In this document: positions 1 through 64,000 of the stretch, piece after piece
How positions within the stretch are numbered: the first letter of the stretch is position 1
Layout: the number at the start of each line of letters is the position of its first letter
DNA from: Mya arenaria
Taxonomy: Eukaryota > Mollusca > Bivalvia > Myida > Myidae
NCBI RefSeq assembly: GCF_026914265.1
Contig: NC_069131.1
Location: 3,259,501 to 3,323,500, forward strand
Direction: 5' to 3'
DNA length: 64,000 nt
Notes under the pieces: generated by a model
The model's input: the letters and a program-made list of their open reading frames with translations, nothing else
Database searches by the model: none
Told to the model about the DNA's origin: nothing
Made by a program: the position numbers and the translations under genes

Positions 1-237
1 CTATCAGTGGAATCAGGCCCGGGAAATCATCCTGGTAATGGAACAATTATTCATGTGCATGTTCATACAGGACTGGTACATTTCTTGCAGCCTTATCTAA
101 ATAAACCTTATTTTCAACATGATGGATGGCTGGAGTTGGATAAGCCTGGAGCAAATCTGGATCCTCCCCACACATATAAGGGATATTATACAGGATGCCT
201 TTCTGACGTCCTGTATCACATCAAGATAGGTCAGTAA
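1..237 (+). other. Unassigned open stretch at the left edge
   Basis: The plus strand is open from the window edge to a TAA near 237. I recognise no domain. It lies where an intron of the minus-strand GCLC gene is expected, so it could be a chance reading frame, a repeat fragment or part of an unrelated gene cut by the edge. I see no GCLC coding similarity on the minus strand here. Confidence 0.15.
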
Positions 238-1360
238 ACATGTTTCTGTTAGGATTGCATACGTGTTTATACACGGAACAAGATGTGATACAGGTCGTAT
301 GAAAGGTGTCATAGTATTCCTTTTATCATATGTCTCCTTTGATTATTTACATGCCTTTAGCTTAAACCAACAAAACTGAACTTAGATTTAACCATGCCAC
401 TAATGATGTCATAAATGAATCTCATTAATGATTAATACTTTTCATTAAATAGACACAAATCAGCATTTGAATACAGTGAAAATCATTTCTTCAGGAAAAC
501 GACAGTAGCGTTATACAGATTTGTCAATACCGCATCTGTATTGTCATTGTTGGATATGAAAAAGGAAATGGAAAGGCATATAATAAGAGGGGTTATCAGT
601 CAGGAATGGTGAATTGTTTTATACAGTTATATACAAAACCATAATATATGCAATCACTGTGGGAATATGTTTAAGAATTTCTTTTTAAAACAACTCAATT
701 CCCTTGTTTGATGAAACTGATCCTTTCAACTATTTACCTCACCTTGTGTGGTGTGAAAATTAAATAGTCGTGTTTCAAGCTCAGGCAAATAAGTAACTTT
801 TCAACCACTGCAAACAAATAACTCAAATTTCATTGCTTAACACATGAGCAATTGAGTGCCACCATTACTTGGTAAGCTAATGTACTAATTCATTCAATGT
901 TTACGTTTGTGAGAATTACTGGTGTGTTCTTATAAAGGTAGTTTAAATGGTTGATGGGCCAGCGCCGATTGTTAATCAAAGTTTAAGATAATACCGCACC
1001 TTTCCATGTATGATATCATTGATTGTCATCTCTGTGTATTGGTCCTGGAGCCGACACTGGCGCCCATCACAACATTGTATAATACACTCCTCAGCTTCAG
1101 GGGGAGAGCAATCTGTAATGTGTAAATACAGATTTATTTCCCTTTGCTCTCACCACACTGCATAACTCATTTCTCAGTTTCTGTGCCCTCACAATACTAT
1201 ATAACTCACTCCTTCATGAGGAGAGCAATCTGTTATGTATGAATACAGAGTTATGTCCCTGTGCCCTAACAGTATATTTCTTTAACAATGTAAATCAATT
1301 AATCACCACAGATCATTTATTCATGCTTATCAATGATCATTGGTTAAAATGAGGTGGAAG
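238..1360. other. GCLC intron: noncoding, short local repeats
   Basis: No gene seen. About 1,060-1,265 holds two to three degenerate copies of a ~90-bp sequence built around CACTCCT and GGAGAGCAATCTGT. The missing C-terminal GCLC exons (human-type residues after YFRKDI) were looked for on the minus strand and not found here. Confidence 0.5.
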
Positions 1361-1424
1361 GTCAAGAATAGCAGCTTGTGTGAATGCCTGCTGAAGATTT
1401 TTATTCTCCTTTGGTCAGCAATAT
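1361..1424 (-). pseudogene. Decayed duplicate of part of GCLC exon 13
   Basis: Read on the minus strand this stretch aligns base for base, with about one mismatch in four and one inserted base, to the part of exon 13 that encodes [19 protein letters not shown]. It has an in-frame stop and no usable frame. It sits about 65 bp downstream (in gene direction) of the real exon, so it looks like an old tandem duplication of the exon body rather than a retrocopy. Confidence 0.7.
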
Positions 1425-1487
1425 AACATAACATAACATAACTTTTACAGAATTGACTTATGACTTGGCTTTTATTTTGAACTTAAC

Positions 1488-4400
1488 CTGTTAAAATGTC
1501 CTTCCGGAAGTAGAACTTCTGTTCTAGAACAGCGTCTCGTTTGAATGCGCGCTGGAGGTTTTCATCCACCTTTGTCAGCGGGATAATGAACTTGAGACCG
1601 AATGTGAGGATTACCCGTGTCATTAACACCTGCGGACATCAGAACATTCAAATGAATTATACAAAGATCAAATATTTGTGATTTTAAAAACATATCACCA
1701 AACAATAATTTAGATACAAAGTAAAATATAAAAAATAAAATTAAATACCTGTATGTATATGATTAGTAAAATGCATGTTGCAAGTTTTTCACATCAGCTT
1801 TGCAATTTATTAAGGTTGTATTTTCAGAAAATTTTACATCAAGTTGAATGAGTACAATAGTTCCAGTTTTATGTGCCGTTCTCTAGGGTTATGCGAAAAG
1901 CATTGCTCATCATAGCAGTGTGCATCATTCCATTGTGCCAAAACTTGTTATCATTAAACACAGTTTAAATACTATCAAATGTTCTAGAATAAATACTAGA
2001 ATGCACAAAAAACAGTTTGCATGTGATAAAAGCAATTAAGCACTTTATTCAAACACTTGTGTATGTATGTTCTATATTATGTCCACACAAGTGCTGTTTT
2101 TGTACTATATTGTACAATTATTATTGTAACTTGTACATAGTAGACTGAATATAGGTTCTAGTTTTTTATTGGCTCTGAAAATATATCATTTAAGATTGTG
2201 TATTACACTGAACATTCCACTAGATATCCTCATAATAATACAATGAAAAGTACAGGAACAAGCCCAGAAGTCAAAAATTCAAAGTTAAACCCTGCATCGA
2301 GGCAGAAGGCAAGGGCCCAAAGCAGGCAACAAAATCTTACATTGAAACAAGACAATATTGGCAATCAAACCCTCGCCCTCTGCCTTTATAATACGAAGTT
2401 TGTATTCTTCTTTTTTTCTTAATGATTCTTGGAACTTTTTTACATTCACCATTACTCATTGTAAGTTATTACTCATAATTATTTATTGCTCACTGCACTT
2501 CGTTACACACATCTATACCTTTAAAAATTAAATTGAACATGATATAAAAAAATTCAAGATTTGATTTTTTTATTTATTATTCAGTATCAAATATGAACAA
2601 AAACTGTACAAAAAAACCCATTAACATCCCAACCAGTAATAAGTCTCACCAGGAATGTTGTATACGCAGCATTTTCAAAATCTGTAAGCTGCACTTCCAT
2701 TGGTCGAAACTCCACCCTCCAACCAATGTTACTCTTTGGAGGAGGAGGTTTGAATCGCATTGTCTGCCAGTTGGTCGATTGAATATTCTGAAAATAGAAA
2801 TAAATAAAACAAGCCATTAGTACCATTCTATTATAACAATCAGTACAGGCTGATTTTATAGAAAAATGTTGCTATCTGGTGCATATTTTCTGGTATATTG
2901 AGGTCAGATAAAATAGCCAGTTTTTACTCGTAGTCTAGACTTTGATTAATCATTTATCATAATATTGTGTCTGTACGGTCTCTCTCTTAGGTGTCTGCTT
3001 TTTGTAAATTCTGATAATACGTATTAAAGATATTGCGAAATTAGCTAGAGGTGAAAAGTACATATCTGTGAAAATTGGCAATAAGCAGTCATTTGTTTAT
3101 ATACCTATATATATATTATACACCTCTTGTGACTTGTAATTGGGGTTGAAATGATGTCAAAGTGTTTGCCTTATATTTATCTGGTTGAAAATTTTACCCT
3201 GCTGTAGTGTGCTTGGGGACACTCATAAAGTTAAGGACAAAATCTATACAATAACTGTTATTAAAACGCAGTTTATGCCAAAAATGGGATTAACAATGGA
3301 AATATACAAATTTAAACCCTATGATCATTATTGAATTGAGAGGCCCTGGTGATAAACAGTACTGGGGCTGATTTTTCAAAACTTCTTAAGCCTAACAGAC
3401 TTAATTAGTTTATTTTGTTCTGCAAACTCTCTTACTTTAACCAGATTTTGACACATAAAACTGAGTTTTTCATGATTATCAGACAGATAACTTCAATTAA
3501 AACACTTTCAAAAAAGTAAATATTTCACAAATTATAGAAGAACAAAAATAGTAAGCTTAGCTTAATTGTGTTATAACAGACTTACGGGTGAGTTGTTTTG
3601 AGGAATCAGCCCCTGGTCATTGACAAAGTGCAATAGGGGATCTAACCACAGACTCTCTGATCCAGAGTTGGACTTGCTAACCACTCAGCCTACACAACTG
3701 ATGTTGACAATTATGCATGGTTTATCTTTTTTCCAATAACATACACCAACCTCAAAATGGTCTGTATCCTCTTCATCGTTCTGGTGGATTTTCTCGCTGA
3801 ACAGTGATATGGGGTCTCGTATAAACAGGTGGGCTACGTGGCGGGACACCAGGTCATCTATGCCTGCAAGGGAGGGGGTGGGTTGAATAAATGATATAAA
3901 TACATGTATAACAAATGAATGTCTTTTTGACCTTTCAACATTTGATGCCAAGGTAATCCACATTTTTCATCATATCAAAACAGCAGCATAACAACAGCAT
4001 ACATGCCATATTCCCTGGTGGGAGAACCCCCCCCCCCCCCCCCCCCCCTATAATATAGCCAACTGTTACATGTACAAACTTAGTGCAGAAAAGTTGAAAC
4101 ATCTCTATAGCTTCCGAAAATAGATTAAATTGCTGAAAAGCGTTACTAAGATTACAATACTGCAAATTAAATATCACACTTAAGGTTTCTTGTGTATTTC
4201 CATCCTCCGTAGAATTACCAATATATCCACATTGTTACAATACCTGATTATTACCAGTATTGATTAGGTAGAATCGCGAGATCTATTTTGGAGTTATTTT
4301 TCGTGCTATAACAATTTTTTGTCTAGTTTTCATCAATGCCATGATGTTATAAAACCCCCTGTATAAATCTAGAGGAAAATTGCTTTGTTCAGTGTAAGAT

Positions 4401-7400
4401 CTTGATATATTTCAAGTGAGCACCAAAATTTATTTTTCATGAGTGGCATAGCCACTAGCGTTATATTTACTTTTGGTGTTCCTGCGATGAAATATATTGC
4501 TATTTTACACTGACAAAACCTTTATTTTTATTTATTATATGCTTAGAATTGGAATTAAAAGTCATGTAGTAACATTGATATTCCCATATAATGAAAACTG
4601 ACTAGCAGCCTACCTGCATCAATGAGTTGCTGGTAAATATCCCGGTCATATACAAGGTCAATATCGCTGTAAATATCACAGCTGAGGTAACTGTCAATGG
4701 AGTCATAGCGTGATTTGTTGATCACAAACTTCTCCTTTTCCAATGGCTGAAATCATAACTTCTATTTATTTAAAGAGGCATTTTTATTTTCTGTTGTTCA
4801 TGCAAAAACACATTTGTATGGTTTTGGCTTTTAACTGAATGATTTTAAAATTATTCTAACTGAAATATGATGGAAAGTAAAAATCTCCAAATGCATCAAT
4901 GTGTAACCGTTAATTCAACTGTTTACATAAAGGGTGAGAGAGGTCTAGAGGTTTAAGTGTCCGCCTCTCACCCAAGAGGTTGTGAGTTCGAGTCCAACCA
5001 GAGAGAGAGTGGTCTAGTGGTTAAGGAGTCAGCCTCTCACCCGAGAGGTTGAGGGTTCCTGCCCCAGCAGGGTCAGAATTCCATCAAACTTGGTATATTA
5101 TTACTATTTTTATAATTGATCATCAAAAATGCAGAGATTGTGAGATGTTCAGTTATATATATTTCGGTTCAATCCCCAGTAGGGTAAAAGTGGTCTAGTG
5201 TAATAGGGTTGGGCCTCTAGGTCAAGAGGCTGTGGGTTCCTTTGCCACTATGATAACTTTCTTATGACCTCTTAACACAGAAAACAGTACTGGTCTCAAC
5301 CCAGGAAACAAACTCTAATGTGATTCGATGAGCTTTTGCCTTTTGTCCTAATCAAGCAACAAGAAATGAGTATAAACTCACCTTAAGTCCCCTTTCTTCC
5401 TCTGTTCTGTCATCAACTGATTGTGAGATGACAGTCCATCGTGTGTCCAGGTCAGACACAAACCCTCGGTATATTGGGGACGCTGCTGTTAATGCAAGCT
5501 GTAAAGAAGAAAAGTGTTAGACCTATTTTATTTGTGTTTTTTTCACCTTAGTCTGCAGTTACCTATATATGGGGTATTTAAATGACAAAGTGACCTACGC
5601 CTGTTTAAATAAAACATCTGAAGCTATTTTCTTACTGAAGTATTTCACTGGTCATTCAACAAAATAACTTGACTAACGCTTGTAATTATTAACAACAAGA
5701 GGCCCATGAGGGCCTATGTTCTACTGGAATGGCTCTTTTGGGCATTATCCAAATGACAAGCTAATAACTGTAGTATAAGCATATCAGTAACATAGCCTTG
5801 GTTCAGTTCAACGAAATACAAGCATACCAGTATGGGACAGAGAGGTGTGAGCTGATCATACAGAGTGCGAGCCTCCTCAATGTTACAGGCCTGGAACGTC
5901 ACCTGGAGACAGCTGCAACCCATTCCTGCAATATATAAGGTGGGTTTAAATCATAAAAAAGAGACTGAAATAGCCCCTGAATGACTCCTATTCCATTCAC
6001 CAAAAACAAAATTGCCAAATTAAAGTATATGAGGCCTGTAAAATCCAAAGTCATTCAACCCATGTATATATATATTATATATATGGTCTGGTTTGGCTCA
6101 TTTAAACCCCATTCTTAATAATAAAGCATGTTTGAGGGTTGAGCCCTTCTTGACCCCACTCACACTCATAGAATCCCATACAGTTCCCGTATTTGTGGCC
6201 AGGTATTGCCCTTTTATGACCCTTACAACACTCACCAAAGCCTGTGCAGTGTTACTGTAAATTTGGTTTTGCCCTTTTATGACCCCCCCATCTCACTAGC
6301 CAAAGCCCATACAGTCTATATAATATGCAGTCTGGTCCATTTATGACTCCTACCAAACTCACCAAAGCTTATACAGTCTATGTATATAAATGTGGTCTGA
6401 TCTGACCCTTTTATGACCCATACCACACTCACCAAAGCCCATATTAATGTACAGTATATGTATATGGTTGTGGTCTGGCCCCTTTATGACACCCATCTCA
6501 CCCACCAAAGCCCGAACAGTCCATGTATGTGTGGTCTGGTCCCATTATGATAACTACCACACTCACCGAAGCCATTACAGTCCATGTATATGTGATCAGG
6601 TTTGGCCCCTTCATGACCCATTTCTCACTTACCAAAGCCCATACAGTCCATGTAAATGTGGTCAGGTTTGGCCCCTTTCTGGCTTTCCCCTTTGTCCCCA
6701 TACTGAGTTAGGTCCTCCAGGAAAGGGCTCGGGGTGTTGGTGTCCTTAAAGACTAAAATAAAAAAAATGTTATAAAGATAAGGCATAAGTCATACAAATT
6801 ATGTTGTATCCTTATGAATGTATGTGAATTAAGGACAACCATTCCAACATTATCTAGCTGTATTGGCTCACTTGCTCTACCATTCGAACATTATCTGGCT
6901 GTATTGACTCCCCTGCTCTACCATTAAAACATTATCTAGCTATATTGGCCCCCCTGCCCTACCATTAAAACATTATCTAGCTGTATTGGCCCCCCTGCTC
7001 TACCATAAAAACATTATCTAGCTGTATTGGCTCCCCTGCTCCACCATTCAAACATTAACTAGCTGTATTGGCTCCCCTGCTCCACCATTCAAACATTATC
7101 TAACTGTATTGGCTCCCCTGCTCTACCATTCAAACATTATCTAGCTGTATTGGCTCCCCTGCTCCACCATTCAAACATTATCTAGCTGTATTGGCTTCCC
7201 TGCTCCACCATTCAAACATTATCTAGCTGTATTGGCTCCCCTTCTCTACCACTCAAACATTATCTAGCTGTATTGGCTCCCTCGCTCTTCCATTCAAACA
7301 TTATCTAGCTGTATTGGCTCCCTCGCTCTTCCATTCAAACATTATCTAGCTGTATTGGCTCCCCTGCTCCACCATTCAAACATTATCTAACTGTATTAGC

Positions 7401-10400
7401 TCCTCTGCTCCACCATTCAAACATTATCTAGCTGTATTAGCTCCCCTGCTCTACCATTCAAACATAATCTAGCTGTGTTGGCTCCCCTGCTCTACCATTC
7501 AAACATAATCTAGCTGTGTTGGCTCCCCTGCTCCACCATTTAAACATAATCTAGCTGCGTTAGCTCCCCTGCTCCACCATTAAAACATTATCTTGCTGCA
7601 TTAGCTCCCCTGCTCCACCATTCAAACATTATCAAGCTGTATTGGCTCACTTGCTCTTCCATTCAAACATTATCTAGCTGTATTGGCTCCCCTGCTCCAC
7701 CATTCAAACATTATCTAGCTGTATTGGCTCCCCTGCTCCACCATTCAAACATTATCTAGCTGTATTGGCTCCCCTGCTCCACCATTAAAACATTATCTAG
7801 CTGTATTGGCTCCCCTGCTCCACCATTAAAACATTATCTAGCTGTATTGGCTCCCCTGCTCCACCATTCAAACATTATCTAGCTGTATTGGCTCCCCTGC
7901 TCCACCATTAAAACATTATCTAGCTGTATTGGCTCCCCTGCTCCACCATTCAAACATTATCTAGCTGTATTGGCTCCCCTGCTCCACCATTCAAACATTA
8001 TCTAGCTGTATTGGCTCCCCTGCTCCACCATTCAAACATTATCTAGCTGTATTGGCTCCCCTGCTCCACCGTTCAAACATTATCTAGCTGTATTGACTCC
8101 CCTGCTCCACCATTCAAACACTATCTAGCTGTATTGGCTCCCCTGCTCCACCATTCAAACATTATCTAGCTGTATTATCTCCCCTGCTCCACCATTCAAA
8201 CATTATCTAGCTGTTTTGGCTCCCCTGCTCCACCATTCAAACATAATCTAGCTGTATTATCTCCCCTGCTCCACCATTCCAACATTTTCTAGCTGTTTTG
8301 GCTCCCCTGCTCTACCATTCCCTGCTCTACCATTCAAACATATTACCAATACTTGTAATTACAGAGCATCAGCATGAAACACATATACAAATGTAAAATA
8401 TCTTATTTGGCAAGCAAAGTACTTCTATTACATGATCCCAAACATATTAGGGACAACATATATAACCTTCTGCTTTTTAAAGAGACTAGACATCAGATGA
8501 TTAACTTGGAAGAAAAAAAGAAAATCGCCAAAAACTCACATAAAGTTGACATCGTTGTGTACAACGCATTGAATCTTACTTACATAATTTGTCGCTTATG
8601 ACATATATGCATCTTTCGCAGTTTTTGCACATTTTTCCAAATTAAAATTTTCTGGGGTTGTCTACCACATCCAGTTAGTTTAAAAATAGCGTCTGTACAT
8701 TTATCTGTACTCATAAACAAATATTATTTAAACTGAGAAATCATTATGCCCTATTTTTAAACGAGGAAACACAGATGAGACAGCAACATGGTTGTTGTAT
8801 TTATTATTTTAATGTAAAATGACTTACTATCGGCCTCTTACTACCTTGCATTGAAAATTCTATGTTTGATTTGAGGACATACTGTATTTGCTGATTTTCG
8901 GACTATCTGGTGACAGTAGTCCCTTTAAATTTACAGATATTTCCCTTTGAATATACATTGTCATAACTATGTGATTTTTTAAACCACAGCATCTTAATAT
9001 TCATCAGTAGTTCTAGTTGTCCATGGTGATTTCATATTATGGACAAATTCAAAATAAGAAAAATGAAATTATCCTGCTTCAGTTTTACTTAAATTGCTTT
9101 CAGTAGAACAGAAATGTAAAATTATTATATAATCGGCTGTAATTTGAGATCAATTTGTAGTGTAGGAATAGACAATGAAGCCAGATACATTGAAATAGTT
9201 TCTATAACAAATAAGACAATATCGGCAGACAATGGGAAATGTTCTAATATTGTTTACTGATTTACAGATTATTACTCTGTATTATTACTTCTATTTTGTC
9301 ATTTTATGCAACATTACATGAAACACTGGTATAAATTTACAAACTATGAATACCACTTTCTCAAATAATATGAGATTATAAACAAGCAGTAACATGCCTG
9401 AGTTTGATGTCTTATAAATCCATGAAAATCCAAGGATTGGCAAGATTGTTGTGTAAAACAGAAGATATCAAAGTATGCCAGCGAAAGCAAATAACGTGTT
9501 TAAACAATCTTTTAAATATTTATAATCACAAGATCCAATATTTTCAGTGACTTACTACACAAAATAAATATTTGCATTTTAATGCTGCCTACAGATACAC
9601 GGGACTAGGGTTGTGCACATTAAAAAAGTACATATGCAAAATTGTCACTGATCTGTATAACAATGAGATAATGATTGTATTGTATATATGTGTAATTTTG
9701 TTATTATTTTTACATCAAGCCCTCAAGCATAGGGACATTTTGAAGAAAATATTCTTAAAGGCAGGGTTTAACATTTACTTAAGTAAGGGAGTTGGAATCT
9801 CCAAAACGTAATGAGCCCAATACCCCTTGAATCTTAAGCCAGGCAGTCCGTCAGCCTCTCAGTGTTAATCCACGTAGTTGGAGATAATTGCAATGAATGC
9901 TATGTGGAATTTATATGGAAAAGTATTATAAGCAGTTTCTCGAAACTTCATGTTCACAATTAAAACTTTATAATTAGTTTTCATTTAAATGGAAATAGCT
10001 TTAAAAAGTTGTTTTCCCTCATCTGAGGCTGAATCTTATGATAAAACCCCTTGGGCGAGAAACCGGCACCTAAACAATTACCTAAACTTCTTAAATTTTT
10101 TTGATGATTTGTTAATATAATAAAAATAATGAGAAGTTTGGGGACATTCTACGGGAATATCTGATAGCATTCTACAGTGTACAAATGTCTTACTGGGCAC
10201 GTTTATGGCTACCTTTTCACCTCGCCTTTCTCGGATATTTCTTGTTAACGTTCTGAAATATAAATGAGAGCAAATGTTATATTAAGCAGTAAATAGATGG
10301 GGGGGGGGGGGACATTGGGGACAAAGATGGCAATGCCTTAAACTCCACAGCTAGTGAATCACATCAAAATCAGGCAAACTTAGCCTTTAAGATGATACTT

Positions 10401-13400
10401 TAATATTGTACAAGAAAAGCTTGAAATACCTCACCCAAACACTTCGAAACACCGTAAGTCCCTAATATAACAGAATTAAGACAGGTTCATTATTTTTGTT
10501 TTTGAATAATTTGGATATTATTGACATTCTTAAGAGTTTTTGAACTTACTGGGGGGGGGGGGGGGGGGGGGTAAAAAGAAAATTATCTTTATGATAATCA
10601 TGATAAACTTATTCATAATTTCTTTTAAGTAAAATCACCATTAAGTAAGCAATTTGGCTTAAAAAATAAGCTGGTTAAGTTAGTGACCATTATAAGAACT
10701 TTCAAGAAAACTCAATATTCAAATATTTGGTATGACTCAAAATAACCAACTTTACCTACATATCTATTTAAGACATATAATGCATTATTACCCTGAGCAA
10801 CAACACTGAATGATGTCACTAACTTTAAACACCTACTATGAGAAAGGACATGAACTTTTGTAAAAGATAATTTTAATAACATTACATCAAATCTTGTACC
10901 TTTTGTGCTTTTCAATAAAAGGTTAATTTAGTTAATCTCTTATTTCATAATAGCCAAATTCTTGTTATTAACAAAGGAATTGTTATGATATAAGATTGAA
11001 TGCAATATAAGGCAACTGAAGCTTTTGAAGATTTTAGCTTCAAGTCCCTTGTTCACAATAATATTATGTCCATAACATGAAATAAAGAATCTCTGAAAAA
11101 TGATAATCAGAATTCGACCTACACAAGAATCAACAGAGTCAGGGATGACCTTGAACTCTACCTTCAAGTATCAACAAGCCGTACCTGAATCGGGGGATGA
11201 CCTTGAACTCTACCTTCAAGAATAACCAAGCCGTACCTGAATTGGGGATGACCTTGAACTCTACCTTCAAGTATCAACAAGCTGTACCTGAATCGGGGAT
11301 GACCTTGAACTCTACCTACAAGTATCAACAAGCCGTACCTGAATCGGGGATGACCTTGAACTCTACCTTCAAGTATCAACAAGCTGTACCTTAATCGGGG
11401 ATGACCTTGAACTCTACCTTCAAGTATCAACAAGCCATACCTGAATCGGGGATGACCTTGAACTCTACCTTCAAGTATCAACAAGCCGTACCTGAATTGG
11501 GGATGACCTTGAACTCTACCTTCAAGTATCAACAAGCCGTACCTGAATTGGGGATGACCTTGAACTCTACCTACAAGTATCAACAAGCCTTGCCTGAATC
11601 AGGGATGACCTTGAACTCTACCTTCAAGTATCAACAAGCCGTACCTGAATCAGGGATGACCTTGAACTCTACCTTCAAGTATCAACATGCCGTACCTGAA
11701 TTGGGGATGACCATGAACTCTACCTTCAAGTATCAACAAGCCGTACCTGAATCGGGGATGACCTTGAACTCTACCTTTAAGTATCAACAAGCTGTACCTG
11801 AATCGGGGATGACCTTGAACTCTACCTACAAGTATCAACAAGCCTTGCCTGAATCGGGGATGACCTTGAACTCTACCTTCAAGTATCAAAAGACGTACCT
11901 GAATCAGGGATGACCTTGAACTCTACCTTCAAGTATCAACAAGCCGTACCTGAATCGGGGATGACCTTGAAAGATGACCTCATCAGAAAAGAACAGTGAC
12001 CTTGAGGCGCCGGCATCTGGTGTAGGCGTGGTTTGTGGTTTGGTGAAGTCCCCACTACCAAGCCTGAAACACAGTCATCAACCATTTGGTATTTCATGTC
12101 TTCTTCTTACACAGTCATCAACCATTTGGTATTTCATGTCTTCTTCTAACACAGTCATCAACCATTTGGTATTTCATGTCTTCTTCTAACACAGTCCTCA
12201 ACCATTTGGTATTTCATGTCTTCTTCTAACAACAATTGCCAATTTTTCTTGTGACATTTAGAAAATTTATCACCAAATACAATACACTGAGCCAGACAAA
12301 TGTATAATTTTAAATCTTAAATGACTGAAAATATATTTTTCTATTTCTACTTGTAATTAAATATGCATGCACATGAATCCTCGATGGGGAAACTAAATAC
12401 ATTGTAATCCACAATGCTAGCAGAATAGTATTAGATTAAAAGAGCTGGGGGTATTTAATTTAGATTTCAGTCTCAATTTTAGTTGTAAATTGAAATGATC
12501 TTAATGCCATAGTTTCATTATTTTGCTACATATTTTGTGTGAATTGAGCTAACAGATTGTTCTGAACTTTGTTATAAAAATTAACGTTGTTAGCGTCATT
12601 GTTGTTAACTTTCAAATATTTATTGCACTTGAAGTTTAATGGACACACTTGTGATCTGCAGTATTTCGAACACAATTATAGATAACTAATTCACCTTTAC
12701 TTCATTTTTTAGACATCACAAGTTTTGCCCAGTTTTTGTACCAACATGTTCAAAGTGTTTCTCCTCTGAAATAGTCATACGCGCAAGCAAGCCCTTACAG
12801 GCCGAACACAGTGTTCCAAATCCGAAATAGAATCAAAAAATTATGCATTGATCGAAGATCAAGATACTATAGGTTAAATATCATACCAGCTCTACTGACG
12901 CACTAGCGAGCTGCTCCCAACATAGAAAATTCTACGAGCAAAATGTGAAAATCTCAAGAGGTAATTGGTGAAATATTTTCATCGGAGTCTGCGAGTTCAA
13001 AAAATCCGTTCAATGCTTGCAAGAGCCAACAAGGTCCGTACAGACCCCTTGTAATTTTGCAAAATTTTTACTGAAACCACTTGTACAGAGCTCATAGTGT
13101 GGATGTGACCATGGCATATGCTATATTTTACAGCTGCTGAACTTTAGAATATAACAACAGCTGTCAGTAAGAGATTAAAGCTATGAAAATAGAGGATGTA
13201 GTTATATCTGATAGAGCAGTTTTGTCATGTTGAAAATTTTCAGACATTTGTTACACATAATGTATCCGCAGACCTTTATAACGGTAAATCAAAATTTACC
13301 ATCAGCAGATTGACATATATATCATTTTCAACATTTGACGAATAAATGCACACACAGGCACAGCTTGCTGAAAGAAGCGCTGTGATGAGTATTCATAATA

Positions 13401-16400
13401 TGTTGTGCTGTTAATATAGTGCAATCAAGCTGCGATTTAGTGTCATTGTGCAATTAAAATCATAGAAATTGCAACTATTAAACATCGACAAAATAAAAGA
13501 TGCAATTTAAAAAGCAGAATACGCAAATAGTTTCAAAATGAATGAATACTAAATCAAAATAAATACTTAATGTATATATCTGTGTTTACATTTTGGCTAC
13601 TGCCGGGAATCAAGATGCTATAGGTTAAAAATAGAATCTGGGTCATCGGATTCGGACAGGTTTATATCTTAGAAATTAACCTGGAAAATACATGGATTGT
13701 ATGGAGAATTGAATTCTCATTTGGCGTATAAGATATCAAACCAAAATAATTTAAATGAAAGTATAATGTTTCATTTGATTTGATTATCAGGTTTAGATGA
13801 TTGCAATTCATTAAGTTTCTACCGGTATGTTTAAAATAGTTTTAAATTAACTCTTACTTGGCATTATTAATTAAGATTGTTAGTATGTATTTACACTACA
13901 TAAATGGTTATGCGACTGTATCCCATCAAACCATTTATTTGTGTGAGTACATACTTACACAACCTTTAACCATAACTAAATGCATATCATACACTTTTAC
14001 AATAACAATCAAAGCACTTAAAGCATTGACAGGCTTTGTAACGTTCTGCTATGATCTGTGATCAACAGCAACAGTCATGTTACATGCCAAATGGAACAGA
14101 AATTGTGTGAAGATTCCTCAGTTTGTCTCACTAATTTCAGCCCGTATACTTTTTTTGTCACATTTTTATGAACTGATATAAATCAGTTCATTTAATCCAC
14201 AAGTGACATTATAAGGTTATAAGTAGGGATGCAAACGAATGGCAAAATTGATATTCGAATATTCGGTAATTCTTTCGATCGAATATTTGATTACCAGAAT
14301 ACATATTTTGGAAGTTGTAGTCAACTATTATTATTATTAGCTAAAGTGATAGCCGGGGCATTTTAATCCTACTTTGTCGTAGCCGTACTGGCGAACCGTG
14401 ATTTCCCCAAATTATCCTCTGAAATTCCCCATTTTCAGAAAGAAAAAAAAGAAAACCATTTTGAACAAGCAAAAAACAAAATCGAATGATTTCAATTCCA
14501 CTGCCTTCATATTTGTAAACAATGTGAACTTTTAATGGATTTATGCGCCAATGGATTGAGTGTCTTGCCGTAGGACGAACAGCCTCGTTCTGGGATTGAC
14601 CTTTACTAAATATAACTATGGAAAAACCAAACCAACTTGGTAACTAGTAAAATAATAAAACGAAAATATATGTGGATTTTGACTCTTCTAGTGTACATCA
14701 ATAGTTTACAGAAACTAATTGAAATTGCTGATGTCACTTGTATAAAAGCCAGTTCTTGTCATATTTCGGGGACTTTTTCTAGTACCCGAAGATATGTCCC
14801 TAAATGACATATGACGCGTGTTTTGTGTATTGTCAGCACATTCACACCTCCGGCATTAAGTGCCACTCATTGTAAAAACAAGACAAACAAACTTTATACA
14901 CAACAACAGAGTTGTAGGCAAAATATTTATTATTCTGTTTATTAAAAAACAAAAATATCGAATATTTGAATACCGATTTTGACATTTAAATACCAAACGT
15001 TTGATCGAATATTTGAATATTCGTTTGCATCCCTAGTTATAAGCAATAATAAGATACATTTATACATAAAGGGAACAAATAGTAATATGTTGTTGATTCG
15101 ATCAATTTTTGCGCCAGGATCCTGTCACTGTAGAAAGAGAACATAAAGTTTGTTCACATGTCCAATGCAGTAAATTTTTCTACAAAATGCCTAAATGCTT
15201 TATCTGTGGCAGTGCATTGTTTATGAAACCAATCTAATTAAGTTCCAGATCAGGATTTGTATGCAATTGAATATTATAAATTCTTTTGTAATTATTTGGG
15301 TATCCACATATTAAATGCATATTTTCGAGTGACTGATATGCCATGGTTTTGATTTATTTGTCTGTATCAGCATAGATATCTAAAAGCAGGAATTCATGGG
15401 TATGCTATTACTATCTTAAGATGTTTATGTGGTTATTATTATCTACATTATATGCAAAAACAGTTCTCTAACCTAAAATTATTCAAGTATGTTGGACCAT
15501 TGAATAAAATCTAAATGCAAAAAATCAAGTAGTAGATGACATATTAAACAATTTGTGCTTGCAAGCAAAACCTTAATCAGAATTTCTATGCATTAATTAT
15601 TTGCATTATATGCATTATCAATTTATTTGACTTAATTGATTAGATAGATTGAATAGTTTGGAATACATGTCTTAAATTAAGTTTCAATGCAATACATATG
15701 TACATTTGCTGAGATATTAATTAAAATGTGGTAACATCGAAAAAACCTTTACCATAATTTTTAAGTAAAATAATAAAGGTCCATAATTAGCATTTTATGC
15801 AAAATAGAGTTATCAAACTTGGTTTTTTAAGTATGTTGAATAGTTGAGTCCCGTTGTATTAAGTCTCAATGCAATACATCAAGCAGCTGCTGAGATATAT
15901 AACCAATGTGTGCTTTCATGCAAACCCTAAACCAGAATAAATCTTAGTCTAAAAATAAAGGGCAATTATTTTAATTACATGCAAGATAGAGTTATCTACC
16001 TTGATTCATTAGGTAGGTTGAATAGTTGGGAACATAAGTCTAAAGTTTCAATGCAATAAATGATGTACAGTCAAACCTGTATTAAGTGGCCACCTTTGGG
16101 AAAAGGTAGAAGTGGCTGCTTACTACAGGTGGCCACTTAGTCCAGGTTGGACTTTTCTGACACTTTGGCTTTGTTCAAACAGAGGTCGATTATTAATCTT
16201 AACCACCACCTCACCCAACAACCAGTATCATTAAAGAAGGTTGAATGCAAATGTAGAAAATAAAGTTCTTCTTGCACTATGGCTGTTTTCTAATAACTTA
16301 CATGTAATACACTTGACACGTTCTTTTACAGTCAAACACTTTGATTTATTTTATTGTCAGCCATAACCAATTTAAAAAGAATATCACAAACAATGCAATG

Positions 16401-19400
16401 TAAGATGTTTGTAGAAGTATAAAGCCGAGCACTTTGAAAATCAATATGGAAATGAATGCACATCGTAACTCGTATCACACCATCAAGTGACAGTGCAAAC
16501 TGAAAATTCATAATTATCATATCCGGCGTTCTTTGTCGGCATTTGACAATTATCTTAGTAATTATTAAAATATCTTCAATAAGTGTGTCTATTCTGATCG
16601 AAACGTTCGCGGACTTGTTATAAACATGATCTCTCGATAAGTAAACACGCATGGTAATCGTGTGATGTTATAGGCATTTTCATTGGATGACGGAAATATC
16701 CGAGGCTGTCGTTCTTTTCCGTCAACTTCAGTATCAATTAAAGCTGTGTATTGGCAAACATTACTTGCGGAAGTGTCAGTGACAAGGGATTAGTGGCCCC
16801 TAATTAGTGTTTTTATGGCTTCACGGGGACAAATATTAGTGGCCGCGGCCGCGTTAGACAGTTGGCCGCTTAATGCACATACTTTATATAGTAAAAACGT
16901 ATGGGGGGAATTTTGAGTGGCCCGATAAGGCAGGTGACCCTTTAAAGCAGGTGACCGTTCAACCAGGTTTGACTGTATTGCAAAACATTAACCAGAATTT
17001 TACTTGGTTATTTAAGTATGTTGGATGGTTGAGTACCGTTATATATAAAGTCTCAATGCAAAACATCAAGTGATTGCTGAGAATTATTAACCTATGTGTG
17101 CTACATGCAAAACATTATTATAATAACCAGAAGGCCCAATAATTTGTATTACTGTGAAACTGCGTTCCCTCGAACAAGCGGTCGCTCGAGAACCGGCGTT
17201 CCCTCGAGGTTGGAGCTTGGTCCCGAACTTTTTTCCTTCTATTTTCATATAAAATATACCCACGCTGCCTCGAAACCTAATTATGTCGAGCAGTCGAGCA
17301 ATATCCTCGGTCCCAAGTACACAAATCGCGTCCAAAACCTTATGGCTCCCTCGAGGTCAAAATTTCACACCTTTTCCCGAACGCGTGTTCCAAAATAAAC
17401 AAACAATTGCCAGGTGTTAAAATTTTCGCAAGTTGTAAAAATTGCAATGACAGTTGAAAGGCAATTTGATAAGGTGTGAAAAACCGTTTATCACTGTTAA
17501 CGCTTGACTGATATTAGTTGATATGGGCATTTGAGATGATAATTATGAGAAGTAAATGACGAGAAGATAATTGTGAGAAATTTAAATGAGTAATAAAAAT
17601 ATGAATAAAACACTACCATATCGATCCAACATCGGAATATCTGAAAAGAATTCCTTCTTGTCACTTTGCTTTGTAAAATGGCAAATGAGAAGGAACTTAC
17701 AAATTGTCGAACTCCTAAGCAATCAGTGAAGGACCCATGACTGGGGGGATAGCTAGATAAAATACACTGAAAGATATTTCATATCAAACTGGAAAATCGA
17801 AAATCGGGTCGTTCGAAACATCGGTTCCCTCGAGGTTTTGGCTCGGTCCCTGGCGACCTCGAGCGATCGCAGTTTTACTGTATATTCAAAATATAGTGTT
17901 ATATTTTACTAAAAGTCTTTATTTATTGAGTGGGTTAGATAGTTGGGAACACATGTATAAAGTTTCAATGCATTACATACATGTAATGATGCATTTGCTG
18001 AGATCATAAAATTAAAGGTGCTTACAGGCTTACCTTAATCAAGGTGTGATGCTGATGTCAACGTCAAAGCGGATTGTCCGCAAAAAAATTTTTTTTCTTC
18101 AGTTTTCCAAACAATTTAGAGGGGGCCGTATTCAATAAACATCTTACTAACAATTTTCAACTTAGTAAAAAATTGCTTTCCTCCAATTTGAATTTTAAGA
18201 AAACAATAATGTTTGTACACCAAAAATATGAAAATAAGCAAGAAAATGATCTAAACAATATATGCATATGAATAAGTCTGATGAAAAGTTAGTGGGTAAT
18301 TAAAATAATTGATTTCAAAACTTACAAAATCCACTATTTAAGTTGAAAATATTCACTAAGATGCTTCTTGAATACCGCCCCAGTTCTATTTTGAGTAATT
18401 GTTATAATGTCACTATATTGATCAAGGCCTTGATGCCAAAAATCAGCTAATCCTAATATAAAAATTAAAAGATACATAAGTCAAAACTGTCAATCTGTGA
18501 CAGAGCTGATTTAAGATCCTGGGTTTAGATATAATCTCTTACAATATTACAAAGCAACTTATTAAATCATAATATTACAAAGAAAGCAGTAATTCAAGGT
18601 TAAACCATTGATAATGGATAAAAAATAATCGTCAAAGGGAAATTAATGTTATCTATTAATAAAAGTGTTTACATTTTTATTCCCATTCAATGTTAAAAAG
18701 TATTTTATAATACCACAGTAATGAATACTTTACATGAAAACCAACATTTGCCTTAAAACACATACAATTAACATTTCTGAGTGAGTTGTTCAATAAATTA
18801 CTTTTATAAGATGAACATTTTGAGATCCCTTCCTGGTGTTCAAACCCACAATTATTTCTTCATGGGAGACAGACACCTACATACCACCAGCCAAATTTCT
18901 CAACCATAGGTATTCTATTAACCAAAAAGTTCTATTTCTTGTCACATTTGATCTGACATAAAATTTGGTTGTAACTGATATAGAATGAAACAGTTTGTGC
19001 AGACCTTTAAAATAGCAGAAATATCTCCAACTACTGATGAATGACTCGACTATTTCATAAACACCTGAATGTAATATTTAAGCATGGTTTTGTGATACAG
19101 GCAAAAACTATTGGGCTCACATTCATCAATGCTCTGTCATCATTTATCAGCACATTTTGTAGGATGATCATTGGTGACACAACCAAAATGTTTTAAATAA
19201 CCATACTGAAAAAACTGATAATACCGTAAATGTCCTATAAGACGCTCCAGGCATGTGTCTTTTTGAGAGCCCTATGACCCTTATTGATGACACTTAATCA
19301 ACTTTCAACAATCTTTTCAAAATCATCTATTCAATTTGTTGATCAGTCATGTAAAGAGTTATAAATATAACACAGTTTTCACAGTTACACTTCACCTAGC

Positions 19401-22400
19401 TAGACCATAGACACACATAAAAGTCCTATATGCTACGTCAGAACATTTTGCTTAAAGCTGCACTCTCACAGATTTATCTTGGAACAGGCCAGTTTTTACG
19501 AAAATCAATGAAAACCAGTTATATAAGACTGCTGACAAAAAATTAGATCGCAGATTTTTATAATTAAGTTCAAAAAATAATGTTTAATGCATTTTTCTTA
19601 AACCGTTAGTATTGGTTTAAGCCATAAAACATAAAATTTCTTACGGAAATATGCAAATCTACAATATGATTTTTTGTCAGCAATCTTGTATCCTTGGTAT
19701 ACAGATATCGATGCAGAAAATTGCTCTTTCAAAGACAAAAAATAAAAAGTTGTAATCACAGTAAATCTGTGAGAGTGCAGTTTTAAAATGAAGACTTCAT
19801 TTCAGTTTCAACCATTTTTCTATTTTTAGTAACAGTGACCTTGACCTTGAATCTAGGGACCCCAAACACAATCCCATGAAAGGTATCCATAAACTCTTCC
19901 TTTATACCTGGTTTGGTCAAGATATGTAGACCCTGACTAAAATAATTCAGTTTCAACTGTTTTTCTATTTTTAGTAACAGTGACCTTGACCTTGAATCTA
20001 GGGACCCCAAAACACAATCCCATAAAAGTATCCATAAACTCTTCCTATAGACCAAGTTTGGTCAAGAAATGTCAACCCTAACTAAAGATATTCAGTTTGA
20101 ACCATTTTTATATTTTTAGTAACAGTGACCTTGACCCTAGGGACACCAAACATAATCCCATGAAAGGTATCTATAAACTCTTCCTGTACACCAAGTTTAG
20201 TCAAGATATGTCATCCCGAACTAAAGTTATTTAGTTTCAACCGTTTTTCTATTTTAAGTAACAGTGACCTTGACCTTGAACCTAGGGACCCCAATCGCGA
20301 TCCCATGAAAGGTACCCATAAACTCTTTCTATAGACCATGTTTGGTCAAGATATGTCAACCCTTACTAAAGTTATTCAGTTTCAACCGTTTTTCTATTTT
20401 TAGTAACAGTGACCTTGACCTTGAACCTAGGGACCCCAAACGCAATCCCATGAAAGGTCTCCATTAACTGTTCCTATAGACCAAGCTTTTTAAGATATGT
20501 CATCCCGAACTAAAGTTATTCAGTTTCAACCATTTCTCTATTTTTAGTAACAGTGACCTTGACCTTGACCCTAGAGACCCCAAACGCAATCCCATGAAAG
20601 GTATCCATAAACTCTTCCTATAGACCAAGTTTGGTCAAGATATGTCAACCCAAACTTAAGTAATTCAGTTTCAACCGTATTTCTATTTTTAGTAACAGTG
20701 ACCTTGACCTTGACCCTAGGGACCCTTAATGCAATCCCATGAAAGGTCTCCATAAAGTCTTCCTATTGACCAAGTTTAGTCAAGATATGTCATCCATAAC
20801 TAAAGTTATTCAGTTTCAACCGTTTTTCTATTTTTAGTAACAGTGACCTTGACCCTAGGGACCCCAAACGCAATGCCATGAAAGGTCTCCATAAACTCTT
20901 CCTATAGACCAAGTTTAGTCAAGATATGTCAACCCTAACTAAAGTTATTCAGTTTCAACCATTTTTCTATTTTCAGTAACAGTGACCTTGACCCTAGGGA
21001 CCCCAAACGCAATCCCATGAAAGGTACCCATAACCTCTTTCTATAGACCAAGTTTGGTCAAGATATGTCAACCCTTACTAAAGTTATTCAGTTTCATAGG
21101 TGAGTTTGCACCGCACGGCCGCCCGCCCGAACAACGACGTTCGCCATTCTAATAACCAGGTTTCACTATGTGAAAACCTGGTTAATAATATCCCTACCTA
21201 TTTATGGCAGAAAGCTGACCAGCTAATAATATTTTTTCTTTAAATTCTAGCAACAAATGCATCGCCAGTTTGGAGCAGAATGTCACCATTTTAAATGGAA
21301 TTTTATTGATTTCAAAATGATAGTAAGACATGAGTGTCTCCTATAGAATTTGTTTTAAGTCAATGAACTACAGTCCAGCATTTTATGTTAGAAAGTTTAA
21401 ATTGTAAAAGGACTTGAGTTAATGGTTGAAGAAGCATTTCAATAACCTCATGACCAGATAAGTACATGAAATACTTTGTGATTAAAGCTGCACTCTCACA
21501 GATTGAACGTTTTGACAACTTTTTATTTTTTGTCTATGAACGAGCCATTTTTGCAAAATGCATGGAAACCAGTTATATAAGACTGTTGACAAAACATTAG
21601 ATCGATATCTATACAATTTAAGTTAAAAAATTGATGTTTTATGCATTTTTCTTAAACCGTTAGTAATGGTTTAAGCCATAAAACATTAATTTTCGAACAG
21701 AAATATGAAACTCTGCGATCTGATCGGTCAGCAATCTTTTATCATTGGTTTGCAGATATTTACACAAAAATTTGCTCTTTCCAAGACAAAAAATAAAAAA
21801 AAGTTGTCAAAACGGTATATCTGTGAGAGTGCAGCTTTAATTTCAGTCAAATAAGTATGCAAATTTTCAATTGACATTAACTTTACACCAAACACAATTT
21901 CATAGATTTCTCATTTTGATAAAATATTTACAAGCCAATTAAATGGGTACATATGGAAAGTATTATTATTTATCCACAATCTGACTCTAGGCATGGTACT
22001 AGCTGTTTTAATAACTGAGGCTATTTCAAATCATGAATTGAAATTAGTGTCATAGTTTCATTACTTCACATTTGAGTGAATTGAACTTTTCCAGTATCAA
22101 AAAGGAACTCAAAGGTGTTTTTAAATTACTGGAACAGTATAAATGTGCAATTAATGTGCAATTCCGTTCTTGCATGAAGATGATGTTGATAGAACATATA
22201 TAGAATTGTTGTCCAAAATATATTTAAAAATAATGACATCAACTGTATTGATTTTAAAGATTTATTTACCTCACCTTTTTAAATATATAAATCCTTAAAG
22301 CACAAGTAATGTACAGATCAGGTTTTAGCTACTATACGAGCAGAGGTTCTCTTTCTGTGATATACACACATTGTTTTATTAACCCTTGTATGTATGTATC

Positions 22401-24425
22401 AATGATCTACAGGTCCAACCTGTTATATCAATGCTGTGCAATCAATGCTGAAATATTTTGTATATATATTTTTTGTCGGAATCAGCAATCATTTTATTTA
22501 TGGCTTTATCTCCACCAAGTGCCATGATATTTTCACCAAGTGCCATGTGGGAGTGGAATTTGGTGAAAAAAAACAGATAAAAGAAACTGATTGTGGCGTT
22601 TGATGGAAAATTGGTGGAAAACATTTCAATACTCCACCAACTGCCATGTTGGTGTGGCATTTGGTGAAAAATAATTGCCACGTTCCAATTAAGGAATGAA
22701 TTGCGGGATTGATGTCATTATCTGGGTATGAATGCAGTTGGGCTGGTTAAAGTGTTTGGAGTACAAAGGACTCAGGGCTTGCTCAATTACCGGGTTTTAT
22801 AAAGTAGGGCTTGTCTAGAACAATCATGCCAAGCACTAGTGTAACATTTAATTGAGGCTTGTTCATAGAAAAAATCTATTTTTGATGGGTGTGTCGTCAC
22901 AAAGTGCAAAGTTCTTAATAAATATTTCACAAATAAATCAAAATTGTTGAAATTTTGAAAAATCAAGAAAATACCACAAATGCAGAAAACAGTATTTAGC
23001 AGGACACACTACACTATTTATCTACATCAATATTTATCCACAAATGGTGAACTGTGACTTCTACTTTAATATGTCACACTGATTACAGAACATGCAATCT
23101 CTACTGTGATACACTGCAGTTTTACATGTACACTGCAGGTCAATAACAAACACCAGATGTAGCATTATGTATAAACTCAGCAGAAATATCACAATGAAAT
23201 GTCAGAAATATTCATAGTTTACTCTTGTATCAATGTGAGAAATTAAAAACTTCAAAAATACATTAAAATTAACACCACTTTTGAATGTGCAATAGATGGC
23301 ATTAAGAATTCCTGAAGTAATTTTGAACCCAGTAGAGAAGTTCAACAATAACAAGCAAAACCCTATGTTCATATTCACTATCAACTTGAGCCTCGGATGC
23401 GTATCACACAGGTTCAGAAAACTGAATTCTTAAATGTTTCAAAATATCTAGAATATAACTTGAATAAAAGAAACTTGCCTTGATTGTATAATAGATTATG
23501 TGTAAAAGACACTCCAGTTTTACCACATTTGCACCTGTAATGGCATTTCTACAACAAACTTGACAGTCTCATTCTCAGACTAAAGATGTTTGTGAATATG
23601 GACCCAATGGAGGCCATTACATGTACCAGCAAAAAACAAATACATTCAAGTGTCTTATTGTTAAAACCCAAGTCACATATCCACTGAGGTGCCCGGGGGT
23701 GATATAGTCCAAGTAGGGCCCATGCTGCTTTCCAACAGATCGCAATACCATTTTTGGGCATACATTTAGGCCAAAAACATTTTATTTGTATACTTAAACA
23801 AACATGAATATTGGCCAGGATTAAGTTAGGAAAATGCCCCCTACCTTGGAAAAGCCGTCAAACTAAGTGGGATTTCATCTTTTCCTAAACATTCCTTGAT
23901 TTCCATTCTCCTGAAAAAAATAGGTACATGTATGTGTTACAGTGCAAAACAAGTAAATTTTACAAACGTATAATGTAACACATCAAAGTACTGTTACTAA
24001 GAAATAATTAAAATACTTGTAACTTTGAAGTATGCACTATTGTTTGATTTTCTTTATCACTTAACATTGAAGCCACATCATATAAACTGAAATATCACTT
24101 AAAATTTCTTCAGTATTTTGACAATACTGAATGTCTGCAAACACATTCATTTTGTAACAGAACAATAAACATTATTGTTTTATGTTTTAGTCTAGAAAAG
24201 AACCTGACTCGCACAATTGAAAGTGAATAAATATAAATGTAACTTGTTATAATATTAATATATAGTATTCCTATGACATCCTTTAATTATCCTCTTTTCA
24301 GTTATGATTATAAGCTCTTCATATACTATTAAAATCACTAATTCAAATCATAATGTTGACCCATTATAAGATAAACAATTTGGAATACAAAATCTAATAT
24401 TTATAGCATTGAATGTACATGTGTG

Positions 24426-24460
<35 letters not shown>

Positions 24461-26724
24461 TATATATATGTTTACTTGTCCTATATTGCTAATGTTAGAG
24501 CACTTTAATATCTGTAAATATTTGCATCTCTTCTACATGGGAGGATTGATATTGATTGACTGATTGATGTGTGATTGACACCGTTATACAAATATCAGCT
24601 AACCTTCTTCTCATGTTAGCCTCCACAAGGTTAAAGTGTGCCATGAGTCCGCCATACGGCTTCCCTGGTGTCCCTTCCACCATGTACGAAGCATACTCTG
24701 GACGCCAGGTGGTCGGGTGATCACTGCCATGAAAAAATAGTATATAATAGGGTGAGAGGGGTTATCAAATAAGACCATTCTTTCAGAAACAAGTTAAATT
24801 ACTTAAGTCACTTTTTAATTGTGTTAATAAAAAAAACAAATAAGGATTTTTACATTATATTTCTTCTCATTTGTCAAAATTGTTAAGACTTTTCCACAAA
24901 TAAGAAGCAGAAAAGTATGCCTTCAATAGATAATGATTAACTGGTTATAACTAAAACTAGGTCCACCGACCACCATAGTGTACACTTTTATTCTCGCCTA
25001 AAGCATTAAAAGTAATGAAGGTAAGAGGAATGGCAGCTGGGGTTTATTAACCAGTATCTTATAACTTATTTGACCTTAATTTTACAACAAGCATTTTATA
25101 ACTAATTCCACCATAATGAAACAAACTAGATAAGTTGTTATACAATGACATTAGGTGGGAATCAAACTTGCAGACACTCTGCATCGTATAAAAGCCAAAC
25201 CAGCTCTATAGCAAGATAGAATACTATATTATTATTTAATTTAGTGTGGCTTCCAGTATGTATCTAGGCTACTTTAATATAAAAATTCTCTCACTCTGGG
25301 TGGTCCTTTTCCACTTGTTGGAGAGTCTGTAGGACAGATTCAGCTTTCAGACTCAGTTTTGCTGTCTTGTTTTCATGGTCTAACTTGACCAGCATATACT
25401 CAACCTGTATAAGGAAATAGAATGATTTAGATCAGATTTTTGCAAACTAATTATAAGAATATGTTGAATTAATTTAATAATTATGATCATTGGCGTCATC
25501 TTGTATTATTCCTTGTATTTTTTTAATTATCACTGCCACAGTATTAACTGAACTTTTTTATTTTAGCAGGATATTTTTTTCTTAATATAAATACAATTTT
25601 GGTGTTAAATCGTGTTCCAAACTATAAAATAATCTGAAGATTAAAGGTTAAAGATTGATGAAAAAGGCATTTTTATGTGTTGTAAGTAGTTTGAAAAAGG
25701 TATGGTAAGAACCAGCTGTATGGTTATGTCACCGTGTGACTTCCTCTTCCAAATTCTGTTAAAAAATTTATTGTTCTTTTTTTTTGGTTACATCTTATTT
25801 TTCTATGATATTTACTTTCATAATTTCCTAAAGAGACTTTTGTCAGTCATTCTAATTACAATGAGTGTTTTGACATTTCTGATAAGGTTTTACTGCTTCC
25901 TACTTTTTTTTGTGACTATATAATTAATTCACTTACTTTCATAACTTAATATATCACATGGACTATTGAATGTTTCTTGTTAAATAAGTCTTTGGATTTA
26001 TCTTTGTTAACTATTCAACTTAAATGTGGAATTAATAAAGAACCAACTTTTAAACATCTTAATTGGACTTGAGTTGTTAATCAAAGTGAACCATTAAACG
26101 TGATCTGAACTTAAACGGTAACTTGCAGTTGTGCCAGCTAATTCCCCAAATTAATGGCCAACTGCACGTGCCCCTTAGACAGTGTGGCTCGGGCTCGGTG
26201 ACCACCCCTACCATACCGGCGTGTATATACTGGCCCGTTCCCGACGCTGCACGACTTAACTGGGGTGCGCGGTGCCAGTTACATGAACATTAAGCTTAGT
26301 CGGTATCTAGTTCTCTGCTAGATGTTCCAGCAGTCATACATACATTCAAGTCAGAGACCTGCACTGAACCCACTTTTCCTACCAGCTTGAATTCAATTGT
26401 TATTTAATATAACTTCAGTAAAGAGTAAAACATGAATATGTTTTTACTTGTATAAACCAAATTAGCAAAAAAACTTTTACTGGCCGTGGTCGGCTTGGAA
26501 ACGTAGCATAACATTTTTTTTAGATAAATCATTAATACAATCTTCACATGTCATCTTAAGTTGAAACCACCAACCTCATCACCCCAATACAGCACATCTT
26601 TGGTACGATTCCGCAGTCTCTTAAACTCATTTATGAATTGAATTATTCCATGTTTTCTAACGTGGTCCGCGTGAGATTTCGTATCCTTCCACGAAAGAGG
26701 AGAGCCTTCAGTTAGAAGTCCCAT
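1488..26724 (-). CDS. GCLC: Glutamate-cysteine ligase catalytic subunit (5' 13 exons, 3' end off window)
   Basis: GCLC joins glutamate and cysteine in an ATP-dependent reaction, the rate-limiting cytosolic step of glutathione synthesis, usually with a modifier subunit. Exons on the minus strand: 26724-26575, 25404-25295, 24723-24604, 23910-23845, 12063-11950, 10252-10194, 6752-6633, 5925-5828, 5498-5382, 4746-4614, 3863-3751, 2787-2650 and 1629-1488. All phases join and every donor is GT, every acceptor AG. The 493 codons follow animal GCLC collinearly: [12 protein letters not shown] start, [105 protein letters not shown]. Family proteins have about 637 residues, so roughly 130 C-terminal codons lie left of position 1. 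The start ATG has an AAA-ATG-G context. Exon 5 and exon 7 ends are embedded in tandem arrays (see separate entries). No frameshift or nonsense codon was seen. Confidence 0.97.
3364..3613. mobile_element. 250-bp MITE, family A (GGGGCTGATTT ends)
   Basis: The left end GGGGCTGATTTTTCAAAAC is an inverted match to the right end, which reads GTTTTGAGGAATCAGCCCC. The interior shares AACAAAAATAGTAAGCTTAG-type sequence with the element inside the C1q pseudogene (47,291-47,540), which has the same 250-bp length, and with 56,342-56,550. No coding capacity. It lies in the intron between GCLC exons 12 and 11. Confidence 0.75.
3632..3700 (-). mobile_element. tRNA-derived SINE head fragment
   Basis: The minus strand reads GTAGGCTGAGTGGTTAGCAA followed by an anticodon-like loop and GTGGTTAGATCCCC. 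This resembles degenerate RNA polymerase III A and B boxes at tRNA-like spacing. The B box departs from GGTTCGAATCC and no acceptor stem closes, so I call a SINE relic rather than a tRNA gene. Confidence 0.45.
4027..4048. repeat. Poly-C run, 22 bp
   Basis: Uninterrupted C tract (G tract on the GCLC coding strand) in the intron between exons 11 and 10. It could form a G-rich RNA structure in the transcript; its length in an assembly is unreliable. Confidence 0.85.
4930..5250 (+). mobile_element. Cluster of three tRNA-like SINE units
   Basis: Units begin near 4,936, 5,006 and 5,186. Each has AGTGGTCTAGTGGTTAAG-like A-box sequence, an arm containing CCTCTCACCC-AGAGG, and a B-box-like GTGGGTTCC or GTGAGTTCGAGTCC. 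The first unit has the best B box. They are tandem, diverged and lack matched acceptor stems, so they are tRNA-derived SINE heads, not functional tRNAs. They sit in the intron between GCLC exons 10 and 9. Confidence 0.55.
5693..5750 (+). repeat. Dispersed-repeat end (AACAAGAGGCCCATGAGGGCC)
   Basis: Starts with AACAAGAGGCCCATGAGGGC, closely similar to the start of the ~1.07-kb insertion at 47,985 (AACAAGAGGGCCACCATGGC). The shared beginning suggests termini of one dispersed repeat family. It lies just downstream of GCLC exon 8 in gene direction. Confidence 0.45.
6085..6690 (-). repeat. Tandem copies of the GCLC exon 7 3' end and donor
   Basis: About eight degenerate units of 60-70 bp. Each contains a version of the exon 7 end, seen on the plus strand as CTCAC(TTA)CCAAAGCCCATACAGTCCATGTA-like sequence, followed by TGGTC(A/T)GG and a GGCCCCTT(T)-ATGACC linker. 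The unit at 6,625-6,690 is the real exon end, encoding [11 protein letters not shown] and the GTAAGTG donor. Neighbouring units carry CTCACC (a GGTGAG donor) at the same place. Units run downstream into the intron between exons 7 and 8. Confidence 0.8.
6850..8340. repeat. 41-bp minisatellite (~36 copies)
   Basis: Unit built from ATTATCTAGCTGTATTGGCT and CCCCTGCTCCACCATTCAAAC, head to tail, with a few variants (TTCC for CACC, TAAAAC for TTCAAAC). It lies in the intron between GCLC exons 6 and 7, ending about 100 bp from the exon 7 acceptor. No exon similarity seen. Confidence 0.95.
8341..10193. other. GCLC intron, nothing recognised
   Basis: AT-rich intronic sequence between the 41-bp array and exon 6. 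The two short open frames (8,374-8,601 and 9,572-9,811, plus strand) have no recognisable domain and lie antisense to GCLC. Confidence 0.5.
10299..10571. repeat. Two poly-G runs (13 and 21 bp)
   Basis: G runs at 10,299-10,311 and 10,551-10,571 in the intron between GCLC exons 5 and 6. On the transcript strand they are C runs. Likely slippage-prone. Confidence 0.85.
11131..11960 (-). repeat. 51-bp minisatellite made from the GCLC exon 5 / intron junction (~16 copies)
   Basis: Units start about every 51 bp from 11,145 to 11,910. On the minus strand each contains TTCAAGGTCATCCCCGATTC then AGGTACGGC, which is the last ~22 coding bases of exon 5 (QGHPRF) plus its GT donor, followed by TTGTTGATACTTGAAGGTAGAG. 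The array is therefore a tandem multiplication of an exon/intron boundary. Because 51 is a multiple of three the exon frame continues through the units; the first downstream unit carries CCCTGATTC, a TGA stop in that frame. The true exon ends at 11,950. Confidence 0.92.
12068..12235. repeat. 40-bp tandem repeat, four copies
   Basis: Unit contains ACACAGTCATCAACCATTTG and GTATTTCATGTCTTCTTCTA. It begins directly upstream (gene direction) of the exon 5 acceptor, so the last unit lies within the polypyrimidine and branch region of that intron. Confidence 0.9.
12236..14215. other. GCLC intron 4; dispersed repeat fragment at 12,595-12,690
   Basis: No gene seen. 12,595-12,690 matches 62,995-63,090 in the same orientation (shared GGA(C/T)ACACTTGTGATC and GCAGTATTTC), so both are copies of one dispersed repeat. 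The remainder is AT-rich and unassigned. Confidence 0.5.
14224..15035. mobile_element. hAT-like nonautonomous DNA transposon
   Basis: Ends are TAGGGATGCAAACGAAT and its exact inverse ATTCGTTTGCATCCCTA. The flanks are identical 8-bp GTTATAAG at 14,216-14,223 and 15,036-15,043. An 8-bp target duplication with short inverted ends is the hAT superfamily signature. Subterminal ATTCGAATATTCG motifs are also inverted. The 812-bp body shows no transposase reading frame, so it must have been moved in trans. Confidence 0.9.
16068..16975. mobile_element. TA-flanked element 1 (CAGTCAAACCTG ends)
   Basis: Starts CAGTCAAACCTG and ends CAGGTTTGACTG, exact 12-bp inverted ends, flanked by TA on both sides. 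Further inverted subterminal sequence (GTGGCCACC and GGTGACC/GGCCCG blocks) is degenerate. The body is 908 bp; the one longer minus frame (16,332-16,652) has no recognised domain. A TA target suggests a Tc1/mariner-type or similar mobiliser. Confidence 0.8.
17152..17880. mobile_element. TA-flanked element 2 (CTGTGAAACTGCG ends)
   Basis: Left end CTGTGAAACTGCG matches the inverse of the right end CGCAGTTTTACTG at 11 of 13 bases, with TA on each side. Inside are inverted GTTCCCTCGA blocks near both ends (17,165-17,215 and 17,824-17,860). Body 729 bp with no credible transposase. Confidence 0.7.
18122..18381. mobile_element. MITE, family B (GGGGCCGTATTCAAT ends)
   Basis: Left end GGGGCCGTATTCAATAAACA is inverted at the right as TGCTTCTTGAATACCGCCCC, about 20 bp imperfect. 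A second, right-truncated copy with the same interior (TTGTACACCAAAAATATGAA) is at 28,661-28,910. Body 260 bp, noncoding. Confidence 0.78.
19452..19786. mobile_element. TTAA-flanked MITE, family C, copy 1
   Basis: Begins TTAA-AGCTGCACTCTCACAG and ends CTGTGAGAGTGCAG-TTTTAA. The inverted ends and TTAA targets are shared with copies at 21,482-21,840 and 36,041-36,399. The interior (AACCAGTTATATAAGACTG, TTCTTAAACCGTTAGTA) is also shared. TTAA targets fit piggyBac-type or Kolobok-type mobilisation. Confidence 0.85.
19795..21098. repeat. ~143-bp tandem repeat, about nine copies
   Basis: Units recur near 19,830, 19,975, 20,120, 20,261, 20,404, 20,548, 20,692, 20,838 and 20,976. Landmarks are AGTAACAGTGACCTTGACC, CTAGGGACCCCAAACGCAAT, CCCATGAAAGGTATCCATAA and GTTTGGTCAAGATATGTCA. 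Every unit contains TGACCTTGA or TGACCCTAG, i.e. extended AGGTCA half-sites in many of them. It lies in GCLC intron 4. Confidence 0.93.
21155..21187. repeat. Short hairpin at a repeat terminus
   Basis: AACCAGGTTTCACTATGTGA continues into AAACCTGGTTAA, giving an 11-12-bp stem with a short loop. It directly follows a GC-rich segment (CCGCACGGCCGCCCGCCCG) after the 143-bp array and may be a transposon or SINE end. Confidence 0.6.
21482..21840. mobile_element. TTAA-flanked MITE, family C, copy 2
   Basis: Ends TTAAAGCTGCACTCTCACAG and CTGTGAGAGTGCAGCTTTAA are exact inverses. The interior contains TTCTTAAACCGTTAGTAATG as in the other copies. Noncoding, in GCLC intron 4. Confidence 0.9.
21841..23844. 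other. GCLC intron 4, no gene recognised
   Basis: AT-rich. 22,508-22,680 has several short CACCAAGTGCCATG / CATTTGGTGAAAA direct and inverted copies. The minus open frame at 23,549-23,761 was tested as a possible GCLC exon and does not match the family. Confidence 0.5.
24431..24471. repeat. (TA)n microsatellite
   Basis: Alternating TA from about 24,431 with one AAA break, in the intron between GCLC exons 4 and 3. Confidence 0.9.
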
Positions 26725-27436
26725 TTTCTAGAAACTTAGGTGTTGACAGATCGCAAGCAGTGGTTAAATGAACCTAAGATTGCCGAAGTACGAATATTGG
26801 AACACTTTAGGTTAAGAATCGGTACATGTGGGTTGAACACCTATTCTGTAAACTAGAACAAGCACTGTTTACATTTTTAATCTGTCAAGTGAATCGATCA
26901 GTGCGCATGCCCGAAATTTTGGTAGAGCAAGTTACAAGAATACACTACCCAATAACAGAGGACTACAAACCAACTTGTATCGTATCTCAATGCTGACATT
27001 GGTTACTCGATTTTGACTGTGAGTTAGATTATTGGTCCCAGATTTTGATGAATTCATGTAATAAAAACCACGGCAAAAATTGAAACGTGTTAGCGAACAT
27101 TGTGCATTTTGGTTACTTGTTACATCCATTTAAACACAAAATAATATACATGTAAGCCTGGTGAAGGTACAGCAATTACGTAGAATTTGAAAATTGAGTA
27201 TAATCAATTACAAACTTCCAGCATTAACTTATAGAGACTCGTTCATGTTTTCAGACCAAAAGTGTGTTCACAAAAATGCAACTGAACGCACCAATTTTAT
27301 AATAATTTTACTCTTTAAACCCTAAATTTCAGAAAAAAAATCAAGTAGATCTATATAAACAAATGTTCTAGTGTTAGTAGGGAGCGAACCAACGCCGGTA
27401 CAGTCATGAAAAATAAATAAAATAGAAAGCGAAGCT
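26725..27436. promoter_or_regulatory. GCLC 5' flank (putative promoter/5'UTR region)
   Basis: Upstream of the GCLC ATG. No clear TATA box or known element can be assigned by eye. 27,378-27,405 carries GAGCGAACCAACGCCGGTAC, nearly identical to 34,726-34,750 and 46,358-46,382, so part of this flank is a third copy of sequence lying 3' of the C1q genes. Confidence 0.4.
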
Positions 27437-28667
27437 TGAGAACTAGACCACAAGGACTGATACACCACCTGGGGTTGTATTTGAGAACTAGACCACAAGG
27501 ACTGATACACCACCTGGGGTTGTATTTGAGAACTAGACCACAAGGACTGATACACCACCTGGGGTTGTATTTGAGAACTAGACCACAAGGACTGATACAC
27601 CACCTGGGGTTGTATTTGAGAACTAGACCACAAGGACTGATACACCACCTGGGGTTGTATTGAAAACTAGACCACAAGGACTGATACACCACCGGGGTTG
27701 TATTTGAGAACTAGACCACAAGGACTGATACACCACCTGAGGTTGTATTTGAGAACTAGACCACAAGGACTGATACACCACCGGGGGTTGTATTTGAGAA
27801 CAAGGCCACAAGGACTGATACACCACCTGGGGTTGTATTTGAGAACTATAACACAAGGACTGATACACCACCTGGGGTTGTATTTGAGAACTAGACCCCA
27901 AGGACTGATACACCACCGGGGGTTGTATTTGAGAACTGAGGTTGTATTTGAGAACTAGACCACAAGGATTGATACACCACCTGGGGTTATATTTGAGAAC
28001 TAGACCACAAGGACTGATACACCACCTGGGGTTGTATTTGAGAACTAGACCACAAGGACTGATACACCACCTGGGGTTGTATTTGAGAACTATAACACAA
28101 GGACTGATACACCACCTGGGGTTGTATTTGAGAACTAGGCCACAAGGACTGATACACCACCGGGGGTTGTATTTGAGAACTAGACCACAAGGACTGATAC
28201 ACCACCTGGGGTTGTATTTGAGAACTAGACCACAAGGATTGATACACCACCTGGGGTTGTATTTGAGAACTAGACCACAAGGACTGATACACCACCGGGG
28301 GTTGTATTTGAGAACTAGACCCCAAGGACTGATACACCACCTGGGGTTGTATTTGAGAACTAGACCACAAGGACTGATACACCACCTGGGGTTGTATTTG
28401 AGAACTAGACCACAAGGACTGATACACCACCTGGGGTTGTATTTGAGAACTAGACCCCAAGGACTGATACACCACCGGGGGTTGTATTTGAGAACTAGAC
28501 CACAAGGACTGATACACCACCTGGGGTTGTATTTGAGAACTAGACCACAAGGACTGATACACCACCTGGGGTTGTATTTGAGAACTAGACCACAAGGACT
28601 GATACACCACCTGGGGTTGTATTTGAGAACTAGACCACAAGGACTGATACACCACCGGGGGTTGTAT
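27437..28667. repeat. 45-bp minisatellite (~27 copies)
   Basis: Unit TTGAGAACTAGACCACAAGG plus ACTGATACACCACCTGGGGT and TGTAT. Variants alternate CCTGGGG and CCGGGGG. Because 45 is divisible by three and the unit lacks stops in several frames, long 15-residue-period frames exist on both strands; they have no signs of a real gene. The array sits between GCLC (minus) and the BRICHOS gene (plus). Confidence 0.95.
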
Positions 28668-28910
28668 CCAATAAGTATCTTAGTAACAATTTTCCACTTA
28701 GTGAAAAATTGTCCTTTTTCTAATTTGAATTATAAGAAAAATAACAATCTTTGTACACCAAAAATATGAAAATAAGCAAGAAAATGGTCCCAGCAAGATA
28801 TGCATATGAAGAGATCTGATGAAAAGTAGCGGGTATTTAAAATAATTGTTGTCAAAAATTACGAAAATCTCACTATAAAGTTGAAAATATGCTTAATAAT
28901 TGAATTATTT
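28661..28910 (+). mobile_element. MITE family B, truncated copy
   Basis: GGGGGTTGTATCCAATAAG at the end of the 45-bp array matches the left end of the element at 18,122. The following 200 bp share its interior (ACACCAAAAATATGAAAATA, AGCAAGAAAATG). The right inverted end is not visible. The last minisatellite unit merges with the MITE end. Confidence 0.7.
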
Positions 28911-29034
28911 TATATTATTATTATATCCAGATGGATATTTTAACGTTTATAGAAGACATTGGTAACATCGCGTGGTGATGTGATCAACCAATACACAAAC
29001 AAACCTCTGGTGAAACGCGTTGCTATTTTACTTT

Positions 29035-29220
29035 TTTCAAAATAATAACCTTCAAAGAAAACATTTTAGCAGTTATCAATATTTGGTGAAGGGTTCCAGA
29101 GCTCTGTCAAAATCTTAGCTTTAACACTCCTTATGATTTTCCACACTAAATTCCGTATTTAGTTTTCGTAAAATGTGCATTTTCAAACCATGAACGAGTC
29201 CCATTAAAGCAAGTTTTATC
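29035..29220 (+). repeat. Diverged third copy of C1q 3'-flank sequence
   Basis: TTTAACACTCCTTATG and TTGGTGAAGGG-type blocks match 46,540-46,610 and, more weakly, 34,905-34,950. With 27,378-27,405 this looks like one more copy of that flank, split by the 45-bp array and the MITE. Confidence 0.45.
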
Positions 29221-29726
29221 ATGGATATTTGATAATGACAAATAAACTTATTCATTGTGGATTTGGATAGCTAGAACAGAATTCAAAAAGTTCGCTTGAA
29301 AAGGTCACTGGTAAAATTGTAGGTCTAATAATATATACTTAATAGTATGAAGTTTACAATATTTAAACATCAACTTGAGGTATTAAGAATGATAATATCA
29401 CCCCTGAGACGAATTACAAATGTACATGTGTAAACATTGTACATAAAACCATGATACAAAAATACGCAAATAATAAAAAATACTTAATACTAAACTGAAA
29501 GGGAATTTCTATCGAGAGTACATGTCCAGCGTTATTTTATGAATTCTGGTAATGTCTAGTTAAACCTTGTGTAAAACGGATTAAATGTTTTTCACTCAGT
29601 AAAAGTCACGGCACATTATACTCGCAGGGGCGTAGCCTTCCAACGATTGGCGGTACAACTGGCATTGACCTGATTATAGATGATGTCAACAAAGCTGAAT
29701 ATAGAAGATTCAAATACGTGACGATT

Positions 29727-30782
29727 GGGAGTCGAGTAAAAAAGGCCCAGTTCCAAAAAAGGCACAGTCCAGAAAGGCCTGGTCCAAAAAGGCCCACTTA
29801 AAAAGTGTAGGAAAGACCTGTATTGTGTTTGAGGCTGTTGGACATTGATAGAATAAGCGGTGTGTGTCTTTAATGAGGTGAGAATGATATTTTCACATTA
29901 TCGGTTGCAGTGTGTCTTTGATATTCCATGGTTAGTAATGTAAAGCCGAAGACGTGTGATAAAGATATATTCATACTATTTATGTGTTACATCCTTATTG
30001 ATATACTCAAAATAGAGTAGAATCTGCATTAAGTGTATAAATAAGAATTATTTTCTAGATAATTTTATTCACCCAATATATGTCTTAAGTTATGAGTTTT
30101 CCGTGCATATTGTGTTCTAAGGAAGTAAGGCGGTACCTAGTCCATATAAACAGCCGCTTCTGAGTCTTTGACGATTTTTGTTTTTGCGACTCTACGCGTC
30201 CATATCCCATTTGTTGTTTTCCTAGGCAAGAATGACAGATCCCAGCGCTAAGTATATTGAGCGGAAAGATACAGGCACATGCTAGATAGTTTTAAAATGG
30301 TGATGCTTTGTTGATAGATCGATTTAAATTTGTGATTCATAAAACACTTGATTGTAATAAGAGAAATGTATTAGCTAAAAATATTTTTTGTTTATTTTTT
30401 TTGTTTATATTTAACAATACAGTGTTAAATATTGTGGTGTTACAGTTGAAGAATATATTTTACATTGGTATGAATCAGTCGACTTGTGGCGTTTAGGGAA
30501 CAAATTGAATATCCAAATGTTAAAAAAAGTTCCCTATACGCGCATTTTTGTGGCTTGGCGGTACCCATTGAATTTGATGCAAATGTGAATTTCTGAAATG
30601 ATTAAACAATTATTTAAGACACTTATTATTTTTAAATCAATAGTTGACTTCTATAGACCTAAGAAAACAACATTTATCAAAGATAAGACATATCTAGTTA
30701 TACAAACTGGGCCGGGCCTTTTAGGTACTGGGCCTTTCGGGTACTGGGCCTTTCTAGAAGTGGGCCTTTTTGACCCGCATTC
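29727..30782. mobile_element. 1.06-kb inverted-repeat element with AAAAGGCCC subterminal repeats
   Basis: The flanks carry the same 7-bp GACGATT at 29,720-29,726 and 30,783-30,789. The left end has GTCGAGTAAAAAAGGCCCAG followed by three more AAAAGGC(C/A)C(A/T)G units; the right end has the inverse, four GGGCC(T)TTT units ending GGGCCTTTTTGACC. Clustered subterminal repeats resemble transposase-binding arrays. The interior has no recognised transposase. Confidence 0.75.
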
Positions 30783-31047
30783 GACGATTACTTGTAGTGT
30801 CCATGCATATTGTCCTTACTATATGCATGTGGATCTATTTACGTTCTTTTTAATGAAATTATTCTTTTAAAAAAGAAGCTTGATGTGTTTACAGTTACTT
30901 CACAAAGCAGAGCAAAGCTGTCCAGTGGCGCATGTGACAGGCCAAGGTGGCATTATCGCTCTGAGTCGGTAAAAATGGATATAATAGTTACTACATGTAT
31001 ATCATATACATATATCATATACATATTAAAATACTGACATACTTATT

Positions 31048-31473
31048 TCATTTTAGGGGAAACTCGGGCCATGCCCCGCAAGTGTACGCGAGTGGTTGGT
31101 CAATATATATTATACCCCTCGCCCGGGAACGCGCCTTCCTTGCCCATGCTACGCCAGTGTGATAATTTACAGTTTGTCCTACTTTGAAAGCCAATGAGAT
31201 TGCTGCATTTCGTTTTAAATTTGAAAAATATTTCCCATATTGTGCAATTCGTCCCTGATATGAACTCCGATACAGAGAAAATACAGTGATATTTGGCCTA
31301 CGTGACTTTTCTAGAAAGTAGGCGGAGCCTGTATTGTTTACAAGTTGCTGAGTATCCAATGTAAGAAGTTGTGACACTGTAACATCATTATAACTAGAAT
31401 CAAAATTCGACATTTCTTCAAACAAAAAGTTTTTAAAGAACTCATTATCACTATCCAGAATTGTAAAGTCCAT
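31048..31473 (-). CDS. Unrecognised 141-codon open frame
   Basis: Starts MDFTILDSDNEFFKNF and is rich in acidic and aromatic residues at first, basic later. I do not recognise a family and see no signal peptide or membrane segment. The initiator lies 477 bp upstream of, and divergent from, the BRICHOS gene. It could be a first exon, a transposon-derived frame or chance. Nothing on the strand supports splicing to another exon. Confidence 0.2.
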   Translation of the reverse strand: MDFTILDSDNEFFKNFLFEEMSNFDSSYNDVTVSQLLTLDTQQLVNNTGSAYFLEKSRRPNITVFSLYRSSYQGRIAQYGKYFSNLKRNAAISLAFKVGQTVNYHTGVAWARKARSRARGIIYIDQPLAYTCGAWPEFPLK

Positions 31474-31949
31474 GACGCTAACTTTTTAGAACAAAAGCCA
31501 ACACGAGACTGCGACAATTTAATTCTTAGGTCTGCATGTACCGCACCAGACATCACGTGACATCAAAGAACCGGTGCCGCGCCACTAGATTATTTCCCTG
31601 GCTTGTCAATCAATTTTTGGGTGGAGTCGGCGTTCGGCTCGCTTGCAATATATTCCGTATTTTTAAAAATATGAAAGATAACTAATACGTATTTCTCATC
31701 AACCGCAACCACAGATAAATCCAGTTTAACAATACTATGATAATATTAGCTTTTACGCTGTGTGCATTTCATTATGATTAAGCATTGTTTTAAAATAATT
31801 AGCAGATCTTAAATAAGACCGGGGATTTCTTCGAAATTACGAAATGACACGGAATTTCCCGTTTTTCTTCGAACCGGATTCAACAAGGGTTTAACTACAG
31901 GACATTGCTTGAGGATGTTTGTATTTTTGTTTTCCTCACATATACCAAT

Positions 31950-34135
31950 ATGACGGCCATATCACTGGTGACGGAGAAACAGCCGACGGACAAGGTATAC
32001 TCATTTTAAGTACAGTTTGCTATATTGACCAAACTATATTATTTCTTAAAAGCGTCAGACCGCATATAGTTTAATCAGTGTTTTAAATCACCTGTAGTTG
32101 ATTGTTGGAGTCGTCTTGATGTGCGTGCCTTTATACTATCAATATATTAAATTAATTTTATCATTTATAACAGGAGTGCGGCGTCCAAGAGAAATCCCGG
32201 CGGTTTGTACTCGAACGGAAGTGCATTATGGGCACCTTTCTGGGGTTTCTGCTAGTAGGGATGCTGGCGGCCGCCATCTACGTGAGCGCCGTGATCACAA
32301 CTAACCATAAAAAGGGGGACATGGAGGTGGGTAGTCAATTTGCGGGGAAACCGTTTGGTGTTGATACAAACTGGAACTAGAAAAAAGCCGTAAATACCAT
32401 CAATTTAAAACATCATAATATTGTATTGATAAATAACATATTTTTTTGGGCAGAAGAACAATCAACAGGGAAAAGCGTACGTGAGCGCAGAGCGCGTGCA
32501 GGAATTCGTATCGTGCAACACCAGAAGTCACGTGGTACAGATCAGAGTTCCAGACCAGGGCATCGTTTTCATAGACTTTGAGAGGGTATAGCAATTTCTA
32601 TTCTAATAATGGACGGACTTTACCAGAAATACGAGTATATCATATTGAACATTGGATATCATTTATCTCTGTCCTCATTTTTGAAACCGGCGTCGTTCAT
32701 TTATTTCAAAAGCAGTAACAAATATACACCTGTATGCACGATATTCGACTTTAATGTACTAGAACACCATGTTCTAAGACGGTACTTATTTCGGTTGAGG
32801 GGCGGTGGGGGTCGCATGGCCCAGGCAAATACACCGCTCTTCTTACCCCAACCCCATGGAACTATCACCGAGTACGAGATGTTGTCGTCAACTTTTCGAT
32901 TGTTGTGATTTCAGCGGCTGAAGATCCTGACGTTCAGCCATATCAAGCACGTGTGTTTTGTGGCCGAGATTACAGACATGGCCACCGAGCCCCTCAGTCA
33001 CACTGATGTTGAATCTAACTTCACTGTAAGTCAGGCTCTTACTGTTATAATACTACATGTACATTTCAACTTATTATCAATTGAGATTCCTGTAGAAGCT
33101 TCTTGCCTAGGATAAACGTTATAATACTAGTATACTGTACCATACCGATAAAATAGGATACTAAATATCAGGAACTATTTTTTTATAAAACAACAAAACA
33201 GGTGTGTTATGAATGTTATGCTAGATGTTGATGTCTGTGACGCCGTATATTCTCAGTTTTTAATGACAGGTAATATAAATGACAACAAATACATTGCAAA
33301 TGCAGTTATCGTAGTTTATAGTTTTGTTCAACCGCTTTCGGAAGTGAAATGGCCGTTTTTTTATCGTTCAAGGTCAAATCAGATTATTTGCAATATTGTA
33401 TTTATTTTTATATAATACTAACACATTCTTCCTCCACACATTAAGCCCTACGACACCAAAATATTGCTGGGAAAACAGACATCAAACTTTCACATGATTG
33501 CACAAGAGAGACTTAAGTCACTGCATCAGTTTCAGTTCGTTTAAACTTCGGATCAGTTGTTACTGACTGCTTCAATGGAAACGATAACACTGTTTCTTTC
33601 TTCCACAGATGGCAGTTAAAGGAACGCCGGTAGCGGATGTGTACGTCGCTGACGTCACTTACGATGTCAAGCGCTTACCGGAAGTAACTCAGCACATATG
33701 TAAGGTTGCCTTCCACGCCAAACGTAAAACCAATTCAGGTACTCAGACCTACTGAATATTACAGCCAAAACATGTACTCAAACCTACTATACTAGCTATT
33801 ACAACAAACACATGAACTCAGAGATACTGGCTATTACTGCACGTCAATTCAGATCAAGCAACGCCCGTGGCTTTCTGCTTTGAATATTCATTATACACAG
33901 AGCCATATGGTTGTTCTCTTTCATAGCACATGTACTGGATGTCTGAATTCCTCATCTGAATCTGTTTCTTCTCTTTCACAATCCAGAACCAGTTAGGACG
34001 GACAGACGCAAAAAGAGGCAATGTGGCCAGTCATGTATCATGGTGTGTGACCCGAGAACCCATCGTTGTAGACGCCAATGCGTCCGCAACCCCTGTCCGC
34101 GCCGCTGTACCCGGGAAAGACCATGCTCAGTTTAA
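31950..34135 (+). CDS. BRICHOS-domain precursor of an eight-cysteine cationic peptide
   Basis: Six exons: 31950-31994, 32174-32326, 32454-32585, 32915-33025, 33609-33738, 33987-34135; all GT..AG, phases consistent, 239 residues. Residues 1-32 are a basic cytosolic tail, ~33-57 one membrane helix (type II). Residues ~90-180 fit BRICHOS: VFIDFER with the conserved Asp (D107), and the paired cysteines C124 (HVCFVAEI) and C178 (HICKV). A furin-type site RRKKR (197-201) precedes a 38-residue tail with eight Cys (203, 207, 211, 218, 222, 227, 231, 237), nine Arg and only two acidic residues. In annelid arenicin-like precursors BRICHOS chaperones a C-terminal antimicrobial peptide; the same layout here suggests, but does not prove, an antimicrobial product. 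The cysteine spacing is not that of arenicins or big defensins. The gene converges on a C1q gene. Confidence 0.9.
33446..33544 (+). other. Possible alternative terminal exon of the BRICHOS gene
   Basis: After a pyrimidine-rich stretch (TTCTTCCTCCACACATTAAG) a 99-bp open frame beginning PYDTKILLGKQ would join exon 4 in phase and end with TAA, giving a protein without the cysteine-rich peptide. In the duplicated segment (near 39,365) the AG is changed and an early stop appears, so the exon is not conserved. It may be a decayed exon. Confidence 0.3.
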
Positions 34136-34359
34136 AGAGGGACTTCCGCTGTTGAAGATTGTATAGCGTCTGATATCTAAGTAAAGCCCGACATCTCCAC
34201 TGTTTGGGAAATTTTGAATGCGCAACGTTGCCATGCATGCCTTTGTTTTAAATCTTAACACAGAAAAATGATTTATATATAAGTTTGATACATTCGTATA
34301 TACCTATACACGTTGTTCTGTACCATTCTAACTTCCGATTGGTTGTCGTTACTTTTTAT

Positions 34360-34365
34360 AATAAA
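34360..34365 (+). terminator. Poly(A) signal, BRICHOS gene
   Basis: AATAAA about 225 bp after the stop codon, followed by an A-rich and then T-rich stretch. The duplicated copy keeps AATAAA at 46,084-46,089. Confidence 0.6.
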
Positions 34366-35158
34366 GTGAGAGTTAAAAAAAGTTTCTCTTTTTCCAAGGA
34401 TGTTCAAAAGTGAGACCTAAATCCAAAGTTTGTTTCATTTCTGTACATTATACCAGAGTAATCTCCTTAGAAAATTAATGCGTGAAAAAAATGGATTAAG
34501 AACTGCTTGTGATGAAAAGAAGGTCTTGTCTTAGGCAGGTCCGTGAAGGGTTGACGCCCTACTGATTGCGTGGATTTATCTTTTGAAGCACGTGGCTTAA
34601 AACACATTTTTAAAAACAAAAATTACGGTAATGCATCTTGAAACACTTATATCATAAAATTCTAATCTTTGGTAACGAAATTACAGAAACAAGACAATGA
34701 AAGTATATCAAATCTCGTTTTAAAGGGGAGTGAACCAACGCCGGTACAGTAAGATTTAAAGCAAGAACTGATCACAAAACCTCACACCGACGAGGACAGG
34801 CGAAAACTAAGGGATGATTTAACCTTTCAGCCTTATTAAAAAGAGAATCTAAAGCTATTTTTAATTGTGGACTTCAAAAATAATATTTGGGCATATACAA
34901 GCATTTGTTGAAGGGCTCAAACCGTATTTTGTCATGTAACAGTGCCTTCTATAAACCCTGTACGAGGTCCTTTAAAACAACTTATATATGGGCAGTATGA
35001 CAGATAAGGACTTTCACTTACTCATTATTTTGTAAATATTAACAGTCTGAAACTGGATGCAACATAGACTATGCTCTTACACGTCGCAAAAATACATTTA
35101 CATAAGAAGAGGGTATACAAGAGAGATGATAGCTATACAATGTACTGATAAAAGCCTA

Positions 35159-35325
35159 GATGATGATGATGGTGATGATGATCATGGTGATGGTGGTGAT
35201 GGTGATTATGATGATGATGATGATGATGATGGTTGTGGTTGTTGTGGTGGTTGTGGTGATGATGATGATGCTAATGATGATGCCGCTGCTGCTGCTGCTG
35301 CTGATGATGATGTTGATGAATTAAA
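35159..35325. repeat. (GAT)n / (GCT)n microsatellite
   Basis: Imperfect GAT, GGT and GCT triplets. The poly-acidic open frame read through it is a product of the triplet repeat, not a gene. The duplicate at 46,829-46,862 is pure (GAT)n. Confidence 0.9.
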
Positions 35326-35388
35326 TTGTTGAACATCGTTAACGTTGCAACAGGAAACAAAAACAATATCAAAACAGGTTTCAGACAC

Positions 35389-35394
35389 TTTATT
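35389..35394 (-). terminator. Poly(A) signal, intact C1q gene
   Basis: AATAAA on the minus strand 13-18 bp after the C1q stop codon at 35,407. Confidence 0.6.
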
Positions 35395-35406
35395 GAAACG
35401 TAATGC

Positions 35407-37911
35407 TTAACCAATCAGGTTCATGCCTTCGATTTCAAACAGCTGAAACCCCGAGAACATGGTATGACAGTATCCATGGATGTCAGCGACTGTGTTAGGG
35501 GCAACTCTTGCACGTATCCAAACCTCGGACCCACGCTGTAGCTTTAGGGTCCACATTTCACCGACGCTGGCGTAAGTTGAGCTTGATCCGGCATCGGACA
35601 GGACATCGTCGATTCTTCGACCATCTTGTACGATTTCCAGGTACAAAGCGTGGTGGGCTGTAGACATTGCCGACAGATGGAACGCGTAGACGCCGTCAGA
35701 AGGCGCGCGGAAGATGCCAGTGGTATTGTGATATGCGTTGCCATAGTTTGTGAGAAGGTGGTCGAATACAATCACGTGATGGTTACCAAGATTGGTCAGA
35801 TCGGCAGACCCAATACATGCAGTGAAGGCCGCTGGTCCTTCCGAACCTACACAATTATATTACCAATAAATAAATCATTACCTTGTATAAGTTCTGTATA
35901 GTTCTAGTTGTATATGTATGCTTGCATAGATAATAAACCGTTGATCTGTTATTGATATATTCAAGATACAGTTCGAAACGTTTTTTTTTCAATTACCTGT
36001 TATCAAATGAGGTGATGATGGCTGATTACATTACTCTCCATTAAAGCTGCACTCACACAGATTTACCATCTTGACAACTATAATTATATTTTGTCATGAC
36101 ATGACCCAATTTATGTAAAAAAATCATGTAAACCAGTCATATAAGACAGCTGACAAAACACTAGATTTCAGATTTTTATATTTAAGTTCAAAAAATGATG
36201 TTTTATGCATTTTTCTTAAACCGTTAGTAACGGTTTTAGCCATAAAACATTTATTTTGGAATGGAAATATGAAAATCTGCGATCTGACCTTTTGTCAGCA
36301 GTCTTTTATCACTGGTTTGCAGATATTTATGCAAAAAATTGCTCATTTAAAGACAAAAAAAGTTGTAAAAACGGTTAATCTGTGAGAGTGCAGCTTTAAG
36401 GACTCCATGTCTATTAATAAACAAAGACACTGACTCTGTACGTATTGTGTGGAGAACTCAGTAACACTAAGGATATATTTGTATGTAGGTATATTCTTCC
36501 AGAAATCTGTGATATAATAAATTCAAAGAGCAAATACTAATTAAAACACACAAAAAGATAATCGTAAATAATATTAATTGCTGTTCCAATAAATCTTCCT
36601 TTTCCAAATAAATCAAATAGTATAAACAATATTATTATTTTATAAATTGTAATCCGTTTGGTCAAACGTTCCGAAGCTGGATATGCCTATTTTCAAACGC
36701 AGAAACACATATTATTTTTTTGCTTTGGCCGCATCTGTGTTCACGTTTTGCCTTATGTATAAGCAGAGGTTAAATAAGCTTACTGCACCATGCATCTATG
36801 GAAATAGTTTTAAAATAGTCTAAATACAGTTTACAACTTTTTGCATACAAATTACCACCCAAATATATATGATTTCCACAAGCGGTTTCAGGGGTGCGGT
36901 TGCCCCCCACCCCCACACACCCACACATTAAAATCGACCAAATTACTTTGTATGTTAACGGAGGAAAAGGTAGTAAAATACGCTCATGAATTGCTAAACA
37001 TTTCTTGGAGGAGTACCGCCAAACCCCTCTGTCAACATTTTAAACCATTTAAATTTCTGGTATGAGGGAAGGGGGCATGTCAAACGAAACCGGGCATACA
37101 ATATATGTGTGTAAAACACATCTCCTTATTCATTAGGAACATTTTGTAATGAAAATGCGTATTATTGACGTATTGGCCCGTAATCACTGACGTCTGAAAT
37201 CTGAGACTCAGACCAAGAAAAACAAAACCTTAATTTGGTATTCAAAATAAATGTTATTATAGGAGCAAAGATGATCAAGAATGATGTACCTGTAAAGATA
37301 TCCGTTTACAATCAAACAGACACCTTTTAGAAATATATGTATCTGTGTTATTATAGATATATATTTTGAAACAATTATGCATTCAACTTTCTGAGTGCGG
37401 GTGTAAAACTGATACTCAAGAGGCTAGTGAATGCAGACCCTGATGGTACCTACCCTGTCGACGAGCCCTACGGTTCCTCCCTTGAGCGAACCCTTGCGTG
37501 GACGTCTGAAGAACAAAAAGCGTATGACGAATTTAACATGGACACGTGGATACTGTTTGGCATACCGTCATGCATTCAATATGATTATATTTGTTTAGAA
37601 ATTATAGAGGCTGTGGACGTCTATCTTACAGCTTCGACGATTCTTATTGTTAGACATACCTGTTTCAACGATTCCATCTCTTTCTTCAGCTGAGCATTTT
37701 CAAATTGCAATACGGCAATGTCCTTCTCTTTTTTAGCGCTGTTTGCCTGGATGAGCGCTTCTAAACGCCCAATGTCCTTTTTATATGTCAGCATCAAGTC
37801 ATTGATTGTAGTTCGAAGTCCTCCATGTTCCTTTTTGCAGCGGTCTTCTTGTTGGGCAGAAGTCAAAGCAAAAACCCATGACAAAACGATTAAAATGTTG
37901 AAGCACGCCAT
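35407..37911 (-). CDS. Secreted coiled-coil C1q-domain protein (intact)
   Basis: Three exons on the minus strand: 37911-37660, 37505-37454 and 35846-35407, 247 residues. Exon 1 gives a signal peptide (MACFNILIVLSWVFALTSAQ) and a short coiled coil to residue 84 ending MESLKQ. The 52-bp middle exon gives a basic linker containing RRARRQ, a possible proprotein-convertase site. Exon 3 holds the whole C1q domain: AFTACIG, VIVFDHLLTNYGNAYH, GIFRAPSDGVYAFHL, YASVGEMWTLKLQRGSEVWIR, FSGFQLFE. Such single-domain C1q proteins are secreted, assemble as trimers and serve as lectin-like recognition molecules in bivalve immunity and other processes. Splice phases fit exactly (0, then 1). The gene converges on the BRICHOS gene and was duplicated with it. 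Confidence 0.95.
36041..36399. mobile_element. TTAA-flanked MITE, family C, copy 3
   Basis: Ends TTAAAGCTGCACTCACACAG and CTGTGAGAGTGCAGCTTTAA. The second duplication copy has an unoccupied site (CTCTCCATGAAGGACTCC near 47,870), where TGAA stands in place of TTAA. This is direct evidence of an insertion after the duplication, or of a clean excision. Confidence 0.92.
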
Positions 37912-38869
37912 TCTAAAGCCCGGACAGAACTAAATAACTTGCAGTATTATTTATCAAAAGGTTATGTAACTCTACTGGGTCAAAGTTCTTTCTCAACAAC
38001 CCAGATACAGTCCTTGAAATTACAAGCCAATCAACCCATTTCAAATTTAATTGTACATAATCTATACATTCTTATAGTGAGCATTTTTAGTTGTTCCTTA
38101 GTTGTTTGGAATGGCTGTAATATAATTCTTCAATATTGTGTCAGTAAAAGTATTGTTGGTTTCCTGGTCAGAAGTTTTGCCTAGTTGATCTATTTGCGGT
38201 ATACATGCTCTTATCTGGCTTAAGACTTGACACAGATATATAAAAGGAAGGGGAAACGAAAATGTAGGGGAATGACCTAACGAGAGTACTGTAGCTTTTA
38301 AATGACATAATGTGTGGTTTTCGGCTCGGTATCGCTTGTTGTATAAGGCCTTTATTGACTCATTTCTGAGATTCTTGATTGCAATCAATCAATGCATGAC
38401 ACACGTACAGCTACATTCATTATTCATACAGCTACGAGTTAAATTGCACAAGTCTAATATTATATCCTATTCAAGGATTCTAATTGCGAATGTTTTATGC
38501 AACATTATAAAACAATTACGTGACATGTTCCCTGCTCTTTGATTGATGACGTTCAATTTGTTCATCGAAACAAAAAAAGTTATTTAGTGAACATGCCATT
38601 TCACAGTTCAAACACATGCGTATGACCTTGCCAAATATAAGGCGACTATAAATTAATTGCTAGATTTTCATCTCTTTTTCCTTCGTCCCTTAAATTGTAT
38701 TGACTCAAGTGAAAATGTAGAACAAGGGTCTGTATTTGCGTATCGGTCCGGTATTGTCCGGGATTGGCTTTTATTCATACGTACGGTGTCGATGTGTTCA
38801 ATACGATCGTGTTCGTATTTCGTCTAAAACACATGAAACATTCATCTAAATATAAAACATAAAATCTAT

Positions 38870-39165
38870 TGTATCGGCCCAAGTACTAAACGACCAGATA
38901 CATACATGTTGTTCGGCCTCAGTATTCAAGACCAGGTACATGCATGTTAATCGGCCTAAGTACGCAACGACCAGAAACAGACATGTTTTATCGGCCTAAG
39001 AACTCAGCAACCTCATACAAACATGTTTTATCGCCTAGATATATACATATGTTGTCGACCTAGAACTCTACGAGCAGATAAATACATATTTTGTCGACCT
39101 CAGAACTCAACGACTACATACATACAGGTTTTACAGACTAAATACAGATATGTTTTATCGTCCTA
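38870..39165. repeat. Degenerate ~45-bp tandem repeat at the duplication junction
   Basis: Five to seven diverged units with TATCGGCC(C/T)AAGTAC, CAACGACCAGA and TACATACATGTTTT. It separates the two segmental copies and may mark the breakpoint. GTTTCATCGGCCTACCTC beside exon 3 of the coiled-coil gene (55,180-55,197) is similar. Confidence 0.65.
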
Positions 39166-39529
39166 CCTTCTCTTCCCTCCTCTTTACTGACAGGTAAAAT
39201 AAATGATAACAAATACATTGCAAATACAGTTATCGTGGTGTGTAGTTTTGTTCAACCGTATTCGGAAGCGAAATGGCCGATTTCTATCGTTCAAGGTCAA
39301 AACAGATTGTTTGCAATATTTGATTTATTTTTACTTAGTATTCACACTTTCTTCCTCCACACACTAATCCATTCGACACCAAAATAATGTTGGGTCAACA
39401 GACATCAAACTGTCACATTATTGCACAAGAAAGACTTAAGTCGCTGCATCAGTTTTAGTTCGTTTAGACTTCAGATTTGTTTTTGTGACTGCTTCAATGG
39501 AAACTATAACTCTGTTTTATCTTTCCCAG

Positions 39530-42500
39530 ATGGCAGTTAAGGGAACGCCGGTAGCGGATGTGTACGTCGCTAATATCATTTATGATGTAAAGCGCTTACC
39601 GGATGTAGCTTAGCACATCTGTAAGGGTGCCTTCCACGCCAAACTTACAGCCATTACAGGTACTCAGACCTACCGACTATTACAAATTATACATGTACTC
39701 TGACCTACTGACTTTTACCACCAATACATTTACTCAGACATACGACCAACACTGGAACTCAGTCCTTCTGCATTTTACAACTAACACAGGAACGCAGACC
39801 TTCTGGCTTTTACAACTAACACAGGAACTCAGACCTTCTGGCTATTACTAAAAATACATGTACTCAGACCTTCTGGCTATTACTACAAACACATGAACTC
39901 AGACCTTCTGGCTATTACAACCAACACATGAACTCAGACCTTCTGGCTATTACAACCAACACATGAACTCAGACCTTCTGGCTATTACAACCAACACATG
40001 AACTCAGACCTTCTGGCTATTACAACCAACACATGAACTCAGACCTTCTGGCTATTACAACCAACACAGGAACTCAGACCTTCTGGCTATTACTAAAAAT
40101 ACATGTACTCAGACCTTCTGGCTATTACTAAAAACACATGTACTCAGATCTTCTGGCTATTACAACCAACACATGAACTCAGACCTTCTGGCTATTACAA
40201 CCAACACAGGAACTCAGACCTTCTGGCTATTACTAAAAATACATGTACTCAGACCTTCTGGCTATTACTAAAAACACATGTACTCAGATCTTCTGGCTAT
40301 TACAACCAACACATGAACTCCGACCTTCTGGCTATTACTACAAACAAATGTACTCAAATCTTCTGGCTATTACAATCAACACATGAACTCAGACCTTCTG
40401 GCTATTACTACAAACACATGTACTCAAATCTTCTGGCTATTACAACAAACACATGAACTCATCCCGTCTGGCTATTAATACAAACACATGTACTCAGATC
40501 TTCTGGCTATTAAAACAAACATATGTACTCCGACCTTCTGGCTATTACTACAAACACATAAACTCAGACATTCTGGTTATTACTACAAAAACATGTACTC
40601 AGATCTTCTGGCTATTACTACAAACACATGTACTCAGACCTTATGGCTATTACAACTAACACGGGAACGCATACCTTCTGTCTATTACAACAAACAGATG
40701 TACTCGGATCTTCTAGCTATTACATCTAACACAAGAACTCAGACCTTCTGGCTATTACTACAAACACATGAACTCAGATTTTCAGGCTATTAAACCTAAC
40801 ACAGGAACACAGACCTTCTGGCTATTACTACAAACACAGGAACGCAGACCATCTGGCTATTACAACCAACACATTTACTCAGACCTTCTGGCTATTACAA
40901 CCAACACATTTACTCAGACCTTCTGGCTATTACTACAAACAGAGGAACGCAGACCATCTGGCTATTACAACCAACACATGAACTCAGACCTTCTGGCTAT
41001 TACTACAAACACATGAACTCAGATCTTCTGGCTATTACTACAAACACATGTACTCAGACCATCTGGCTATTACAACCAACACATTTACTCAGACCTTCTG
41101 GCTATTACTACAAACACAGGAACGCAGACCATCTGGCTATTACAACCAACACATGAACTCAGACCTTCTGGCTATTACTACAAACACATGAACTCAGACC
41201 TTCTGGCTATTACTACAAACACATGTACTCAGACCTTCTGGCTATTACAACAAACACATGTACTCAGACCTTCTGGCTATTACTACAAACACATGGCCTC
41301 AGACCTTCTGGCTATTACTACAAACACATGAACTCAGACCTTCTGGCTATTACTACAAACACATGGCCTCAGACCTTCTGGCTATTACTACAAACACATG
41401 AACTCAGACCTTCTGGCTATTACTACAAACACATGAACTCAGACCTTCTGGCTATTACTACAAACACAGGAACTCAGACCTTCTGGCTATTACAACAAAC
41501 ACATGTACTCAGACCTTCTGGCTATTACTACAAACACATGGCCTCAGATCTTCTGGCTATTACTACAAACACATGTACTCAGACCTTCTGGCTATTACAA
41601 CCAACACATGTACTCAGACCTTCTGGCTATTACTACAAACACAGGAACTCAGATCTTCTGGCTATTACAACCAACACATGTACTCAGACCTTCTGGCTAT
41701 TACTACAAACACATGTACTCAGACCTTCTGGCTATTTCAACCAACACATGTACTCAGACCTTCTGGCTATTACAACAAACACATGTACTCAGACCTTCTG
41801 GCTTTTACTACAAACACATGTTCTCAGATTTTCTGGCTATTACAACAAACACATGAACTCAGATCTTCTGGCTATTACAAGCAACACCTGAACGCAGGTC
41901 TTCTGGCTATTACTACAAACACATGTACTAAGACCTTCTGGCTATTACTACAAACACATGTACTCAGACCTTCTGACTATTACTATAAACACATTGACTC
42001 AGACCTTCTGGCTATTACAATCAACACATGAACTCAGATCTTCTGGCTATTTCAAGCAACACCTGAACGCAGGTCTTCTGGCTATTACTACAAACACATG
42101 AACTCAGATCTTCTGGCTATTCCAACTAACACATGAACTCAGACATTATGGCTATTACTACAAACACATGGACTCAGACCTTCTGGTTATTACAGCTATC
42201 ACAGAAACGCAGACCATCTGGCTATTACATCCAACACATGAACTGAGACCTTCTGGCTATTACTACAAACACATGTACTCAGACCTTCTGGCTACTACAA
42301 GTAACACATGAACTCAGACCTTCTGGCTACTACAAGTAACACATGTATTCAGACCTTCTGGCTATTACAACAAACACATGTACTCAGTGTTCTTGGCTAT
42401 TACTACAAACACATGTACTCAGATCTTCTGGCTATTCCAACTAACACATGAACTCAGATCTTCTGGCTATTACAACAAAAACATGTACTCAGTGTTCTTG

Positions 42501-45500
42501 GCTATTACTACAAACACATGTACTCAGACCTTCTAGCTATTACTACAAACACATGTGCTCAGACCTTCTAGCTATTACTACAAACACATGTACTCAGACC
42601 TTTTGGCTATGTCTACAAAAACATGTACTCAGACCTTCTGGCTATTACTACTAGCACATGTACTAAGACCTTCTGGCTATTAAAACAAACACATGTCCTC
42701 AGACCTTCTGGCTATTACAACAAACACATGAACTCAGACTTTGTGGCTATTACTACAAACACATGTACTCAGACCTTCTGGCTATTACAACCAGCACATG
42801 AACTCAGATTTTCTGGCTATTACAACAAACACATGAACTCAGATCTTCTGGCTATTACAAGCAACACCTGAACGCAGGTCTTCTGGCTATTACTACAAAC
42901 ACATGTACTCAGACCTTCTGGCTATTACTACAAACACATGTACTCAGACCTTCTGGCTATTACTATAAACACATTGACTCAGACCTTCTGGCTATTACAA
43001 CCAACACATGAACTCAGATCTTCTGGCTATTTCAAGCAACACCTGTACGCAGGTCTTCTGGCTATTCCAACTAACACATGAACTCAGACATTATGGCTAT
43101 TACAACCAACACATGAACTCAGACCTTCTGGCTATTACTACAAACACATGGACTCAGACCTTCTGGTTATTACAGCTATCACAGAAACGCAGACCATCTG
43201 GCTATTACAACCAACACATGAACTGAGACCTTCTGGCTATTACAACCAACACATGAACTGAGACCTTCTGGCTACTACAAGTAACACATGAACTCAGACC
43301 TTCTGGCTACTACAAGTAACACATGTATTCAGACCTTCTGTCTATTACTACAAACACATGTACTCAGTGTTCTTGGCTATTACTACAAACACATGTACTC
43401 AGGCCTTCTAGCTATTACTACAAACACATGTGCTCAGACCTTCTAGCTATTACTACAAACACATGTACTCAGACCTTTTGGCTATGTCTACAAAAACATG
43501 TACTCAGACCTTCTGGCTATTACTACTAGCACATGTACTAAGACCTTCTGGCTATTAAAACAAACACATGTCCTCAGACCTTCTGGCTATTACTACAATC
43601 ACATGAACTCAGACTTTGTGGCTATTACTACAAACACATGTACTCAGACCTTCTGGCTATTACAACCAGCACATGAACTCAGAACTTCTGGCTATTACTA
43701 CAAAGTACAAACACATGCACTCAGACTGTCTCGTTATTACAACAAACACATGCACTCAGATTTCTTTGCTATTACTACAAACACATGTACTCAGACCTTC
43801 TAGCTATTACTACAAACACATGTGCTCAGACCTTCTAGCTATTACTTCAAACACATGTCCTCAGACCTTCTGGCTATAACTACAAAAACATGTACTCAGA
43901 CCTTCTGGCTATTACTGCTAACACATGTACTCAGACCTTCTAGCTATTACTACAAACACATGTGCTCAGACCTTCTAGCTATTACTTCAAACACATGTCC
44001 TCAGACCTTCTGGCTATAACTACAAAAACATGTACTCAGACCTTCTGGCTATTAAAACAAACCCATGTACTCAGACCTTCTGGCTATTACCACAACCACA
44101 TGAACTCAGACCTTCTGGCTATTACTACAAACACATGTACTCAGACCGTCTGGCTATTACTACAAATGCATGAACTCAGATCTTCTGGCTATTACTATAA
44201 ACACATGTACTCAGACCTTCTGGCTATTAATACAACACATATACTCAGACCTTTTGGCTATTACTACAAAAACATGTACTCAGACCTTCTGGCTATTAAT
44301 ACAACACATGTACTCAGACCTTCTGGCTATTACTACAAAAACATGTACTCAGACCTTCTGGTTATTACTACAAACACATGCACTCAGATTTCTTTGCTAT
44401 TACTACAAACACATGTACTCAGACCTTCTAGCTATTACTACAAACACATGTGCTCAGACCTTCTAGCTATTACTTCAAACACATGTCCTCAGACCTTCTG
44501 GCTATAACTACAAAAACATGTACTCAGACCTTCTGGCTATTAAAACAAACCCATGTACTCAGACCTTCTGGCTATTACCACAACCACATGAACTCAGACC
44601 TTCTGGCTATTACTACAAACACATGTACTCAGACCGTCTGGCTATTACTACAAATACATGAACTCAGATCTTCTGGCTATTACTATAAACACATGTACTC
44701 AGACCTTCTGGCTATTAATACAAGACATGTACTCAGACCTTTTGGCTATTACTACAAAAACATGTACTCAGTTCTTCTGGCTATTAATACAACACATGTA
44801 CTCAGACCTTCTGGCTATTACTACAAAAACATGTACTCAGACCTTCTGGTTATTTCTACAAACACATGCACTTGGACCTTCTGGCTATTATAACCAACAC
44901 ATGAATTCAGATAGTCTGGCTATAACTACAAACACATGTACTCAGACCTTCTGGCTATTACTACAAACACATGTACTCAGACCTTCAGGCTATTACTACA
45001 AACACATGTACTTAGACCTATTGGCTATTACTACAAACACATGTACTTCGACCTTCTGGCTGTTACTACAAACACATGTACACAGACCTTGTGGCTATTA
45101 CTACAAACACATGTACACAGACCTTGTGGCTATTACTACAAACACATGTACTTCGACCTTCTGGCTGTTACTACAAACACATGTACACAGACCTTGTGGC
45201 TATTACTACAAACACATGTACTTCGACCTTCTGGCTGTTACTACAAACACATGTACACAGACCTTGTGGCTATTACTACAAGCACATGTACTTCGACCTT
45301 CTGGCTGTTACTACAAACACATGTACACAGACCTTGTGGCTATTACTACAAACACATGTACTTCGACCTTCTGGCTGTTACTACAAACACATGTACACAG
45401 ACCTTGTGGCTATTACTACAAGCACATGTACTTCGACCTTCTGGCTGTTACTACAAACACATGTACACAGACCTTGTGGCTATTACTACAAATGCATGTT

Positions 45501-45862
45501 CTCATGTAAACATGTATACTGCATATATAAATCTCGGCTGCGCATGTCCCCGACCCCCCAGAAAAACCAAGCCTGCACATCAATTCTGGTCTAGCAACGC
45601 CCGTGGCTTTCTGATTTGAATATACCCAGAGCCATATGATTGTTCTATTTCATTATACATCCACTGGATTTCTGAATTCCTCATCTGAATCTGTTTCTTC
45701 TCTTTCACAATCCAGACCGTCCGGACGGACAGGCGCAAAAAGAGGCAATGTGGCCAGTCATGTATGATGGTGTGCGACCCTAGAACCCATCGTTGTAGAC
45801 GCCAATGCGTCCGCAACCCCTGTCCTCGCCGCTGTACCCGGGAAAGGCCATGCCTAGTTTAA
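39530..45862 (+). pseudogene. 5'-truncated BRICHOS gene copy (last two exons only)
   Basis: Exon 5 copy 39530-39659 carries an in-frame TAG at 39,611-39,613 where the intact gene has CAG (before the conserved HIC). Exon 6 copy 45716-45862 lacks two bases just after the acceptor, shifting the frame. The membrane and N-terminal exons are absent. The last 38 codons nevertheless keep all eight cysteines and the RRKKR site, with two amino-acid changes (I to M, S to L). The intron between the two exons is ~6.06 kb versus 248 bp in the intact gene. Confidence 0.9.
39660..45500 (+). repeat. 35-bp minisatellite, ~165 copies, in the pseudogene intron
   Basis: Unit ACATGTACTCAGACCTTCTG plus GCTATTACTACAAAC. 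It starts at the exon 5 donor (CAG|GTACTCAGACC), which itself reads like the repeat. The unit contains no stop triplet, so all three plus frames stay open for long distances with a 35-residue period; these are not genes. Higher-order structure is visible: a ~875-bp block repeats around 42,040-42,900 and 42,900-43,780, a ~490-bp block around 43,930 and 44,420, and a 70-bp dimer fills 45,010-45,490. Copy 1 has only about three units (33,739-33,845). Confidence 0.96.
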
Positions 45863-46827
45863 AGAGGCCCTTCCGCTGTTGAAGATTGTATTGCGCTCGT
45901 TATCTTAGTAAGGCCCGACACCTTCATTGTTATTTGACATTTTAAATGTGCAGTGTTGTCATGCATGCCTTTACTTCAAATATTATCACAGAGAAATGAT
46001 TTATATATAAATTGACACATCCGTACATACACATACACGTAGTTCTGTATCATTCCAACTTCCGACGGGTCGTTACTTTTTATAATAAAGTGACAGTTAA
46101 AACAAAAGTTTTCTTTTTCTTTTTCTAAGGATGTTAAAAATGCGACCTTAATCTCCAAACTTTGGCATATTTCTGTCTATTTTACCAGAGTAAAATGGAT
46201 TTAGAACTGCTTGTGTTGTAAAGAAGAGCTTGTTTTAGGTGGGTCCGTGAAGGGTTGACCTCCTGATTGCGTGGATTTATAATAATATTCTAATCTTTGA
46301 TACCGAAATTACAGAAACAAGACAATTAAAGTAATAATCAAATCTGGTTTTAAAGGGGAGTGAACCAACGCCGTTACAGTCAAGATTTAAAATAAAATGA
46401 TCACAAAACCTCACGCCGACGAAGACAGGCAAAAACTAAGGGATGATTTAACCTTTAAGCCTTTTGTTGAAAAGCGAATCTAACGCTATTCTTAATAGTT
46501 GACTTCAAAAATTATATTTGAGCATATATCAACATTTGTTGAAGGGGTTAACCGTCAGTATCTTAGATTTAACACTCCTTATGTTTTACCACACATAATT
46601 TTGTCATAAAACAGTGCCTTCTATAAACCCTTAACGAGGTCCTTTAAAACAAATTATATATGGGGAGTATGTCAGATAAGGACTTTCACTTACTCATTAT
46701 TTTTAAAATATTAACAGTCTGAAACTGGATGCAGCATAGATTTACACGTCGCGAAAATACAATTACAGAAGAGAAGGTATACAAGAGAGATAATAGCTAT
46801 ACTGATAAAAGCCTAGATGGTTCGTCG

Positions 46828-46828
<1 letters not shown>

Positions 46829-46862
<34 letters not shown>
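46829..46862. repeat. (GAT)n microsatellite
   Basis: Pure GAT triplets, the copy-2 equivalent of 35,159-35,325 but shorter and without the GCT portion. Confidence 0.9.
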
Positions 46863-47290
46863 CCTTAAGACAAAAGTTGGTACACTTGACGTATTAAATT
46901 GTTAAACATTGTTAACGTTGCAACAGGAAACAAGAACAATATCATAGGTTTCAGACACTTCATTGGAACATTTATCCTTAACCAATCAGGTTCATGCCTT
47001 CGATTTCAAACAACTGAAACCCCGAGAACATGGTATGACAGTGTCCATGGATGTCAGCGAGTGTGTTAGGGGCAACTCTTGCACGTATCCAAACCTCGGA
47101 CCCACGCTGTAGCTTTAGGGTCCACATTTCACCAACACTGGCGTAAGTTGAGCTTGATCCGGCATCGGACAGGACATCGTCGATGACTCGACCATCTTGT
47201 ACGATTTCCAGGTACAAAGCGTGGTGGGCTACAGACATTGCCGACAGATGGAACGCGTAGACGCCGTCAGAAGGCACGCGGAAGATGCCA

Positions 47291-47540
47291 GGCCCCAATT
47301 TCTCGAAACTTCTTAAGCTTAACAGGCTTAAGTCGCTTATTTCAAATTGCCTAAAAACATACTAAAATGGATTTTGATAAATGAGAAATATCTTATCGTC
47401 ATTATTATTTAGAATATTCCTACACAATTTCTAAAAACTCTTTAAAAAGTAAATAATACGCATTTTATAGAGCTACAAAAATAGTGAGATTAGCTTAATC
47501 CTGTTATAATAGACTTAAGAAGTTTCGAGAAATTGGGGCC
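47291..47540. mobile_element. 250-bp MITE, family A, inside the C1q exon
   Basis: Starts GGCCCCAATTTCTCGAAACT and ends AGTTTCGAGAAATTGGGGCC, perfect 20-bp inverted ends extending further (TTCTTAAG). Copy 1 gives the empty site GATGCCAGTGGTATT, so the boundaries are known to within a few bases; the target duplication is 1-3 bp (A or CCA) because the ends overlap the target. Related elements: 3,364-3,613 and 56,342-56,550. Confidence 0.95.
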
Positions 47541-47984
47541 AGTGGTATTGTGATAGGCGTTGCCATAGTTTGTGAGAAGGTGGTCGAACACGATCACGTG
47601 ATGGTTACCAAGATTGGTCAGATCGGCGGCCCCAATACATGCAGTGAAGGCCGCTGGTCCTTCCGAACCTACACAATTGTATAACCAATAAATAAATCAT
47701 TACCTTGTATAAGTTCTGTATAGTTCTAGTTGCATATGTATGATTGCATAAATAATAAACCGTTGATCTATAAGTGATATATTCAAGATACAGTTTGAAA
47801 CGGTTCGTTTGTTTAAACTACCTTTCTTAAAATTAGGAGATGATGGTTGTTTAGATTACTCTCCATGAAGGACTCCATGTCTATTATAAACACACACACT
47901 GATTCTTTACGCATTGTATGGAGAGCTCAGTAGCACTATAAATATTTTTGTATGTATTTTTCCAGAAACTAATTAGAACACACA

Positions 47985-49057
47985 TATACCAACAAGAGGG
48001 CCACCATGGCCATTATCGCTCACCTGAGTAAAAGTGTTTAACCTTTGGAATCAATATAGCTTAATATATAATCTCAAAGCTGTACATGTGATAAACTGTA
48101 GTTTCAAAAATAAGGAACTAGGTCAAAAGGTCACCATGCAATGTCAATATTGATATATGTTTTCAAGCTTTCACATGCTCGAACAGAGACATCAAAAATA
48201 AGAAAGGTCAAAAAGGTACAATAAAGGTAATCCAAGCACAGCATTGATATTTGTTTTCAAAACAGTACACATGGTCCAAATGCTATTGCTGCACCTGAAA
48301 AAGAGTAGGTCAAGAGTCACAGTCAAGGTCATCCGAGGACAATATTGATATTTGTTTTCAAAACTCTACATATGGTCCAAATTTCATGTTGTAGCTTCAA
48401 AAATAAGAAAGTAGGCTAAGAGGTCACAGTCAAGGTCATCCAACATTATTATTTGTTTACAGAATAGTGAACATGGTAAAAAATGGTTCGTTGTAGTTTC
48501 AAAAATAAGACAGTAGGTCAAAAAGATTGGGACCGAATTTTACCCAAGTTGCGTAATTTGCACAATCTTGGTAGAGGACCACTATATGATGTTCGTTACA
48601 AATTATTAAAGGTCTGGGCCTAGCGGTCTCAGAGGAGAAGATTTTCGATAAGTCCACAGGAAACCTCATGGCATAGCGAGTTTTGACACAAGAGGCTCTG
48701 TGACCTAGTTTTTGACACCAGATGACCCATATTCGAACTTGAGCTAGATATCAACGAAACAACCTTTCTGACAAGTTTCAAGGATATTTGGACTGAAAAG
48801 GTAGCCTCTAGAGTGTTACCAAGATTTATCTATTTTTGGGTCATGTGACGTAGTTTTTCATCCCAGATGACACATATTCGAACTCGTCCGAGTATTTACT
48901 GAGACAAACATCCTGACTGTTTATGACAATTGAGACAAAAATGTGACCACTGTAGTGTTAACAAACTAAGTGTGGACGTCCGATGGACGACCGACGAAAG
49001 ACGACGGACATTCATCGATCCTAATAGCTCACCCTCAGCCTACAGCTAAGGTGAGTT
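47985..49057 (+). mobile_element. ~1.07-kb dispersed repeat inserted in copy 2
   Basis: Starts AACAAGAGGGCCACCATGGC and ends CAGCTAAGGTGAGTTA. Copy 1 lacks it, with AACACACAAAAAGATAATCG spanning the site. The body has repeated GGTCACAGTCAAGGTCATCC and ATTGATATTTGTTTTCAAA blocks. No coding frame was seen; type unknown. Confidence 0.7.
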
Positions 49058-50659
49058 AAAGAGATAATTGTAAATAGTATTATTAGTGCTGGAATATGCA
49101 AAATAAATGTTATTTTAGGAGCAAAGATGATCAAGAATGATGTACCTGTTACAAATGATTTGTTTTACAATCAAACAGACACCTTTTAGAAATTCATGTA
49201 TCTGTTTTATAGATATACATTTTGAAACAATTATGAATTCAGTTTTCTGAGTCTGAGTGTAAAACTGATACTCAAGACATAAGTGGATACAGACCCTGTC
49301 GACGGGCCCTACGGTTCCCCCCTTGAGCGAGCCCTTGTGTGGACGCCTGAAGAACAAAAAGTGTATAATGAGATTGACATGGACACGTGAATATTGTTTG
49401 GCATTACGTAATGCATTCAATATGATTTTTTTTAGTTTAGAAACTATACATGCTGTGTACGTCTATGTAACAGATTCGATGTATTTAATTGTTACTTGTT
49501 AGAAATACCTGTTTCAACGACTCCATCTCTTTCTTCAGCTGGGCATTTTCAAATTGTAATATGGCAATGTCCTCATCATTTTTAGCGCTGTTTGCCTGGA
49601 TGAGCCCAATGTCCTTTTGGTACGTCAGCATCAAGTCATTGATTGTAGTTCGAAGTTCTCCGAGTTCCATTTTCAAGTGCTCTTCTTGTTGGCCAGAAGT
49701 CATAGCAAAAGCCCATGACAAAACGATTAAAATATTGAAGCACGCCATTCCAAAGCCCGGACAGAACTGAATAACTTGCAGGATGATTTATCAAACGGTT
49801 ATGTAACTACATACTGGGGTAAAGTTCTTTCTCAACAACACAGATTCAGTCCTTCACAATACCTTGGAATTACAAGCCAATCAACCCATTTCGAATTTAA
49901 TTGTACATTATCTATACATTGTTATAGGTGAGCATTTTTAGTTGTTCCTTAGTTGTTTGGAGTGGCTGTTATAGAATTCTTCAATATTGTGTAAATAGAA
50001 GTATTGTTCGTTTCCAGGTCAGAAGTTTTGCCTAGTTGATCTATTTGCATTATACTTGCTCTTATCTGTCTTAAGACTTGACACAGATATATAAAATGAA
50101 GGGGACACGAGCAATGTAGGGGAATGACCTATCTAGATTAGCTTTTAAATGACATAATGTGTGGTTTTCGGCTCGGTATCACTTGTTGTATAAGGCCTTT
50201 ATTGCCTCATTTCTGAGATTCTTGATTGCAATAAATCAAAGCATGACACAAGTACAGCTACATTCATTATTCATATAGCTACGAGTAAAATTGCACAAGT
50301 CTAATATTATATCCTATTCAAGGATTCTAATTTGGAATGTTTTATGCAGCATTTAAAAACGTGACATTTTCCCGGCTCTTCGATGACGTTCAATTTGTTC
50401 ATCGAAACGAAAGCAGTTATTCAGTAAGCAAACCCATGCCATTTCACAGTTCAAACACATTGAGTATAACATTGCCAAGTATAAAGCGACTTTAAATTAA
50501 TTGGATTTTCATCCTCGCCCGCGCCTTCTTTTTTTTCCATCGTCCCTTTAATCTTAGTGACTCAAATAAAAATGTTGAAATATGATCTGTATTTACGTAT
50601 CGGTACGGTACTGTACGGGAACGGCGTTTATTCATGTGTTAAATTACGATCGTGTTCGT

Positions 50660-51405
50660 GGTTCCTCGACAACACATGTATATAGTCCCTTATGCAATAA
50701 GAAAGAGCACGAGCACATATTCAACAATGAAACAGTTATCAAGAAAAAATGTCACCCCACCGTTTGAAAAAAAATCTAGCAATTAATTTATATTGGCCTA
50801 ATACAAAATAGACGAAAAGGAAGTTAAGAAACGAATAATCTTTTCAGCGTTTTATTGATGTATGATCTGTCAGAAAACAACACGTATAATTTGAATAAAC
50901 ACCAAAGAAAGACTAGATGAAATATTTTGATCAAAACAAATAAGACGCAATTAGCAATTCTAATTAGAACCATCACAACCCCGTTACAACACAGAGATAG
51001 TTCAAATTTTCCAGTGAATTATTGCATAATATGAAATGAAAAAACAACAACTTACAGTTGTGTTTAATTTTTACAGTACAATAGCAAAAGCAAGTCACAC
51101 ACATATAATATTTCATGTGTAAATGAGAGCTCGCATATGGGAAATGATATGAAGTTTTTCGTTCGCAACCAAGCGAAACAAGGTGTCAAACGAAAAGTGA
51201 CAATGGTTGACCAAAGATACAGTATATAAGGCATTGGAATCTTAAATATTGAAATTGTAAAGGGATAAACATGTGTAACATTTCACAAACAAATGCTCAA
51301 AGAAAATTACATCATAAAGCAGCACCCGATTAGAACACTTTAAAACAGGGCAAGTACTTAAATTCTAGAAACCTGTAATGACCTTATTCGAATACACTTT
51401 CGTTC
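50660..51405. other. Intergenic, nothing recognised
   Basis: AT-rich DNA between the second duplication copy and the 3' end of the coiled-coil gene. It probably contains that gene's 3'UTR (minus strand), but no poly(A) site can be fixed. Confidence 0.4.
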
Positions 51406-51409
51406 TACA

Positions 51410-51452
51410 CGCACGCACACACACACACGCACACACACACACACACACACAG
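51410..51452. repeat. (AC)n microsatellite
   Basis: ACAC and ACGC dinucleotides about 45 bp downstream of the coiled-coil gene stop codon, probably in its 3'UTR. Confidence 0.9.
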
Positions 51453-51493
51453 AGAAATTATATCAGTATATTGCAATTATGAAATAATGCTTA

Positions 51494-54400
51494 TCACTTT
51501 CTTTTAGACTTCTTCTTATATCGTTTCTCCAACTCTATAACTATCTTACTGGCCCTAATCTTATTCATCTGTGGCTCTGTATACTTGAATATCTTGATAA
51601 TCGCTCTCATGTGGTGGTCGGAGTCCTTCTCATCCGTGATGTAATGGAAGAAAGAATCCTTCAGGAAGCGCAAGGTTGCGTAACTCTCACTTTCCGGCGC
51701 CACAGCGTCGTTGTAGCTCTCCTGTCTCTTCAGAGTTTGCCACTTGGCGAGCTCCAATTCTGTCCAGGCCAGCTTCCGCACCAATTCTGATATGGTCATC
51801 GTAGAACACTGGCCCTCCGCAGCCAAAACCTCCAGCTGAAGCTCATCGGAGAAAGCAAAAATCAATATAATTTTTCAAATGTAAGACATTTATTTTAACC
51901 ATTTTTTTCGGAAATAATACACAGCTTTTACCGATATGGCTCATACTGGGGAGGTACACTAAGAGAGACACACTACGCCACAAGAGACACGGTTAAAGAA
52001 CGAGAGACACAGAACGTATGGCAAAGAACGAGAGACACAGAACGAGAGACAAAGAGCGAGAGACACAGAGCGAGAGTCACAGAACGAGAGGCACAGAATG
52101 AGAGACACATAGCGAGAGACAAAGAACGAGAAGCACAGAACGAGAGACACATAGCGAGAGACACAGAACGAGAGTCACAGAAAAAAAGACACATAGCGAG
52201 AGACACAGAGCGAGAGACACAGAACGAGAGACACAGAACGAGAGTCACCGAACGTGAGTCACAGAACGAGAGTCACCGAACGAGAGTCACAGAACGAGAG
52301 ACACATAGGGAGAGTCACAGAACGAGATACACCGAACGAGAGACACAGAACTAGAGTCACAGAAAGAGAGACACATAGCGAGAGACACAGAGCGAGAGAC
52401 ACAGAACGAGAGACACAGAACGAGAGTCACAGAACGAGAGTCACAGAACGAGAGACACAGAACGCAAGTCTTAGAACGCGAGTAACAGAACTAGAGACAC
52501 ACAACGAGTGACACTGAACGAGAGTCACAGAACGAGAGTCATAGAACGCGAGACACAGAACGAGAGAGAACGAGAGACACACAACGAGAGACACAGAACG
52601 AGAGAAACAGACCGAGAGACACATAACGAGTGACACAGAACGAGAGACACACAGCGAGAGTCACAGAACGAGGGACACACAACGAGAGACACAGAACGAG
52701 AGACACAGAACGAGAGAAACAGACCGAGAGACACATAACGAGTGACACAGAACGAGAGACACACAGCGAGAGTCACAGAACGAGGGACACACAACGAGAG
52801 ACACAGAACGAAAGTCACAGAACACACAGAACGAGGGACACAGAACGAGGGACACATAACGAGAGACACAGAACGAGAGACACAGAATGAGAGACACAGA
52901 ACGAGAAACACAGAACAAAAGACACAGAATAGGAGACACAGAACGAGAGACACAGAATGAGAGACACAGAACGAGAGATGCAGAACGAGAGAGAACAAGA
53001 GACACAGAACGAGGGACACACAACGAGAGACACACAACGAGAGACACACAACATAAATAACGAGAGACACATAGCGAGAGGCAAAGAACGAGAGACAAAT
53101 AGCGAGAGACACATAACGAGAGTCACAGAACAAGAGAGAACAAGAAACACAGAACGAGGGACACACAACGAGAGACACAGAACGAGAGACACAGAAGAAC
53201 GAGAGACACAGAACGAGAGACACAGAACGAGAGACACAGAACGAGAGTCACAGAACGAGAGCGAACGAGATACACAGAACGAGAGACACCAAACGATAGA
53301 CAAGGAAAGAGAGGCACAGAACGAGAGACACAGAACGAGAGACACAGAACGAGAGATAAACAACGAGAGACACATAACGAGAGACACATAACGGGAGACA
53401 CAGAACGAGAGACACATAACGATAGACAAACAACGAGAGATACATAACGAGAAACAAACAACGAGAGACACATAACGAGAGACACAGAACGAGAGACACA
53501 TAGGGAGAGTCACAGAACGAGATACACAGAACGTGAGACACAGAACGAAAGACACAGAACGAGAAACACAGAACGAGAGACACATAGGGAGAGTCAAAGA
53601 ACGAGAGACACAGAACGAGAGACACAGAACGAGAGACACATAGCGAGAGTCACAGAACGAGAGACACAGAACGAGAGTCTCAGAACGAGAGACACAGAAC
53701 GAAAGTCATAGAACGCGAGTAACAGAACTAGTGACACAGAACGAGAGACACAGAACGAGAGTCACAGAACAAAAGTCTTAGAACGCGAGACACAGAACGA
53801 GAGTCACAGAACGAGAGTCACAGAACGAGAGTCACACAACGAGAGTCACAGAACGAGAGTCACACAACGAGATACACAGAACTAGAGAGAACGAGAGACA
53901 CAGAACGAGAGTCACATAACGAGAGACACAGAACGAGAGACACAAAACGAGAGAGAACGAGAGACACAGAACGGAAGACACAGAAGGAAAGACATAGAAC
54001 GAGAGTCACAGAATGAGAGAGAACGAGAGACACAGAACGAGGGACACAGAACGAGAGACACATAGCGAGAGTCACAGAACGAGGGATACAGAACGAGAGC
54101 GAACAAGAGACACAGAACAAGAGACACAGAACGAGAGACACAGAACGAGATACACATATCGAAAGACACAGAACGAGAGACACAGAACGGGAGACACATA
54201 GGTAGAGTCAAAGAACGAGAAGCACACAAGAATCACACAAAGAGAGCGACACCATAACGAGGGACACCATAACAATGGACACATAACGTGGGTCATACAC
54301 CGAGAAACACACACCGAGAGCTACACAACGAGAAGCACACAACGAGAGCGACACAACGAGAAACACACACCGAGAGCTACACAACGAGAAACACACAACG

Positions 54401-57400
54401 AGAGCGACATAACGAGAAGCACACAACGACAGAGACACCATAACGAGGGATACATAAAATGGGTCGTACAACGAGACATAAACAACGAGATACATGTAAC
54501 GAAAGACACATAACGAGGGATACACAACGAGATACACACAACTAAGGAACACACAGCGAGAGACACATAACTCGAAAGACACAATGGATACAGTGTAGGA
54601 CCCGAGAGACATGTTCAGAAACACAGCAAAAGAGAGGTTCACGCAACGAGAGACAAACTACGAGAGTCACATAACGAGAGACACAGAACGAGAGACACAG
54701 AACGAGAGAGCACAAGAGACACATAACAAGGGGCACACAACGAGAGAGACAGAACGAGAGACACAGAACGAGAGTCACAGAACGAGAGAGCACAAGAGAC
54801 ACAGAACGAGAGACACAGAACGAGAGACACAGAACGAGAGACACAGAACGAGAGAGCACAAGAGACACAGAACAAGAGACACAGAACGAGAGACACAGAA
54901 CGAGAGAGCACAAGAGACACAGAACAAGGGACACAGAACGAGAGACACAGAATGAGAGTCACAGAACAAGAGACACAGAACGAGAGTCACAGAACGAGAG
55001 AGCACAAAAGACACAGAACAAGGGACACACAACGAGAGACACAGAACGAGAAACACACGCCGATAAAAATATAACGAGAGACACATAACGAGAGACACAT
55101 AAAGCGACACACTCAACGAGAGATACACGACGAGAAACACACACCGAGAAAAAAATAACGAGAGACACAAGAGACATGTTTCATCGGCCTACCTCCTCCT
55201 CTCGTTCTATCCTGGCGCAATCCTTCCCTTTCTTGTACATTTCAAGGTAGATCTTCTGGTGCTGCTTCTCTCGATCATCCATTGCTTGCTGGAAACAAAG
55301 CGTTGGGTTAACCACATAGGACATAAGTGCGCTTTACAGTTGAATGTCACTTGGTATATAATAGCATCAACTTATTCCTTATTTTACGAATTATAAGTCA
55401 TAGGAAACTATAACCATACATGTATAATGTGTAGTTCAGACCATACACATGGAACAGCTTATTAAGTTATTAGTCATTTATAAATTATAACATATCTTCA
55501 TGTGTTAATCCTGATGATCAAGTAATAGTTATCACTTTAAGATTATAAGATGATAAATTAAGGCAAAACTTTAGACCAATCAGTTATAAAACCTGAAGCT
55601 TATTCAGAAACAAAAGCTGACAGGAAATACCAAAAAGCGCTAATAACGCAAAACGTGGACATGGTTATAAACCTTTACCAACTTGTACAGATAATGCATG
55701 AAGGCAGATATGATTGTTAATAATGCCAAAAAGCGCTAATAACACAAAAAGCATTCAGAACTCCTCGGTCATTTTTATCGAAAACAACCTCGGATGTATT
55801 TGGACGGTTTACTTACTCAAAAAGTGGTATGTTTAAGTCCGCTGCAAGTAGATCTCGTAGTAATTTATTTTGCAGTTAAACTTTATGACTTAACTCTTGG
55901 GAATCTTAAATATGTTTGCATCCATACACTTCACTGGCAATCAATTTAAACTAAGATCAAAAATACAAGCTCAACGACGACATTTAATAAATGACATAAT
56001 TTAAAAAAATACGAACTACTTCTACTGATGTACCGGCATACATCCGAAGGTGTTTTCGATAAAATGGCCGAGGAGTTCCGAATGACAAAAAAGCAAACAT
56101 GGTCGTATGCCAATACCTGAAAGCGATCACAAGGCACAAAGACAGACATCGTTATTCAAAAATACCCCAAAACGCCCATAACACAAACAATCAAACATGG
56201 TTGTAAACCAATACCAAATAGTGACCAGAAGAAACAAAGTCAGACATGGATGTTAACACATACCAACGTACAAAGCCAAACATGGTTGTAAGCCAATGGA
56301 AAAAGGGATTATAACGCGTGGTTGTAAACAAATACCATTAAGATCCCAATTTCTCGAAATTTCTAAATCATAATATGCATACGTATCTTATTTTAGTAAG
56401 CCACTATTTACTTAAAAAACTAGTTTACAGTGATTCTCCCCAAATATTTTTTCTTTTTTAACTTTCAAAACTCTAAACATCAAACAGTTTATACAGGAAC
56501 CAGAAAAGTGTGTTTAGCTTGATTCTGTAATTGTTCGAGAAATTAAGGCCAGTATAATAAAGCACCAATAACGAAAAATTGCAGACATGGTTGTCCTGGT
56601 ACTCACAGAATCGTTTACCTTGAGGTGCTCCGTCTTCTCCTCCAATATGGAGGCGGCAGCAACCGACTCCTCACAGAAGTTGGAGATGTCGTCGTAATTC
56701 CTCTGTAGCTTGTTCATCTCCTCGCGAAGTTTGCTGATCTCGGCATCCTTCTTCTCGACAATCTATGTACACATTGTTAACGGTTATAATACTAATAAAT
56801 AATGTGTACACCTTAAAGAAAATATATTCTAAAATAAAATTTTATGTGTATAACTATACTGTACAGTTATTAGTAAACATGTTAGCTAACTGGTACAATA
56901 CTCGTTGTAGTTATTGTTGCAAATCTAGAGGAAAATGTTACCCATGCCCATATACGTACACTTCACAGAAATCGGATAATTTTACAGTTCTTGTTACAGC
57001 GAATCTAATTTTGTTTGCACAGAAATCGGATAATTTTACTGTACTAGTTATGAACAGAAATCCTAATTTTGTTTGCACATCTCCGTGATTTTTTAAATTA
57101 AATGGCCAAACAAATATATTGAGTTCACCTTGGACGTTTTATCGTCAATATTCGTCCTGTACATATTGATCTCCCTGTCCTTCTCCTCACAGAGAACCTT
57201 GAACTCCCGAATTTGTCTCCTCAGATCTCTGATCAATACGTCTTTCCTCTGGGACGGCGTCTTGTAAGGACCGTCGGAAAACTCGCCAGAAAGTTGTTTC
57301 TCATACCTCAGTCTGCTCGCGATGGTGTCCCTTGGCAACGAACATCCGGGCACTAACATGCATTCTTGTGACGTAAGAAACATGTGGTTTCTACTCTCTA

Positions 57401-57929
57401 AACCAGTTCCGGTCCTGTTAGTGCTTATCGTTGACGTGGAAGTGCTTAGGTTACTCATGTTGTCGTCTGCGAAATTGTCTTCCACGCATCGACTGTGATA
57501 TGGCGACTTTTGAGAATCGAATGTTCTACTTTTTGGTATACGACTTTTCTTTTGTCTCTGGCTATGGTCGGTCGAATTTTGCGTGTTAACTTTTGCGTAT
57601 TCATACTTTTCATTGTTCCCGTTAAAGTCGCGTTTCTGCTCATCACTCAGAGAATTTTCTAAACTGTCTTTACTACATTTTTCATTTGTCTTTGTTTCCT
57701 TGTCCGTTTCTGTATGTTTCTCAGCCGGGTTTTCCCTACACTCGTTTATCATCACTTCCAAACTATTGCTAAGGTTATCTGGACCAATGGAAGTCATCCT
57801 TATATCGTCATCATCAAAGAAGAAATCATCGCCAGAATGTACGAGACTGTCGATGGAAACATTTGAGTGATGTATGAGTGAATGGCTAGAATCTACCATA
57901 ACAGATGGACTGTAAGAATCAACAGACAT
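51494..57929 (-). CDS. Coiled-coil protein, probably quick-to-court-like, with GRIP-like C terminus
   Basis: Four exons on the minus strand: 57929-57129, 56762-56619, 55288-55193 and 51841-51494, all phase 0 with GT..AG ends, about 462 residues. The first 200 residues are Ser/Asn/Asp-rich and probably disordered. Coiled coil starts at [20 protein letters not shown] and runs through exons 2 and 3 ([38 protein letters not shown]). The last exon has [18 protein letters not shown], then [15 protein letters not shown] and [20 protein letters not shown], which resembles a GRIP-type Golgi-targeting domain. The combination recalls arthropod quick-to-court proteins; this rests on memory of the family, so it is tentative. 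The ATG at 57,929 is the first in frame. The last exon may instead start six bases later. The final intron is mostly minisatellite. Confidence 0.65.
51960..55175. repeat. 14-bp minisatellite (~230 copies) in the coiled-coil gene
   Basis: Unit AGAGACACAGAACG with AGAGTCACAGAACG, CATAACG and ACACAACG variants. The purine-rich strand is plus, so the transcript carries the pyrimidine-rich complement. It ends 18 bp from the exon 3 donor at 55,192. Frames of 14-residue period on both strands (Ser/Leu/Val/Cys-rich and Arg/Glu/Thr-rich) follow from the unit and are not genes. Confidence 0.95.
56342..56550. mobile_element. MITE family A, diverged copy
   Basis: ATCCCAATTTCTCGAAATTT at the left and TTCGAGAAATTAAGGCC at the right are imperfect inverse copies of the 47,291 element ends. 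Interior GTGTTTAGCTTGATTCTGTA is also shared. It lies in the intron between exons 2 and 3 of the coiled-coil gene. Confidence 0.65.
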
Positions 57930-58645
57930 AATCAAGTGTTTTGTAATGCTTTAAAGTTGTTTTTCTCATCCAGCGCGAAACTGTTCAAGTTTTAATAAAT
58001 CAGAACTGTCGTTCAAGTTGATGAGACTGGTGCGTTTCCATAGCATGCTATTCAAAATAGGAGAGGCTAGGATTATCGTTTTTCAGTAATACGTGCATAA
58101 TGTAGAAAGTGATTCCATGATGTTGTACTTTCAGCTCCCACATGCGGCGTCACGTCATTGCAAAATGTCTGAAAAGTGATAGAAAGAACGTAAACAGAAA
58201 AAAATCCGATTGTTTAGATAGTGTTCTGTAAACACACCAGGAATGTCGGTAACGTTATATCCATATACTATAACTGATAGAATGAATATTGCACAAGAAA
58301 TGTAAATTATATTTCTTGATTCTTAAGAGTATTATATTCAGAATTTATCAGCAATTTAAGTAAAACTCTTTCATTTGCTACAATAAATTTCATGTTTTAC
58401 AGAAATAACACCCACCATCATTCCAATGGTAATTTACAATATTCATAATTATACATTACATCATGTATTGATATTTCGCAACAGCTGCTTTTACAGTGCG
58501 AATAAAAGAAGTGTATAGTAGAAAGTTAAGCAGATGTAGAAACACTCAGTGATTTGTGAAATCAATGGTTTATCATTCTGATAAGACAGGATGAAATACA
58601 GGGACAAGTATGGTAGCATATAACACCTAACACTGCTATTTAAAC
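57930..58645. promoter_or_regulatory. 5' flank of the coiled-coil gene
   Basis: Upstream (minus strand) of the first ATG. No core promoter motif can be assigned with confidence. AT-rich and otherwise unremarkable. Confidence 0.3.
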
Positions 58646-58651
58646 ACCTCC

Positions 58652-59645
58652 ACCATAAAATGTCCCTTAAATAGCAGTGTAAGGTGGAGTCCCTTAAATA
58701 GCAGTGTAAGGTGGAGTCCCTTAAATAGCAGTATAAGGTGAAGGCGCTTAAATAGCAGTGTAAGGTGGAGTCCCTTAAATAGCAGTGTAAGGTGGAGTCC
58801 CTTCAATAGCAGTGTAAGGTGGAGACGCTTAAATAGCAGTTAAAGGTGGAGTCCCTTAAATAGCAGTGTAAGGTGGAGTCCCTTAAATATCAGTGTAAGC
58901 TGGAGTCCCTTAAATAGCAGTGTAAGGTGGAGTCCCTTAAATAGCAGTGTAAGATGGAGTCCCTTAAATAGAAGTGTAATGTGGAGGCGCTTAAATAGCA
59001 GTGTAAGGTGGAGGCGCTTAAATAGCAGTGTAAGGTGAAGGCGCTTAAATAGCAGTGTAAGATGGAGTCCCTTAAATAGAAGTGTAATGTGGAGGCGCTT
59101 AAATAGCAGCGTAAGGTGGAGTCCCTTAAATAGCAGTGTAAGGTGGAGTCCCTTAAATAGCAGTATAAGGTGGAGGCGCTTAAATAGCAGTGTAAGGTGG
59201 AGTCCCTTAAATAGCAGTGTAAGGTGGAGGCGCTTAAATAGAAGTGTAAGGTGGAGTCCCTTAAATAGCAGTGTAAGGTGGAGGCGCTTAAATAGCAGTG
59301 TAAGGTGGAGGCGCTTAAATAGCAGTGTAAGGTGGAGTCCCTTAAATAACAGTGTAAGGTGGAGTCCCTTAAATAGCAGTGTAAGGTGGAGTCCCTTAAA
59401 TAGCAGTATAAGGTGGAGGCGCTTAAATAGCAGTGTAAGGTGAAGTCCTTTAAACAGCAGTGTAAGGTGGAGTCCTTAAATAGCAGTGTAAGGTAGAGTC
59501 CCTTCAATAGCAGTGTAAGGTGGAGGCGCTTAAATAGCAGTGTAAGGTGGAGTCCCTTCAATAGCAGTGTAAGGTGGAGTCCCTTAAATATCAGTGTAAG
59601 GTGGAGGCGCTTAAATAGCAGTGTAAGGTGGAGGCGCTTAAATAG
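58652..59645 (+). repeat. 27-bp minisatellite, left arm (~37 copies)
   Basis: Unit CTTAAATAGCAGTGTAAGGT plus GGAGTCC. Two main variants differ at the end: GGAGTCC-CTTAAA and GGAGGCG-CTTAAA. All units read in one direction up to the junction at ~59,645. Confidence 0.95.
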
Positions 59646-62600
59646 CTGCTATTTAAGCGCCTCCACCTTACACTGCTATTTAAGCGCCTCCACCTTACAC
59701 TGATATTTAAGGGACTCCACCTTACACTTCTATTTAAGCGCCTCCACCTTACACTGCTATTTAAGCGCCTCCACCTTACACTACTATTTAAGTGACTCCA
59801 CCTTACACTTCTCTTTAAGGGACTCTACCTTACACTGCTATTTAAGCGCCTCCATCTTACACTGATATTTAAGGGACTCTACCTCACACTGCCATTTAAG
59901 GGACTCCACCTTACACTGCTATTAAAGGGACTCCATCTTACACTGCTATTGAAGGGACCCCACCTTACACTGCTATTTAAGCGCCTTCACCTTACACTGC
60001 TATTTAAGCGCCTCCACCTTACACTGCTATTTAAGGGACTCCACCTTACACTGCTATTTAAGCGCCTCCACCTTACACTGCTATTTAAGCGCCTCCACCT
60101 TACACTGCTACTCAAGGGACTCCACCTTACACTGCTATTTAAGGGCCTACACCTTACACTGCTATTTAAGCGCCTCCACCTTACACTGCTATTTAAGGGA
60201 CTCCACCTTACACTTCTATTTAAGGGACTCCACCTTACACTGCTATTTAAGGGACTCCACCTTACACTGCTATTGAAGGGACTCCACCTTACACTGCTAT
60301 TTAAGGGACTCCACCTTACACTGCTATTGAAGGGACTCCACCTTACACTGCTATTTAAGGGACTCCACCTTACACTTCTATTTAAGCGCCTCCACTTTAC
60401 ACTGCTATTTAAGGGACTCCACCTTACACTGATATTTAAGGGACTCCACCTTACACTGCTATTTAAGGGACTCCACCTTACACTGCTATTTAAGCGCCTC
60501 CACATTACACTTCTATTCCAGGGACTCCACCTTACACTGCTATTTAAGCGCCTCCACATTACACTTCTATTTAAGGGACTCCATCTTACACTGCTATTTA
60601 AGGGACCCCACCTTACACTGCTGTTTAAGGGACTCAACCTTACACTGATATTTAAGCGCCTCCACATTACACTGCTATTTAAGGAACTCCACCTTACACT
60701 GCTATTTAAGCGCCTCCACATTACACTTCTATTCCAGGGACTCCACCTTACACTGCTATTTAAGCGCCTCCACATTACACTTCTATTTAAGGAACTCCAA
60801 CTTACACTGCTATTTAAGGGACTCCACCTTACACTGCTATTTAAGGGACTCCACCTTTAACTGCTATTTAAGGGACTCCACCTTACACTGCTATTTAAGG
60901 GACTCCACCTTACACTGCTATTTAAGCGCCTCCACCTTACACTGCTATTGAAGGGACTCCACCTTACACTGCTATTTAAGCGCCTCCACCTTACACTGCT
61001 ATTTAAAGGACTTCACCTTACACTGCTATTTAAGCGCCTCCACGTTATACTGCTATTTAAGGGACTCCACCTTACACTGCTATTTAAGGGACTCCACCTT
61101 ACACTGCTATTTAAGGGACTCCACCTTACACTGCTATTTAAGGGCCTCCACCTTACACTGCTATTTAAGGGACTCCACCTTACACTGATATTTAAGGGAC
61201 TCCACCTTACACTTCTATTTAAGCGCCTCCACCTTACACTTCTATTTAAGCGCCTCCACCTTACACTGCTATTTAAGCGCCTCCACCTTACACTGCTATT
61301 TAAGGGACTCCATCTTACACTGATATTTAAGGAACTCCACCTTAAACTGCTATTTAAGGGACTCCACCTTACACTGCTATTTAAGCGCCTCCACCTTACA
61401 CTGCTATTGAAGGGACTCCACCTTACACTGCTATTTAAGGACTCCACCTTACACTGCTATTTAAAGGACTTCACCTTACACTGCTATTTAAGCGCCTCCA
61501 CCTTATACTGCTATTTAAGGGACTCCACCTTACACTGCTATTTAAGGGACTCCACCTTACACTGCTATTTAAGCGCATCCACCTTACACTGCTATTCAAG
61601 GGACTCCACTTTGCACTGCTATTCAAAGGACTCAACCATACACTGCTATTTAAGGTACCCCACCTTACACTGATATTTAAGGTACTTCACCTTACACTTC
61701 TATTTAAGGGACTCCACCTTACACTTCTCTTTAAGGGACTCTACCTTACACTGCTATTTAAGGGACTCCATCTAACACTGATATTTAAGGGACTCCACCT
61801 TACATTGCTATTTAAGGGACTCCACCTTACACTGATATTTAAGGTACTTCACCTTACACTGATAATTAAGGGACTCCACCTTACACTGCTATTTAAGGGA
61901 CTCCACCTTACACTGCTATTTAAGGGACTCCACCTTTCACTGCTATTTAAGGGACTCCACCTCACACTACTATTTAAGGACTCCACCTTACACTGATATT
62001 TAAGGGACTCCACCTTACACTTCTGTTTAAGGGACTCCACCTTACACTGCTATTTAAGGGACTCCACCTTACAGTGCTATTTAAGGGACTCCACCTTACA
62101 CTGCTATTTAAGGGACTCCACCTTACACTGCTATTTAAGGGACTCCACCTTACACTGCTATTTAAGCGCCTCCACCTTACACTGCTATTCAAGGGACTCC
62201 ACCTTACACTACTATTTAAGCGCCTCCACCTTACACTGCTATTTAAGCGCCTCCACCTTACACTGATATTTAAGGGACTCCACCTTACACTTCTATTTAA
62301 GGGACTCCACCTTACACTGCTATTTAAGGGACTCCACCTTACACTGCTATTGAAGGGACTCCACCTTACACTGCTATTTAAGGGACTCCACCTTACACTG
62401 CTATTTAAGGGACTCCACCTTACACTGCTATTTAAGCGCCTCCACCTTACACTTCTCTTTAAGGGACTCCACCTTACACTGCTATTTAAGCGCCTCCACC
62501 TTACACTGCTATTCCAGGGACTCCACCTTACACTGCTATTTAAGCGCCTCCACCTTACACTGCTATTTAAGGGACTCCAGCTTACACTGCTATTTAAGCG

Positions 62601-62815
62601 CATCCACCTTACACTGCTATTCAAGGGACTCCACTTTACACTGCTATTCAAAGGACTCCACCATACACTGCTATTTAAGGTACCCCACCTTACACTGATA
62701 TTTAAGGTACTTCACCTTACACTTCTATTTAAGCGCATCCACCTTAAACTTATATTTAAGCGCATCCACCTTAAACTCCTATTTAAGCGCCTCCACCTTT
62801 AACTGCTATTTAAGG
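59646..62815 (-). repeat. 27-bp minisatellite, right arm, inverted (~117 copies)
   Basis: Reverse complement of the left-arm unit (GGACTCCACCTTACACTGCT plus ATTTAAG). At the junction the arms form a palindrome: about 75-80 bp outward on each side match, including the same order of variant units. A ~1,024-bp higher-order copy links 61,571-61,705 and 62,595-62,730, and a ~215-bp one links 60,496 and 60,711. The right edge decays gradually to 62,850. Confidence 0.95.
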
Positions 62816-62850
62816 GCGACCACCTTAAACTACTAAGTAAGGGCCCCGAC

Positions 62851-63469
62851 ATTGCAATCGCTTGGTAAGTGCCAATTATTCAAACGTCTTAAAATTTCAT
62901 TTTTTTTTATTTAATTCGTTCGAAACTAAGAAAACGTGTTTGCGTCATTATGTTCTTGAATGGCTATCTTTGTAAAAGTAAACAACGTAATTATCGTCAT
63001 CGTTGCTTACTTTCAAATCTGTATTGCTCTCGAGGTTTATTGGATACACTTGTGATCAGCAGTATTTCTAACATGATTTGAGACAATTGTTTCAACTGTA
63101 ATTGTTTTATTCAAACGTATGAGCACAGCATGTGCTATTTCACCTTTTAAAGTTACCAACAATGTCATTACCCACGTCGTTCGCTTAAACAAAGTTCTGA
63201 GCACTCGGCACAATGACAATTTCAAATGTCATACAAGTTTTGGCGACTTTATCCCAGATGTAAAAACAAATCTACATATTTTTTTATCATACTGCCAAAC
63301 CTGTTGTTTTATATGCCAGTGAAATATGGGGTACTATAAATACAACTTATTCAAAGGCTAAAAAGACTGATTTTGATATCTTCATATAGTAGTGACATGC
63401 CATGTATACCTATAATTATTAAAATATAATATACTAGGTGTTCACAAAAAGGCAACACATGCTGCAGTT
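62851..63469. other. Intergenic; dispersed repeat at 62,995-63,090
   Basis: Contains the second copy of the repeat seen at 12,595-12,690. No gene recognised; the short frames on both strands near 63,040-63,320 have no recognisable domain. Confidence 0.45.
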
Positions 63470-63474
63470 GTTGA

Positions 63475-63930
63475 TCGCCATGTATTTTTTTATAGATTGC
63501 TTCCTGCCGATATAGACCGTTTGTTACACAGTGCTTTTGCAGAAAATAATTTAGTTTATAAAACTAGTTAAAATAGCTGGGTATCTAGTTTCACATTTCT
63601 ACTGAAATATCTTTTAATATCACATACATCTTTGTATTATAAACATTTGCACAAGATTGTTAAACGAAAACTTGTATCGTTCTTTAAACAACACTTAAGA
63701 AAATTGTTGTCCTAAACTAGCAAGCTTAGAACAAATTCTGTATTAAAAACTTATATTTTGCAGAGAAACATACTCAAGTTTTATTAAGACCCATGATGTT
63801 AAAACATGTTTCTTAAACTTTAGAATAAGATATTGTAAGCTAGAAATAGAAGTTGGCAGACGCAGTTTTAGTGATAAACGTATTGATTTTACGAAGATTT
63901 GCGAAACAAGTTATTACAACATTATATCAA
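63475..63930 (+). pseudogene. Decayed LINE-type retrotransposon tail
   Basis: Translated pieces in shifting frames read LPADIDRLLHSAFAENNLVY, then NSWVSSFTFLLKYL, YKHLHKIVKRKLVSFFKQHL and finally FRIRYCKLEIEVGRRSFSDK with RIDFTKIC. The last part resembles the region after the reverse transcriptase domain in molluscan LINE proteins (K-L-E-I-E-x-G-R followed by R-x-C-x-x-C). Stops and frameshifts are frequent. Confidence 0.45.
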
Positions 63931-64000
63931 TCACACTCGTTGGCACGATGGTACGCGAGAGTGTGGTCTTGTGTTGTGGGGGGAACCTGAGTACCCGGAG

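Follow-up and report, generated by a model that had tools for sequence, protein, structure and literature searches.

A candidate BRICHOS-type membrane precursor with a cationic eight-cysteine tail, and a second copy of its peptide exon, in the bivalve Mya arenaria

Results

Gene structure and precursor layout

The window analysed here (64,000 nt of contig NC_069131.1 of the bivalve Mya arenaria) contains a six-exon gene at 31950–34135, an adjoining C1q gene, and a head-to-tail tandem duplication through which the last two exons of the six-exon gene occur a second time further downstream (Table 1). Upon joining the exons by script, we recovered a coding sequence of 720 nt that specifies 239 aa and a stop, with GT/AG at 5/5 introns and exon-end phases of 0,0,0,0,1 (phase 0 for exons 1–4, phase 1 for exon 5); the splicing is a model predicted from the DNA sequence. 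The gene structure, a single hydrophobic segment, a basic site and a C-terminal cysteine pattern can be read directly, and on these points the original prediction described the gene accurately: the six-exon gene is intact with consistent phases, the cleavage-type site RRKKR lies at residues 197–201, and the 38-residue tail has exactly the reported cysteine spacing, nine Arg and net charge of +7. The proposed type II layout is supported by hydropathy, the top 19-residue window starting at residue 38 with a mean of 2.41. Ahead of this segment the N-terminus carries a net charge of +2, an arrangement compatible with a type II anchor. The sole N-glycosylation sequon of the 239-aa protein (NFT at 145) falls in the pro-region.

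Table 1 Features of the six-exon gene and of its tandem duplication (positions in the window)
Feature	Position	Strand	Remarks
Exon 1	31950..31994	+	Start ATG; predicted cytoplasmic N-terminus
Exon 2	32174..32326	+	Hydrophobic segment, start of linker
Likely type II membrane helix, residues 34–55	32228..32293	+	From hydropathy; limits set by eye
Exon 3	32454..32585	+	Linker and first part of BRICHOS-like domain (D107)
Exon 4	32915..33025	+	BRICHOS-like domain (C124), NFT sequon at 145
Exon 5	33609..33738	+	C178; end of BRICHOS-like domain
Exon 6	33987..34135	+	End of pro-region, RRKKR, eight-Cys peptide, stop
RRKKR, residues 197–201, furin-type site (R-K-K-R)	34004..34018	+	
Predicted mature peptide of 38 residues (8 Cys, 9 Arg; net charge +7)	34019..34132	+	
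AATAAA, possible polyadenylation signal	34360..34365	+	Starts 225 nt past the stop; counterpart in the copy at 46084
Duplication unit 1	33259..39182	+	End of intron 4, exons 5–6, C1q gene and beyond
Duplication unit 2	39183..50678	+	Enlarged by minisatellite and at least one insertion
Exon 5 copy	39530..39659	+	In-frame stop at 39611–39613
Minisatellite, 35-nt unit, 164 copies	39757..45504	+	Separates the copies of exons 5 and 6
Exon 6 copy	45716..45862	+	45/47 compared residues identical, including RRKKR and all 8 Cys

Tandem duplication and second copy of exon 6

A tblastn search of the window with the protein revealed further stretches resembling exons 5 and 6 downstream of the gene, and DNA comparison showed that the stretch from 33259 is repeated head-to-tail from 39183. 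This partial second copy of the gene (39530–45862) had not figured in the original prediction. The units could be aligned as far as 38835 (the last aligned part being 37239–38835 against 49095–50678), with the junction within 38836–39182. Included in the copy are exons 5 and 6 as well as the adjacent C1q gene; a counterpart of exons 1–4 was found neither by tblastn on the window nor among the best candidates scored in the genome search.

Between parent and copy, exon 5 has 12 differences that change an amino acid and 5 that are silent (dN/dS 0.71), whereas exon 6 has 2.5 and 7.5, respectively, over 47 codons (dN/dS 0.08), a low protein change that is directly observed. With small counts, and tests picked after the alignment had been viewed, the contrast between the two exons gave a Fisher p of 0.018 (counts rounded to 2/8) or 0.057 (3/7), and in 1.3% of simulations of a neutral copy of exon 6 the amino-acid changes numbered two at most. 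Judging from these comparisons, the protein sequence of the peptide exon seems to be held by selection, which suggests that selection may act on the peptide while the adjoining chaperone exon decays. The alternative, possible though on the doubtful side, is that the copy is dead, its exon 6 a chance survivor, and the first gene alone of importance; this would be compatible with a host-defence role for the peptide. The in-frame stop and the dN/dS of 0.71 of the exon 5 copy fit a dead copy, as does a 2-nt deletion at the start of the exon 6 copy, which changes its phase from 1 to 0 and leaves it out of frame with exon 5 and in frame with exons 1–4. The dN/dS of exon 6 and the rarity of so few changes under neutrality argue the other way, although the exon contrast has a p of only 0.018 to 0.057 depending on rounding, and the retention of all eight Cys without a stop, seen in 14% of the neutral runs, is not unusual. 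Identity between the copies is 93.6% for exon 6 and nearly as high elsewhere (78.6–90.2% over the other aligned parts, 89.8% in the intergenic part), which again would suit chance survival, yet the 45 nt upstream of exon 6, comprising the acceptor region, are identical in parent and copy, and the AATAAA is kept. The silent sites of exon 6 (pS 0.23) are no less diverged than the flanks (0.13). This argues against recent gene conversion, an unlikely cause of the kept exon.

The eight-cysteine tail

The tail has cysteine gaps of 3,3,6,3,4,3,5 without any C-x-C pair and contains zero aromatic residues (F, W or Y). Hydrophobic residues number 13/38 when Cys is counted and 5/38 when it is excluded; the worm peptide capitellacin, with a hydrophobic share of 45%, is more hydrophobic, and tachyplesin-1 of the horseshoe crab is given as 47%, according to a set of five papers (PMC10745061, PMC7761999, PMC6780910, PMC9756803, PMC6265681). 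AlphaFold, given the tail by itself, suggests a hairpin with strands at residues 6–10 and 17–21 of the tail (mean pLDDT 74.6, pTM 0.37), a weak indication coming as it does from a single sequence. A PDB sequence search with the tail returned no match, the full-length protein and the pro-region as queries each gave two chance-level matches, Foldseek with the tail model returned 0 matches, and scans of IMG/VR and GTDB found no relative.

CS-alpha-beta defensins are defined by C-x3-C plus a C-x-C pair, and the tail, having no C-x-C, is ruled out as one of them. MGD-1, a mollusc CS-alpha-beta defensin, resembles the tail in being cationic, in its eight Cys and in a 3-6-3 run of gaps, and differs in the C-x-C pair that the window peptide lacks; MGD-1 is not known to have a BRICHOS precursor. 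The inner gaps of the tail also equal those of tachyplesin, which we take to be 3-4-3. This likeness was set aside, because the pattern printed for tachyplesin, C-X4-C-X4-C-X4-C (among the same five papers), contradicts it.

Comparison with chondromodulin and tenomodulin

According to two sources, tenomodulin and the cartilage protein chondromodulin, both of vertebrates, are type II proteins in which a BRICHOS domain and a furin-type site are combined with a C-terminal region that has eight Cys paired in four disulfides (PMC3622668, PMC11173128). The gene in the window has the same plan: a type II precursor, a BRICHOS-like region, a basic site and an eight-Cys C-terminus. The original prediction had not considered these two proteins (CNMD/LECT1 and TNMD).

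We compared the gaps of the tail with five gap vectors: chondromodulin, tenomodulin, mussel defensin, mytilin B and myticin A. The human chondromodulin sequence used agrees with the residue numbers checked in PMC3492907; its mature part has Cys at 68, 69, 72, 79, 83, 99, 103 and 109. The resulting gaps of 0,2,6,3,15,3,5 equal those of the tail at four of seven places (6, 3, 3 and 5). Only 3/210 orders of the window's gaps do as well, and eight Cys placed randomly over the same span would match to this degree with a probability of 6e-5. Tenomodulin agrees at 3/7 gaps (4/210 orders as good), mussel defensin likewise at 3/7 (23/210), mytilin B at 2/7 (76/210) and myticin A at 1/7 (150/210). The tail and chondromodulin thus have in common the run 6-3-loop-3-5, within which the loop spans 4 residues in the tail versus 15 in CNMD and 11 in TNMD; their first two gaps are 3,3 versus 0,2. 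Beyond the cysteines the tail was no closer to either protein than shuffled sequences were: with Cys fixed, 4523/5000 (CNMD) and 2223/5000 (TNMD) shuffles scored as high, and with full shuffling 2560/5000 and 874/5000. The top local alignment to TNMD is in register for C-x6-C-x3-C, and that to CNMD is out of the proposed register.

These data bear on the main rival to a host-defence reading, namely that the gene is a protostome counterpart of chondromodulin and tenomodulin whose eight-Cys domain regulates host cells from the matrix or cell surface (adhesion, migration, growth) and is not an antibiotic. The shared order of parts with eight Cys at the C-terminus, together with the gap matches to both proteins, would be expected of such a counterpart, and the central loop is a point on which chondromodulin and tenomodulin themselves differ from each other (PMC3492907). 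That source also describes the Tyr/Trp-rich disulfide loop and the hydrophobic C-terminal tail as important for chondromodulin activity, and the window tail has neither the aromatic loop nor the hydrophobic tail, nor the long glycosylated stretch past the furin site; its charge of +7 we count as a further difference from CNMD and TNMD. The absence of similarity beyond Cys, the out-of-register CNMD alignment and the 3/7 score that the mussel defensin reaches too also weigh against the counterpart, as does, mildly, the AlphaFold hairpin, whose register departs from a chondromodulin-like expectation (C218–C222 vs C227–C231). A search of the Mya genome with human chondromodulin yielded only one chance-level match (E 5.4), and one review has the family occurring in vertebrates only (PMC11173128). 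We regard a chondromodulin counterpart as rather unlikely; as far as its sequence allows us to say, the gene shares the plan of the chondromodulin family, yet fails as a member.

Evidence for a BRICHOS domain

BRICHOS families are reported to conserve one Asp and two Cys throughout and to follow the order hydrophobic region, linker, BRICHOS and C-terminal region (PMC2751770). Both features recur in the precursor: it carries the Asp and the two Cys of the core in the expected succession (D107, C124, C178), and the parts follow the superfamily order, the hydrophobic region being identified by hydropathy only. The original prediction of a BRICHOS-like domain is exact with regard to these three residues and finds no backing in Pfam. 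It had proposed a profile search against the BRICHOS family as a check and named a missing match as a result that would refute it; this was the outcome, as the Pfam search that we ran gave no match to PF04089 in the 239-aa protein at E up to 10, a setting at which the HMMER filters nevertheless remove most matches above 0.1; as a control, the human chondromodulin sequence reached 1.2e-20 against the same library. A reference HMM built from four human BRICHOS domains scored 4.5 bits on the region and 3.2 on the whole protein, with 24/2000 shuffles of the region scoring at least as high as the real sequence (1918/2000 shuffles had any score). Comparison by hhalign with the same four references gave a probability of 0.2 (on a scale of 0–100) and an E of 0.29, and in the HMM and hhalign alignments alike D107 and C124 line up with the Asp and the first Cys of the core.

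The core deviates in two respects from the four references, the D-to-C distance being 17 here vs 16 and the residue two before Asp being F here vs V. A strict core motif (V, I or L two before Asp), which allowed the distance of 17 and is carried by 4/200000 shuffles, is absent from the protein. A relaxed motif from which V is dropped is present and occurs in 14/200000 shuffles, or in 1/200000 when V, I, L, F or M is required two before Asp; these shuffle counts are optimistic, the relaxed motif having been set after the strict one failed. Translating the window in all six frames gave no instance of the bare core motif, an uninformative result, as introns split the motif in this gene too. Taking the core residues, the weak HMM scores and the architecture (segment, linker, domain and basic site in order) together, we consider descent from BRICHOS, as a divergent case, probable.

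In a genome search with the protein (1.216 Gb, 18 contigs), in which the best candidates were scored and distant relatives would escape, 7/7 matches at E up to 10 lie in the window; within that scope a large recent gene family is rejected. The search with human ITM2B returned one match (E 1.4); by eye, the frames at this locus and at that of the E 5.4 match look unrelated, and the chondromodulin and ITM2B searches may not be sensitive enough to reveal other BRICHOS genes. A Pfam family search of the genome gave no signal, and none in any control either. A type II orphan without relation to BRICHOS, whose tail happens to be cationic and rich in Cys and whose Asp/Cys/Cys resemblance is due to chance, would account for the missing Pfam match, the weak HMM and hhalign scores and the absence of a related exon elsewhere in the genome among the best candidates, but it is unlikely in view of the rarity of the relaxed motif in shuffles (14/200000), the four regions in the right order and a furin-type site where one is expected.

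Relation to known defence peptides

Antimicrobial peptides with BRICHOS-related precursors, several with dibasic convertase sites, are known from polychaetes, again according to the five papers cited above, and two reviews limit their known occurrence to this group (PMC6780910, 2019; PMC9756803, 2022). Two BRICHOS-related antimicrobial peptides have since been predicted in coral, according to a 2026 paper (PMC12960093). A released BRICHOS peptide from a mollusc was not found by title or abstract, in a search from which subscription literature was mostly beyond reach and which is no proof of absence. The annelid peptides (arenicin, alvinellacin, capitellacin, HfBRI) resemble the present case in a hydrophobic segment, a BRICHOS pro-region, a dibasic furin-type site and a cationic C-terminal peptide; of these features, the window has RRKKR and the +7 tail, and its BRICHOS pro-region is putative. 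As described in the same five papers, the annelid peptides have mostly none to two disulfides, in contrast to the eight-Cys tail here, and HfBRI-75 and HfBRI-91 have 11 Cys and are not markedly cationic.

A precedent is AmBRI-44a of the marine annelid Arenicola marina, which is described as BRICHOS-related and defensin-like with four disulfides (PMC11767717, PMC12466427) and which, going by its name, has 44 residues. AmBRI-44a and chondromodulin rule out a peptide class without precedent. The "new-looking" label of the original prediction was consequently too strong, AmBRI-44a having been published and chondromodulin and tenomodulin typically having an eight-Cys C-terminal domain downstream of a BRICHOS region and a furin site.

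Discussion

We give about an even chance to the reading that the gene encodes a type II membrane precursor of BRICHOS type from which a cationic host-defence peptide is set free. The BRICHOS fold, the cleavage, the disulfides and the defence role, all of which we infer, would fit together as follows. The precursor would enter the secretory pathway so oriented that its C-terminus faces the lumen, where the BRICHOS-like domain could aid folding of the Cys-rich C-terminus; a furin-like convertase would then cut after RRKKR late in the pathway, freeing a peptide of 38 residues and charge +7 that four disulfides would stabilise. Once freed, the peptide would act extracellularly in host defence, presumably by electrostatic binding of negatively charged microbial surfaces. 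An amphipathic, membrane-piercing hairpin mode appears less likely, because the tail has no aromatic residue and only 5/38 non-Cys hydrophobic residues.

The host-defence reading is favoured by RKKR directly before a Cys-rich +7 tail, as in the BRICHOS-related worm peptides, by the four-disulfide precedent of AmBRI-44a and by the few amino-acid changes in the copy of the peptide exon. Two further points are in its favour: the gene has a C1q neighbour, and in mussel digestive gland a BRICHOS domain protein is listed beside a defensin-like protein, the transcripts of both being raised after feeding on toxic algae, in a study that also ties the C1q family to bivalve innate immunity (PMC4203926). 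The mussel support is weakened, because the same study involved no infection, strong immune activation was not apparent in it, and the level of two C1q transcripts fell. Also weakening the host-defence reading are the missing Pfam match, the weak HMM and hhalign scores, the D-C distance of 17 and the F in place of V, together with a tail that has no aromatics, few hydrophobics and no PDB match. Two steps of the mechanism are further qualified by the vertebrate proteins. Cleavage at the basic site is not assured, because the C-terminal domain of tenomodulin underwent no cleavage in NIH3T3 cells (PMC3622668), and chaperoning of such a domain is uncertain, because published models of both tenomodulin and chondromodulin put the mature part outside the groove of BRICHOS (PMC9714404). 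The original prediction of a peptide released from a BRICHOS precursor stands with regard to the intact gene, the type II layout and the furin-type site, to which the conserved exon now adds; a Pfam match is what it lacks. As an interpretation it is plausible, and its novelty was overstated. Within the reach of our searches, the new elements are the combination of features, the mollusc host and the conserved spare peptide exon.

A bolder and quite improbable extension would see the vertebrate CNMD/TNMD Cys frame behind BRICHOS and the worm and mollusc defence peptides as one ancient module, to which duplication has in the present case given a spare terminal exon. If this were true, the gene would have retained anchor and chaperone together with some of the chondromodulin Cys frame, with the aromatic loop collapsed into a 4-residue turn and the charge at +7; a mollusc gene that has features of both chondromodulin and the BRICHOS antimicrobial peptides would make such a common origin testable. 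Under the same extension, the phase-0 exon 6 copy could join exon 4 (or exons 1–3) in frame, and such joining, if it occurs, would yield a peptide of the same kind from a precursor whose chaperone domain is shortened or absent. A minor observation concerns the distance between the two copied exons, which is 6056 nt in the copy vs 248 nt in the parent because of the 35-nt minisatellite: TRF reported no repeat in intron 5 of the first gene, and about three related units are visible there by eye, in a stretch that BLAST matches to the array.

Other features of the window

The BRICHOS-like precursor gene adjoins a C1q-domain gene, and in the duplicated unit the frame of the C1q copy is broken by an insert whose terminal inverted repeats (27 nt, perfect) suggest a MITE-like element. 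The minisatellite unit is similar to about three units within intron 5 of the parent precursor gene, and its growth in copy number seems to have come later than the tandem duplication.

Pfam searches at E up to 0.1 returned no match for either the 141-aa or the 280-aa open frame; the latter, Ser/Thr-rich with a coiled-coil-like end as judged by eye, is perhaps an exon belonging to an ordinary gene. We read the long repetitive frames as tandem repeat arrays; several of them are open on both strands.

Other features noted in the window (window positions)
Feature	Position	Strand	Detail
Long open frame	11164-11913		repetitive translation
Long open frame	27351-28769		repetitive translation
Open frame	31048-31473	minus	141 aa; a short way upstream of precursor-gene exon 1
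C1q-domain gene	35407-35859	minus	Pfam C1q 1.4e-19
Minisatellite	39757-45504		35-nt unit, 164 copies
C1q-domain gene copy	46981-47361 + 47493-47696		in two parts; second unit of tandem duplication
Insert with terminal inverted repeats	47291-47540		inside C1q frame of duplicated unit
Long open frame	52525-55170		repetitive translation
Open frame	57093-57935	minus	280 aa
Long open frame	58890-62802		repetitive translation
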